From: Linnemannia hyalina
Taxonomy: Eukaryota > Mortierellomycota > Mortierellomycetes > Mortierellales > Mortierellaceae
Reading direction: 5' to 3'
Assembly: GCA_019671135.1 (NCBI GenBank)
Contig: JAHRHY010000016.1
Coordinates: 1-64,000 of the forward strand
Length of the DNA stretch: 64,000 bases
The notes beneath the pieces are model-generated. The model was not told the origin of the DNA. It was given only the letters and a program-made list of their open reading frames with translations, and did not search any database. The position numbers were made by a program, and so were the translations under genes. Of this stretch, positions 1 through 64,000 are shown in pieces; within the stretch, counting starts at the first letter, position 1; every line of letters begins with the position of its first letter.

Positions 1-243
1 ACCATTGTGGCCGCCGGTCTCAAAGAATTTCGTTCTGAACGTCGTTGGCATTTTATTACAGCATGTGGCATAAAGGTGCGCGAAGGAAAATCGTTGGCAA
101 AGATTTGGAGACCATGGCGTGTGGAGCATCTTCAAGGTCTACAGAGAATTGGTAGTGTGAAAGGTGTGCCGTTCATGACATTTCGAGCGATTAGAGTGGT
201 TAATTCACATAATATACTTGATATGAAGTGCGAGCGCGTTTGA
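1..243 (+). CDS. REP2 C-terminal end, F2 copy 1 (partial, cut by window edge)
   Basis: The last 80 codons of the F2 large protein REP2 (see 26616-27884), ending at TGA 241-243. It matches the C-terminal part at 19590-19829 almost base for base. The stop is followed by the palindrome GTTTTTAAAAAC and then the tail of DDE2 on the opposite strand. The start lies outside the window. No function is assigned to this C-terminal region. Confidence 0.8.
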   Translation, partial: TIVAAGLKEFRSERRWHFITACGIKVREGKSLAKIWRPWRVEHLQGLQRIGSVKGVPFMTFRAIRVVNSHNILDMKCERV

Positions 244-246
244 GAG

Positions 247-258
247 GTTTTTAAAAAC
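247..258. terminator. TTTTTAAAAA palindrome between convergent REP2 and DDE2
   Basis: A GTTTTTAAAAAC palindrome lies 4 bp after the REP2 stop and 20 bp after the DDE2 stop on the other strand. The same core follows most F1, F2 and F3 genes: 2784-2793, 5719-5729, 25699-25706, 26587-26597, 47471-47483 and 49190-49200. Its position suggests a 3'-end or polyadenylation signal. This is inferred from position only. Confidence 0.4.
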
Positions 259-812
259 TTTGGAAAGACTTTTGTTAATTATAGACTGGTATTATCGTCT
301 TCGTGGTTTGACATTTCCTCGTCATCATCCTTATTTGACGTTTGTTCATCATCATCATCTGAAGCAACATCTATTCCTACAAATTTCTCTTGCATTCTTT
401 GTAACTCAAGACCGTTTTCCAGTTTGTTTTGTACTGTAATGGTTTGTGTTAACTCTGGGACAAGTTGCCTTTCTCGTGGATAATCTACTCCTTCTTCCAT
501 CCATCCACGATGATGTGGCTGCTCTTCGATGTCCACTGCTTTAACAAAGTTGCGAATATTTAGCAACAAAAGACAAAGGCGGAATGTAAGATTAAACTCC
601 TTTTTGGATCCAACTCGAACAATCTCCTTGTTATTAAACTTGGCGAATGTTTTCATGAGATCACCAAAGACAGCCTCTGACGTAGATCGAAATCCACCAA
701 ACATAGCATTAAAGTTGGATTCCTCTTCGTGGAGTTGCTGTAGTCGTTTCTTACGAATGGGAAAACAGAAGTTACGCTCGTCCAACTTTTCTTTTTCCAC
801 AATATCGCCAAT

Positions 813-1307
813 GGAGGCCTTTCAAGTCCAAATTATCATATGGTGTTTGTTACATCTCTGCAGATCTTGACGATATCCACCGCGTCCATTAGAGGAGAAT
901 GTATATATGATACCAAGCATATAAGACAACCATTGTAACATTTTTTGTTTAACTATCCTACTAAACACCAACCTATTCTCCAAACAACAAAGTCTTCTTA
1001 TTTTTCGCACACCAAACTCTTGAATATGTCCATCTACTATTAACCTGTAACCCTCACTGCAAGATTCGACAGAGTAGTTCTTGTATGTGATCATCTAAAG
1101 CACTTGTATTCCCAACTGTATCTTTGTCGTGAAATACAGGGGAGAGATTACATTTTAAAAATTCTTGTGCTGTCTATTGCTATTTTATTCTGTGTTCTGT
1201 TGCCCACTATGAAGAGATATGCCAGTTATGGAAGTCAACACTCCGTTCCTTGGACTTTGGATATTTTTTATATGCCTTTTTATATCCTCTGCACATGAAG
1301 GGGCCGC
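813..1307 (+). repeat. R1-a module (495 bp, alpha type)
   Basis: Starts GGAGGCCTTTCA and ends TGAAGGGGCCGC. The two ends are imperfect inverted repeats of each other (8 of 12 positions). It carries no transposase. An open frame of 90 codons lies on the minus strand (ATG at 1094). It is kept in alpha and beta R1 copies but is shortened in R1-e and R1-f. Solo R1 copies with their own 3-bp duplications (R1-d, h, m, n) show that the module moves by itself. Confidence 0.9.
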
Positions 1308-1468
1308 TACCGAATAAAATATAAAAATATATTTGTATTCTCAACTATGTGCTTGCTGTATGATAGATACCATCATACATGCTGTTGTGTATACAGTTAA
1401 GTATAAGCCTTTTTAAAAAATTGTTATTGTTGGTTAACGTCATGACAATCCAATACATAAATATTATT

Positions 1469-2725
1469 ATGGATCTAACAAAACACTTCCAACAACTGCT
1501 TGATGACCATTGGACTTTCCTCAACGCTGGATGGCCAACAATTACACCACGTAATAATCATCGTACTGTAAGCAAGGAAATTGGGTATATGCCAGAAATA
1601 AAAGAAACCCTAAATCGACGCCTTGGTCCTATTCCAGTGTACTTCTTTCTTGTTGACATCTGGCCAAAGGTTAAGTATCCTGGTCCATACAAAGAAGTGG
1701 AGAAAGGTCTTTTAATGCTCTATCATCTTGTCAAAGGACTGTCTATGGAAGCAATGGAACCACACATGCCAAAAAGTAGTTTTCATGCAATGCACTCTGT
1801 GTTTTATAAGAAAGAATATACTTTGCACAACAAGTACATCACCAACTGTATTGCAACAATGTTCTCCACAATTAAAATACGCCTTTTGTCTGCAAAGGAA
1901 AAGAATCCTCCATTATTTAAGCATGTTACATTGCATCTTGATGGTCATGATACAAGAGCAACATACAAAGGTGAGAGTAGTGCTGATATGTACTCTTACA
2001 AGCTGAAAAAGTCAGGATTACGCACACAGGTAGCAATGGATTGTAATGGCATGGCTTTATTTGTCTCCAAATCTGCATCTTGCAAGAACAATGCTGATGG
2101 AACAATGCTGCTAACGATGAAGTTGGACAAGAGAGTGCATGAGATGGATTGCATTGCTCTCGATGGAGGGTATCCACAGTTCTTAAGGAGGCTTATAGAT
2201 GAGTCTGATACTCTTAAAGTCCAAAATTTCGCTCATCCATACCGTAAACAGAAGAACAAGGAACTTACACAGGAAGAAGCGTTATACAATACCACCTTTG
2301 GTAGTTTCCGCTCGCAGATGGAATCTCTGTTTGCAGACCTTGGTTCCACATTTGAGAAACACAACAACCGTACTCCTGTGTTGGTGGATAAGAAACAAAC
2401 ATATAATTTGCAGTTGAAGTTATCTTTGTTACTCTTAAACATGAAAAAGATGGTTGCTTTGTTGAAGATTTCTGCAGAACCAATTCATACAGCTTGGCTT
2501 CGCGAAGGATTCGAGTATCCGACAACAGAGAACGACGTTGAGCAACCAATGGGATATGTTGATGTTGGTGCGCTAGTGGAGGATGGAAATACAATGGCAC
2601 AACTCCAGAACAAATTTCTTGGTATTAATCTTCATGGTGATGTTGATGAGGACCAGTACTCTGATGAGGACACACCAATGGATCCACCAGTAATACTGCA
2701 ACCCGGCCTTTCCATTGCGCTTTGA
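1469..2725 (+). CDS. DDE1 transposase, F1 copy A
   Basis: A predicted DNA transposase of 418 aa that would cut and join element ends in the nucleus. Residues 74-113 look like a helix-turn-helix. The probable catalytic triad is D158 (in HLDGHD; D161 is an alternative), D232 (in ALDGGY) and E285 (in RSQMESLFADLG). The ALDGGY block and the R-x-x-x-E helix match the DDE_Tnp_4 pattern of PIF/Harbinger and IS5-like enzymes. The start ATG at 1469 aligns with the starts of DDE2 and DDE3; an in-frame ATG at 1379 would add 30 residues. The C-terminus is acidic. The gene reads toward the zinc-protein gene 720 bp downstream. It is about 40-50 percent identical by eye to DDE2 and DDE3. Confidence 0.8.
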   Translation: MDLTKHFQQLLDDHWTFLNAGWPTITPRNNHRTVSKEIGYMPEIKETLNRRLGPIPVYFFLVDIWPKVKYPGPYKEVEKGLLMLYHLVKGLSMEAMEPHMPKSSFHAMHSVFYKKEYTLHNKYITNCIATMFSTIKIRLLSAKEKNPPLFKHVTLHLDGHDTRATYKGESSADMYSYKLKKSGLRTQVAMDCNGMALFVSKSASCKNNADGTMLLTMKLDKRVHEMDCIALDGGYPQFLRRLIDESDTLKVQNFAHPYRKQKNKELTQEEALYNTTFGSFRSQMESLFADLGSTFEKHNNRTPVLVDKKQTYNLQLKLSLLLLNMKKMVALLKISAEPIHTAWLREGFEYPTTENDVEQPMGYVDVGALVEDGNTMAQLQNKFLGINLHGDVDEDQYSDEDTPMDPPVILQPGLSIAL

Positions 2726-3445
2726 GGTACGTAGTACGAAGCGACAAATGGATGTTAATGGTAATTTGTAGACTTATTGCAGGTTTTTAAAAGAATAGAC
2801 ATACATAGCCTATTTAGTCAGCGTTGAGATACGGTATTAACTGCCTAGACGCTAATATGCACCGGTATCTATTATTAAAAGTCATGGTATTATTGTAGTA
2901 GATCGGATGCTATTCTATGCTATTCTACAACATTCCTTTTTATTTAACAAAGAGGATAAACACATGTACAAACCTACGTCATAAAAGAATACATAAACAC
3001 ATGTACAAACCTACGTCATAAAAGAATACTACATTCTTAACCATTTTTAAACCCCGTCTTTAACGCCAAGCAGTCTTAATAAGCAAGATCTACGTCATAC
3101 GAGGAACACTACGTTATTAACCACTTAGATGCCTTTTTAAAACTCTTTTGTTACTAAGCGCCAAGCAGTGTTAATAAGCAAGCGCTATTAATATCCAGTG
3201 TGGCAGTGTCCCATGAATTAGTATAAATAAAGGACTCCACTTCCCTCTTGCTTAATCTTTATCTTATCTAGTAACCAACCAACCATTATCCATATCTATA
3301 CAACCATCCATACCTATACAACCATCTTTTATTGCAATTCTTTATATCAGTGTACTAAGCAGCTGCAATCTACCACACATAAACTGAAAAGTCATTCACA
3401 CCCACCATATCACAAGTACAATCTATATCGTTCATATCCAAAAAC
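2726..3445 (+). promoter_or_regulatory. F1 intergenic region with TATA promoter for the zinc protein
   Basis: TATAAATA at 3222-3229 is 216 bp before the ATG at 3446. Upstream are repeated short motifs: a 34-bp direct repeat with ACACATGTACAAACCTACG (about 2960-3025) and two GCCAAGCAG-TTAATAAGCAAG blocks (about 3065 and 3161). These are candidate factor sites. The leader between TATA and ATG is rich in CCAACC and CCATCC. TTTTTAAAA at 2784-2793 may end the DDE1 transcript. The TATA box recurs at 8225-8232, 16920-16927 (minus), 30924-30931 and 40383-40390 (minus). Confidence 0.55.
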
Positions 3446-5692
3446 ATGCAGTACGTTCAGCTTACAATCGAGCTCATCACCAAGGCCTTCGAGACATTTT
3501 CTTCTAAGAAGGGAGTGGAGTTTACCAAGAAAGATGCAAATAAGATCTTTAAGGCGCTTGATGAGGATGAGGGAGTAGAGAGATACTACTTTTGTGGTGC
3601 AAAGTGCACCAAGTCCAAGCGCAAATGCATGAAGGAAGTTGATGATGAAGGCATGCATTGTTATGTCCACGATCCTGCGCGCAAGTGTCAAGGCACAACC
3701 ATTAAGGGCGCTAATTGTGGTAGTGTAGCCAAACTTGGTGAAACATACTGTGGACGTCATCGAGAGCAGCATAAAGGTCATATGAAAAGCAGTAACAATA
3801 AGGCACCTGCCAACAAGCGTACCAAGTCTTCCAAGATAACCAAGAAGACACATACTCCTGAGTTTGTCCCTTCAGATGATGATATGACTTCCGAGGATGA
3901 AGAACCAAAGAAGCGAAAGAGAAACAAGCAGGAGTCATCGGATGAGGAGCCGTCCGATGATGATGAAGAAGATATAATTGCCGTCTCCTTTCCGTTGAGT
4001 CCAAAGGTAGTTGACATAACGTCCAAGAAAAATGTACCACTCGCTAATACAGGCATATGGATGCGTTATGCAACTAATCCAGCTTTCCTGTATGCAAAAA
4101 ACTATACTGTAAATGGCAAGTACATTATTAAGCTGAAGGAAAAGGACCTCTACATTGTATTGTGTCCACCTGAGCTCATGGGGAAAAATCTTCCTGTACC
4201 GAAATTATCTGACAAAGAGGTACGTATATTACAAAAGATGGGACTCCAAGAGGCAACTCCTGCTGATGTAGAAAAAATAGAAGAGTCTTCTGCTGATGAG
4301 AATTCTGACGATGATACAGATGATGGTGATACGTCTGATGATGCTGGCTCTGACGATGATTCCCCTGATGATAAAGACTCTGATGATGGCAAGTCCAATA
4401 ACAGACCTGATGTAGAATCTGGAGATGATACCTCTAAGGATAACCCTGATGAAAAACTATCTCATAAAAAGTCATCTAAGGATGATGAGAAGAAGACTTC
4501 TCGAAAGAAAAGGCATTCAGAGATGCCCAAAAATGCAGAGCCATCTTCTAATGTAGACGTTTCTAAGGATGGAAAAGATGAACATACATTTGCACTGGCC
4601 ACAACGGTGCATAACATTAGATCAGAGAAAGACATAGCACGTGCGAAGGACAGAGGATGGATGATTCATCCTAATAACGACATGCTTGAGTATGCAACTA
4701 AGTTTACGATGAATGGCAAGTACATTGTCAGGCTATCTGGAAAGAATACATACGTTGGCCTGTTTACGCTTGATGCTCTGCGCGGTGTCGGTGATGTTCC
4801 AGAGTTGGATATCTTGGAACGCTCCATGCTTAGCAAGATGAAACTTCAACCATTGTCTGATGAAGAGAGAAAGACGCTTTTCAACGAGGAGATCGAAGTA
4901 GAAGAAGAAGTACCAGTAGAAGGACCAACAGATAAATCCAAGGTGATATGGAAAAAACTTAACAAGTACTTGGAATATTCCGAGAATGTACTTGTAAATG
5001 GAATGCACATTCTCAAGATGCGCAAAAAAGACACTGTAATCGGCTTGATGACTGATGACCATATTGCTGCAGAGAATGTAGAGTGTCATTCTCTTAGCCA
5101 GAAGGAAAAAGAGAAGTTGTTTGCTATGGGATTTAAACCGCATGAGCATAAGCAAAGCTTGCCACAGAAAGATGAGAGCACATGTGAGGATGATAAAGAT
5201 GCTGAGGGCGATAAAGATGCTGAGGATGACAAAGATGCGGTGGGTGATAAAGATGCTGAAGATGACAAAGATGTTGAGGGTGATAACGATGCTGAGGATG
5301 ACAAAGATGCTGAGGGTGATAACGATGCTGAAGATGATAAAGATGCTGAGGATGATAAAGATGCTGAGGATGTTATGTGGAAAAGGTACCCTAAAGATAA
5401 AAGCTCTTCGGGTATAATCGTCATAGATAAAGACGAAATTAAATGGACAACATGTTCGTTTGACAAGAAGCATGAATATGCAACCAACTACCTTTTCGAC
5501 GGATGTCATCTGCTCAAGAGGTACGAAGAGGACATTATTGTTGGACTGCTGTATAAGATACCTGCAAACGGTGACAGTAACTATAGTCGAGACAAATTTA
5601 CCAACAACAAACAAAAGCAGAAGTTAATTGCCATGGGGTTCACGATCGAGGAATTGCCTAAATTGTACTCTCCAGATGTAAAGTTTTGGTAG
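3446..5692 (+). CDS. Acidic repeat protein with tandem zinc-binding motifs, F1 copy A (748 aa)
   Basis: No function recognised. Residues 50-105 hold two tandem Cys/His motifs of the form C-x(6-9)-C-x10-C-x2-H (C54, C61, C72, H75; C81, C91, C102, H105). This form resembles the small zinc-binding motifs of large DNA viruses and selfish endonucleases. Four divergent copies of a block of about 37 residues follow, near 204, 404, 501 and 666. Each starts with W, has an NGKYI-like core and ends VGL-like, and is trailed by a short helix ending MGL, MKL or MGF. Long Asp/Ser/Lys linkers and basic runs (KKRKRNK near 153) separate the blocks. A DAEDDKDAEGD repeat lies near 585-645. It is likely a nuclear DNA- or chromatin-binding partner of DDE1, but this is inferred only from its place in the element. 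Confidence 0.8.
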   Translation: MQYVQLTIELITKAFETFSSKKGVEFTKKDANKIFKALDEDEGVERYYFCGAKCTKSKRKCMKEVDDEGMHCYVHDPARKCQGTTIKGANCGSVAKLGETYCGRHREQHKGHMKSSNNKAPANKRTKSSKITKKTHTPEFVPSDDDMTSEDEEPKKRKRNKQESSDEEPSDDDEEDIIAVSFPLSPKVVDITSKKNVPLANTGIWMRYATNPAFLYAKNYTVNGKYIIKLKEKDLYIVLCPPELMGKNLPVPKLSDKEVRILQKMGLQEATPADVEKIEESSADENSDDDTDDGDTSDDAGSDDDSPDDKDSDDGKSNNRPDVESGDDTSKDNPDEKLSHKKSSKDDEKKTSRKKRHSEMPKNAEPSSNVDVSKDGKDEHTFALATTVHNIRSEKDIARAKDRGWMIHPNNDMLEYATKFTMNGKYIVRLSGKNTYVGLFTLDALRGVGDVPELDILERSMLSKMKLQPLSDEERKTLFNEEIEVEEEVPVEGPTDKSKVIWKKLNKYLEYSENVLVNGMHILKMRKKDTVIGLMTDDHIAAENVECHSLSQKEKEKLFAMGFKPHEHKQSLPQKDESTCEDDKDAEGDKDAEDDKDAVGDKDAEDDKDVEGDNDAEDDKDAEGDNDAEDDKDAEDDKDAEDVMWKRYPKDKSSSGIIVIDKDEIKWTTCSFDKKHEYATNYLFDGCHLLKRYEEDIIVGLLYKIPANGDSNYSRDKFTNNKQKQKLIAMGFTIEELPKLYSPDVKFW

Positions 5693-5815
5693 TTGTTGAG
5701 ACAGATGAAGAGTAGATATTTTAAAAACTATCCAATTGTCAACAGTTGGCATTTGTGGTTGTATATATAGCATGAACTTTTTAAAAATGTAACATGTCTT
5801 CGACACTTCCACCTA

Positions 5816-6310
5816 GGAGGCCTTTCAAGTCCAAATTATCATATGGTGTTTGTTACATCTCTGCAGATCTTGACGATATCCACCGCGTCCATTAGAGGAG
5901 AATGTATATATGATACCAAGCATATAAGACAACCATTGTAACATTTTTTGTTTAACTATCCTACTAAACACCAACCTATTCTCCAAACAACAAAGTCTTC
6001 TTATTTTTCGCACACCAAACTCTTGAATATGTCCATCTACTATTAACCTGTAACCCTCACTGCAAGATTCGACAGAGTAGTTCTTGTATGTGATCATCTA
6101 AAGCACTTGTATTCCCAACTGTATCTTTGTCGTGAAATACAGGGGAGAGATTACATTTTAAAAATTCTTGTGCTGTCTATTGCTATTTTATTCTGTGTTC
6201 TGTTGCCCACTATGAAGAGATATGCCAGTTATGGAAGTCAACACTCCGTTCCTTGGACTTTGGATATTTTTTATATGCCTTTTTATATCCTCTGCACATG
6301 AAGGGGCCGC
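5816..6310 (+). repeat. R1-b module
   Basis: Identical by eye to R1-a, 5003 bp away. It is shared between the two F1 units of the tandem. It is preceded by CTA and followed by TAC, the usual inner junctions of F1. Confidence 0.9.
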
Positions 6311-6471
6311 TACCGAATAAAATATAAAAATATATTTGTATTCTCAACTATGTGCTTGCTGTATGATAGATACCATCATACATGCTGTTGTGTATACAGT
6401 TAAGTATAAGCCTTTTTAAAAAATTGTTATTGTTGGTTAACGTCATGACAATCCAATACATAAATATTATT

Positions 6472-7728
6472 ATGGATCTAACAAAACACTTCCAACAACT
6501 GCTTGATGACCATTGGACTTTCCTCAACGCTGGATGGCCAACAATTACACCACGTAATAATCATCGTACTGTAAGCAAGGAAATTGGGTATATGCCAGAA
6601 ATAAAAGAAACCCTAAATCGACGCCTTGGTCCTATTCCAGTGTACTTCTTTCTTGTTGACATCTGGCCAAAGGTTAAGTATCCTGGTCCATACAAAGAAG
6701 TGGAGAAAGGTCTTTTAATGCTCTATCATCTTGTCAAAGGACTGTCTATGGAAGCAATGGAACCACACATGCCAAAAAGTAGTTTTCATGCAATGCACTC
6801 TGTGTTTTATAAGAAAGAATATACTTTGCACAACAAGTACATCACCAACTGTATTGCAACAATGTTCTCCACAATTAAAATACGCCTTTTGTCTGCAAAG
6901 GAAAAGAATCCTCCATTATTTAAGCATGTTACATTGCATCTTGATGGTCATGATACAAGAGCAACATACAAAGGTGAGAGTAGTGCTGATATGTACTCTT
7001 ACAAGCTGAAAAAGTCAGGATTACGCACACAGGTAGCAATGGATTGTAATGGCATGGCTTTATTTGTCTCCAAATCTGCATCTTGCAAGAACAATGCTGA
7101 TGGAACAATGCTGCTAACGATGAAGTTGGACAAGAGAGTGCATGAGATGGATTGCATTGCTCTCGATGGAGGGTATCCACAGTTCTTAAGGAGGCTTATA
7201 GATGAGTCTGATACTCTTAAAGTCCAAAATTTCGCTCATCCATACCGTAAACAGAAGAACAAGGAACTTACACAGGAAGAAGCGTTATACAATACCACCT
7301 TTGGTAGTTTCCGCTCGCAGATGGAATCTCTGTTTGCAGACCTTGGTTCCACATTTGAGAAACACAACAACCGTACTCCTGTGTTGGTGGATAAGAAACA
7401 AACATATAATTTGCAGTTGAAGTTATCTTTGTTACTCTTAAACATGAAAAAGATGGTTGCTTTGTTGAAGATTTCTGCAGAACCAATTCATACAGCTTGG
7501 CTTCGCGAAGGATTCGAGTATCCGACAACAGAGAACGACGTTGAGCAACCAATGGGATATGTTGATGTTGGTGCGCTAGTGGAGGATGGAAATACAATGG
7601 CACAACTCCAGAACAAATTTCTTGGTATTAATCTTCATGGTGATGTTGATGAGGACCAGTACTCTGATGAGGACACACCAATGGATCCACCAGTAATACT
7701 GCAACCCGGCCTTTCCATTGCGCTTTGA
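6472..7728 (+). CDS. DDE1 transposase, F1 copy B
   Basis: Same 418-aa product as copy A, with no residue differences. It ends early relative to copies C and D: the frame meets TGA after SIAL, whereas C and D read on for a further 11 residues (429 aa). The insertion that makes the early stop (GAGGTACGTAGTACG against GAGGTACG) is also in copy E. Confidence 0.8.
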   Translation: MDLTKHFQQLLDDHWTFLNAGWPTITPRNNHRTVSKEIGYMPEIKETLNRRLGPIPVYFFLVDIWPKVKYPGPYKEVEKGLLMLYHLVKGLSMEAMEPHMPKSSFHAMHSVFYKKEYTLHNKYITNCIATMFSTIKIRLLSAKEKNPPLFKHVTLHLDGHDTRATYKGESSADMYSYKLKKSGLRTQVAMDCNGMALFVSKSASCKNNADGTMLLTMKLDKRVHEMDCIALDGGYPQFLRRLIDESDTLKVQNFAHPYRKQKNKELTQEEALYNTTFGSFRSQMESLFADLGSTFEKHNNRTPVLVDKKQTYNLQLKLSLLLLNMKKMVALLKISAEPIHTAWLREGFEYPTTENDVEQPMGYVDVGALVEDGNTMAQLQNKFLGINLHGDVDEDQYSDEDTPMDPPVILQPGLSIAL

Positions 7729-8448
7729 GGTACGTAGTACGAAGCGACAAATGGATGTTAATGGTAATTTGTAGACTTATTGCAGGTTTTTAAAAGAATA
7801 GACATACATAGCCTATTTAGTCAGCGTTGAGATACGGTATTAACTGCCTAGACGCTAATATGCACCGGTATCTATTATTAAAAGTCATGGTATTATTGTA
7901 GTAGATCGGATGCTATTCTATGCTATTCTACAACATTCCTTTTTATTTAACAAAGAGGATAAACACATGTACAAACCTACGTCATAAAAGAATACATAAA
8001 CACATGTACAAACCTACGTCATAAAAGAATACTACATTCTTAACCATTTTTAAACCCCGTCTTTAACGCCAAGCAGTCTTAATAAGCAAGATCTACGTCA
8101 TACGAGGAACACTACGTTATTAACCACTTAGATGCCTTTTTAAAACTCTTTTGTTACTAAGCGCCAAGCAGTGTTAATAAGCAAGCGCTATTAATATCCA
8201 GTGTGGCAGTGTCCCATGAATTAGTATAAATAAAGGACTCCACTTCCCTCTTGCTTAATCTTTATCTTATCTAGTAACCAACCAACCATTATCCATATCT
8301 ATACAACCATCCATACCTATACAACCATCTTTTATTGCAATTCTTTATATCAGTGTACTAAGCAGCTGCAATCTACCACACATAAACTGAAAAGTCATTC
8401 ACACCCACCATATCACAAGTACAATCTATATCGTTCATATCCAAAAAC

Positions 8449-10695
8449 ATGCAGTACGTTCAGCTTACAATCGAGCTCATCACCAAGGCCTTCGAGACAT
8501 TTTCTTCTAAGAAGGGAGTGGAGTTTACCAAGAAAGATGCAAATAAGATCTTTAAGGCGCTTGATGAGGATGAGGGAGTAGAGAGATACTACTTTTGTGG
8601 TGCAAAGTGCACCAAGTCCAAGCGCAAATGCATGAAGGAAGTTGATGATGAAGGCATGCATTGTTATGTCCACGATCCTGCGCGCAAGTGTCAAGGCACA
8701 ACCATTAAGGGCGCTAATTGTGGTAGTGTAGCCAAACTTGGTGAAACATACTGTGGACGTCATCGAGAGCAGCATAAAGGTCATATGAAAAGCAGTAACA
8801 ATAAGGCACCTGCCAACAAGCGTACCAAGTCTTCCAAGATAACCAAGAAGACACATACTCCTGAGTTTGTCCCTTCAGATGATGATATGACTTCCGAGGA
8901 TGAAGAACCAAAGAAGCGAAAGAGAAACAAGCAGGAGTCATCGGATGAGGAGCCGTCCGATGATGATGAAGAAGATATAATTGCCGTCTCCTTTCCGTTG
9001 AGTCCAAAGGTAGTTGACATAACGTCCAAGAAAAATGTACCACTCGCTAATACAGGCATATGGATGCGTTATGCAACTAATCCAGCTTTCCTGTATGCAA
9101 AAAACTATACTGTAAATGGCAAGTACATTATTAAGCTGAAGGAAAAGGACCTCTACATTGTATTGTGTCCACCTGAGCTCATGGGGAAAAATCTTCCTGT
9201 ACCGAAATTATCTGACAAAGAGGTACGTATATTACAAAAGATGGGACTCCAAGAGGCAACTCCTGCTGATGTAGAAAAAATAGAAGAGTCTTCTGCTGAT
9301 GAGAATTCTGACGATGATACAGATGATGGTGATACGTCTGATGATGCTGGCTCTGACGATGATTCCCCTGATGATAAAGACTCTGATGATGGCAAGTCCA
9401 ATAACAGACCTGATGTAGAATCTGGAGATGATACCTCTAAGGATAACCCTGATGAAAAACTATCTCATAAAAAGTCATCTAAGGATGATGAGAAGAAGAC
9501 TTCTCGAAAGAAAAGGCATTCAGAGATGCCCAAAAATGCAGAGCCATCTTCTAATGTAGACGTTTCTAAGGATGGAAAAGATGAACATACATTTGCACTG
9601 GCCACAACGGTGCATAACATTAGATCAGAGAAAGACATAGCACGTGCGAAGGACAGAGGATGGATGATTCATCCTAATAACGACATGCTTGAGTATGCAA
9701 CTAAGTTTACGATGAATGGCAAGTACATTGTCAGGCTATCTGGAAAGAATACATACGTTGGCCTGTTTACGCTTGATGCTCTGCGCGGTGTCGGTGATGT
9801 TCCAGAGTTGGATATCTTGGAACGCTCCATGCTTAGCAAGATGAAACTTCAACCATTGTCTGATGAAGAGAGAAAGACGCTTTTCAACGAGGAGATCGAA
9901 GTAGAAGAAGAAGTACCAGTAGAAGGACCAACAGATAAATCCAAGGTGATATGGAAAAAACTTAACAAGTACTTGGAATATTCCGAGAATGTACTTGTAA
10001 ATGGAATGCACATTCTCAAGATGCGCAAAAAAGACACTGTAATCGGCTTGATGACTGATGACCATATTGCTGCAGAGAATGTAGAGTGTCATTCTCTTAG
10101 CCAGAAGGAAAAAGAGAAGTTGTTTGCTATGGGATTTAAACCGCATGAGCATAAGCAAAGCTTGCCACAGAAAGATGAGAGCACATGTGAGGATGATAAA
10201 GATGCTGAGGGCGATAAAGATGCTGAGGATGACAAAGATGCGGTGGGTGATAAAGATGCTGAAGATGACAAAGATGTTGAGGGTGATAACGATGCTGAGG
10301 ATGACAAAGATGCTGAGGGTGATAACGATGCTGAAGATGATAAAGATGCTGAGGATGATAAAGATGCTGAGGATGTTATGTGGAAAAGGTACCCTAAAGA
10401 TAAAAGCTCTTCGGGTATAATCGTCATAGATAAAGACGAAATTAAATGGACAACATGTTCGTTTGACAAGAAGCATGAATATGCAACCAACTACCTTTTC
10501 GACGGATGTCATCTGCTCAAGAGGTACGAAGAGGACATTATTGTTGGACTGCTGTATAAGATACCTGCAAACGGTGACAGTAACTATAGTCGAGACAAAT
10601 TTACCAACAACAAACAAAAGCAGAAGTTAATTGCCATGGGGTTCACGATCGAGGAATTGCCTAAATTGTACTCTCCAGATGTAAAGTTTTGGTAG
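8449..10695 (+). CDS. Acidic zinc protein, F1 copy B (748 aa)
   Basis: Identical to copy A, including the number of acidic repeats. TATA at 8225-8232. Its stop is followed by TATTTTAAAAAC and then CTTTTTAAAAATG before R1-c. Confidence 0.8.
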   Translation: MQYVQLTIELITKAFETFSSKKGVEFTKKDANKIFKALDEDEGVERYYFCGAKCTKSKRKCMKEVDDEGMHCYVHDPARKCQGTTIKGANCGSVAKLGETYCGRHREQHKGHMKSSNNKAPANKRTKSSKITKKTHTPEFVPSDDDMTSEDEEPKKRKRNKQESSDEEPSDDDEEDIIAVSFPLSPKVVDITSKKNVPLANTGIWMRYATNPAFLYAKNYTVNGKYIIKLKEKDLYIVLCPPELMGKNLPVPKLSDKEVRILQKMGLQEATPADVEKIEESSADENSDDDTDDGDTSDDAGSDDDSPDDKDSDDGKSNNRPDVESGDDTSKDNPDEKLSHKKSSKDDEKKTSRKKRHSEMPKNAEPSSNVDVSKDGKDEHTFALATTVHNIRSEKDIARAKDRGWMIHPNNDMLEYATKFTMNGKYIVRLSGKNTYVGLFTLDALRGVGDVPELDILERSMLSKMKLQPLSDEERKTLFNEEIEVEEEVPVEGPTDKSKVIWKKLNKYLEYSENVLVNGMHILKMRKKDTVIGLMTDDHIAAENVECHSLSQKEKEKLFAMGFKPHEHKQSLPQKDESTCEDDKDAEGDKDAEDDKDAVGDKDAEDDKDVEGDNDAEDDKDAEGDNDAEDDKDAEDDKDAEDVMWKRYPKDKSSSGIIVIDKDEIKWTTCSFDKKHEYATNYLFDGCHLLKRYEEDIIVGLLYKIPANGDSNYSRDKFTNNKQKQKLIAMGFTIEELPKLYSPDVKFW

Positions 10696-10818
10696 TTGTT
10701 GAGACAGATGAAGAGTAGATATTTTAAAAACTATCCAATTGTCAACAGTTGGCATTTGTGGTTGTATATATAGCATGAACTTTTTAAAAATGTAACATGT
10801 CTTCGACACTTCCACCTA

Positions 10819-11318
10819 GGAGGCCTTTCAAGTCCAAATTATCATATGGTGTTTGTTACATCTCTGCAGATCTTGACGATATCCACCGCGTCCATTAGAG
10901 GAGAAGTGTATATATGATATCCAAGCATATAAGACAACCACTTGTAACATTCTTTGTTTAACTATCCTACTAAACACCAACCTACATTCTCCAAACAACA
11001 AAGTCTTCTTATTTTTCGCACACCAAACTCTTGAATATGTCCATCTACTATTAACCTGTAACCCTCACTGCAAGATTCGACAGAGTAGTTCTTGTATGTG
11101 ATCATCTAAAGCACTTGTATTCCCAACTGTATCTTTGTCGTGAAATACAGGGGAGAGATTACATTTTAAAAATTCTTGTGCTGTCTATTGCTATTTTATT
11201 CTGTGTTCTGTTGCCCACTATGAAGAGATATGCCAGTTATGGAAGTCAACACTCCGTTCCTTGGACTTTGGATATTTTTTATATGCCTTTTTATATCCTC
11301 TGCACATGAAGGGGCCGC
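10819..11318 (+). repeat. R1-c module (500 bp, mosaic with small indels)
   Basis: The right end of the tandem. It has several one-base insertions between 10905 and 10990 relative to R1-a (GAAGTG for GAATG, ATATCC for ATACC, CCACTTG for CCATTG, CCTACATT for CCTATT). These fall where the R1-e/f type differs from the alpha type. The 90-codon minus-strand frame is therefore broken. It may be a real recombinant or a consensus error from mixing two R1 types. Confidence 0.85.
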
Positions 11319-12104
11319 AATGTATTGTGTATATCCTCCATCGAGAGCAATACAGTCCATGTTGTTGATCTTCTTACCAATGCCCATCTCTTGTAACATT
11401 TTCCCATCGTTGTTATCACGACATGACGCTGATTTGGATACAAAGAGAACCATTCCATTGGCATCGATGGCCACTTGCGTTCTCAAACCCGATTTCTTTA
11501 GCTTATAAGAATACATTGCTGCTTTATCTTCCCCATATGTTGCTCGAGAGTCATGACCATCCAAGTAGAGAGTTACATGCTTGAACATTGGGGGATTTTT
11601 CCAATTGGCTGTTCGAATACGAATTTCCAGCGAAGAGAACATAGATGCAAAACAGCGTGTAATCTCCTTCTCAAATAATGCACGTTCCACCTTGACGAAT
11701 GTGCTGTATATCAAATGGAATGTGGACTTTGGCATATACTGTGCCATGGAATCCATAGTCTCTCCAGCGACGAAAAAGTACAGAAATGCAATTCCTTTCT
11801 CAAGTGCGTTATATGGACCAGGGAAATAGTGTTTACTCCAGATGGTAGATAGAAAGAAAAACACTGGTATGGCTCCAAGTCTCTTCATCAACACCTTTTT
11901 CATATCCTGTATTCTTGCAATTGGTTTCAACTCTGAACGATGAAATGTCTTGACCTTTGGGCACATTGGCCACGGTTCATCAAGAAATCCCCATTCGTTC
12001 TCCAACAGATTATCAAGCAGCCGTGCAAGTTTCTTTGGCGTAGGGTTTACGACGGTATCAGTCTCCATAATGTCGTTTTCTGCAAAAATAGGGATTACAC
12101 ACAC

Positions 12105-12883
12105 GTAATTATGTCAATTATTCCCTAGAATTCCCCAGATATGTCATATTAAGAAATGGTGGGCATAGCTTAACAAAAGACGAGAAAACAGGTGTACTCC
12201 CTCGCCCAAAAAAAAGCTTTCCAACCTTTTGTCCTCCTCGAAAACCGAGATGTAAAATATGTTTATGTTGATACTCTTTACCTACGTTTTGCTCTTATAA
12301 TACTGCTAGATAACTATGTCCATTTGGATCCTTTTGCTTTTGTATATGTACTCTTTATAGATATATTTGTTATCTTTTTAAAAACTCCTTCCATAATTGT
12401 CTGTACAAATTCTTGCAACTTCCATTGGTATTCCATAACATATTTACCTATTTCGACCCAAGACGATTCCCATTTAGATGTGTATTTTGTTTTACAGATT
12501 GGCTTTGATATCCGCGACAAATATATTCCCCACGTTGACCTATTATGTATCTCTTATTTTATAATCTACTCTTGATCTACTTTAATATTCCACTGCGTGG
12601 GTTGGGTACTCCCTCGCCCAAAAAAAAGCTTTCCAACCTTTTGTCCTCCTCGAAAACCGAGATGTAAAATATGTTTATGTTGATACTCTTTACCTACGTT
12701 TTGCTCTTATAATACTGCTAGATAACTATGTCCATTTGGATCCTTTTGCTTTTGTATATGTACTCTTTATAGATATATTTGTTATCTTTTTAAAAACTCC
12801 TTCCATAATTGTCTGTACAAATTCTTGCAACTTCCATTGGTATTCCATAACATATTTACCTATTTCGACCCAAGACGATTCCC
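12105..12883 (+). repeat. F2 copy 1 end region with two S repeats
   Basis: From the DDE2 start outward: an AT-rich leader, a first S repeat of about 280 bp (12190-12470, begins GTACTCCCTCGCCC, ends CAAGACGATTCCC), a spacer of about 130 bp, then a second S repeat (12608-12883). S repeats form the inverted ends of all F2 copies and contain TTTTTAAAAA. No gene is seen here. Confidence 0.7.
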
Positions 12884-13125
12884 AAAAAGCATGGTTATAG
12901 TCGTATCGAGCTGACGTTTGAAGGTTCATCTTTGAGATCTCTTCAGTCATATCAAGACGAAATGGACAAGACAAAGAATCTCTTGAAGAAATGTAAAACA
13001 TTTAAATGTTCCTTTGAGATGCAGTGGGAGGAACGTGCAAAATGCATTACCTCGATGGTGGCTGTACATTTTCCACATGAGAAACTGTTTGCTTATTGTC
13101 ACTGGTGGAATTCGGTAACCTCTAA

Positions 13126-13620
13126 GGAGGCCTTTCAGGTCCAAGTTATCATATGGTGTTTGTTACATCTCTGTAGATCTCGACAATATCCATAGCGACT
13201 ATGGGATGAGAATGTATATATGATACCAAGCATATAAGACAACCATTGTAACATTTTTTGTTTAACTATCCTACTAAACACCAACCTATTCTCCAAACAA
13301 CAAAGTCTTCTTATTTTTCGCACACCACACTCTTGAATATGTCCATCTACTATTAACCTGTAACCCTCACTGCAAGATTCGCCAGAGTAGTTCTTGTATG
13401 TCATCATCTAAAGCACTTGTACTCTCAACTGTATCTTTGGGGCGAAATACAGGGGAGAGATTACATTTTAAAAAAACATGTGCTGTCTATTGCTATTTTA
13501 TTCTGTGTTCTGTTGCCCACTATGAAGAGATATGTCAGTTATGGAAGTAAACACTCCGTTCCTTGGGCTTTGGATATTTTTTATATGCCTTTTTATATCC
13601 TCTGCACATGAAGGGGCCGC
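13126..13620 (+). repeat. R1-d, solo insertion in REP2 (beta type)
   Basis: A complete 495-bp module flanked by TAA at 13123-13125 and 13621-13623. The uninterrupted target is visible at 27611-27630. The beta type differs from alpha mainly in the first 90 bp (CAGGTCCAAGTT; TAGATCTCGACAATATCCATAGCG) and has GGGGCG in place of GTCGTG near 13440. This is one of the cleanest proofs that R1 is mobile alone. Confidence 0.92.
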
Positions 13621-13820
13621 TAAGAAGTATGGATATATGTGGCAAAACTTTAAGAACCCCGAGCTTATTACACTTTTGCTGGCTAACTATTCCTTTAACA
13701 ATAGACCTATATACTTTGTGGAAGGACATGTAGAAGAGGTAAATGGGAAAGAGAAAGTTATTTTGGGCGAAATAAGGACATTTAAGCGCGAGCATGGATG
13801 TACTGCCATTACACTAGTTG

Positions 13821-14315
13821 GCGGCCCCTTCATGTGCAGAGGATATAAAAAGGCATATAAAAAATATCCAAAGTCCAAGGAACGGAGTGTTGACTTCCAT
13901 AACTGGCATATCTCTTCATAGTGGGCAACAGAACACAGAATAAAATAGCAATAGACAGCACAAGAATTTTTAAAATGTAATCTCTCCCCTGTATTTCACG
14001 ACAAAGATACAGTTGAGAATACAAGTGCTTTAGATGATCACATACAAGAACTACTCTGTCGAATCTTGCAGTGAGGGTTACAGTTTAATAGTAGATGAAC
14101 ACATTCAAGATATTGGTGAGCGAAAAATAAGAAGACTTTGTTGTTTGGAGAATGTAGTTGTGTTTAGTAGGATAATCGCGCAAGGAATGTTACAGTGGTT
14201 GTTTTAAATGGTTGATATCATACATACACTCTCCTCTAATGGACGCGGTGGATATCGTCAAGATCTGCAGAGATGTAACAAACACCATATGATAATTTGG
14301 ACTTGAAAGGCCTCC
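13821..14315 (-). repeat. R1-e module (gamma type)
   Basis: Identical by eye to its partner R1-f but about 8 percent different from other R1 copies (for example CAGTTTAATAG and GATATTGGTGAGCG). The minus-strand frame of other copies stops after about 57 codons here (TTGTTTTAA). The match between the two ends of one element parallels LTR pairs. Confidence 0.9.
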
Positions 14316-14438
14316 TAGGTGGAAGTGTCGAAGACATGTTACATTTTTAAAAAGTTCATGCTATATATACAACCACAAATGCCAACTGTTGACAATTGGA
14401 TAGTTTTTAAAATATCTACTCTTCATCTGTCTCAACAA

Positions 14439-16703
14439 CTACCAAAACTTTACATCTGGAGAGTACAATTTAGGCAATTCCTCGATCGTGAACCCCATGG
14501 CAATTAACTTCTGCTTTTGTTTGTTGTTGGTAAATTTGTCTCGACTATAGTTACTGTCACCGTTTGCAGGTATCTTATACAGCAGTCCAACAATAATGTC
14601 CTCTTCGTACCTCTTGAGCAGATGACATCCGTCGAAAAGGTAGTTGGTTGCATATTCATGCTTCTTGTCAAACGAACATGTTGTCCATTTAATTTCGTCT
14701 TTATCTATGACGATTATACCCGAGGAGCTTTTATCTTTAGGGTACCTTTTCCACATAACATCCTCAGCATCTTTATCATCCTCAGCATCTTTATCATCTT
14801 CAGCATCGTTATCACCCTCAGCATCTTTGTCATCCTCAGCATCGTTATCACCCTCAGCATCTTTGTCATCTTCAGCATCTTTATCACCCACCGCATCTTT
14901 GTCATCCTCAGCATCTTTATCGCCCTCAGCATCTTTATCGCCCTCAGCATCTTTATCATCCTCACATGTGCTCTCATCTTTCTGTGGCAAGCTTTGCTTA
15001 TGCTCATGCGGTTTAAATCCCATAGCAAACAACTTCTCTTTTTCCTTCTGGCTAAGAGAATGACACTCTACATTCTCTGCAGCAATATGGTCATCAGTCA
15101 TCAAGCCGATTACAGTGTCTTTTTTGCGCATCTTGAGAATGTGCATTCCATTTACAAGTACATTCTCGGAATATTCCAAGTACTTGTTAAGTTTTTTCCA
15201 TATCACCTTGGATTTATCTGTTGGTCCTTCTACTGGTACTTCTTCTTCTACTTCGATCTCCTCGTTGAAAAGCGTCTTTCTCTCTTCATCAGACAATGGT
15301 TGAAGTTTCATCTTGCTAAGCATGGAGCGTTCCAAGATATCCAACTCTGGAACATCACCGACACCGCGCAGAGCATCAAGCGTAAACAGGCCAACGTATG
15401 TATTCTTTCCAGATAGCCTGACAATGTACTTGCCATTCATCGTAAACTTAGTTGCATACTCAAGCATGTCGTTATTAGGATGAATCATCCATCCTCTGTC
15501 CTTCGCACGTGCTATGTCTTTCTCTGATCTAATGTTATGCACCGTTGTGGCCAGTGCAAATGTATGTTCATCTTTTCCATCCTTAGAAACGTCTACATTA
15601 GAAGATGGCTCTGCATTTTTGGGCATCTCTGAATGCCTTTTCTTTCGAGAAGTCTTCTTCTCATCATCCTTAGATGACTTTTTATGAGATAGTTTTTCAT
15701 CAGGGTTATCCTTAGAGGTATCATCTCCAGATTCTACATCAGGTCTGTTATTGGACTTGCCATCATCAGAGTCTTTATCATCAGGGGAATCATCGTCAGA
15801 GCCAGCATCATCAGACGTATCACCATCATCTGTATCATCGTCAGAATTCTCATCAGCAGAAGACTCTTCTATTTTTTCTACATCAGCAGGAGTTGCCTCT
15901 TGGAGTCCCATCTTTTGTAATATACGTACCTCTTTGTCAGATAATTTCGGTACAGGAAGATTTTTCCCCATGAGCTCAGGTGGACACAATACAATGTAGA
16001 GGTCCTTTTCCTTCAGCTTAATAATGTACTTGCCATTTACAGTATAGTTTTTTGCATACAGGAAAGCTGGATTAGTTGCATAACGCATCCATATGCCTGT
16101 ATTAGCGAGTGGTACATTTTTCTTGGACGTTATGTCAACTACCTTTGGACTCAACGGAAAGGAGACGGCAATTATATCTTCTTCATCATCATCGGACGGC
16201 TCCTCATCCGATGACTCCTGCTTGTTTCTCTTTCGCTTCTTTGGTTCTTCATCCTCGGAAGTCATATCATCATCTGAAGGGACAAACTCAGGAGTATGTG
16301 TCTTCTTGGTTATCTTGGAAGACTTGGTACGCTTGTTGGCAGGTGCCTTATTGTTACTGCTTTTCATATGACCTTTATGCTGCTCTCGATGACGTCCACA
16401 GTATGTTTCACCAAGTTTGGCTACACTACCACAATTAGCGCCCTTAATGGTTGTGCCTTGACACTTGCGCGCAGGATCGTGGACATAACAATGCATGCCT
16501 TCATCATCAACTTCCTTCATGCATTTGCGCTTGGACTTGGTGCACTTTGCACCACAAAAGTAGTATCTCTCTACTCCCTCATCCTCATCAAGCGCCTTAA
16601 AGATCTTATTTGCATCTTTCTTGGTAAACTCCACTCCCTTCTTAGAAGAAAATGTCTCGAAGGCCTTGGTGATGAGCTCGATTGTAAGCTGAACGTACTG
16701 CAT
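14439..16703 (-). CDS. Acidic zinc protein, F1 copy C (754 aa)
   Basis: As copy A but with one extra seven-residue acidic repeat (DKDAEGD) and a few changes in that tract. Cys/His motifs and the four W...VGL blocks are intact. The start ATG at 16703 has TATA at 16920-16927 upstream on the same strand. Confidence 0.8.
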   Translation of the reverse strand: MQYVQLTIELITKAFETFSSKKGVEFTKKDANKIFKALDEDEGVERYYFCGAKCTKSKRKCMKEVDDEGMHCYVHDPARKCQGTTIKGANCGSVAKLGETYCGRHREQHKGHMKSSNNKAPANKRTKSSKITKKTHTPEFVPSDDDMTSEDEEPKKRKRNKQESSDEEPSDDDEEDIIAVSFPLSPKVVDITSKKNVPLANTGIWMRYATNPAFLYAKNYTVNGKYIIKLKEKDLYIVLCPPELMGKNLPVPKLSDKEVRILQKMGLQEATPADVEKIEESSADENSDDDTDDGDTSDDAGSDDDSPDDKDSDDGKSNNRPDVESGDDTSKDNPDEKLSHKKSSKDDEKKTSRKKRHSEMPKNAEPSSNVDVSKDGKDEHTFALATTVHNIRSEKDIARAKDRGWMIHPNNDMLEYATKFTMNGKYIVRLSGKNTYVGLFTLDALRGVGDVPELDILERSMLSKMKLQPLSDEERKTLFNEEIEVEEEVPVEGPTDKSKVIWKKLNKYLEYSENVLVNGMHILKMRKKDTVIGLMTDDHIAAENVECHSLSQKEKEKLFAMGFKPHEHKQSLPQKDESTCEDDKDAEGDKDAEGDKDAEDDKDAVGDKDAEDDKDAEGDNDAEDDKDAEGDNDAEDDKDAEDDKDAEDVMWKRYPKDKSSSGIIVIDKDEIKWTTCSFDKKHEYATNYLFDGCHLLKRYEEDIIVGLLYKIPANGDSNYSRDKFTNNKQKQKLIAMGFTIEELPKLYSPDVKFW

Positions 16704-17377
16704 GTTTTTGGATATGAACGATATAGATTGTACTTGTGATATGGTGGGTGTGAATGACTTTTCAGTTTATGTGTGGTAGATTGCAGCTGCTTAGTACACT
16801 GATATAAAGAATTGCAATAAAAGATGGTTGTATAGGTATGGATGGTTGTATAGATATGGATAATGGTTGGTTGGTTACTAGATAAGATAAAGATTAAGCA
16901 AGAGGGAAGTGGAGTCCTTTATTTATACTAATTCATGGGACACTGCCACACTGGATATTAATAGCGCTTGCTTATTAACACTGCTTGGCGCTTAGTAACA
17001 AAAGAGTTTTAAAAAGGCATCTAAGTGGTTAATAACGTAGTGTTCCTCGTATGACGTAGATCTTGCTTATTAAGACTGCTTGGCGTTAAAGACGGGGTTT
17101 AAAAATGGTTAAGAATGTAGTATTCTTTTATGACGTAGGTTTGTACATGTGTTTATGTATTCTTTTATGGCGTAGGTTTGTACATGTGTTTATCCTCTTT
17201 GTTAAATAAAAAGGAATGTTGTAGAATAGCATAGAATAGCATCCGATCTACTACAATAATACCATGACTTTTAATAATAGATACCGGTGCATATTAGCGT
17301 CTAGGCAGTTAATACCGTATCTCAACGCTGACTAAATAGGCTATGTATGTCTATTCTTTTAAAAACCTGCAATAAGT

Positions 17378-18667
17378 CTACAAATTACCATTAACATCCA
17401 TTTGTCGCTTCGTACCTCTAAGCTCAATGGAAAGACCGGGTTGCATTATTACTGCTTGATCCATTGGTGTGTCCTCATCAACATTAACATCAACATCACC
17501 ATGAAGATTAATACCAAGAAATTTGTTCTGGAGTTGTGCCATTGTATTTCCATCCTCCACTAGCGCACCAACATCAACATATCCCATTGGTTGCTCAACG
17601 TCGTTCTCTGTCGTCGGATACTCGAATCCTTCGCGAAGCCAAGCTGTATGAATTGGTTCTGCAGAAATCTTCAACAAAGCAACCATCTTTTTCATGTTTA
17701 AGAGTAACAAAGATAACTTCAACTGCAAATTATATGTTTGTTTCTTATCCACCAACACAGGAGTACGGTTGTTGTGTTTCTCAAATGTGGAACCAAGGTC
17801 TGCAAACAGAGATTCCATCTGCGAGCGGAAACTACCAAAGGTGGTATTGTATAACGCTTCTTCCTGTGTAAGTTCCTTGTTCTTCTGTTTACGGTATGGA
17901 TGAGCGAAATTTTGGATTCTAAGAGTGTCAGACTCATCTATAAGCCTCCTTAAGAACTGTGGATACCCTCCATCGAGAGCAATGCAATCCATCTCATGCA
18001 CTCTCTTGTCCAACTTCATCGTTAGCAGCATTGTTCCATCAGCATTGTTCTTGCAAGATGCAGATTTGGAGACAAATAAAGCCATGCCATTACAATCCAT
18101 TGCTACCTGTGTGCGTAATCCTGACTTTTTCAGCTTGTAAGAGTACATATCAGCACTACTCTCACCTTTGTATGTTGCTCTTGTATCATGACCATCAAGA
18201 TGCAATGTAACATGCTTAAATAATGGAGGATTCTTTTCCTTTGCAGACAAAAGGCGTATTTTAATTGTGGAGAACATTGTTGCAATACAGTTGGTGATGT
18301 ACTTGTTGTGCAAAGTATATTCTTTCTTATAAAACACAGAGTGCATTGCATGAAAACTACTTTTTGGCATGTGTGGTTCCATTGCTTCCATAGACAGTCC
18401 TTTGACAAGATGGTAGAGCATTAAAAGACCTTTCTCCACTTCTTTGTATGGACCAGGATACTTAACCTTTGGCCAGATGTCAGCAAGAAAGAAGTACACT
18501 GGAATAGGACCAAGGCGTCGATTTAGGGTTTCTTTTATTTCTGGCATATACCCAATTTCCTTGCTTACAGTACGATGATTATTACGTGGTGTAATTGTTG
18601 GCCATCCAGCGTTGAGGAAAGTCCAATGGTCATCAAGCAGTTGTTTGAAGTGTTTTGTTAGATCCAT
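17378..18667 (-). CDS. DDE1 transposase, F1 copy C (429 aa)
   Basis: The full-length form. The C-terminus runs past the stop of copies A and B and ends RQMDVNGNL. The HLDGHD, ALDGGY and RSQMESLF catalytic blocks are intact. A few residue changes (Q to K near residue 8, V to A in the LADIW block). The ATG at 18667 was chosen by alignment with DDE2 and DDE3; an in-frame ATG at 18757 exists. Confidence 0.8.
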   Translation of the reverse strand: MDLTKHFKQLLDDHWTFLNAGWPTITPRNNHRTVSKEIGYMPEIKETLNRRLGPIPVYFFLADIWPKVKYPGPYKEVEKGLLMLYHLVKGLSMEAMEPHMPKSSFHAMHSVFYKKEYTLHNKYITNCIATMFSTIKIRLLSAKEKNPPLFKHVTLHLDGHDTRATYKGESSADMYSYKLKKSGLRTQVAMDCNGMALFVSKSASCKNNADGTMLLTMKLDKRVHEMDCIALDGGYPQFLRRLIDESDTLRIQNFAHPYRKQKNKELTQEEALYNTTFGSFRSQMESLFADLGSTFEKHNNRTPVLVDKKQTYNLQLKLSLLLLNMKKMVALLKISAEPIHTAWLREGFEYPTTENDVEQPMGYVDVGALVEDGNTMAQLQNKFLGINLHGDVDVNVDEDTPMDQAVIMQPGLSIELRGTKRQMDVNGNL

Positions 18668-18828
18668 AATAATATTTATGTATTGGATTGTCATGACGTT
18701 AACCAACAATAACAATTTTTTAAAAAGGCTTATACTTAACTGTATACACAACAGCATGTAGGATGGTATCTATCATACAGCAAGCACATAGTTGAGAATA
18801 CAAATATATTTTTATATTTTATTCGGTA

Positions 18829-19323
18829 GCGGCCCCTTCATGTGCAGAGGATATAAAAAGGCATATAAAAAATATCCAAAGTCCAAGGAACGGAGTGTTG
18901 ACTTCCATAACTGGCATATCTCTTCATAGTGGGCAACAGAACACAGAATAAAATAGCAATAGACAGCACAAGAATTTTTAAAATGTAATCTCTCCCCTGT
19001 ATTTCACGACAAAGATACAGTTGAGAATACAAGTGCTTTAGATGATCACATACAAGAACTACTCTGTCGAATCTTGCAGTGAGGGTTACAGTTTAATAGT
19101 AGATGAACACATTCAAGATATTGGTGAGCGAAAAATAAGAAGACTTTGTTGTTTGGAGAATGTAGTTGTGTTTAGTAGGATAATCGCGCAAGGAATGTTA
19201 CAGTGGTTGTTTTAAATGGTTGATATCATACATACACTCTCCTCTAATGGACGCGGTGGATATCGTCAAGATCTGCAGAGATGTAACAAACACCATATGA
19301 TAATTTGGACTTGAAAGGCCTCC
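18829..19323 (-). repeat. R1-f module (gamma type)
   Basis: Partner of R1-e in the composite. It is followed by TTG and the continuation of REP2, and its inner junction reads GGTA before GCGGCCCC. Confidence 0.9.
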
Positions 19324-19864
19324 TTGCTGGCTCGCAAAAAGGAATGTTTCCTTCAAGGGATGCATCTCCTAATGTCATTCGTAAATTTAGCAAAGTTGGA
19401 ATTGTGGAAGTTGACAACATCTCTATTGCCTGGCCAAAGCGTGTTCATAACAGGTATAGTGCCCCACTTGCAGATATCTTCGAATATGATGAAGATACAG
19501 TAGACACAAATGTATTACATCTGAAAACTATTCATGTTTCGATGTATACTGCAGCCCACCAAATTTTAGAGCCTGATGAAGAGTATACCATTGTGGCGGC
19601 CGGTCTCAAAGAATTTCGTTCTGAACGTCGTTGGCATTTTATTACAGCATGTGGCATAAAGGTGCGCGAAGGAAAATCGTTGGCAAAGATTTGGAGACCA
19701 TGGCGTGTGGAGCATCTTCAAGGTCTACAGAGAATTGGTAGTGTGAAAGGTGTGCCGTTCATGACATTTCGAGCGATTAGAGTGGTTAATTCACATAATA
19801 TACTTGATATGAAGTGCGAGCGCGTTTGAGAGGTTTTTAAAAACTTTGGAAAGACTTTTGTTAA

Positions 19865-21145
19865 TTATAGACTGGTATTATCGTCTTCGTGGTTTGACAT
19901 TTCCTCGTCATCATCCTTATTTGACGTTTGTTCATCATCATCATCTGAAGCAACATCTATTCCTACAAATTTCTCTTGCATTCTTTGTAACTCAAGACCA
20001 TTTTCCAGTTTGTTTTGTACTGTAACGGTTTGTGTTAACTCTGGGACAAGTTGCCTTTCTCGTGGATAATCTACTCCTTCTTCCATCCATCCACGATGAT
20101 GTGGCTGCTCTTCGATGTCCACTGCTTTAACAAAGTTGCGAATATTTAGCAACAGAAGACAAAGGCGGAATGTAAGATTAAACTCCTTTTTGGATCCAAC
20201 TCGAACAATCTCCTTGTTATTAAACTTGGCGAATGTTTTCATGAGATCACCAAAGACAGCCTCTGACGTAGATCGAAATCCACCAAACATAGCATTAAAG
20301 TTGGATTCCTCTTCGTGGAGTTGCTGTAGTCGTTTCTTACGAATGGGAAAACAGAAGTTACGCTCGTCCAACTTTTCTTTTTCCACAATATCGCCAATGT
20401 ATTGTGTATATCCTCCATCGAGAGCAATACAGTCCATGTTGTTGATCTTCTTACCAATGCCCATCTCTTGTAACATTTTCCCATCGTTGTTATCACGACA
20501 TGACGCTGATTTGGATACAAAGAGAACCATTCCATTGGCATCGATGGCCACTTGCGTTCTCAAACCCGATTTCTTTAGCTTATAAGAATACATTGCTGCT
20601 TTATCTTCCCCATATGTTGCTCGAGAGTCATGACCATCCAAGTAGAGAGTTACATGCTTGAACATTGGGGGATTTTTCCAATTGGCTGTTCGAATACGAA
20701 TTTCCAGCGAAGAGAACATAGATGCAAAACAGCGTGTAATCTCCTTCTCAAATAATGCACGTTCCACCTTGACGAATGTGCTGTATATCAAATGGAATGT
20801 GGACTTTGGCATATACTGTGCCATGGAATCCATAGTCTCTCCAGCGACGAAAAAGTACAGAAATGCAATTCCTTTCTCAAGTGCGTTATATGGACCAGGG
20901 AAATAGTGTTTACTCCAGATGGTAGATAGAAAGAAAAACACTGGTATGGCTCCAAGTCTCTTCATCAACACCTTTTTCATATCCTGTATTCTTGCGATTG
21001 GTTTCAACTCTGAACGATGAAATGTCTTGACCTTTGGGCACATTGGCCACGGTTCATCAAGAAATCCCCATTCGTTCTCCAACAGATTATCAAGCAGCCG
21101 TGCAAGTTTCTTTGGCGTAGGGTTTACGACGGTATCAGTCTCCAT
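19865..21145 (-). CDS. DDE2 transposase, F2 copy 2 (intact, 426 aa)
   Basis: A predicted DDE transposase related to DDE1. Catalytic blocks are YLDGHDSR, ALDGGYTQYI and an R-x-x-x-E helix (FRSTSEAVFGDL). Residues around GPYNALEKGIAFLYF correspond to the helix-turn-helix. The C-terminal 35 residues are acidic. It is convergent with REP2 (stops 35 bp apart around GTTTTTAAAAAC). The start is the ATG at 21145; the frame extends 12 codons further to a GTG. Just upstream is TTTTTGCAG, which could be the acceptor of an intron in the 5' leader. Confidence 0.82.
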   Translation of the reverse strand: METDTVVNPTPKKLARLLDNLLENEWGFLDEPWPMCPKVKTFHRSELKPIARIQDMKKVLMKRLGAIPVFFFLSTIWSKHYFPGPYNALEKGIAFLYFFVAGETMDSMAQYMPKSTFHLIYSTFVKVERALFEKEITRCFASMFSSLEIRIRTANWKNPPMFKHVTLYLDGHDSRATYGEDKAAMYSYKLKKSGLRTQVAIDANGMVLFVSKSASCRDNNDGKMLQEMGIGKKINNMDCIALDGGYTQYIGDIVEKEKLDERNFCFPIRKKRLQQLHEEESNFNAMFGGFRSTSEAVFGDLMKTFAKFNNKEIVRVGSKKEFNLTFRLCLLLLNIRNFVKAVDIEEQPHHRGWMEEGVDYPRERQLVPELTQTVTVQNKLENGLELQRMQEKFVGIDVASDDDDEQTSNKDDDEEMSNHEDDNTSL

Positions 21146-21615
21146 AATGTCGTTTTCTGCAAAAATAGGGAGTATACACACGTAATTATGTCAATTATTC
21201 CCTAGAATTCCCCTGATATGTCATATTAAGAAATGGTGGGCATAGCTTAACAAAAGACGAGAAAATAGGTGTACTCCCTCGCCCAAAAAAAAGCGCTCCA
21301 ACCTTTTTGTCCTGCCCGATTACCGATATGTAAAATATGTTTATGTTGATACTCTCTCCTTACGTTTTGCTCTTGTAATACTGCTAGATAACTATCTCCA
21401 TTTGGATTCTTTTGCTTTTGTATATGTACTCTTTATAGATGTATTTGTTATCTTTTTAAAAACTCCTTCCATAATTGTCTGTACAAATTCTTGCAACCTC
21501 CATTGGTATTCCATAACATATTCATCTATTTCGACCCAAGACGATTCCCGTTGCAAGAATTTGTACAGACAATTATGGAAGGAGTTTTTAAAAAGATAAC
21601 AAATACATCTATAAA
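21146..21615. repeat. F2 end repeats: right end of copy 2 and a stub of copy 4
   Basis: 21146-21549 is the DDE2-side end of F2 copy 2 with one S repeat, ending CAAGACGATTCCC. 21550-21615 is an inverted S-repeat fragment of F2 copy 4, ending CATCTATAAA, where F2 copy 3 begins. The other half of that S repeat is at 25048-25213. Because copies 2 and 3 meet head to head, 20-23.3 kb forms a large palindrome. No gene is seen. Confidence 0.65.
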
Positions 21616-22019
21616 GGGAAATGTCTTGGGTCGAAATAGTTAAATATGTTATGGAATACCAATGGAAGTTGCAAGAATTTGTACAGACGATTATGGAAGG
21701 AGTTTTTAAAAAGACAACAGATATATCTATAAAGAATACATATACAAAAGCAAAAGAATCCAAATGGACATAGTTATCTAGCAGTATTACAAGAGCAAAA
21801 CGTAAGGAAAGAGTATCAACATAAACATATTTTACATATCGGTAATCGAGGAATAGAATTGGGGGAGTGCGCTTTTTTTTGGGCGAGGGAGTACACCTGT
21901 TTTCTCGTCTTTTGTTAAGCTATGCCCACCATTTCTTAATATGACATATCTGGGGAATTCTAGGGAATAATTGACATAATTACGTGTGTATAATCCCTAT
22001 TTTTGCAGAAAACGACATT

Positions 22020-23300
22020 ATGGAGACTGATACCGTCGTAAACCCTACGCCAAAGAAACTTGCACGGCTGCTTGATAATCTGTTGGAGAACGAATGGGGA
22101 TTTCTTGATGAACCGTGGCCAATGTGCCCAAAGGTCAAGACATTTCATCGTTCAGAGTTGAAACCAATCGCAAGAATACAGGATATGAAAAAGGTGTTGA
22201 TGAAGCGACTTGGAGCCATACCGGTGTTTTTCTTTCTATCTACCATCTGGAGTAAACACTATTTCCCTGGTCCATATAACGCACTTGAGAAAGGAATTGC
22301 ATTTCTGTACTTTTTCGTCGCTGGAGAGACTATGGATTCCATGGCACAGTATATGCCAAAGTCCACATTCCATTTGATATACAGCACATTTGTCAAGGTG
22401 GAACGTGCATTATTTGAGAAGGAGATTACACGCTGTTTTGTATCTATGTTCTCCTCTTTGGAAATTCGTATTCGAACAGCCAATTGGAAAAATCCCCCAA
22501 TGTTCAAGCATGTAACTCTCTACTTGGATGGTCATGACTCTCGAGCAACATATGGGGAAGATAAAGCAGCAATGTATTCTTATAAGCTAAAGAAATCGGG
22601 TTTGAGAACGCAAGTGGCCATCGATGCTAATGGAATGGTTCTCCTTGTATCCAAATCAGCATCATGTCGTGATAACAACGATGGGAAAATGCTACAAGAG
22701 ATGGGCATTGGCAAGAAGATCGACAGCATGGACTGTATTGCTCTCGATGGAGGATATACACAATACATTGGCGATATTGTGGAAAAAGAAAAGTTGGACG
22801 AGCGTAACTTCTGTTTTCCCATTCGTAAGAAACGACTACAGCAACTCCACGAAGAGGAATCCAACTTTAATGCTATGTTTGGTGGTTTTCGATCTACGTC
22901 AGAAGCAGTCTTTGGTGATCTTATGAAAACATTCGCCAAGTTTAATAATAAGGAGATTGTAAGAGTTGGATCCAAAAAGGAGTTTAATCTTACATTCCGC
23001 CTTTGTCTTCTCTTGCTAAATGTTCGCAACTTTGTCAAAGCAGTCGACATCGAAGAGCTGCCACATCATCGTGGATGGATGGAAGAAGGAGTGGATTATC
23101 CACGAGAAAGGCAACTTATTCCAGAGTTAACACAAACCATTACAGTACAAAACAAACTGGAGAATGGTCTTGAGTTACAAAGGATGCAAGAGAAATTTGT
23201 AGGAATAGATGTTGCTTCAGATGGTGATGATGAACAAACGTCAAATAAGGATGATGACGAGGAAATGTCAAACCACGAAGATGATAATACCAGTCTATAA
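22020..23300 (+). CDS. DDE2 transposase, F2 copy 3 (intact, 426 aa)
   Basis: All three catalytic blocks are present. It differs from copy 2 at scattered residues (for example F to L in the MVLLVSKSA block and D to G near the acidic tail). The opposite-facing DDE2 of copy 2 starts 874 bp away. Start ATG at 22020, after TTTTTGCAG. Confidence 0.82.
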   Translation: METDTVVNPTPKKLARLLDNLLENEWGFLDEPWPMCPKVKTFHRSELKPIARIQDMKKVLMKRLGAIPVFFFLSTIWSKHYFPGPYNALEKGIAFLYFFVAGETMDSMAQYMPKSTFHLIYSTFVKVERALFEKEITRCFVSMFSSLEIRIRTANWKNPPMFKHVTLYLDGHDSRATYGEDKAAMYSYKLKKSGLRTQVAIDANGMVLLVSKSASCRDNNDGKMLQEMGIGKKIDSMDCIALDGGYTQYIGDIVEKEKLDERNFCFPIRKKRLQQLHEEESNFNAMFGGFRSTSEAVFGDLMKTFAKFNNKEIVRVGSKKEFNLTFRLCLLLLNVRNFVKAVDIEELPHHRGWMEEGVDYPRERQLIPELTQTITVQNKLENGLELQRMQEKFVGIDVASDGDDEQTSNKDDDEEMSNHEDDNTSL

Positions 23301-23335
23301 TTAACAAAAGTCTTTCCAAAGTTTTTAAAAACCTC

Positions 23336-23773
23336 TCAAACACGCTCGCACTTCATATCGTCCTCGCCATGAATACGAACCTTTTTTACTGCACGAAATG
23401 TCATCAACGGTACACCTTCGACTCTGCCAATTCTCTGTAGACCTTGAAGATGCTCCACACGCCATGGTGTCCAAATCTTTGCCAACGATTTTCCTGCGCG
23501 CACCTTTATGCCACATGCTGTAATAAAATGCCAACGATGTTCAGAACGAAATTCTTTGAGACCGGCCGCTACAATGGTATACTCTTCATCAGGCTTTAGA
23601 ATTCGGTCGGCTGCAGTATACATCGAAACATGAATAGTTTTCAGATGTAATACATTTGTATCTACTGTATCTTCATCATATTCGAAGATATCTGCAAGTG
23701 GGGCACTATATCTGTTATGAACACGCTTTGGCCAGGCAATAGAGATGTTGTCAACTTCCACAATTCCAACTTT
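23336..23773 (-). pseudogene. REP2 C-terminal part, F2 copy 3, separated by FB inversion
   Basis: Encodes the last 145 residues of REP2. The 5' part is now at 26616-27884 on the other strand. It joins FB-1 at TTT (23771-23773, AAA on the gene strand). The last residues differ from copies 1 and 2 (KKVRIHGEDDMKCERV at the end). A frame through FB-1 would add about 50 foreign residues starting at GTG, which is unlikely to be a real protein. Confidence 0.8.
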
Positions 23774-24224
23774 GGAGGCCATCCATGTTCGGCTCCACCA
23801 ACCATAGACTACAGTATAAAAATATCTGTCAACACCTATTAAAACAGTGTGTTCCTTGAGAGTACAACAAATCTCATCAGCTTTTTCCTTCCACCAGTCT
23901 CCATTTTCTACATTCACCACCACTACTTTGTAACATCATCTACTTTAGCTGAGAAAGCCTTGGACATGATCATCTCATATTGGATCCTTGATATTACAGA
24001 TAGTAATTTCCTTTCCAATATGAGATGATCATGTCCAAGGCTTTCTCAGCTAAAGTAGATGATGTTACAAAGTAGTGGTGGTGAATGTAGAAAATGGAGA
24101 CTGGTGGAAGGAAAAAGCTGATGAGATTTGTTGTACTCTCAAGGAACACACTGTTTTAATAGGTGTTGACAGATATTTTTATACTGTAGTCTATGGTTGG
24201 TGGAGCCGAACATGGATGGCCTCC
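23774..24224. repeat. FB-1 fold-back module (451 bp)
   Basis: Two 211-bp arms (23774-23984, 24014-24224), essentially perfect inverted repeats, around a 29-bp loop. The ends read GGAGGCCATCCATG, sharing GGAGGCC with R1. Flanks are AAA-type on the left (REP2) and ATA on the right (R1-g). These do not match each other, but each matches a flank of FB-2: proof of recombination between the two copies. Confidence 0.92.
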
Positions 24225-24452
24225 ATAGTAGATGGACATATTCAAGAGTTTGGTGTGCGAAAAATAAGAAGACTTTGTTGTTTGGAGAATAGGTTGGTGT
24301 TTAGTAGGATAGTTAAACAAAAAATGTTACAATGGTTGTCTTATATGCTTGGTATCATACATACACTCTCCTCTAATGGACGCGGTGGATATCGTCAAGA
24401 TCTGCAGAGATGTAACAAACACCATATGATAATTTGGACTTGAAAGGCCTCC
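24225..24452 (-). repeat. R1-g, first half (displaced)
   Basis: The GGAGGCC half of an alpha R1. The other half is at 28336-28605. Together they make 495 bp after removing one copy of TAT. It was the left R1 of composite D and was separated by FB insertion followed by inversion. Confidence 0.85.
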
Positions 24453-25213
24453 TAAGTAGTATTATGGGAATTATTCCCAGGGAATTCATGTACTGTCAAC
24501 CAAGCTGGTACCATTATCATCATGCTGTATATGCATGAGATTCACCGTGGACACACGTATAAATGCTATATATGTTATATGAATGTAGGTGTTTTAAAAT
24601 GGTGGGCATAGCTTAACAAAAGACGAGAAAATAGGTGTACTCCCTCGCCCAAAAAAAAGCGCTCCAACCTTTTTGTCCTGCCCGATTACCGATATGTAAA
24701 ATATGTTTATGTTGATACTCTCTTCTTACGTTTTGCTCTTGTAATACTGCTAGATAACTATGTCCATTTGGATTCTTTTGCTTTTGTATATGTACTCTTT
24801 ATAGATGTATTTGTTATCTTTTTAAAAACTCCTTCCATAATTGTCTGTACAAATTCTTGCAACCTCCATTGGTATTCCATAACATATTCATCTATTTCGA
24901 CCCAAGACGATTCCCATTTATATGTGTATTTTGTTTTACAGATTGGCTTTGATATCCGCGACAAATATATTCCCCACGTTGACCTATTATGTATCTCTTA
25001 TTTTATAATCTACTCTTGATCTACTTTAATATTCCAATGCGTGGGTTGGGTACTCCCTCGCCCAAAAAAAAGCGCTCCAACCTTTTTGTCCTGCCCGATT
25101 ACCGATATGTAAAATATGTTTATGTTGATACTCTCTCCTTACGTTTTGCTCTTGTAATACTGCTAGATAACTATGTCCATTTGGATTCTTTTGCTTTTGT
25201 ATATGTACTCTTT
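24453..25213 (-). repeat. F2 copy 4 end region (inverted with the FB segment)
   Basis: From 24453 it begins TAAGTAGTATTATGGG, then S repeat 1 (about 24635-24915), a 130-bp spacer and a partial S repeat 2 ending at the insertion point of F2 copy 3. A mirror image of its outer part lies at 25533-25675. It contains GGGAATTATTCCC palindromes. No gene is seen. Confidence 0.65.
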
Positions 25214-25708
25214 GGGAAATGTCTTGGGTCGAAATAGTTAAATATGTTATGGAATACCAATGGAAGTTGCAAGAATTTGTACAGACGATTATGGAAGGAG
25301 TTTTTAAAAAGACAACAGATATATCTATAAAGAATACATATACAAAAGCAAAAGAATCCAAATGGACATAGTTATCTAGCAGTATTACAAGAGCAAAACG
25401 TAAGGAAAGAGTATCAACATAAACATATTTTACATATCGGTAATCGAGGAATAGAATTGGGGGAGTGCGCTTTTTTTTGGGCGAGGGAGTACACCTGTTT
25501 TCTCGTCTTTTGTTAAGCTATGCCCACCATTTTAAATCACCTACGTTCATATAACATATATAGCATTTATACATGTGTCAACGGTGAATCTCATGCATAT
25601 ACATCATGATGATAATGGTACCAGCTTGGTTGACAGTACATGAATTCCCTGGGAATAATTCCCATAATACTACTTATGGAAGGTATATATATTGCACATT
25701 TTAAAAGA

Positions 25709-26101
25709 TTATTCCGATAGCTCAACAACATTGGCTGTATCTAATTCTTCCTCTTGATTTACCATGATACCACTGGCAAATCCTTTGATCAAGGCATTTA
25801 TTATATAAATCTCCTTCTTCTGCTGGGAAATAATTTGGTTCATCTTATCCATTCCTTTCTCCAATTTTCTGACACGTTTCTTCAACTTCTTATTCTCATA
25901 CCGTAAATCATCATCGGATTGTTGTACATCCTCGTCTTTCTTAGATCTCCCAGATTTCACATGATTTCCACCATTCTTTTTTGCCTGATAGCTCTCCTTG
26001 GAAGACTTTATCTTGCATTCCTTACATGTATTTCTGGAATCATCGTAGAAATCATATAAAGGCTTCTTTTTGTCACACCTGTTGCAAATCCTTTTTGGCA
26101 T
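25709..26101 (-). CDS. 130-aa zinc-ribbon and coiled-coil protein, F2 copy 3
   Basis: Residues 6-30 form a C-x2-C ... F ... C-x2-C zinc ribbon (ICNRC and CKEC). This form is common near HNH and other selfish endonucleases and in large DNA viruses. Residues about 66-105 are a charged, heptad-like coiled coil (YENKKLKKRVRKLEKG and following), then an acidic tail. It may be a DNA-binding or dimerising accessory of the F2 transposase, but that is inferred from its place in the element. The stop is 3 bp before TTTTAAAA. It is divergent from the 90-aa gene with 196 bp between starts. A second, broken copy is at 34465-34756. Confidence 0.7.
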   Translation of the reverse strand: MPKRICNRCDKKKPLYDFYDDSRNTCKECKIKSSKESYQAKKNGGNHVKSGRSKKDEDVQQSDDDLRYENKKLKKRVRKLEKGMDKMNQIISQQKKEIYIINALIKGFASGIMVNQEEELDTANVVELSE

Positions 26102-26297
26102 ATTAGGCGGAATGGTGATCTCTTGATAGTTGATATACCACGTTTTTTCCCGGGAATATTTCTCTCAATGTTTGTGTTTGAGGGCATACACAACAATATC
26201 TAATATAGATGTCAAGTTGTATCTATTCAAGGGAGTAATTGACAAATAGGTATATAGGGGGATGAGCATTTAGACGTCTTATCGCCGCAAATATATT

Positions 26298-26570
26298 ATG
26301 CCCAGGCCTACACGTTTAACCAAAGCACGCCAGCAGGAAGTTGTTGCAGATTTTATTTATGAGAAGAATCTGGAATTGTGTATGTTTGTCTATTTGGATG
26401 AATTTTTAGATCATCATCGTAACCTCTTTCCACAAGATGCCACTATATTTGGCACTAACGGCATAAAAAAGTTATTAGAGGCATCTTATCAACTCCTACG
26501 TGACAAAATACGTGCAGATGGATTACTTACCGAGAAAGACGCTGGTGAATATATGCTTAGAAAAAAATGA
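26298..26570 (+). CDS. 90-aa hypothetical protein, F2 copy 3
   Basis: No family recognised. A small, mostly helical, basic N-terminus (MPRPTRLTKARQQE) with a central FVYLDEFLDHH segment. It occupies the same place before REP as the 81-aa gene of F3, but I see no clear sequence match. ATG at 26298; CTTTTTAAAAC follows 17 bp after the stop and precedes REP2 by about 20 bp. Coding is supported mainly by position. Confidence 0.6.
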   Translation: MPRPTRLTKARQQEVVADFIYEKNLELCMFVYLDEFLDHHRNLFPQDATIFGTNGIKKLLEASYQLLRDKIRADGLLTEKDAGEYMLRKK

Positions 26571-26615
26571 CGACCTAAATTATAGACTTTTTAAAACCTA
26601 AGTATACCTTTTATT

Positions 26616-27884
26616 ATGTCGCCAACAAAAGAATCTCTGATAAACAAAGCCATCAACGAAATTTCCCATTTGCTGTCAAATGTGGGTAATCTACAGTCAG
26701 CACCATTTGGCAGTGTGGAGAGAAAAGGATTCACCAAATTCTCCAAACTCTTTTGCGATTCCATCATCTTTTGGGGTATATATAACTTTGCTGACGATAC
26801 CACTAAAGGTACAGCAATTGGAAAGTACATTGCTGAACTGCGCGATGCATTTAACCACACCGATTTAATTGTGGAATCTGTAAAGTTGGTCGATGCTAGG
26901 CAGGTTAAAATGGATGATAACTATTTTTCTCCGCGCATGGTCAAACGCCATAGAAAGTTGTTTGTTGGAAAAGAATACCAACAGGGTTTTATTGCCATCA
27001 AGGTTTCTTTAGATTTTTCCCCTGCAAAGATTGTTGTGCCAATTTTGGCGAACATGTTGTCTAGCTTGAACGAGAGCGGCATTGCTTTACATGACATAGA
27101 CTTTGCCTATGATTGTACGCGTATTACCACACGACTGCACGTGGAGAGATTGCTAAAACAAACGAAAACTACAAAAATTGTCGATGATGTGGGAAGAGTA
27201 GGACATCATTGTATTTCATGGAGAGGTCGAAAAGGGGATACAAAGAATATCCGATATAAGGTGTATAACAAATTTGTTCAGATTTTGGAAAGTGCCGAGG
27301 TGCGAAAGAGCCTTGGTTCACGTTTGGAGGATTTGGTGGAGAAAGAAACAGCATTTGGACGACGAGTTAAAAAATATAAAAAGCATGGTTATAGTCGTAT
27401 CGAGCTGACGTTTGAAGGTTCATCTTTGAGATCTCTTCAGTCATATCAAGACGAAATGGACAAGACAAAGAATCTCTTGAAGAAATGTAAAACATTTAAA
27501 TGTTCCTTTGAGATGCAGTGGGAGGAACGTGCAAAATGCATTACCTCGATGGTGGCTGTACATTTTCCACATGAGAAACTGTTTGCTTATTGTCACTGGT
27601 GGAATTCGGTAACCTCTAAGAAGTATGGATATATGTGGCAAAACTTTAAGAACCCCGAGCTTATTACACTTTTGCTGGCTAACTATTCCTTTAACGATAG
27701 ACCTATATACTTTGTGGAAGGACATGTAAAAGAGGTAAATGGGAAAGAGAAAGTTATTTTGGGCGAAATAAGGACATTTAAGCGCGAGCCTGGATGTACT
27801 GCCATCACACTAGTTGCTGGCTCGCAAAAAGGAATGTTTCCTTCGAGGGATGCATCTTCTAACGTCATTCGTAAATTTAGCAAA
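26616..27884 (+). CDS. REP2 N-terminal part, F2 copy 3 (cut by FB-2)
   Basis: Residues 1-423 of a 567-aa protein (the rest is at 23336-23770). No firm family. It contains ALHDIDFAYDCTRITTR, a GHHCISWRG block, RYKVYNKFVQILES and a SRIELTF strand. This order (an acidic D-x-D-x3-D strand, then Y-x-K, then R-x-E) is loosely like rolling-circle replication initiators of the Rep_trans type. I treat that as a hypothesis only. The conserved FAYCHWWNSVTSKKYG, NYSFNDRPIYF and CTAITLVAG blocks are shared with REP3. It lies convergent to DDE2 in the unrearranged element. The open frame runs a few codons into FB-2. Confidence 0.75.
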
Positions 27885-28335
27885 GGAGGCCATCCATGTT
27901 CGGCTCCACCAACCATAGACTACAGTATAAAAATATCTGTCAACACCTATTAAAACAGTGTGTTCCTTGAGAGTACAACAAATCTCATCAGCTTTTTCCT
28001 TCCACCAGTCTCCATTTTCTACATTCACCACCACTACTTTGTAACATCATCTACTTTAGCTGAGAAAGCCTTGGACATGATCATCTCATATTGGATCCTT
28101 GATATTACAGATAGTAATTTCCTTTCCAATATGAGATGATCATGTCCAAGGCTTTCTCAGCTAAAGTAGATGATGTTACAAAGTAGTGGTGGTGAATGTA
28201 GAAAATGGAGACTGGTGGAAGGAAAAAGCTGATGAGATTTGTTGTACTCTCAAGGAACACACTGTTTTAATAGGTGTTGACAGATATTTTTATACTGTAG
28301 TCTATGGTTGGTGGAGCCGAACATGGATGGCCTCC
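27885..28335. repeat. FB-2 fold-back module
   Basis: 451 bp. Left flank is AAA (REP2, 27882-27884) and right flank is TAT (R1-g, 28336-28338), the reciprocal of FB-1. Loop orientation is the same as FB-1, as expected if exchange took place in the inner arms. Confidence 0.92.
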
Positions 28336-28605
28336 TATTAACCTGTAACCCTCACTGCAAGATTCGACAGAGTAGTTCTTGTATGTGATCATCTAAAGCA
28401 CTTGTATTCTCAACTGTATCTTTGTCGTGAAATACAGGGGAGAGATTACATTTTAAAAATTCTTGTACTGTCTATTGCTATTTTATTCTGTGTTCTGTTG
28501 CCCACTATGAAGAGATATGCCAGTTATGGAAGTCAACACTCCGTTCCTTGGACTTTGGATATTTTTTATATGCCTTTTTATATCCTCTGCACATGAAGGG
28601 GCCGC
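28336..28605 (+). repeat. R1-g, second half
   Basis: Starts with TAT duplicated by FB insertion and runs to GGGGCCGC, then TACCGAATA of F1. It differs from R1-i at one visible base (TGTACTG for TGTGCTG). Confidence 0.85.
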
Positions 28606-28766
28606 TACCGAATAAAATATAAAAATATATTTGTATTCTCAACTATGTGCTTGCTGTATGATAGATACCATCCTACATGCTGTTGTGTATACAGTTAAGT
28701 ATAAGCCTTTTTAAAAAATTGTTATTGTTGGTTAACGTCATGACAATCCAATACATAAATATTATT

Positions 28767-30056
28767 ATGGATCTAACAAAACACTTCCAACAACTGCTTG
28801 ATGACCATTGGACTTTCCTCAACGCTGGATGGCCAACAATTACACCACGTAATAATCATCGTACTGTAAGCAAGGAAATTGGGTATATGCCAGAAATAAA
28901 AGAAACCCTAAATCGACGCCTTGGTCCTATTCCAGTGTACTTCTTTCTTGTTGACATCTGGCCAAAGGTTAAGTATCCTGGTCCATACAAAGAAGTGGAG
29001 AAAGGTCTTTTAATGCTCTACCATCTTGTCAAAGGACTGTCTATGGAAGCAATGGAACCACACATGCCAAAAAGTAGTTTTCATGCAATGCACTCTGTGT
29101 TTTATAAGAAAGAATATACTTTGCACAACAAGTACATCACCAACTGTATTGCAACAATGTTCTCCACAATTAAAATACGCCTTTTGTCTGCAAAGGAAAA
29201 GAATCCTCCATTATTTAAGCATGTTACATTGCATCTTGATGGTCATGATACAAGAGCAACATACAAAGGTGAGAGTAGTGCTGATATGTACTCTTACAAG
29301 CTGAAAAAGTCAGGACTACGCACACAGGTAGCAATGGATTGTAATGGCATGGCTTTATTTGTCTCCAAATCTGCATCTTGCAAGAACAATGCTGATGGAA
29401 CAATGCTGCTAACGATGAAGTTGGACAAGAGAGTGCATGAGATGGATTGCATTGCTCTCGATGGAGGGTATCCACAGTTCTTAAGGAGGCTTATAGATGA
29501 GTCTGATACTCTTAAAGTCCAAAATTTCGCTCATCCATACCGTAAACAGAAGAACAAGGAACTTACACAGGAAGAAGCGTTATACAATACCACCTTTGGT
29601 AGTTTCCGCTCGCAGATGGAATCTCTGTTTGCAGACCTTGGTTCCACATTTGAGAAACACAACAACCGTACTCCTGTGTTGGTGGATAAGAAACAAACAT
29701 ATAATTTGCAGTTGAAGTTATCTTTGTTACTCTTAAACATGAAAAAGATGGTTGCTTTGTTGAAGATTTCTGCAGAACCAATTCATACAGCTTGGCTTCG
29801 CGAAGGATTCGAGTATCCGACGACAGAGAACGACGTTGAGCAACCAATGGGATATGTTGATGTTGGTGCGCTAGTGGAGGATGGAAATACAATGGCACAA
29901 CTCCAGAACAAATTTCTTGGTATTAATCTTCATGGTGATGTTGATGTTAATGTTGATGAGGACACACCAATGGATCAAGCAGTAATAATGCAACCCGGTC
30001 TTTCCATTGAGCTTAGAGGTACGAAGCGACAAATGGATGTTAATGGTAATCTGTAG
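28767..30056 (+). CDS. DDE1 transposase, F1 copy D (429 aa)
   Basis: Intact, with the long C-terminus as in copy C. Catalytic blocks unchanged. ATG at 28767 by alignment. Confidence 0.8.
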   Translation: MDLTKHFQQLLDDHWTFLNAGWPTITPRNNHRTVSKEIGYMPEIKETLNRRLGPIPVYFFLVDIWPKVKYPGPYKEVEKGLLMLYHLVKGLSMEAMEPHMPKSSFHAMHSVFYKKEYTLHNKYITNCIATMFSTIKIRLLSAKEKNPPLFKHVTLHLDGHDTRATYKGESSADMYSYKLKKSGLRTQVAMDCNGMALFVSKSASCKNNADGTMLLTMKLDKRVHEMDCIALDGGYPQFLRRLIDESDTLKVQNFAHPYRKQKNKELTQEEALYNTTFGSFRSQMESLFADLGSTFEKHNNRTPVLVDKKQTYNLQLKLSLLLLNMKKMVALLKISAEPIHTAWLREGFEYPTTENDVEQPMGYVDVGALVEDGNTMAQLQNKFLGINLHGDVDVNVDEDTPMDQAVIMQPGLSIELRGTKRQMDVNGNL

Positions 30057-30140
30057 ACTTATTGCAGGTTTTTAAAAGAATAGACATACATAGCCTATTT
30101 AGTCAGCGTTGAGATACGGTATTAACTGCCTAGACGCTAA

Positions 30141-30591
30141 GGAGGCCATCCATGTTCGGCTCCACCAACCATAGACTACAGTATAAAAATATCTGTCAAC
30201 ACCTATTAAAACAGTGTGTTCCTTGAGAGTACAACAAATCTCATCAGCTTTTTCCTTCCACCAGTCTCCATTTTCTACATTCACCACCACTACTTTGTAA
30301 CATCATCTACTTTAGCTGAGAAAGCCTTGGACATGATCATCTCATATTGGATCCTGGATATTACAGATAGTAATTTCCTTTCCAATATGAGATGATCATG
30401 TCCAAGGCTTTCTCAGCTAAAGTAGATGATGTTACAAAGTAGTGGTGGTGAATGTAGAAAATGGAGACTGGTGGAAGGAAAAAGCTGATGAGATTTGTTG
30501 TACTCTCAAGGAACACACTGTTTTAATAGGTGTTGACAGATATTTTTATACTGTAGTCTATGGTTGGTGGAGCCGAACATGGATGGCCTCC
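30141..30591. repeat. FB-3 fold-back module, solo
   Basis: 451 bp, flanked by TAA at 30138-30140 and 30592-30594. The empty site is seen in other F1 copies (GACGCTAATATGC, for example near 2850). It splits the region upstream of the zinc-protein promoter. Confidence 0.92.
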
Positions 30592-30991
30592 TAATATGCA
30601 CCGGTATCTATTATTAAAAGTCATGGTATTATTGTAGTAGATCGGATGCTATTCTATGCTATTCTACAACATTCCTTTTTATTTAACAAAGAGGATAAAC
30701 ACATGTACAAACCTACGTCATAAAAGAATACTACATTCTTAACCATTTTTAAACCCCGTCTTTAACGCCAAGCAGTCTTAATAAGCAAGATCTACGTCAT
30801 ACGAGGAACACTACGTTATTAACCACTTAGATGCCTTTTTAAAACTCTTTTGTTACTAAGCGCCAAGCAGTGTTAATAAGCAAGCGCTATTAATATCCAA
30901 TGTGGCAGTGTCCCATGAATTAGTATAAATAAAGGACTCCACTTCCCTCTTGCTTAATCTTTATCTTATCTAGTAACCAACCAACCATTAT
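30592..30991 (+). promoter_or_regulatory. F1 copy D promoter region, cut off from its gene
   Basis: Carries the GCCAAGCAG blocks and TATAAATA at 30924-30931, pointing right. R1-h follows at 30992, and the downstream gene has been inverted, so this promoter now faces R1-h and the 3' end of the gene. Only one of the two 34-bp upstream repeats is present here. Confidence 0.6.
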
Positions 30992-31486
30992 GCGGCCCCT
31001 TCATGTGCAGAGGATATAAAAAGGCATATAAAAAATATCCAAAGTCCAAGGAACGGAGTGTTGACTTCCATAACTGGCATATCTCTTCATAGTGGGCAAC
31101 AGAACACAGAATAAAATAGCAATAGACAGCACAAGAATTTTTAAAATGTAATCTCTCCCCTGTATTTCACGACAAAGATACAGTTGAGAATACAAGTGCT
31201 TTAGATGATCACATACAAGAACTACTCTGTCGAATCTTGCAGTGAGGGTTACAGGTTAATAGTAGATGGACATATTCAAGAGTTTGGTGTGCGAAAAATA
31301 AGAAGACTTTGTTGTTTGGAGAATAGGTTGGTGTTTAGTAGGATAGTTAAACAAAAAATGTTACAATGGTTGTCTTATATGCTTGGTATCATACATACAC
31401 TCTCCTCTAATGGACGCGGTGGATATCGTCAAGATCTGCAGAGATGTAACAAACACCATATGATAATTTGGACTTGAAAGGCCTCC
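30992..31486 (-). repeat. R1-h module
   Basis: Inserted in the F1 leader in opposite orientation to R1-i. Left flank TAT (30989-30991) pairs with ATA (33932-33934) beside R1-i; its right flank, TAGGTGG, is the normal F1 end. These swapped flanks show exchange with R1-i. Confidence 0.9.
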
Positions 31487-31609
31487 TAGGTGGAAGTGTC
31501 GAAGACATGTTACATTTTTAAAAAGTTCATGCTATATATACAACCACAAATGCCAACTGTTGACAATTGGATAGTTTTTAAAATATCTACTCTTCATCTG
31601 TCTCAACAA

Positions 31610-33775
31610 CTACCAAAACTTTACATCTGGAGAGTACAATTTAGGCAATTCCTCGATCGTGAACCCCATGGCAATTAACTTCTGCTTTTGTTTGTTGTTG
31701 GTAAATTTGTCTCGACTATAGTTACTGTCACCGTTTGCAGGTATCTTATACAGCAGTCCAACAATAATGTCCTCTTCGTACCTCTTGAGCAGATGACATC
31801 CGTCGAAAAGGTAGTTGGTTGCATATTCATGCTTCTTGTCAAACGAACATGTTGTCCATTTAATTTCGTCTTTATCTATGACGATTATACCCGAGGAGCT
31901 TTTATCTTTAGGGTACCTTTTCCACATAACATCCTCAGCATCTTTATCATCCTCAGCATCGTTATCACCCTCAGCATCTTTGTCATCTTCAGCATCTTTA
32001 TCACCCACCGCATCTTTGTCATCCTCAGCATCTTTATCGCCCTCAGCATCTTTATCATCCTCACATGTGCTCTCATCTTTCTGTGGCAAGCTTTGCTTAT
32101 GCTCATGCGGTTTAAATCCCATAGCAAACAACTTCTCTTTTTCCTTCTGGCTAAGAGAATGACACTCTACATTCTCTGCAGCAATATGGTCATCAGTCAT
32201 CAAGCCGATTACAGTGTCTTTTTTGCGCATCTTGAGAATGTGCATTCCATTTACAAGTACATTCTCGGAATATTCCAAGTACTTGTTAAGTTTTTTCCAT
32301 ATCACCTTGGATTTATCTGTTGGTCCTTCTACTGGTACTTCTTCTTCTACTTCGATCTCCTCGTTGAAAAGCGTCTTTCTCTCTTCATCAGACAATGGTT
32401 GAAGTTTCATCTTGCTAAGCATGGAGCGTTCCAAGATATCCAACTCTGGAACATCACCGACACCGCGCAGAGCATCAAGCGTAAACAGGCCAACGTATGT
32501 ATTCTTTCCAGATAGCCTGACAATGTACTTGCCATTCATCGTAAACTTAGTTGCATACTCAAGCATGTCGTTATTAGGATGAATCATCCATCCTCTGTCC
32601 TTCGCACGTGCTATGTCTTTCTCTGATCTAATGTTATGCACCGTTGTGGCCAGTGCAAATGTATGTTCATCTTTTCCATCCTTAGAAACGTCTACATTAG
32701 AAGATGGCTCTGCATTTTTGGGCATCTCTGAATGCCTTTTCTTTCGAGAAGTCTTCTTCTCATCATCCTTAGATGACTTTTTATGAGATAGTTTTTCATC
32801 AGGGTTATCCTTAGAGGTATCATCTCCAGATTCTACATCAGGTCTGTTATTGGACTTGCCATCATCAGAGTCTTTATCATCAGGGGAATCATCGTCAGAG
32901 CCAGCATCATCAGACGTATCACCATCATCTGTATCATCCTCAGAATTCTCATCCTCAGAATTCTCATCAGCAGAAGACTCTTCTATTTTTTCTACATCTG
33001 CAGGAGTTGCCTCTTGGAGTCCCATCTTTTGCAATATACGTACCTCTTTGTCAGATATTTCCGGTACAGGAAGATTTTTCCCCATGAGCTCAGGTGGACA
33101 CAATACAATGTAGAGGTCCTTTTCCTTCAGCTTAATAATGTACTTGCCATTTACAGTATAGTTTTTTGCATACAGGAAAGCTGGATTAGTTGCATAACGC
33201 ATCCATATGCCTGTATTAGCGAGTGGTACATTTTTCTTGGACGTTATGTCAACTACCTTTGGACTCAACGGAAAGGAGACGGCAATTTTATCTTCTTCAT
33301 CATCATCGTCGGACGGCTCTTCATCCTCGGAAGTCATATCGTCATCAGATGATACAAACTTAGAAGTATGTGTCTTCTTTAAAGCCTTGGAAGACTTGGG
33401 ACGCGTAACGACAGGTGCATTCTTGTTACCACGTTTTATATGACCTCTATCTTGATCTTGATGACGCCCACAGTATGTTTGACCAATTTTGGCTACACTA
33501 CCACAATTAGCGCCCTTAATGGTTGTGCCTTGACACTTGCGCGCAGGATCGTGGACATAACAATGCATGCCTTCATCGTCAACTTCCTTCATGCATTTAC
33601 GCTTGGACTTGACGCACTTTGCTCCACAAAAGTAGTATCTCTCCACTTCCTTATCCCCATCAAGCGCCTTAAAGATCTTATTTGCATCTTTCTTGGTAAA
33701 CTCCACTCCCTTCTTAGAAGAAAATGTCTCGAAGGCCTTGGTGATGAGCTCGATTGTAAGCTGAACGTACTGCAT
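31610..33775 (-). CDS. Acidic zinc protein, F1 copy D (721 aa)
   Basis: An open frame, but inverted relative to DDE1 of the same element. It shares with copy E a diverged N-terminal third (DGDKEVERYYF; no KKRKRNK run). It has an extra SEDEN unit and the shortest acidic repeat tract of the five copies. Only about 160 bp of its leader remains upstream, then R1-i. Expression would need a promoter in R1. Confidence 0.75.
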   Translation of the reverse strand: MQYVQLTIELITKAFETFSSKKGVEFTKKDANKIFKALDGDKEVERYYFCGAKCVKSKRKCMKEVDDEGMHCYVHDPARKCQGTTIKGANCGSVAKIGQTYCGRHQDQDRGHIKRGNKNAPVVTRPKSSKALKKTHTSKFVSSDDDMTSEDEEPSDDDDEEDKIAVSFPLSPKVVDITSKKNVPLANTGIWMRYATNPAFLYAKNYTVNGKYIIKLKEKDLYIVLCPPELMGKNLPVPEISDKEVRILQKMGLQEATPADVEKIEESSADENSEDENSEDDTDDGDTSDDAGSDDDSPDDKDSDDGKSNNRPDVESGDDTSKDNPDEKLSHKKSSKDDEKKTSRKKRHSEMPKNAEPSSNVDVSKDGKDEHTFALATTVHNIRSEKDIARAKDRGWMIHPNNDMLEYATKFTMNGKYIVRLSGKNTYVGLFTLDALRGVGDVPELDILERSMLSKMKLQPLSDEERKTLFNEEIEVEEEVPVEGPTDKSKVIWKKLNKYLEYSENVLVNGMHILKMRKKDTVIGLMTDDHIAAENVECHSLSQKEKEKLFAMGFKPHEHKQSLPQKDESTCEDDKDAEGDKDAEDDKDAVGDKDAEDDKDAEGDNDAEDDKDAEDVMWKRYPKDKSSSGIIVIDKDEIKWTTCSFDKKHEYATNYLFDGCHLLKRYEEDIIVGLLYKIPANGDSNYSRDKFTNNKQKQKLIAMGFTIEELPKLYSPDVKFW

Positions 33776-33934
33776 GTTTTTGGATATGAACGATATAGAT
33801 TGTACTTGTGGTATGGTGGGTGTGAATGACTTTTCAGTTTATGTGTGGTAGATTGCAGCTGCTTAGTACACTGATATAAAGAATTGCAATAAAAGATGGT
33901 TGTATAGGTATGGATGGTTGTATAGATATGGATA

Positions 33935-34429
33935 GGAGGCCTTTCAAGTCCAAATTATCATATGGTGTTTGTTACATCTCTGCAGATCTTGACGATATCC
34001 ACCGCGTCCATTAGAGGAGAGTGTATGTATGATACCAAGCATATAAGACAACCATTGTAACATTTTTTGTTTAACTATCCTACTAAACACCAACCTATTC
34101 TCCAAACAACAAAGTCTTCTTATTTTTCGCACACCAAACTCTTGAATATGTCCATCTACTATTAACCTGTAACCCTCACTGCAAGATTCGACAGAGTAGT
34201 TCTTGTATGTGATCATCTAAAGCACTTGTATTCTCAACTGTATCTTTGTCGTGAAATACAGGGGAGAGATTACATTTTAAAAATTCTTGTGCTGTCTATT
34301 GCTATTTTATTCTGTGTTCTGTTGCCCACTATGAAGAGATATGCCAGTTATGGAAGTCAACACTCCGTTCCTTGGACTTTGGATATTTTTTATATGCCTT
34401 TTTATATCCTCTGCACATGAAGGGGCCGC
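33935..34429 (+). repeat. R1-i module
   Basis: The right R1 of composite D. Alpha type with GTGTATGTATGAT like R1-g and R1-h. It is followed by TTA and the F2 copy 4 sequence. Confidence 0.9.
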
Positions 34430-34464
34430 TTATGGAAGGTATATATATTGCACATTTTAAAAGT

Positions 34465-34756
34465 TTATTCCGATAGCTCAACAACATTGGCTGTATCTAA
34501 TTCTTCCTCTTGATTTACCATGAGACCACTGGCAAATCCTTTGATCAAGGCATTTATTATATAAATCTCCTTCTTCTGCTGGGAAATAATTTGGTTCATC
34601 TTATCCATTCCTTTCTCCAATTTTCTGACACGTTTCTTTAACTTCTTATTCTCATACTGTAAATCATCATCGGATTGTTGCACATCCTCATCTTTCTTAC
34701 ATCTCCCAGATTTCACATGCTTTCCACCATTCTTTTTTGCCTGATAGCTCTCCTTG
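34465..34756 (-). pseudogene. 130-aa gene, F2 copy 4 (5' end lost)
   Basis: Encodes the last 96 or so residues (coiled coil and acidic tail) of the zinc-ribbon protein. It is cut at 34756 by R1-j after TTG, at the codons for SKES. The matching intact copy is 25709-26101. A few changes (S to C in GRCKK, R to Q in DLQYEN). The zinc ribbon is missing. Confidence 0.8.
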
Positions 34757-35251
34757 GGAGGCCTTTCAGGTCCAAGTTATCATATGGTGTTTGTTACATC
34801 TCTGTAGATCTCGACAATATCCATAGCGACTATGGGATGAGAATGTATATATGATACCAAGCATATAAGACAACCATTGTAACATTTTTTGTTCAACTAT
34901 CCTACTAAACACCAACCCATTCTCCAAACAACAAAGTCTTCTTATTTTTCGCACACCACACTCTTGAATATGTCCATCTACTATTAACCTGTAACCCTCA
35001 CTGCAAGATTCGCCAGAGTAGTTCTTGTATGTCATCATCTAAAGCACTTGTACTCTCAACTGTATCTTTGGGGCGAAATACAGGGGAGAGATTACATTTT
35101 AAAAAAACATGTGCTGTCTATTGCTATTTTATTCTGTGTTCTGTTGCCCACTATGAAGAGATATGTCAGTTATGGAAGTAAACACTCCGTTCCTTGGGCT
35201 TTGGATATTTTTTATATGCCTTTTTATATCCTCTGCACATGAAGGGGCCGC
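34757..35251 (+). repeat. R1-j module (beta type), left end of a lost composite
   Basis: Preceded by TTG (34754-34756). After it come 37 bp of F1 (35252-35288, TACCGAATAAAAT...) and then the Gypsy LTR, so an R1-F1-R1 once stood here. Its right part is not found beyond the Gypsy element. Confidence 0.88.
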
Positions 35252-35288
35252 TACCGAATAAAATATAAAAATATATTTGTATTCTCAA

Positions 35289-35485
35289 TGTCACGAGACA
35301 AGAGCTTGCTCTTGTGACTTCGCCCTAACGAGTATAAAAGGGCCTTAGATAGCAAATCTATAGCTCTTTACTTGGTATCGCCAATACAACATACTCTTTA
35401 ACCTATTCCTTATACTCATTTCTTAGTCCTTGATCAAGGTTCTCTTTATCTACTTCATTCTATTGCTTGGTCTGCTTTCTTGACA
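35289..35485 (+). repeat. Gypsy 5' LTR with promoter and self-primer site
   Basis: TATAAAAG at 35333-35340. About 30 bp on, ACTTGGTAT (35370-35378) is the exact complement of ATACCAAGT just after the LTR (35486-35494). This fits a transcript whose own 5' end folds back to prime reverse transcription. No tRNA primer site was recognised. Confidence 0.85.
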
Positions 35486-35555
35486 ATACCAAGTCATACA
35501 CCTAAAGAACCTTGGATCAAACTTTGTCTGTTTTCTATTGATATACTTCAGCGCT

Positions 35556-35587
<32 letters not shown>

Positions 35588-35711
35588 CCTTTTCCACAAC
35601 AAAACCAAACCCTATCATCTTCAAGTTCTTTCCTCTTTTACTACCATCTTCCGTACACAACCCACAACCCTCAGAAACTACAACAACTCTTCACTTTCCG
35701 TATCAACTACA

Positions 35712-37007
35712 ATGCTACCCGATAGTGAGATCCTTACAGCCAACGCGCGCTTCCAAGCACTGATGGACCGAGTAGCCACACTTGAACAAATAGTTCAGAC
35801 GGTCACTCCCTTGCAAGCCAAAGTCACCGAACTCGAGGAGACTGTTCAGAAGTACCGTGATATGCTGGACTTCATTCTTTCGAACGAAGATTTCTTCACA
35901 AGCCTGACCGTCAACCTCAACCCTCGATTACTCAGCCTCGAATCCAACGTCCAGAAGATGACGTCACAATTACCACCCATCACTCGCGCAGAACTAGGCA
36001 AACTATTTTATGATCACAAGACCGATGTCACCAACACAGTGAGTGCCATCTTCCAATCAACTACACCTCACTCCAGCAATAGCTCCCCTTCGAGGCCAAA
36101 AGTAGCACCCCCCGCAGTCTTCTCCGGCAAGCGTGAAGATTGGAAAGGGTTTCAGGCTCAGCTGGAACTCTTCTTCGTTGCAAACGAGACCCTCTATCCG
36201 AACGACCACGACCGCATTGTGCTGGCTATCTCGCGCCTCGGTGATACTGCAGCGTTCAAGTACATGCAGAGATACGTTCCGTCCTTCAAGTTGCCTGTCG
36301 AGGAGAGACCCGCATGTATTTCTAACCTGGATCAGTTCTTTGCTCTTATGAGTAAGAACTTTGGAGTCTCCAATGCTCACGTCCTAGCAGAAACCCAACT
36401 CCGTCAACTTAGACAGCGCGGTTCTGCCATCGACTATACAAACCGTTTCGTCAACCTTGCAGCGGATACAGCATGGAATGATAGCGCAATGATTTCACAG
36501 TTCCGCCTCGGCCTGAAGGAGTCTGTTCAAGAAGCCATGGCAAACTACCCCGAGCCACCTACCTTTGCCGAGTTTTCACAATTGGCTATCGACATCGACA
36601 ACCGACAGTACGGCTATGCAGTGACCCGTTCCGGCAACAAATCTTCCAGCACTCCGTCCCGTTCCACCACTGCCCACACTTCTACTACCACTCAAGCCTC
36701 ATCCACCCCAACTACCGCGTCCACCCCTGCTACCTCAGCTCCCGCGACCACTTCGATGGACATGGATCTCTCGCATGCTCGCCATGGTCCTTTGCCACCG
36801 TCTGAGCGTCTTCGTCGTCAAAAGGAAGGACTGTGCACCTACTGTGGTTCAGCAGATCATTGGCTTGACGACTGCCCCAAGAAACCTGCAAAGCCCTCGT
36901 TCAAGAACGCCCCAAAGGCAACAGCCTCGATCTCGGCCCTTCAGCCTACACAGACTAGCGACCAGCCCGATGCAATCTCTTTCCAATTGGAAAAAGATTC
37001 AGCCTAG
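35712..37007 (+). CDS. gag: Gypsy Gag (431 aa)
   Basis: The capsid/nucleocapsid precursor. The N-terminus (residues 10-60) is a coiled coil, the middle has a typical retrotransposon gag region (KREDWKGFQAQLELFF and onward), then a Thr/Ser/Pro linker and one CCHC zinc knuckle (CTYCGSADHWLDDC). ATG at 35712; the frame is open further upstream, through an A tract of about 30 bases (35558-35586) in the leader, but without a better start. It ends at TAG 37005-37007. Pol follows in the -1 frame with overlapping open frames, so a frameshift or re-initiation is likely. Confidence 0.88.
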   Translation: MLPDSEILTANARFQALMDRVATLEQIVQTVTPLQAKVTELEETVQKYRDMLDFILSNEDFFTSLTVNLNPRLLSLESNVQKMTSQLPPITRAELGKLFYDHKTDVTNTVSAIFQSTTPHSSNSSPSRPKVAPPAVFSGKREDWKGFQAQLELFFVANETLYPNDHDRIVLAISRLGDTAAFKYMQRYVPSFKLPVEERPACISNLDQFFALMSKNFGVSNAHVLAETQLRQLRQRGSAIDYTNRFVNLAADTAWNDSAMISQFRLGLKESVQEAMANYPEPPTFAEFSQLAIDIDNRQYGYAVTRSGNKSSSTPSRSTTAHTSTTTQASSTPTTASTPATSAPATTSMDMDLSHARHGPLPPSERLRRQKEGLCTYCGSADHWLDDCPKKPAKPSFKNAPKATASISALQPTQTSDQPDAISFQLEKDSA

Positions 37008-37325
37008 ACAGTAAAGTTGGAGTGTGTCTGGGCGAGCTGTATAACAAATCTCCAAATGATCCTCTGCTATCCCCTATTACTATTCCAATTACTCTTCACT
37101 TCCAAAACTCCTCACTACCAGTCCATGCAATGATCGACTCAGGAGCAACCATCTCATTCATTCATCAAAATCTAGCACAACAGCACAATCTTCCACTAGC
37201 ACAACACTTATTACAAATCTCTCTTGCCAATGGTTCAACACATACCTCTCATCACGCCACCACATTGGTTATGCAATCCCACTCACAACACTTTTCCACA
37301 CACACTTTTCAACTCATTGCACTTG

Positions 37326-37820
37326 GCGGCCCCTTCATGTGCAGAGGATATAAAAAGGCATATAAAAAATATCCAAAGCCCAAGGAACGGAGTGTTTACT
37401 TCCATAACTGACATATCTCTTCATAGTGGGCAACAGAACACAGAATAAAATAGCAATAGACAGCACAAGAATTTTTAAAATGTAATCTCTCCCCTGTATT
37501 TCGCCCCAAAGATACAGTTGAGAGTACAAGTGCTTTAGATGATGACATACAAGAACTACTCTGGCGAATCTTGCAGTGAGGGTTACAGGTTAATAGTAGA
37601 TGGACATATTCAAGAGTGTGGTGTGCGAAAAATAAGAAGACTTTGTTGTTTGGAGAATAGGTTGGTGTTTAGTAGGATAGTTAAACAAAAAATGTTACAA
37701 TGGTTGTCTTATATGCTTGGTATCATACATACACTCTCCTCTAATGGACGCGGTGGATATCGTCAAGATCTGCAGAGATGTAACAAACACCATATGATAA
37801 TTTGGACTTGAAAGGCCTCC
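37326..37820 (-). repeat. R1-k module (beta/alpha recombinant)
   Basis: Beta-type for most of its length, alpha-type in the GGAGGCC-proximal 100 bp. It shares that breakpoint with R1-l. Unlike R1-l it has alpha sequence (ACAAGAATTTTT) near 37466. Confidence 0.9.
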
Positions 37821-37943
37821 TAGGTGGAAGTGTCGAAGACATGTTACATTTTTAAAAAGTTCATGCTATATATACAACCACAAATGCCAACTGTTGACAA
37901 TTGGATAGTTTTTAAAATATCTACTCTTCATCTGTCTCAACAA

Positions 37944-40166
37944 CTACCAAAACTTTACATCTGGAGAGTACAATTTAGGCAATTCCTCGATCGTGAACCC
38001 CATGGCAATTAACTTCTGCTTTTGTTTGTTGTTGGTAAATTTGTCTCGACTATAGTTACTGTCACCGTTTGCAGGTATCTTATACAGCAGTCCAACAATA
38101 ATGTCCTCTTCGTACCTCTTGAGCAGATGACATCCGTCGAAAAGGTAGTTGGTTGCATATTCATGCTTCTTGTCAAACGAACATGTTGTCCATTTAATTT
38201 CGTCTTTATCTATGACGATTATACCCGAGGAGCTTTTATCTTTAGGGTACCTTTTCCACATAACATCCTCAGCATCTTTATCATCCTCAGCATCTTTATC
38301 ATCTTCAGCATCGTTATCACCCTCAGCATCTTTGTCATCCTCAGCATCGTTATCACCCTCAGCATCTTTGTCATCTTCAGCATCTTTATCACCCACCGCA
38401 TCTTTGTCATCCTCAGCATCTTTATCGCCCTCAGCATCTTTATCATCCTCACATGTGCTCTCATCTTTCTGTGGCAAGCTTTGCTTATGCTCATGCGGTT
38501 TAAATCCCATAGCAAACAACTTCTCTTTTTCCTTCTGGCTAAGAGAATGACACTCTACATTCTCTGCAGCAATATGGTCATCAGTCATCAAGCCGATTAC
38601 AGTGTCTTTTTTGCGCATCTTGAGAATGTGCATTCCATTTACAAGTACATTCTCGGAATATTCCAAGTACTTGTTAAGTTTTTTCCATATCACCTTGGAT
38701 TTATCTGTTGGTCCTTCTACTGGTACTTCTTCTTCTACTTCGATCTCCTCGTTGAAAAGCGTCTTTCTCTCTTCATCAGACAATGGTTGAAGTTTCATCT
38801 TGCTAAGCATGGAGCGTTCCAAGATATCCAACTCTGGAACATCACCGACACCGCGCAGAGCATCAAGCGTAAACAGGCCAACGTATGTATTCTTTCCAGA
38901 TAGCCTGACAATGTACTTGCCATTCATCGTAAACTTAGTTGCATACTCAAGCATGTCGTTATTAGGATGAATCATCCATCCTCTGTCCTTCGCACGTGCT
39001 ATGTCTTTCTCTGATCTAATGTTATGCACCGTTGTGGCCAGTGCAAATGTATGTTCATCTTTTCCATCCTTAGAAACGTCTACATTAGAAGATGGCTCTG
39101 CATTTTTGGGCATCTTTGAAGGCCTTTTCTTTCGAAGAGTCTTCTTCTTATCATCCTTAGATGACTTTTTATGAGATAGTTTTTCATCAGGGTTATCCTT
39201 AGAGGTATCATCTCCAGATTCTACATTAGGTCTGTTATTGGACTTGCCATCATCAGAGTCTTTATCATCAGGGGAATCATCGTCAGAGCCAGCATCATCA
39301 GACGTATCACCATCATCAGACGTATCACCATCATCTGTATCATCGTCAGAATTCTCATCAGCAGAAGACTCTTCTATTTTTTCTACATCTGCAGGAGTTG
39401 CCTCTTGGAGTCCCATCTTTTGCAATATACGTACCTCTTTGTCAGATAATTCCGGTACAGAAAGATTTTTCCCCATGAGCTCAGGTGGACACAATACAAC
39501 GTAGAGATCCTTTTCCTTCAGCTTAATAATGTACTTGCCATTTACAGTATAGTTTTTTGCATACAGAAAAGCTGGATTAGTTGCATAACGCATCCATATG
39601 CCTGTATTAGCGAGTGGTACATTTTTCTTGGACGTTATGTCAACTACCTTTGGACTCAACGGAAAGGAGACGGCAATTTTATCTTCTTCATCATCATCGT
39701 CGGACGGCTCTTCATCCTCGGAAGTCATATCGTCATCAGATGATACAAACTTAGAAGTATGTGTCTTCTTTAAAGCCTTGGAAGACTTGGGACGCGTAAC
39801 GACAGGTGCATTCTTGTTACCACGTTTTATATGACCTCTATCTTGATCTTGATGACGCCCACAGTATGTTTGACCAATTTTGGCTACACTACCACAATTA
39901 GCGCCCTTAATGGTTGTGCCTTGACACTTGCGCGCAGGATCGTGGACATAACAATGCATGCCTTCATCGTCAACTTCCTTCATGCATTTACGCTTGGACT
40001 TGACGCACTTTGCTCCACAAAAGTAGTATCTCTCCACTTCCTTATCCCCATCAAGCGCCTTAAAGATCTTATTTGCATCTTTCTTGGTAAACTCCACTCC
40101 CTTCTTAGAAGAAAATGTCTCGAAGGCCTTGGTGATGAGCTCGATTGTAAGCTGAACGTACTGCAT
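37944..40166 (-). CDS. Acidic zinc protein, F1 copy E (740 aa)
   Basis: The N-terminal third is of the copy D type; the tandem Cys/His motifs are kept. It has a duplicated DDGDTSDDG unit and substitutions near KKKTLRKKRPSK. ATG at 40166; TATA at 40383-40390 on the same strand. The C-terminal half matches copies A-C closely, so D and E look like mosaics. Confidence 0.8.
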   Translation of the reverse strand: MQYVQLTIELITKAFETFSSKKGVEFTKKDANKIFKALDGDKEVERYYFCGAKCVKSKRKCMKEVDDEGMHCYVHDPARKCQGTTIKGANCGSVAKIGQTYCGRHQDQDRGHIKRGNKNAPVVTRPKSSKALKKTHTSKFVSSDDDMTSEDEEPSDDDDEEDKIAVSFPLSPKVVDITSKKNVPLANTGIWMRYATNPAFLYAKNYTVNGKYIIKLKEKDLYVVLCPPELMGKNLSVPELSDKEVRILQKMGLQEATPADVEKIEESSADENSDDDTDDGDTSDDGDTSDDAGSDDDSPDDKDSDDGKSNNRPNVESGDDTSKDNPDEKLSHKKSSKDDKKKTLRKKRPSKMPKNAEPSSNVDVSKDGKDEHTFALATTVHNIRSEKDIARAKDRGWMIHPNNDMLEYATKFTMNGKYIVRLSGKNTYVGLFTLDALRGVGDVPELDILERSMLSKMKLQPLSDEERKTLFNEEIEVEEEVPVEGPTDKSKVIWKKLNKYLEYSENVLVNGMHILKMRKKDTVIGLMTDDHIAAENVECHSLSQKEKEKLFAMGFKPHEHKQSLPQKDESTCEDDKDAEGDKDAEDDKDAVGDKDAEDDKDAEGDNDAEDDKDAEGDNDAEDDKDAEDDKDAEDVMWKRYPKDKSSSGIIVIDKDEIKWTTCSFDKKHEYATNYLFDGCHLLKRYEEDIIVGLLYKIPANGDSNYSRDKFTNNKQKQKLIAMGFTIEELPKLYSPDVKFW

Positions 40167-40886
40167 GTTTTTGGATATGAACGATATAGATTGTACTTGT
40201 GGTATGGTGGGTGTGAATGACTTTTCAGTTTATGTGTGGTAGATTGCAGCTGCTTAGTACACTGATATAAAGAATTGCAATAAAAGATGGTTGTATAGGT
40301 ATGGATGGTTGTATAGATATGGATAATGGTTGGTTGGTTACTAGATAAGATAAAGATTAAGCAAGAGGGAAGTGGAGTCCTTTATTTATACTAATTCATG
40401 GGACACTGCCACATTGGATATTAATAGCGCTTGCTTATTAACACTGCTTGGCGCTTAGTAACAAAAGAGTTTTAAAAAGGCATCTAAGTGGTTAATAACG
40501 TAGTGTTCCTCGTATGACGTAGATCTTGCTTATTAAGACTGCTTGGCGTTAAAGACGGGGTTTAAAAATGGTTAAGAATGTAGTATTCTTTTATGACGTA
40601 GGTTTGTACATGTGTTTATGTATTCTTTTATGACGTAGGTTTGTACATGTGTTTATCCTCTTTGTTAAATAAAAAGGAATGTTGTAGAATAGCATAGAAT
40701 AGCATCCGATCTACTACAATAATACCATGACTTTTAATAATAGATACCGGTGCATATTAGCGTCTAGGCAGTTAATACCGTATCTCAACGCTGACTAAAT
40801 AGGCTATGTATGTCTATTCTTTTAAAAACCTGCAATAAGTCTACAAATTACCATTAACATCCATTTGTCGCTTCGTACTACGTACC

Positions 40887-42143
40887 TCAAAGCGCAATGG
40901 AAAGGCCGGGTTGCAGTATTACTGGTGGATCCATTGGTGTGTCCTCATCAGAGTACTGGTCCTCATCAACATTATCATGAAGTTCAAGACCAAGAAATTC
41001 GTTCTGGAGTTGTGCCATTGTATTTCCATCCTCCACTAGTGCACCAACATCAACATATCCCATTGGTTGCTCAACATCGTTCTCTGTCGTCGGATACTCG
41101 AATCCTTCGCGGAGCCAAGCTGTATGAATTGGTTCTGCAGGAATCTTTAACAAAGCAACCATCTTTTTCATGTTTAAGAGTAACAAAGATAACTTCAACT
41201 GCAAATTATATGTTTGTTTCTTATCCACCAATACAGGAGTACGATTGTTGTGTTTCTCAAATGTGGAACCAAGATCTGCAAACAGAGATTCCATCTGTGA
41301 GCGGAAACTACCAAAGGTGGTATTGTATAACGCTTCTTCCTCTGTAAGTTCCTTGTTCTTCTTTTTACGGTATGGATGAGCGAAATTTTGGAATCTAAGA
41401 GTATCAGACTCATCTACAAGCCTCCTTAAGAACTGTGGATACCCTCCATCGAGAGCTATGCAATCCATCTCATGCACTCTCTTGTCCAACTTCATCGTCA
41501 GCAGCATTGTTCCATCAGCATTGTTCTTGCAAGATGCAGATTTGGAGACAAATAAAGCCATGCCATTACAATCCATTGCTACCTGTGTGCGTAATCCTGA
41601 CTTTTTCAGCTTGTAAGAATACATATCAGCACTGCTCTCACCTTTGTATGTTGCTCTTGTATCATGACCATCAAGATGCAATGTGACATGCTTAAATAAT
41701 ACAGGATTCTTTTCCTTTGCAGACAATAGGCGTATTTTAATTGTGGAGAACATTGTTGCAATACAGTTGGTAATGTACTTATTGTGCAAAGTATATTCTT
41801 TCTTATAAAACACAGAGTGCATTGCATGAAAACTACTTTTTGGCATGTGTGGTTCCATTGCTTCCATAGACAGTCCTTTGACAAGATGATAGAGCATTAA
41901 AAGACCTTTCTCCACTTCTTTGTATGGCCCAGGATACTTGACTTTTGGCCAGATATCAACAAGAAAGAAGTACACTGGAATAGGTCCAAGGCGTCGATTC
42001 AGAGTCTCTTTTATTTGTGGCATAAACCCAATTTCCTTGCTTACAGTACGATGGTTATTACGTGGTGTAACTGTTGGCCATCCAGCGTCAAGGAAAGTCC
42101 AATGGTCATCAAGCAGTTGTTTGAAATGTTTTGTTAGAGCCAT
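40887..42143 (-). CDS. DDE1 transposase, F1 copy E (418 aa)
   Basis: The most diverged DDE1 here (MALTKHFKQLL start; PVLFKHVTLH; ELHDNVDEDQ near the C-terminus), with all catalytic blocks kept. It has the early stop of copies A and B. Many of the changes look conservative, as expected for a gene under selection. Confidence 0.82.
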   Translation of the reverse strand: MALTKHFKQLLDDHWTFLDAGWPTVTPRNNHRTVSKEIGFMPQIKETLNRRLGPIPVYFFLVDIWPKVKYPGPYKEVEKGLLMLYHLVKGLSMEAMEPHMPKSSFHAMHSVFYKKEYTLHNKYITNCIATMFSTIKIRLLSAKEKNPVLFKHVTLHLDGHDTRATYKGESSADMYSYKLKKSGLRTQVAMDCNGMALFVSKSASCKNNADGTMLLTMKLDKRVHEMDCIALDGGYPQFLRRLVDESDTLRFQNFAHPYRKKKNKELTEEEALYNTTFGSFRSQMESLFADLGSTFEKHNNRTPVLVDKKQTYNLQLKLSLLLLNMKKMVALLKIPAEPIHTAWLREGFEYPTTENDVEQPMGYVDVGALVEDGNTMAQLQNEFLGLELHDNVDEDQYSDEDTPMDPPVILQPGLSIAL

Positions 42144-42314
42144 AATAATATTTATGTATTGGATTGTCATGACGTTGACCAACAATAACAATTTTTTAAA
42201 AATGCTCATACTTTACTGCATACACAAGAGCATGTAGGATGGTATCTATCAACTGTATCTCACAGCAAGCACATAGTTGAGAATACAAATATACGTTTAT
42301 ATTTTTTTTCGGTA

Positions 42315-42809
42315 GCGGCCCCTTCATGTGCAGAGGATATAAAAAGGCATATAAAAAATATCCAAAGCCCAAGGAACGGAGTGTTTACTTCCATAACTGA
42401 CATATCTCTTCATAGTGGGCAACAGAACACAGAATAAAATAGCAATAGACAGCACATGTTTTTTTAAAATGTAATCTCTCCCCTGTATTTCGCCCCAAAG
42501 ATACAGTTGAGAGTACAAGTGCTTTAGATGATGACATACAAGAACTACTCTGGCGAATCTTGCAGTGAGGGTTACAGGTTAATAGTAGATGGACATATTC
42601 AAGAGTGTGGTGTGCGAAAAATAAGAAGACTTTGTTGTTTGGAGAATAGGTTGGTGTTTAGTAGGATAGTTAAACAAAAAATGTTACAATGGTTGTCTTA
42701 TATGCTTGGTATCATACATACACTCTCCTCTAATGGACGCGGTGGATATCGTCAAGATCTGCAGAGATGTAACAAACACCATATGATAATTTGGACTTGA
42801 AAGGCCTCC
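42315..42809 (-). repeat. R1-l module (beta/alpha recombinant)
   Basis: Partner of R1-k with the same recombination point, but beta sequence (ACATGTTTTTT) near 42457. The inner junction reads TCGGTA before GCGGCCCC. Confidence 0.9.
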
Positions 42810-43957
42810 TTGGCAATTATGCCATTATTCTTGGCATGGACTGGCTCCGCTCACACAACCCATATATCGACTGGGAGAAACGAACCATTACTATGCCATG
42901 CCTCCATCAGCACACACTCGACAAGCTTTCCCCCCTTGCACAATCAACAATGCCTCGATCCATCCCTTCCTTCCAGGAACAAGACCGAATCCTTCTGCCA
43001 CCTTCCAAACCCAAATCCACTTTGGTTCCCACCAAGTACACCTCAGGATCCAACCAACTATCCAAATCCGCCAAGAACCGATCAGCAACCAACATCTCCA
43101 TTATTAGCAATATACAACTCCGTCAGATCCTCAAGACCAATCAAGGAGTCGGATACATGCTCGACGTCTCCCGAATCGAAGAACTCGCCAGCGCAACCAC
43201 CAACGACAACTCTATCCCTGAATCAAAACCCACAGTCCAACTGCCCGAGAAATATGCCGAATATGCTCAGGTATTCTCCAAGATGCAAGCCGACAAGCTA
43301 CCGCCACATCGACCCTATGATCACAATATCCCTGTGGTCGAAGGAGCCACCGTGCCATTTGGACCAGTGTACAACCTATCACAAACGGAACTGCAAGTTC
43401 TACGCGAATATATTCAAGAAAACCTTGCAAAAGGGTTCATCCGTCGATCCGAGTCTCCAGCTGGCGCCCCCGTCCTTTTTGTTAAAAAGAAAGACGGTTC
43501 TCTCCGCCTCTGTGTCGACTATCGAGGCCTCAACAAGGTGACTGTCCCCAATCGATGCCCTCTGCCACTGATCTCCGAAACTTTCGACCGACTAGGCAAA
43601 GCCAAGTATTTCACCAAGCTCGACATGCGAGGAGCATACAATCTTCTCCGCATCAAGGAGGGCGACGAATGGAAGACTGCATTCCGCTGCCGCTATGGCC
43701 ACTTCGAGTATACAGTCATGCCCTTCGGACTAATGAACGCTCCCGGAACTTTCCAAGCTTTCGCCAACGACGTCCTCCGCGATTACCTAGATGACTTTGT
43801 CGTGCTATACATTGACGACATTCTCATCTACTCCGACACCCTTGAGGAACATACCGCGCATGTCCGCAAAGTTCTCAGCAAGCTCCAAGACGCTGGTCTA
43901 TGCTTAAAACTCGAGAAATGCTCGTTCGACAAGGACAAAGTCGAATTCCTCGGCTTT

Positions 43958-44408
43958 GGAGGCCATCCATGTTCGGCTCCACCAACCATAGACTACAGTA
44001 TAAAAATATCTGTCAACACCTATTAAAACAGTGTGTTCCTTGAGAGTACAACAAATCTCATCAGCTTTTTCCTTCCACCAGTCTCCATTTTCTACATTCA
44101 CCACCACTACTTTGTAACATCATCTACTTTAGCTGAGAAAGCCTTGGACATGATCATCTCATATTGGATCCTAGATATTACAGATAGTAATTTCCTTTCC
44201 AATATGAGATGATCATGTCCAAGGCTTTCTCAGCTAAAGTAGATGATGTTACAAAGTAGTGGTGGTGAATGTAGAAAATGGAGACTGGTGGAAGGAAAAA
44301 GCTGATGAGATTTGTTGTACTCTCAAGGAACACACTGTTTTAATAGGTGTTGACAGATATTTTTATACTGTAGTCTATGGTTGGTGGAGCCGAACATGGA
44401 TGGCCTCC
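43958..44408. repeat. FB-4 (left end of F3)
   Basis: 451 bp. Outer flank TTT, inner flank TAGTAGAGC. The loop has CCTAGATATT where FB-1 and FB-2 have CCTTGATATT. Confidence 0.92.
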
Positions 44409-45008
44409 TAGTAGAGCATTTGTTTTCGTGTTTATATAATTAGCGATGGTTACTAATATCTCCTTTTCATGATATATCCTATGTGTATATCCAATATAGC
44501 ACTCGTGATACTGGTGATGATGTAGTGGTAGTTTTAAAAAAAAGTTGGATCCCGATTTTTTAAAAAAGTAGCATAGTGGCTTTAACAAACATTGGTTGTT
44601 GGAAAGAAAGGGTAGCTGATACGTTTTTAATGGCGTTATTGCTACACTTTCTCAACAATATTCGACATTCGACATTTGACATTCGGCATTCGATTCGACA
44701 GCTGACAAACTGTAGTTATTACCACAGTTATGATATTTGATATGAACGCATTTTGGATTACCTCGTGATTATTGTGATGTTTAATTTTAATACATTCTTG
44801 ATAAACTCGTAAGTATTACAATGTTTAATGTTGACATACTTTAGGTAAGCCCACGATTTGCACGACGTTTAATATTATTACACTTTGGTTGACTTACAAT
44901 TGTTATAGCATTTATTGTTATACAGATTGTAGGTAATTACGACAATGGTAAAAACAGAGATATCGCAATTAGACCATGTATTGTGGGTAGTTGTAGATAT
45001 AACAATTA
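44409..45008 (+). repeat. F3 left arm, unique outer part
   Basis: AT-rich, non-coding. Contains two poly-T/poly-A stretches with TTTTAAAAAA (44533 and 44557) and a short imperfect array of ACATTCG (about 44664-44697). Its inverted copy is at 52521-53122. Confidence 0.75.
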
Positions 45009-46850
45009 TATCGTTTAAAATAGACGTTCTTAAAACACATCACATATTTTATAATGCAAATGGCTATTATATTACAACGTTTCTATTGCATTTTGTGTGA
45101 TAACAAGATAGAAAAAATGTGTTGTTAATAGAGTAATTATATCGTTAAAAATAGACGTTTCTTAAAACACATCACATATTTCGTGATGCAAATGGGTATG
45201 AACATTGTAACATTTCTATCGCATTTTGTGTGATAATAAGGTAGAGAAAATGTGTTGTTAACAGAGTAATCATGTCGTTTAAAATAGACGTTTCTTAAAA
45301 CACATCACATATTTCGTGATGCAAATGGGTATGAACATTGTAACATTTCTATCGCATTTTGTGTGATAATAAGGTAGAGAAAATGTGTTGTTAACAGAGT
45401 AATCATGTCGTTTAAAATAGACGTTTCTTAAAACGTATCACATATTTCGTGATGCAAATGGGTATGAACATTGTAACCTTTCTATCGCATTTTGTATGAT
45501 AATAAGGTAGAGAAAATGTGTTGTTTAAAGAGCAATTATGTCGTTTAAAATAGACGTTTCTTAAAACACATCACATATTTCGTGATGCAAATGGGTATGA
45601 ACATTGTAACATTTGTATCGCATTTTGTATAATAACAAGACAGAAAAATGTATTGTTAACAGAGTAATTATGTCGTTTAAAATAGACGTTTCTTAAAACG
45701 TATTACATATTTCGTGATGCAAATGGGTATGAACATCGTGGCGTTTCTATCGCATTTTGTGTGATAATAAGGTAGAGAAAATGTGTTGTTAACAGAGTAA
45801 TTATGTCGTTTAAAATAGACGTTTCTTAAAACGTATCACATATTTCGTGATGCAGATGGGTATGAACATTGTGACATTTCTATCGCATTTTGTGTGATAA
45901 CAAGACAGAAAAAATGTGTTGTTAACAGAGTAATTATGTCGTTAAAAATAGACGTTTCTTAAAACACATCACATATTTCGTGATGCAAATGGGTATGAAC
46001 ATTGTAACATTTCTATCGCATTTTGTATAATAACAAGACAGAAAAATGTATTGTTAACAGAGTAATTATGTCGTTTAAAATAGACGTTTCTTAAAACGTA
46101 TTACATATTTCGTGATGCAAATGGGTATGAACATCGTGGCGTTTCTCTCGCATTTTGTGTGATAATAAGGTAGAGAAAATGTGTTGTTAACAGAGTAATT
46201 ATGTCGTTTAAAATAGACGTTTCTTAAAACGTATCACATATTTCGTGATGCAGATGGGTATGAACATTGTGACATTTCTATCGCATTTTGTGTGATAACA
46301 AGACAGAAAAAATGTGTTGTTAACAGAGTAATTATGTCGTTTAAAATAGACGTTTCTTAAAACGTATCACATATTTCGTGATGCAAATGGGTATGAACAT
46401 TGTGACATTTCTATCGCATTTTGTGTGATAATAAGGTAGAGAAAATGTGTTGTTTAAAGAGCAATTATGTCGTTAAAAATAGACTTTTCTTAAAACACAT
46501 CACATATTTCGTGATGCAAATGGGTATGAACATTGTAACATTTCTATCGCATTTTGTGTGATAACAAGACAGAAAAAAGAAGTTGTTAACAGAATAATTA
46601 TGTCGTTTAAAATAGACGTTTCTTAAAACGTATCCCATATTTCGTGATGCAAATGGGTATGAACATTGTGACATTTCTATCGCATTTTGTGTGATAACAA
46701 GACAGAAAAAAGAAGTTGTTAACAGAATAATTATGTCGTTTAAAATAGACGTTTCTTAAAACGTATCCCATATTTCGTGATGCAAATGGGTATGAACATT
46801 GTGACATTTCTATCGCATTTTGTGTGATAACAAGACAGAAAAAGAAGTTG
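45009..46850 (+). repeat. 133-bp tandem array, F3 left arm (about 14 units)
   Basis: The unit contains CACATATTTCGTGATGC, ATGGGTATGAAC, TCGCATTTTGTGTGATAA and AAAATAGACGTTTC. Spacing between GATGC marks is 133, 133, 133 then 132 bp. Likely multiple transposase-binding sites in the subterminal region. The mirror array on the right has about 10 units. Confidence 0.85.
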
Positions 46851-47220
46851 TATAAATAAAAGTTATGTAGACTTAGGAAATGTCTATAAAATATCGTTTG
46901 TATACTTTGGTGGTTGGGAGAAAATTGGTGGTTACAAAAAAGTGGTCGCAAAACCGCCATGATGAAGTACTTTAACATCTGGTTGAGGGGCTTGCTCCCC
47001 TATCGTGTTTATCGTTAATAGTTTTAAAAAATCCAAAAGTGTGTTATATAAAGGAATTTTTGCTAATAGTTTACGTTTAAATTCTGTTGAAATAGATGAT
47101 ATATGCATTATATTTCTATCCAATCTATCATGGAATATGAGATAACTTCTTTTATAGTGCAACAAATCTAAAAGTGTATTGTAGTATAGGCATTCTTCCT
47201 AATGGTTTACTAGTTATGCA
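46851..47220 (+). promoter_or_regulatory. F3 inner left arm and promoter for the 81-aa gene
   Basis: TATATAAAG at about 47046-47054 sits in a block (AAAAGTGTGTTATATAAAGG ... CTAATAGTTTAC) ending the inverted arm at 47074. A diverged second copy of the block (AAAAGTGTATTGTAGTATAGG ... CTAATGGTTTAC) lies at 47172-47211, just before the ATG at 47221. The mirror copy drives DDE3. A GC-rich hairpin (GGGGCTTGCTCCCC) is at 46988-47001. Confidence 0.55.
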
Positions 47221-47466
47221 ATGCCAACACTTAAAGAAATTAAGCAAATAATAGCCATTTATATACATGAGCATCATATGCATCCTACAATGGCAATGTA
47301 CTTGAGAGCTGTTTTGTTACGTGGTAAGTCTCAGCAAGAACTTAATGGTATGTCAAAGGAAGAACTGTGGGGATTAGTAGACTTTTTTGCACCAGATTTA
47401 CAAAAACATATGCATACAATTGGTGCATTATCATGGTCAGCATACCAAAAATTTGCTTCAGAGTAA
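47221..47466 (+). CDS. 81-aa hypothetical protein, F3
   Basis: No family recognised. A small helical protein with an ELNGMSKEELWGLVDFF segment that could be a SAP- or HTH-like DNA-binding helix pair (weak). It is in the same position as the 90-aa gene of F2. The palindrome GTTTTTAAAAAG begins 5 bp after its stop, and REP3 starts 55 bp on. Confidence 0.6.
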   Translation: MPTLKEIKQIIAIYIHEHHMHPTMAMYLRAVLLRGKSQQELNGMSKEELWGLVDFFAPDLQKHMHTIGALSWSAYQKFASE

Positions 47467-47521
47467 AGTGGTTTTTAAAAAGTTTGTAGTACATATCTCT
47501 GCAAACAGTAAGCTTTTCAAC

Positions 47522-49174
47522 ATGTCCGCTATACCTAAATCCATTAACAAGGCGCTGAACTCATATGCCCATCTTATCTCTGATGTGGGCAAAGAGATTG
47601 CATTGCCTGGCAAACCGAAGACTGGCTGGAAAAAGTACTCAGAGATATTCTGCGATAGTTTAATACTCTGGGGATTGCACAACCGGGCTGCACTTGTTGA
47701 CGAGCAGCGCAAAAACACCACTTCCAATATTCGCGAAGCTTTTAAAGACCTCGATGTTAGCCACTCCATGGTTAAAGTTGTTAACGAGGGTTATATCAAA
47801 GACAATAGTTTTTTTAGCTCTAAACTACTAGAAAAACATAGAAAAAAGTTTAGAAGTACGGCCTTATACCATGCAGGATATTTCAGCATTAAGGTAACGC
47901 TCAATGAACTGGAGGCCATCTCTTTAATTTCCGAGTTACCACCAATATTTCATGAGCTTGAGGTTGACTATGTTATTCTCCATGATATAGACATTGCTAC
48001 GGATTGTAGATATGTTACAAGCCGTCCAATTCTTCAGCAATACCTTCAAGAGAGATTTGGAGAAGATTTGGATATTGCCGACGATCTCCATAAGGTTGGT
48101 AACCACTGTCTCTCTTGGTTTGGAGTTACCGAAAAAGACCAAAAGGTCCGTTGTAAGGTTTATAACAAACTTGTACAGATGTTGGAGAGTGCTGAAGTAA
48201 AAATGTCGTTGGGTTCAAGAATGGAAAATTTTGTTATGGATGTGGATAAGGACCTACATAAGAGACTTCGAAAGGCGAAGAAAACAGGTCTAACAAGACT
48301 TGAACTTACCTTTTATGGACAGGAGATATATACATTCTCCTATTATAAAGGAGTCTTGGATGCCATAAAGGAAGAGATCCAAGAATGTCCCACCTTCTGC
48401 GTAAAACACAAGGCATATTGGAAGTATATAGTTGGTAATATATCATCCATGGTAGGTATTCATGTAACAATGGGTGAAAAATCGGCATTCGCATATTGCC
48501 ATTGGTGGAACTCTGTTACAGGTAAGAAGTATGGTTCATATCGTAACAATGTCGAGAAAGAGGAAGCAATGACGTTGTTAGCCAACTATAGCTTCAACGA
48601 TAGACCAATATACTTTTTGGAGGTTGAGATGGATGAGAATAGCATCAAGGATATTACAGTTACCAAGTACAAACGGCCTGACGAATGTACAGCAATAACA
48701 CTTGTTGCAGGAGCACATAAAGGCATGTACCCATACATTTACGATGATGACGTTTTACAATTCGAGGATATGGGTATAGTGGAGGTGGATAATGTAAAGA
48801 TCCAATGGCCTGAGAGAAGAATCCGCAAAGGTGCACCACCAATTGTTGATATTCATCTAGAAAACATGAATGGTGAGAATTTTATACAAGTCCATGATAG
48901 AGCTATCCACAAAGCAACATACAAAGCTGGATATAATGTACTTGAAATAAATACCAGCTATACAGTCATAGCAATTGCAATGGATATGTATCACAACAAA
49001 GAATATATTTTTGCAACATTGTCCAACGGTATTAAAGTACGATGTGGACTTAGTTTAGAAACAAAGATCGTTGCATGGCTGGAAGAATATCCCGATGGCC
49101 AAGTTCCGTATATGAATTTCACCACATTGCAATGCAGAACTGTTCGCGGGTTCAAGGATATTTATATACGTTAA
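47522..49174 (+). CDS. REP3 protein, F3 (intact, 550 aa)
   Basis: The only unbroken REP in the window. Blocks shared with REP2: ILHDIDIATDCRYVTSR (152-168), GNHCLSWFG (193-201), RCKVYNKLVQMLES (210-223), LTRLELTFYG (257-266), then AFAYCHWWNSVTGKKYG and NYSFNDRPIYFLE. A C-terminal part of about 170 residues looks like beta-strand repeats (VIAIAMDM, GIKVRCGLS). The first half has the acidic strand, YNK and R-x-E order of Rep_trans-like initiators; evidence is weak. Alternatives are an unknown nuclease or an end-binding protein. Identity to REP2 is clear but moderate, while gene order is the same, so the protein is a constant partner of DDE2/DDE3. ATG at 47522. Confidence 0.8.
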   Translation: MSAIPKSINKALNSYAHLISDVGKEIALPGKPKTGWKKYSEIFCDSLILWGLHNRAALVDEQRKNTTSNIREAFKDLDVSHSMVKVVNEGYIKDNSFFSSKLLEKHRKKFRSTALYHAGYFSIKVTLNELEAISLISELPPIFHELEVDYVILHDIDIATDCRYVTSRPILQQYLQERFGEDLDIADDLHKVGNHCLSWFGVTEKDQKVRCKVYNKLVQMLESAEVKMSLGSRMENFVMDVDKDLHKRLRKAKKTGLTRLELTFYGQEIYTFSYYKGVLDAIKEEIQECPTFCVKHKAYWKYIVGNISSMVGIHVTMGEKSAFAYCHWWNSVTGKKYGSYRNNVEKEEAMTLLANYSFNDRPIYFLEVEMDENSIKDITVTKYKRPDECTAITLVAGAHKGMYPYIYDDDVLQFEDMGIVEVDNVKIQWPERRIRKGAPPIVDIHLENMNGENFIQVHDRAIHKATYKAGYNVLEINTSYTVIAIAMDMYHNKEYIFATLSNGIKVRCGLSLETKIVAWLEEYPDGQVPYMNFTTLQCRTVRGFKDIYIR

Positions 49175-49189
49175 GAATGCTAATAGATA

Positions 49190-49200
49190 GTTTTTAAAAA
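49190..49200. terminator. TTTTTAAAAA palindrome between convergent REP3 and DDE3
   Basis: Lies 15 bp past the REP3 stop and 11 bp past the DDE3 stop. Same arrangement as at 247-258 in F2, although the flanking sequence is unrelated. Confidence 0.4.
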
Positions 49201-49211
49201 TTACAATAGGC

Positions 49212-50471
49212 TTACTTTGTACGCTTATATGATGGAATCTCCACTCCTGCAAAAATTTCACGTCGCTTATTAGTCGGCTCTTCCCGTTGTTTATCCTCGA
49301 CATCCATAGTAGTCATCTCCAAGAACTGCTCTTGTAACTTTGTTATATCTCGTGCATCATGCAACATCTCATCCACTGGAATATAATCCAAGATTTGTTC
49401 CATTGCACCATTGGCATATGGAAAGTCGAAGCCATCTCTAATCCAGGCACTATGAATGGGTTCCAGATTTAACTGCAGTAGTGCCACCATCTTCTTGATG
49501 TTCATAAGTAAGAGACACAATCGCAATTGCAAATTATATGTTTCTATCTTGGTTACCAACACTGGTTTTCTATTGTTGTGCTTCTCAAAGGTTGCTCCAA
49601 GATCTCCAAATTCGGCTTCTATCTGAGAGCGGAAACTGCCGAAAATCTTATTGTAGTTAGTTTCATCTTGTGCAAGATCTTTCCCACGGCTTTTGCGAAT
49701 TGGATAACAAAAGTTTTTCTTGCTCATGCTTGTTTCTTCTACTATTTTCTTAATGTATTGTGTGTACCCTCCATCCAATGCAATACAATCTAGCTCGTGG
49801 ATGTGCTTATGTATCTTCATACCAACCAACATAGTACCATCGTTGTTATCCTTGCAAGGTAGCGATTTAGAGACTAGTATTGCCATGCCATTGCAATCGA
49901 CACACACTTGCGTTCTTACACCAGATTTCTTCAGCTTGTAAGAGTACATGTCTGAGCTAGACTTTTCTTCACATGAAAGACGTGTATCATGACCATCCAA
50001 ATGCAATGTTACATGTGGGAATAGTGGTGGATTCCTGAGTTTAGCAGAAATCAAGCGTATAGGAAATGTGGAGAACATATTCGCAAGTGCATGGTTAATA
50101 TGCTTCGAATGCACATTATAGTTAGTCTTGTAGAACTCTGTATGAATGGAGTGGAAACTACTTTTTGGTATGTGGGTTGACATTCCATCCATTGCCAAGC
50201 CTGCAACTAAGTGGTACAATATCAACAATCCTTTGTCGACTTCTCTGTATGGACCTGGATACTGCTTGAGAGACCAAATAACTACAAGAAAGTAGAATAC
50301 AGGAATTGCACCTAATCTTCTTATAAGTAAGTCTTTAACAGTTTTCATGTGTGCTACTAGCTTCAACGCAGTCCTATGATTATTGGATGGTTCTTGCGTA
50401 GGCCATTCTGCATCCAAAAAAGTCCATTCATCCTCTAACAACCGTTGAAATAGGCGCTTTAAGTTTGCCAT
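49212..50471 (-). CDS. DDE3 transposase, F3 (intact, 419 aa)
   Basis: Catalytic blocks HLDGHDTR, ALDGGYTQYI and RSQIEAEFGDLG, with the DDE_Tnp_4-like pattern. The helix-turn-helix region is around GPYREVDKGLLILYHLV. The C-terminus is basic, unlike the acidic tails of DDE1 and DDE2. The ATG at 50471 aligns with DDE1; the upstream frame begins at GTG and overlaps the TATA box. The nearest relative in the window is DDE1, although F3 shares its gene order with F2. Probably acts on the GGAGGCC ends. Confidence 0.82.
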   Translation of the reverse strand: MANLKRLFQRLLEDEWTFLDAEWPTQEPSNNHRTALKLVAHMKTVKDLLIRRLGAIPVFYFLVVIWSLKQYPGPYREVDKGLLILYHLVAGLAMDGMSTHIPKSSFHSIHTEFYKTNYNVHSKHINHALANMFSTFPIRLISAKLRNPPLFPHVTLHLDGHDTRLSCEEKSSSDMYSYKLKKSGVRTQVCVDCNGMAILVSKSLPCKDNNDGTMLVGMKIHKHIHELDCIALDGGYTQYIKKIVEETSMSKKNFCYPIRKSRGKDLAQDETNYNKIFGSFRSQIEAEFGDLGATFEKHNNRKPVLVTKIETYNLQLRLCLLLMNIKKMVALLQLNLEPIHSAWIRDGFDFPYANGAMEQILDYIPVDEMLHDARDITKLQEQFLEMTTMDVEDKQREEPTNKRREIFAGVEIPSYKRTK

Positions 50472-50489
50472 GACTGTAATTACAACCTG

Positions 50490-50720
50490 GTAAACTATTA
50501 GCAAAAATTCCTTTATATAACACACTTTTGGATTTTTTAAAACTATTAACGATAAACACGATAGGGGAGCAAGCCCCTCAACCAGATGTTAAAGTACTTC
50601 ATCATGGCGGTTTTGCGACCACTTTTTTGTAACCACCAATTTTCTCCCAACCACCAAAGTATACAAACGATATTTTATAGACATTTCCTAAGTCTACATA
50701 ACTTTTATTTATACAACTTC
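50490..50720 (-). promoter_or_regulatory. F3 inner right arm with DDE3 promoter
   Basis: The mirror of 46851-47074. TATATAA at 50513-50519 lies about 42 bp before the DDE3 ATG, so transcription starts very close to the gene. The inverted arm thus supplies a promoter to each outer gene. Confidence 0.5.
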
Positions 50721-52520
50721 TTTTTCTGTCTTGTTATCACACAAAATGCGATAGAAATGTCACAATGTTCATACCCATTTGCATCACGAAATATGGGATA
50801 CGTTTTAAGAAACGTCTATTTTAAACGACATAATTATTCTGTTAACAACTTCTTTTTTCTGTCTTGTTATCACACAAAATGCGATAGAATTGTTACAATG
50901 TTCATACCCATTTGCATCACGAAATATGTGATGTGTTTTAAGAAACGTCTATTTTTAACGACATAATTGCTCTTTAAACAACACATTTTCTCTACCTTAT
51001 TATCACACAAAATGCGATAGAAATGTCACAATGTTCATACCCATTTGCATCACGAAATATGTGATACGTTTTAAGAAACGTCTATTTTAAACGACATAAT
51101 TACTCTGTTAACAACACATTTTTTCTGTCTTGTTATCACACAAAATGCGATAGAAATGTCACAATGTTCATACCCATCTGCATCACGAAATATGTGATAC
51201 GTTTTAAGAAACGTCTATTTTAAACGACATAATTACTCTGTTAACAACACATTTTCTCTACCTTATTATCACACAAAATGCGAGAGAAACGCCACGATGT
51301 TCATACCCATTTGCATCACGAAATATGTAATACGTTTTAAGAAACGTCTATTTTAAACGACATAATTACTCTGTTAACAATACATTTTTCTGTCTTGTTA
51401 TTATACAAAATGCGATACAAATGTTACAATGTTCATACCCATTTGCATCACGAAATATGTGATGTGTTTTAAGAAACGTCTATTTTAAACGACATAATTG
51501 CTCTTTGCGGCCCCTTCATGTGCAGAGGATATAAAAAGGCATATAAAAAATATCCAAAGCCCAAGGAACGGAGTGTTTACTTCCATAACTGACATATCTC
51601 TTCATAGTGGGCAACAGAACACAGAATAAAATAGCAATAGACAGCACATGTTTTTTTAAAATGTAATCTCTCCCCTGTATTTCGCCCCAAAGATACAGTT
51701 GAGAGTACAAGTGCTTTAGATGATGACATACAAGAACTACTCTGGCGAATCTTGCAGTGAGGGTTACAGGTTAATAGTAGATGGACATATTCAAGAGTGT
51801 GGTGTGCGAAAAATAAGAAGACTTTGTTGTTTGGAGAATAGGTTGGTGTTTAGTAGGATAGTTAAACAAAAAATGTTACAATGGTTGTCTTATATGCTTG
51901 GTATCATATATACATTCTCATCCCATAGTCGCTATGGATATTGTCGAGATCTACAGAGATGTAACAAACACCATATGATAACTTGGACGTGAAAGGCCTC
52001 CTTTAAACAACACATTTTCTCTACCTTATTATCATACAAAATGCGATAGAAAGGTTACAATGTTCATACCCATTTGCATCACGAAATATGTGATACGTTT
52101 TAAGAAACGTCTATTTTAAACGACATGATTACTCTGTTAACAACACATTTTCTCTACCTTATTATCACACAAAATGCGATAGAAATGTTACAATGTTCAT
52201 ACCCATTTGCATCACGAAATATGTGATGTGTTTTAAGAAACGTCTATTTTAAACGACATGATTACTCTGTTAACAACACATTTTCTCTACCTTATTATCA
52301 CACAAAATGCGATAGAAATGTTACAATGTTCATACCCATTTGCATCACGAAATATGTGATGTGTTTTAAGAAACGTCTATTTTTAACGATATAATTACTC
52401 TATTAACAACACATTTTTTCTATCTTGTTATCACACAAAATGCAATAGAAACGTTGTAATATAATAGCCATTTGCATTATAAAATATGTGATGTGTTTTA
52501 AGAACGTCTATTTTAAACGA
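50721..52520 (-). repeat. 133-bp tandem array, F3 right arm (about 10 units plus R1-m)
   Basis: The inverted counterpart of 45009-46850 with fewer units. It is interrupted by R1-m, whose target TTT lies in the CTCTTTAAACAAC part of a unit. Confidence 0.85.
51507..52001 (-). repeat. R1-m, solo insertion (beta type)
   Basis: Flanked by TTT at 51504-51506 and 52002-52004. The empty site is visible in the left arm (AAAGAGCAATT near 46457). This insertion makes the two F3 arms unequal and is younger than F3. Confidence 0.92.
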
Positions 52521-53122
52521 TATAATTGTTATATCTACAACTACCCACAATACATGGTCTAATTGCGATATCTCTGTTTTTACCATTGTCGTAATTACCT
52601 ACAATCTGTATAACAATAAATGCTATAACAATTGTAAGTCAACCAAAGTGTAATAATATTAAACGTCGTGCAAATCGTGGGCTTACCTAAAGTATGTCAA
52701 CATTAAACATTGTAATACTTACGAGTTTATCAAGAATGTATTAAAATTAAACATCACAATAATCACGAGGTAATCCAAAATGCGTTCATATCAAATATCA
52801 TAACTGTGGTAATAACTACAGTTTGTCAGCTGTCGAATCGAATGCCGAATGTCAAATGTCGAATGTCGAATATTGTTGAGAAAGTGTAGCAATAACGCCA
52901 TTAAAAACGTATCAGCTACCCTTTCTTTCCAACAACCAATGTTTGTTAAAGCCACTATGCTACTTTTTTAAAAAATCGGGATCCAACTTTTTTTTAAAAC
53001 TACCACTACATCATCACCAGTATCACGAGTGCTATATTGGATATACACATAGGATATATCATGAAAAGGAGATATTAGTAACCATCGCTAATTATATAAA
53101 CACGAAAACAAATGCTCTACTA
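52521..53122 (-). repeat. F3 right arm, unique outer part
   Basis: The inverted copy of 44409-45008, near-identical by eye, ending GCTCTACTA before FB-5. No gene. Confidence 0.75.
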
Positions 53123-53573
53123 GGAGGCCATCCATGTTCGGCTCCACCAACCATAGACTACAGTATAAAAATATCTGTCAACACCTATTAAAACAGTGTG
53201 TTCCTTGAGAGTACAACAAATCTCATCAGCTTTTTCCTTCCACCAGTCTCCATTTTCTACATTCACCACCACTACTTTGTAACATCATCTACTTTAGCTG
53301 AGAAAGCCTTGGACATGATCATCTCATATTGGAAAGGAAATTACTATCTGTAATATCTAGGATCCAATATGAGATGATCATGTCCAAGGCTTTCTCAGCT
53401 AAAGTAGATGATGTTACAAAGTAGTGGTGGTGAATGTAGAAAATGGAGACTGGTGGAAGGAAAAAGCTGATGAGATTTGTTGTACTCTCAAGGAACACAC
53501 TGTTTTAATAGGTGTTGACAGATATTTTTATACTGTAGTCTATGGTTGGTGGAGCCGAACATGGATGGCCTCC
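53123..53573. repeat. FB-5 (right end of F3)
   Basis: 451 bp with its loop inverted relative to FB-4. One frame through the right arm is open into the pol remainder, but it starts with GTG and arises from the insertion phase. Confidence 0.92.
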
Positions 53574-55818
53574 TTTGTGATCGGAACTGACGGTATTTCT
53601 ATGGACCCCGCCAAGGTTGCCGCCATTCGCGATTGGCCCACTCCCTCTTCCGTTTCGGATGTCCAGTGCTTTCTGGGTTTCTCCAACTTCTACCGTCGTT
53701 TTGTACGGAAATACTCCCATATCGCCGCGCCTCTCACCGCGTTACTCAAGAAAAATACTAACTTTGTCTGGACCGCTATCGCACAAGCCGCTTTCACGGA
53801 GCTCAAGTCACGCTTCATGTCTGGCCCCGTCCTTCGGCATTTCCAACCAGATCGCCCCTGCATCATTGAAACTGACGCTTCTGACAAGGCCCTCGGCGCT
53901 GTCTGCAGTCAGCGTGACCAAGATGGACGCCTACATCCTATCGCTTACTACTCCCGAAAACTATTGCCTGCTGAACTCAACTATCAGATCTACGACAAAG
54001 AACTCCTTGCCATTGTGTCTGCCTTTAAACATTGGCGACACTACCTGGAATTCTCGCCCGCTACCACGGAAGTCATCACCGACCACAGAAATCTTGAGTA
54101 CTTTACCACCACGCGCCAATTGAGCCGCCGTCAAGTCCGCTGGTCTGAAATCTTGTCTGACTACAACTTTACCATCCATTACCGCCCTGGCTCCCAGAAT
54201 GCCGCTGCCGATGCTTTGTCCCGGCGGGACAACCCTGGAGAGGGAGGTGCGGCCCAGCACGGCAAGACCGAGATGACCCTCCTACCGCCGATCCAGATTC
54301 TGAACACCATCCAGGCCCGGTCACTGCAACCAGAGACGCCAGCGATCCAGGAAAAAATCAAGACACTAATCCCCGATGATCTATACTTTGGTCCAATACT
54401 CGCCAAGACCGCAAAGTCGAACTCGGACAATGCCCAGTACTCAATTCAAGATGGGCTACTCCTGCGGGATGGCCTTGTCTGCGTCCCCGACGATCCCGAA
54501 CTCAAGAAACAAATCCTTCAAGAATGTCACGACGCCCCAACCGCCGGTCATTTTGGAATTACCAAGACCTCAGACCTTGTCAGTCGAACCTTTTACTGGC
54601 CTTCCATGTGGCGTTACATCAAGGATTACATCAACGGTTGTGACACCTGCCAACGGACAAAGTCATCCACTCACAAGCCTTATGGACTTTTACAACCCCT
54701 GCCTGTACCCGATCGCCCCTGGACCTCAGTATCGATGGATTTCATCACCCAACTCCCCCCCTCAAACGGCTATACGGCAATCTGTGTTTTTGTGGACCGA
54801 TTCACCAAGATGGCACACTTTGTCCCCACCTACGACAACATCAATGCACAGGATACGGTCTGTTTGTTCCTAGAACGCGTATTTTCAGCCCACGGTCTCC
54901 CGGATGACATTGTTTCTGACAGAGGCGCCACCTTCACTTCAGCCTTCGTTTCCACCATGTTCAAGTCTCTGGGGATCAATCAGAAGCTTTCTACCGCCTA
55001 CCACCAACGCACCGATGGACAGACCGAGAGAGTAAATTCAATACTGGAACAGTACCTACGAGGGTATATCGACTATCAGCAAACGGACTGGAGCACCCTT
55101 CTACCGATAGCAGAATTTGCATACAACAACGCAACACACTCAACAACAAAAACAACACCATTCTTTGCCAACCTCGGCTACCATCCGAAATTCACCATCA
55201 CCATCCCAAGAGTCTCGAAGGACAATGTCCCAGCCCAGGAACGCGTCCAGGCCCTAAAGAACCTCTATGCGGAGATGCAACTCAATATCCACACCGCCAT
55301 TGAACAGCATGCCAGGAACTTCGACACCAAGGCCCAACCACAACCCAATCTGCAAGTAGGAGATCTTGTATGGCTAGACGCCCGGAACCTCCAAACGAAC
55401 AGACCATGCAAGAAGCTCGACCATAAGCGCATGGGCCCTTACCGTATTCTCGAAAAAATCGGCACTCGATCCTTCCGTCTCGATTTACCACCAACGACCA
55501 AGCTACATCCTGTCTTTCATGTAAACTTACTTGAGCGTGCGCATCCAGATACGATCCCCGGTCGAGCCTCAAAACGACCTCCTCCGCTTGTCGTCTCCGG
55601 CGATGAGGAGTACGAGGTTGAGGCCATTTTGGATTCACGGATCAGGCGCAACCACCTTGAATACTATATACATTGGAGAGGCTACCCCGTATCCGAACGA
55701 ACCTGGGAACCGGCCGCCTGTGTCAAGAATTCCCCGGACCTTGTTCGCGAGTTCCATCTGCAACACCCTCACAAACCCAGCCAAAGGCCTCTTGGAACTC
55801 GGCCCTAGAGGGGGAGGT

Positions 55819-56015
55819 TGTCACGAGACAAGAGCTTGCTCTTGTGACTTCGCCCTAACGAGTATAAAAGGGCCTTAGATAGCAAATCTATAGCTCTTTA
55901 CTTGGTATCGCCAATACAACATACTCTTTAACCTATTCCTTATACTCATTTCTTAGTCCTTGATCAAGGTTCTCTTTATCTACTTCATTCTATTGCTTGG
56001 TCTGCTTTCTTGACA
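55819..56015 (+). repeat. Gypsy 3' LTR
   Basis: Identical to the 5' LTR by eye over 197 bp, which indicates a young insertion. It is followed by CTCTCTACC, which is not F1 sequence although the left flank is. Confidence 0.9.
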
Positions 56016-56419
56016 CTCTCTACCAATAGATTTACACAAACAATAGCGTTCGATGGCAAAAACTTTTCACAGCTCAAAACTATAACAACATCCTTCAAAA
56101 CATTGAGTATCTCAATATGTTCGATCCTCAGGTATTGCTCATTTGTGAGGCGTTTGAGGAAACAACCGACCCGAAATTGGGATAAGTTGGATTAGCAAAA
56201 CAGCTTTTTTGCCTTCAATAAACCATACGCAATTGGGGTTATCTTTTCACTTTATGCCTTGTGGCATCCAACAATCCCGGCATCAATGCGTTCATAGCGA
56301 CGTTGCTTTTTACTCCTAATTCGGCGAACGCGTTGCAGATGCTTTGTTCACTTCTGCGATAAAATAAGGTTTAGACTCACTTGATAAGTAACGAGACAAG
56401 AAGAAGGTTGTATTAGGGC

Positions 56420-56454
56420 CCACCAGGAACGATCTCTTATGCCGTTCCTGGTGG
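56420..56454. other. Perfect 12-bp inverted repeat (hairpin)
   Basis: CCACCAGGAACG, an 11-bp loop, then CGTTCCTGGTGG. Role unknown. It could belong to a small unannotated repeat or an RNA 3' structure. Confidence 0.45.
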
Positions 56455-57618
56455 CTTAGTTCTAGCTAGTTCATGTCTTCATCTATCTAGGATCCACAAG
56501 GCAAAAACACAACAGACCTCAGGATCTATGAGTCTTTTTGCCAGTCAGAGTTCTCTGCCGCCTTGGAAGAGCGTATCGTCGGCTCCAGACTTTGACTCTT
56601 TAGGAGGCGGGAGTAGTGCCTGCTCAGAGGATGTCGTCTTGCGCTTATTTCCATTGCTGATTGGGTCGGATGTCTTCGGAGAGTTAGGGGGTGATGTTGT
56701 TTTCCCTTTTTCAGGCGCGGATGGGGGAGTCATGTATATTGATGAGCGTGTTGTTGTTGCCGGTAATCGTTATATTATTGTTGGCGGTGTTCGTAGCGAC
56801 TGGTTCTGTGTTAATGTTGTTGTTGCTGGTGCTATGTCAATGTTGTTGCTACTGGTGCCGTGTCAATGTTGTTGCTACTGATGCTGTTGGTAATTGATGC
56901 CGAACTGATGATCGTTGTTGAATCGCTGTAGTAGTTTGCTGTTTTGTTCCAGCCTCAAGACAGTGACGGAAATTATCCTTGGATGCAGGAGAGGCGCAGT
57001 TCCAGGCCACGCTCCGGAGGGTATGGTGGGGAAAAGGGGGTCAAACGAAAGGCGACGGATGAGGGGGAGTCGAGTCAACCGAAAAGAACAGCAATAGCAT
57101 AGGTATTTCCTATTTTAGTATATTTAGATCCATATGTGTATAAGCAAATACATGAGTCGAGTTGTGGTTATAGGAGGCGCTACAATTACACACTTCGGTG
57201 ACGTAATTATGGCGTCCATTGTCCTGTAACTACTCGCCCAACTCGAACCACCACCAACTACATCTGCCTACAAACACAACTACAACAACAATGACGATAA
57301 CCTCTTTCTCTTCCCCTTCATCACAAATCAAATCTCAAACCTGAGTCAAATAGGACATCCGAGTGCGCTGGCCATCAATGGCTACTAGTGTGGTGATGTG
57401 GACGGGGATCGTTCATTTCTTTGCATTTTTGCTCCAATTTGGAACATGTGAGTTAAGGGGTAGTTAGCTAGTAATTGTTACTCAGGGGAGAGGGTCGACG
57501 GCCAGAGTTGTAGGACCGCTGTTAGGTCCTCAATTGGTACGGAGGGGGGAAGGGGGTTGTAGGTTGGAGGGAGGGAAAGTGATAATAGCGTCCTAAAAGA
57601 ATCACACAAAACGATACA

Positions 57619-57776
57619 CTGCAGCGTGCCAGCGAAACTCTTGTCAATACTGCTCTCGTCCAAGTGATGTGTAAAAGGACCTTGTATTCATATTATTAAA
57701 GAGGGGGTTGTTACCTGCAGCGTGCCAGCGAAACTCTTGTCAATACTGCTCTCGTCCAAGTGATGTGTAAAAGGAC
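57619..57776 (+). repeat. 62-bp direct repeat pair
   Basis: 57619-57680 and 57715-57776 are identical by eye (CTGCAGCGTGCC ... AAAAGGAC), with 34 bp between. Each encodes MDESSIDKSFAGTLQ on the minus strand, which suggests a partial duplication of an exon or of a transcript start. Confidence 0.75.
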
Positions 57777-57845
57777 AAAGAGCAGACAAGAGGGCTTGGC
57801 GCACTACTAATACTATGTCTACTAAAGAATATGACTGCTAACCTA

Positions 57846-58340
57846 GGAGGCCTTTCAGGTCCAAGTTATCATATGGTGTTTGTTACATCTCTGTAGATCT
57901 CGACAATATCCATAGCGACTATGGGATGAGAATGTATATATGATACCAAGCATATAAGACAACCATTGTAACATTTTTTGTTTAACTATCCTACTAAACA
58001 CCAACCTATTCTCCAAACAACAAAGTCTTCTTATTTTTCGCACACCACACTCTTGAATATGTCCATCTACTATTAACCTGTAACCCTCACTGCAAGATTC
58101 GCCAGAGTAGTTCTTGTATGTCATCATCTAAAGCACTTGTACTCTCAACTGTATCTTTGGGGCGAAATACAGGGGAGAGATTACATTTTAAAAAAACATG
58201 TGCTGTCTATTGCTATTTTATTCTGTGTTCTGTTGCCCACTATGAAGAGATATGTCAGTTATGGAAGTAAACACTCCGTTCCTTGGGCTTTGGATATTTT
58301 TTATATGCCTTTTTATATCCTCTGCACATGAAGGGGCCGC
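57846..58340 (+). repeat. R1-n, solo insertion (beta type)
   Basis: Flanked by CTA at 57843-57845 and 58341-58343. It lies outside all the other transposons, in apparent host DNA, so R1 can insert without F1, F2 or F3 nearby. Confidence 0.92.
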
Positions 58341-60490
58341 CTAAGGCATCGCCGCCACTGCCTAGCCACCACATCTTTTTGTAACATAATAAAAACAAAG
58401 GATGGAGCAATCTGGCTCCTTCTGCTTTTTTCTGATTTAATTTACCAACTCCCGACTTTTGTTCTTCGAATTGAACCGAAAGCCTTTGGTATAACACAGG
58501 TATACCACGCCTTCCTGGAATGGACGCGCCCTCGGCGCGCATCATGTTCAACAGCAGTCTGGATTCCGTTCGGATCCTTTCCTTCGCCACGTTGTGTGTC
58601 GCCAAGTGATGTAGAAACCATCCAGAGCACGCCCTGTCCACGAGTCCGCAAGACCTCTGCTGTTGTAGCCCAACACCCGACCACAAGCCGACATATCGTC
58701 TAACGGCGTAACAACACATAACGGATCGATATGCGGATCAAATTCGCTTTAGCAGCACCACTACGAGGGGTCTACTTTACTGTCAGCACCCCTCTCCGAC
58801 AACTCCCTCTCCTCCAACACCTCTCGATCAACACCAATATGCGGTCTCCTTGGAACTATCCCAGTTGTTCCCCAGAGAACTCAGTCCTTTATGCTCTCGG
58901 TGCCATTTGGCTAATATAGATCCCCCTTTTTATTATCCTTTATCTCACCCCCTCCATTGAATCACTATCTGTAGAACAGCATTCCTGCCAACCACGCTCT
59001 CTCTCGCGCTCCCTTCTACCGATCTTGGAACCACGAGATTTCTCTTCTTCCGTTTTGGTAAGCACCTGACTCCTATATCAGCGTGCGCGGGTGTTGCTTT
59101 GCGTATTCTTTGTAAATAGTTCCCTTTATTTATTAATGAACTTCCCCCTTCCCCTATATAGATCTGTACGCTTTCCCGTCGTTTTCCCTTTCACGTTTGG
59201 ACATTTCCTCACGCCCCTTTTTGGTTCCCAAGCCCTCCCGATCCACATTGGGTAAGGACCTAGTTCCCTCTTTTAGACGGTTAGACGTGTGCATTTCTTG
59301 TAGTATCATAGTGGCTAGCTCCTTTCATTAACAGATAGTAATCTTTGTTTTAGAGCCACCTCACGACACTAGCTCTTTGGAATAAAAAGACGAGTGGCAA
59401 ATTCTTCAGAGCGCAAACGATCGACCCCCTTTCCTTCGACCCCCTTTTCTTCTCCCAAAAAAAATCCCAACTGCTGCACTGACCTCTGGTTACCAGTTCT
59501 AGAGATTCAGTCTGCGGTTGACGAACGCTTTTTTTTTAGTCTCTGTCTTAATAGATAGTTATTTCAGAGGGCAAATGCGAGCCTGTCCCTCTCATAACTT
59601 GACCAATGACCAGACATATGTTAAGCATATGTTACCATAGGGGTAAAGCACTGCCCACCAATCCAAGTGTATTTAAATCGCCAAAATCGCCAGACATGGA
59701 TCTTCTCTGACACACAGATAACTCAATGCCTAAAGACCGGTCAAAAAAAAATGAAGCACTCTATACACTGCCAAACTCCTCAATTGTCGAGTCTGTCGCC
59801 TCAATTTCGAATGTTAGGTGGATGGTCCAAATGGCGACGGTCGCTCGGGTTCTCCTCACTGTCACAGACGACGGCACTGTTTTTGTGATGTTCGAGAGGT
59901 CCCAATTTCCCGGACAAGCCAGCATCGGCCTGTGCGTGCACTCTTTTTTCTCCTTCCGTCACACTATATCACTCCTCTTCACTTTGTTTTCTTTTCTCTC
60001 AGTGATCAGCATTCTCTCTCTCTCAAAGAAGAAACAGACAAATGGAGGAAATGAGAACCATTTTATTATTATTTTTTTCGTCTCCCTCCCGCAAGCGTAG
60101 CCGCGGGCACTATTCTAGCAAAAAAAACTTACTTTCTCCATATCGATATCGCTCTTATTAGAGCATGACCAGCCAATGAAATGCAATAGCCACATCGAAT
60201 TCTTGGACAAACTAAAAGAATACAAACGACATTCGGACGTCTAGCAACCTCAGGCATCAAAAAAACTTGTCATTGCCAACTTCACACTTGTTGCAAACTC
60301 CTTATGAACAGCACCAATGAGAAATCAATCAACGAACTAAATACGTGGCATTCTGGAATTGCTCTCACACAAATAAAGCTCATATCAGCCGCATTAGCCA
60401 CAACAGCCACAATAGTGACAATACCACAAGATAGGACGATTATTTTACCGACTCATCGCATGGACTGATGACCCGTCGCATGGGACAATG
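58341..60490. other. Non-repetitive region, possible untranslated or spliced transcripts
   Basis: Candidate splice signals (donor GTAAGCACC near 59059 and acceptor CCTATATAG near 59161; donor GTAAGGACC near 59251) lie in pyrimidine-rich DNA. An unrecognised open frame of 124 codons begins at ATG 59726 (MPKDRSKKNEALYT). No coding region could be supported with confidence and no tRNA was seen. Confidence 0.35.
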
Positions 60491-63256
60491 AATCGATGGT
60501 TGTAGCGTAGGTCAATGTTGGTCGCTTGGGTCGATGGTGGTCGATGGTGGTCGCTTGGGTCGATGGCGGTCGCTTGGGTCGATGGTGGTCGCTTGGGTCA
60601 ATGGCGGGAGCGTGGGTCGATGCTGGTCGTTTGGGTCGATGGCGGGAGCGTGGGTCGATGCTGGTCACTTGGGTCGATGGTGGTCGCTTGGGTCGATGGT
60701 GGTCGCTTGGGTCGATGGTGGTCGCTTGGGTCGATGGCGGGAGCGTGGGTCGATGCTGGTCGCTTGGGTCGATGGCGGTCGCTTGGGTCGATGGTGGTCG
60801 CTTGGGTCGATGCTGGTCGCTTGGGTCGATGGTGGTCGCTTGGGTCGATGGCGGGAGCGTGGGTCGATGCTGGTCGCTTGGGTCGATGCTGGTCGTTTGG
60901 GTCGATGGTGGTCGTTTGGGTCGATGGCGGGAGCGTGGGTCGATGCTGGTCACTTGGGTCGATGCTGGTCGCTTGGGTCGATGGTGGTCGTTTGGGTCGA
61001 TGGCGGGAGCGTGGGTCGATGCTGGTCGTTTGGGTCGATGGCGGGAGCGTGGGTCGATGCTGGTCACTTGGGTCGATGGTGGTCGCTTGGGTCGATGCTG
61101 GTCGCTTGGGTCGATGGTGGTCGCTTGGGTCGATGGCGGGAGCGTGGGTCGATGCTGGTCGCTTGGGTCGATGCTGGTCGTTTGGGTCGATGGTGGTCGT
61201 TTGGGTCGATGGCGGGAGCGTGGGTCGATGCTGGTCGCTTGGGTCGATGGCGGTCGCTTGGGTCGATGGTGGTCGCTTGGGTCGATGGCGGGAGCGTGGG
61301 TCGATGCTGGTCGTTTGGGTCGATGCTGGTCGTTTGGGTCGATGGCGGGAGCGTGGGTCGATGGTGGTCGCTTGGGTCGATGGCGGTCGCTTGGGTCGAT
61401 GGTGGTCGCTTGGGTCGATGGCGGGAGCGTGGGTCGATGCTGGTCGTTTGGGTCGATGGCGGGAGCGTGGGTCGATGCTGGTCACTTGGGTCGATGGTGG
61501 TCGCTTGGGTCGATGCTGGTCGTTTGGGTCGATGGTGGTCGTTTGGGTCGATGGCGGGAGCGTGGGTCGATGCTGGTCGCTTGGGTCGATGGCGGTCGCT
61601 TGGGTCGATGGTGGTCGCTTGGGTCGATGGCGGGAGCGTGGGTCGATGCTGGTCGTTTGGGTCGATGCTGGTCGTTTGGGTCGATGGCGGGAGCGTGGGT
61701 CGATGGTGGTCGCTTGGGTCGATGGCGGTCGCTTGGGTCGATGGTGGTCGCTTGGGTCGATGGCGGGAGCGTGGGTCGATGCTGGTCGTTTGGGTCGATG
61801 GCGGGAGCGTGGGTCGATGCTGGTCGCTTGGGTCGATGGCGGTCGCTTGGGTCGATGGTGGTCGCTTGGGTCGATGGCGGGAGCGTGGGTCGATGCTGGT
61901 CGTTTGGGTCGATGCTGGTCGTTTGGGTCGATGGCGGGAGCGTGGGTCGATGGTGGTCGCTTGGGTCGATGGCGGTCGCTTGGGTCGATGGTGGTCGCTT
62001 GGGTCGATGGCGGGAGCGTGGGTCGATGGTGGTCGCTTGGGTCGATGGCGGTCGCTTGGGTCGATGGTGGTCGCTTGGGTCGATGGCGGGAGCGTGGGTC
62101 GATGCTGGTCGTTTGGGTCGATGGCGGGAGCGTGGGTCGATGCTGGTCACTTGGGTCGATGGTGGTCGCTTGGGTCGATGCTGGTCGCTTGGGTCGATGG
62201 TGGTCGCTTGGGTCGATGGCGGGAGCGTGGGTCGATGCTGGTCGTTTGGGTCGATGCTGGTCGCTTGGGTCGATGGTGGTCGCTTGGGTCGATGGCGGGA
62301 GCGTGGGTCGATGCTGGTCGTTTGGGTCGATGGCGGGAGCGTGGGTCGATGCTGGTCGTTTGGGTCGATGGCGGGAGCGTGGGTCGATGCTGGTCGCTTG
62401 GGTCGATGGCGGTCGCTTGGGTCGATGGTGGTCGCTTGGGTCGATGGCGGGAGCGTGGGTCGATGCTGGTCGTTTGGGTCGATGCTGGTCGTTTGGGTCG
62501 ATGGCGGGAGCGTGGGTCGATGCTGGTCGCTTGGGTCGATGGCGGTCGCTTGGGTCGATGGTGGTCGCTTGGGTCGATGGCGGGAGCGTGGGTCGATGCT
62601 GGTCGTTTGGGTCGATGGCGGGAGCGTGGGTCGATGCTGGTCGCTTGGGTCGATGCTGGTCGCTTGGGTCGACGCTGGTCGCTTGGGTCGATGGTGGTCG
62701 CTTGGGTCGATGGCGGGAGCGTGGGTCGATGCTGGTCGCTTGGGTCGATGCTGGTCGCTTGGGTCGATGGTGGTCGCTTGGGTCGATGGCGGGAGCGTGG
62801 GTCGATGCTGGTCGTTTGGGTCGATGCTGGTCGCTTGGGTCGATGGTGGTCGCTTGGGTCGATGGTGGTCGCTTGGGTCGATGGCGGGAGCGTGGGTCGA
62901 TGCTGGTCGCTTGGGTCGATGCTGGTCGCTTGGGTCGATGCTAGTCGCTTGGGTCGATGGTGGTCGCTTGGGTCGATGGTGGTCGCTTGGGTCGATGGTG
63001 GTCGCTTGGGTCGATGGTGGTCGCTTGGGTCGATGGTGGTCGCTTGGGTCGATGCTGGTCGCTTGGGTCGATGGTGGTCGCTTGGGTCGATGCTAGTCGC
63101 TTGGGTCGATGGTGGTCGCTTGGGTCGATGGTGGTCGCTTGGGTCGATGGTGGTCGCTTGGGTCGATGGTGGTCGCTTGGGTCGATGGTGGTCGCTTGGG
63201 TCGATGGTGGTCGCTTTGGTCGATGGTGGTCGCTTGGGTCGATGGTGGTCGCTTTG
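60491..63256 (+). repeat. 19-bp minisatellite, about 145 units
   Basis: Unit GTCGCTTGGGTCGATGGTG, with variants GGAGCGTGGGTCGATGCTG and GTCGTTTGGGTCGATGCTG arranged in longer repeated patterns. The last 300 bp (62940-63250) is nearly pure first type. Because 19 is not a multiple of 3 and the unit has no stop in any forward frame, all three forward frames are open for 800-900 codons; these are not taken as genes. Confidence 0.93.
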
Positions 63257-63441
63257 GGGTGAATAAGAAATAAGCGACCCAAAGGGAAAGTGACCTTTTG
63301 AAAAGGTCGCTTTTGAAAGTGCGCGTGACTTTCTTCCTCAACTCCGAAATGCCTGAGATGAAAAATAAACAAAAATAGCCAAAAAGGTCACTTTTGAAAA
63401 AAAAATAAAAAAGCACATCTTCCTTCCACTTTCTCTCAACT
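63257..63441. other. Short spacer with palindrome
   Basis: GACCTTTTGAAAAGGTC (about 63291-63307) and related AAAGTGACC and AAGGTCACTT motifs. It may be the promoter-side region of the next gene. No reading frame. Confidence 0.4.
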
Positions 63442-63776
63442 ATGTCGCCCAGAAACGAATTCGAAGCTGCCCTTTTTCGGTATATCGGATACGTCCTAGA
63501 AAAGTCTTCAGAGGACACAGCTAAACTTGTTTTGGGCGTTGCAGAGCTCGCCTATAGAGCGTTGACCAAGAAAGAACAGGTAGCAAATATGCGCTTGCTG
63601 TTTGTTTTCTTATGTCTGAATCTAAATCCTGCGACTTACAATCTTTTGCGTCGTCTTTTCAGTCTGCCTCTGTTCCGCGTGCTTCGGACTCTGCCCTCGA
63701 TGGTCACCACCAGAGCTCGCTGGAAACAGTTCAGACACTGTTGTCTCTTCCTACTCACGGACAATCAGTTAGGTAA
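63442..63776 (+). CDS. Small two-exon hypothetical protein (83 aa)
   Basis: Exon 1, 63442-63579 (46 codons, MSPRNEFEAALFRYIG ... TKKEQ). Intron 63580-63662 (83 bp, GTAGCA ... TTTTCAG). Exon 2 from 63663 in phase, to TAA 63774-63776. A GTAACA donor at 63773 could extend it to an acceptor near 63878 but would stop at once. Unspliced, the frame continues for 146 codons with a low-complexity end, which is less likely. No family recognised. The only candidate host gene in the window. Confidence 0.45.
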
Positions 63777-64000
63777 CAAGCAATGGGCAATTGAACCTTG
63801 CTTCTCTCTCTCGCTCTTCCTTCGGTCCTTTCCTCTTCTTTTATTGCGCCTTGCAACCAAAATAATTAATTCGGACAGCTAAACCCTGATTAAGTTGCTG
63901 TTCACAACTAAAATTTTGTTCCGCGCCTGTGTACACTCCGATCTCCACTGAATTTTATTGGATTAGTTTTAATTTTTTTGCCTCATTTTGTTAGAAAGGC
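63777..64000. other. Right edge, no feature seen
   Basis: Pyrimidine-rich, then AT-rich sequence. A possible splice acceptor is near 63878 (TTCGGACAG). Nothing else can be supported. Confidence 0.3.

Follow-up and report, generated by a model that had tools for sequence, protein, structure and literature searches.

The stretch of DNA analysed here (the window: the 64 kb at the start of contig C8 in a genome of 51.5 Mb and 50 contigs) contains, at 13821-19323, a DDE transposase region (F1) enclosed by two identical, directly repeated modules (R1). What kind of transposon carries such ends, and how do its two ends stay alike? The initial annotation had proposed that the R1-F1-R1 unit is flanked as a whole by 3-bp duplications, that R1 also inserts alone, and that no eukaryotic element of this plan had been described. 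We followed these proposals through the window and through the whole genome.

Modules, cores and target duplications

R1 is a direct, non-palindromic module of 495 bp. Its tips read GCGGCCCCTTCATGTGC and, inward from the opposite end, GGAGGCCTTTCAAGTCC, and they form an imperfect inverted repeat with 11 of 17 bases alike. Thus, the description of the ends as direct rather than inverted was half right: the 495-bp end modules are direct and non-coding (the longest M-started reading frame has 57 codons), but because each R1 has inverted tips, the ends of the unit are inverted as well. Searching the genome with R1 and F1 recovered 344 full-length R1 copies by exact tip pattern (control, 0) together with 119 left and 111 right F1 ends (exact patterns; controls, 0), and the plan of the element held genome-wide.

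An F1 end directly abuts 54 of the first 100 R1 places, and three of these sit between two F1 cores. On contigs C1-C11, R1 adjoins all 36 left and all 35 right F1 ends in the same direct orientation. An exact-pattern R1 is present at 30/36 left and 27/35 right ends; the remaining six left and eight right ends adjoin an R1 that has variant tips or is broken by a nested insert or by the end of the contig. No F1 end lacking R1 was found among these 71, nor was any F1 copy with its own ends inside R1, the counter-observation that the initial annotation had named. Joined R1-F1 junctions, allowing up to two mismatches, number 122 on the left and 112 on the right, and an F1-F1 junction lacking R1 did not turn up. 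The orientation of R1 is constant in the 100 left junctions listed (119 exact in all), and these junctions fall, compared by eye among the matches listed (100 each), at the same places as the left ends. Some R1 or R1-F1-R1 copies are themselves nested in other R1 copies (C4:1900104-1905588, C10:1272494, C11:62079 and C3:1965831), with 3-bp duplications at the first three (at C11 by eye from the flanks).

The copies in the window are collected in Table 1. The duplications annotated around the main unit, the second unit and the tandem all match. In contrast, the copy at 30992-34429, annotated as a unit flanked by TTA, has TAT and TTA as flanks and contains no intact unit; its inverted R1 copies are best explained by an inversion, and the larger rearranged region is also cut by a solo R2 at 30141-30591 (R2 is the end module of a sister family described below). 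The R1 at 34757-35251, taken for a solo copy, proved to be a remnant still carrying 37 bp of the F1 right end.

Table 1. Features of the window (strand given where assigned).
Feature	Position	Strand	Remarks
Left R1 of main unit	13821-14315	+	495 bp; TTG at 13818-13820
F1 core of main unit	14316-18828		begins TAGGTGG, ends TTCGGTA
754-aa second protein of F1	14439-16703	-	acidic; N-terminus rich in Cys (by eye); no Pfam match above cut-off
459-aa DDE_Tnp_4 transposase of F1	17378-18757	-	D188/D262/E315 in 27/27 aligned sequences
Right R1 of main unit	18829-19323	+	100% identical to left R1, direct; TTG at 19324-19326
Tandem R1-F1-R1-F1-R1	813-11318	-	three R1, two cores; AAT both sides; within F2 transposase gene
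R1-F1-R1 unit	37326-42809	+	TTG both sides; between parts of gypsy-like reading frame
Solo R1	13126-13620	-	TTA/TTA in R1 orientation; exact empty sites elsewhere
Solo R1	51507-52001	+	TTT/TTT
Solo R1	57846-58340	-	TAG/TAG in R1 orientation
Rearranged F1 copy	28332-34429		F1 parts between inverted R1 copies 30992-31486 (+) and 33935-34429 (-)
Remnant	34757-35288	-	right R1 (34757-35251) and 37 bp of F1 right end
R2 copy	23774-24224	+	451-bp near-palindrome; R1 half (24225-24452) on its right
R2-F3-R2 element	43958-53573		TTT both sides; inside gypsy-like reading frame
F3 595-aa companion	47387-49174		no Pfam family above cut-off
F3 437-aa transposase	49212-50525		53% identical to F1 transposase

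Genome-wide, target site duplications (TSDs) were scored in 29 units, of about 110, in which both R1 were full length and fetched: 28 single units and the tandem, entered once through its outer R1. These pair counts omit broken or singly fetched R1, such as those at C5:22213, C11:73301 and C9:14030. The same outer 3-mer flanks 25 of the 29 units, where re-pairing the flanks expects 1.86, and no 4-bp match occurs. Solo R1 behave likewise, with the same outer 3-mer at 35 of 42 (3.29 expected) and a single 4-bp match; these 42 come from 121 full R1 tabulated, every R1 beside an F1 end being excluded, and the other seven have no TSD. Chance matching of the flanks, the other counter-reading that had been raised, is ruled out by these numbers, and the proposal that units and solos each carry their own duplication is upheld. 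Of the 60 TSDs, 12 are TTA or TAA and all 60 have A or T in the middle; C precedes in 41 and G follows in 38. The extended site C-TWA-G of the R1 TSDs resembles the target of PIF transposons.

That the interrupted genes are whole without the element, as had been claimed, was borne out for some copies. An exact 57-bp empty site exists for the tandem in all five F2 loci searched (one of them the second F2 copy in the window), for the solo R1 at 13126-13620 in four of five loci, and for one solo R2 at seven loci. Exact searching of five F2 loci gave no empty site for the main unit. Support for one comes there from alignment: two loci (L128 and L130) match the unit's flanks on both sides (98-99.8%), and the two matches overlap by 3 bases, at 957-959, the length of the duplication.

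The F1 proteins and related systems

F1 is mostly 4.5-4.8 kb long, in two subtypes told apart by the left end; with R1 taken as plus, both of its proteins are coded on the minus strand. The transposase matches Pfam DDE_Tnp_4 above the cut-off (E = 1.6e-7), and its nearest relatives among named proteins, transposases with 40-80% identity, come from Mortierella and related genera. Profile comparison with solved structures gave unrelated matches alone (E of 0.09 or worse), and a structure model (pLDDT 84) weakly matches the ISCth4 and Tn5 transposases (best E 3.3e-3). Between the second D and the E, a C/DxxH motif is present in 0 of 27 aligned transposase sequences. Pfam searches found no Myb/SANT domain in the second protein, no reverse transcriptase in either protein, and no His-Me finger nuclease in either at E ≤ 1, a threshold that a diverged nuclease could escape. 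Viral contigs searched for relatives with flanks yielded 16 pattern matches, of which none was confirmed. Copies of the F1 transposase are strongly subtelomeric or contig-end: 48 of the 53 matches on contigs of known length (92 matches in all) lie less than 100 kb from a contig end, and about 11% of those contigs’ bases fall within that distance.

PIF/Harbinger elements and the related Tourist MITEs combine a DDE_Tnp_4 transposase with a 3-bp AT-rich TSD preferring TWA, short inverted tips, and a second protein with a Myb/SANT domain. R1-F1-R1 shares the DDE_Tnp_4 transposase with its conserved DDE residues, the 3-bp TSD, the short inverted tips and the presence of a second protein. It differs in its long direct end modules, in a second protein without a Myb/SANT match, and in a TSD not confined to TWA. 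Foldback elements of the FB-NOF kind also hold a coding core between end modules that are found alone, and the palindromic R2 described below recalls them; however, their transposase belongs to another superfamily, and R1 is direct and non-palindromic. In bacterial Tn9 composites and IS26-type units, direct modules flank the unit, a TSD is made and a cointegrate-like product arises. The likeness to a Tn9-type composite suggested in the initial annotation is nevertheless rejected: the end modules of R1-F1-R1 encode no transposase, which lies instead in the centre.

The claim that no eukaryotic element of this plan had been described does not survive. KolobokP of animals (Kojima & Bao 2022, PMC9587614) is described there as an internal DDE transposase region between two long direct repeats of about 450 or 660 bp. 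In the passages of that paper on paired ends, the repeats have short inverted tips of their own (11-18 bp), occur as solo repeats and multimers, and have TSDs of 3-4 or 4-5 bp; junctions of the F1-F1 type without a repeat, and one-armed copies, also occur, and no left-right identity test is reported. R1-F1-R1 resembles KolobokP as described in these passages in its long direct terminal repeats with their own inverted tips, its solos, its (repeat-INT)n-repeat multimers and its TSDs. In contrast to that description, it has a DDE_Tnp_4 transposase, neither the C/DxxH motif nor a His-Me finger match, a fungal host, and no F1-F1 junction. The first bases of R1 are GC and the last are CC, and not the 5'-RR / YY-3' ends of KolobokP type. 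Membership in KolobokP was ruled out on the transposase, the motif, the GC/CC ends and the lack of a nuclease match. The literature searched, outside which lie most subscription journals and the Repbase reports, yielded no fungal paired-end element among the matches listed. In that literature, animal KolobokP is the one other bearer of the paired-end plan.

Left-right identity and how the element may multiply

The two R1 of a unit are far more alike than R1 of different units. Left and right R1 differ at a median of 0 positions (exactly 0 in 18 of the 29 units and at most 3 in 25), and R1 between units at a median of 25 of 495. In 2000 random re-pairings the lowest left-right total was 438, against 81 observed, and none came close. 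No position cleanly separates left from right R1 in the 29 pairs. The identity is not that of a single invariant sequence: the exactly matched pairs comprise nine distinct R1 types in 17 TSD-intact units, 1-51 positions apart. Units with mismatched TSDs number four and have 0, 1, 9 and 36 left-right differences. Four units have at least six differences, and in two of these (36 and 9) the TSDs are mismatched, as expected of recombinants between elements.

R1 is also exchanged between cores. R1 types are block mosaics common to solo and paired copies (in this comparison some labels are off; the left R1 at C7:1723302, for example, is labelled solo). Many pairs of units have R1 copies 20-26 substitutions apart on cores that differ by 1-4 in the adjoining 1400 bp. 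For example, C33:29338-34786 and C33:45518-50966 differ by 2 in the core and 25 in R1, and units on C7 and C16 by 4 and 25, with left equal to right in all four; conversely, R1 copies one position apart sit on cores 11-14 substitutions apart. We quote pairs instead of a correlation because the core comparison covers 20 copies, one of which, C8:34757, is a remnant with no real core. It thus looks as if a unit exchanges its two end modules together and in matching form, for the most part irrespective of its core.

The architecture is plain from the copies themselves; for the proposed replication cycle behind it, gene conversion is the main rival. Our working reading, to which we would give not quite an even chance, is that R1-F1-R1 is a paired-end DDE_Tnp_4 (PIF/Harbinger-like) transposon multiplying by replicative insertion of a circle of one R1 and one F1. 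The transposase would treat R1 itself as the transposon. On the circle, a predicted intermediate, it would cleave the lone R1 at either tip and link these ends to the target; copying of R1 by replication would then give R1-F1-R1 with a target duplication, as in a Shapiro-type cointegrate. The two R1 would next recombine by homology, which would leave a solo R1 between its duplicated target bases and free the circle again, possibly with a mosaic R1; tandem arrays could arise from circle dimers or by unequal crossing-over. Such a circle accounts for the direct orientation, the left-right identity, the matched mosaic pairs, the swapping of R1, the solos and the tandems. A circle rather than plain cut-and-paste is suggested by the 25 of 29 units with at most three left-right differences, while R1 between units typically differ at about 25 positions. 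Several points count against it. PIF/Harbinger elements are regarded as cut-and-paste transposons, and the core compared with R1 above is mostly transposase coding sequence, expected to change more slowly than R1. In addition, of the eight TSD-intact units with any left-right difference, four (two on C2, C8:37326 and C10:1299846-1305343, with 2, 2, 3 and 19 differences) vary at family-polymorphic positions alone and look like conversion tracts, the C10 difference being a 19-position block. Each of three others bears a single private change; in the tandem, five private indels accompany one polymorphic site. These differences shift the odds slightly away from the circle and towards conversion.

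Those four units fit another cycle, in which the transposase mobilizes R1-F1-R1 in one piece by cutting at its two outer tips, gene conversion in cis keeps the two R1 alike, and R1 alone is a MITE or a recombination leftover. Both tips are indeed present on each R1, TSDs are found at units and solos alike, and the mosaic structure of R1 implies frequent recombination or conversion. However, left-right differences of a parent should then be inherited, yet no left-not-right configuration is common to any two TSD-intact units (single polymorphic sites, 360 and 367, alone recur). Conversion in cis would also have to outpace conversion from outside, since a large left-right tract is seen in one of the 25 TSD-intact units, and nothing in such a cycle requires the invariant direct orientation. 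We consider transposition of the whole composite somewhat less likely than the circle.

Homologous targeting (model b1 of the KolobokP authors), in which R1 is a MITE and R1-F1 circles recombine into resident solo R1 that already have TSDs, would likewise yield direct repeats, TSDs, tandems and swapping of R1, and the C10 unit with 19 differences suits it. It predicts reciprocal left/right mosaics wherever circle and target differ; R1 types are commonly 20-50 positions apart, whereas three differences or fewer are seen in 25 of 29 pairs, which makes this route unlikely. Left-right identity, solos and tandems are also hallmarks of LTRs, but retrotransposition of the unit is extremely improbable, and an LTR retroelement was rejected as a candidate: neither F1 protein matches a reverse transcriptase family, the R1 tips are inverted repeats of GCGG..CTCC type and not TG..CA, the TSD is 3 bp, no purine tract directly precedes the right R1 (TTTATATTTTATTCGGTA), and no primer-binding site was seen by eye.

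Returning to replicative insertion of a circle, it is possible, though we hold this with some reserve, that R1 is the true transposon and F1 a passenger “plasmid” coding the transposase. This would be an LTR-like biology without reverse transcription, with an origin separate from that of KolobokP, in a fungal lineage of PIF/Harbinger-like type. Comparing the left and right R1 of each unit turns the upkeep of paired ends into something measurable, and the roughly 110 copies with 3-bp TSDs that one assembly offers can help to tell gene conversion, homologous targeting and replicative insertion apart. The same comparison might also permit LTR-style dating of DNA transposon insertions.

Sister families

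A second family in the window, R2-F3-R2, has a related transposase, and at least 33 full-length matches to F3 at 99% identity or more are present. Its module, R2, is a 451-bp near-palindrome, with symmetry broken at 25 of 451 positions and tips that share 13 of 17 bases with the right tip of R1. F3 also has inverted ends of about 2.2 kb, so its plan differs in detail from that of F1; both families have two-tipped modules that occur alone. The outer 3-mers agree in all three F3 elements for which both ends were available (TTT, ATG and CAT), and no exact empty site for the F3 insertion in the gypsy-like frame was found among the loci compared. R2 copies without an adjacent F3 have a TSD in two of five cases (AAG and TAA) and none in the other three. 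The R2 pattern matches 92 times per strand, at the same places on both strands among the matches listed. Two of the three R2 copies without a TSD, those in the window at 23774 and 27885, have crosswise flanks (TTT with AAA, ATA with TAT), the pattern expected if the segment between them had been inverted. That the paired-end plan is found with another transposase superfamily and in another kingdom, and that the end modules of two sister families in the same genome occur alone, suggests a strategy that recurs and not an oddity.

The inner edges of the F1 and F3 cores both read TAG at the start and TA at the end, beside the module (TA-R-TA), perhaps a trace of the module’s original insertion.

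The F3 companion protein is related to a companion in a third family, F2 (26616-27953; 40% identity over 418 aa), and both are encoded next to DDE_Tnp_4 genes. Neither matches a Pfam family above the cut-off. An alignment of 25 companion sequences, the named ones fungal, has 34 invariant residues. The F3 companion has no match among PDB sequences, none to solved structures by profile, and no confident fold match. A rolling-circle Rep was considered for it and set aside, as its modelled fold lends no support: the best match has E = 1.3e-3 at a TM-score of 0.10, and no Rep appears among the best 50 matches.

F2, which has a 438-aa transposase, forms head-to-tail arrays with a 279-bp direct repeat at the junctions (locus L131, C16:775600-785400; window 12154-25680). 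Its ends are a complex of tandem and inverted repeats, and F2 is perhaps a third paired-end design. Elsewhere in the window, a large array of a 19-bp satellite at 60406-63266 has long open frames on both strands.
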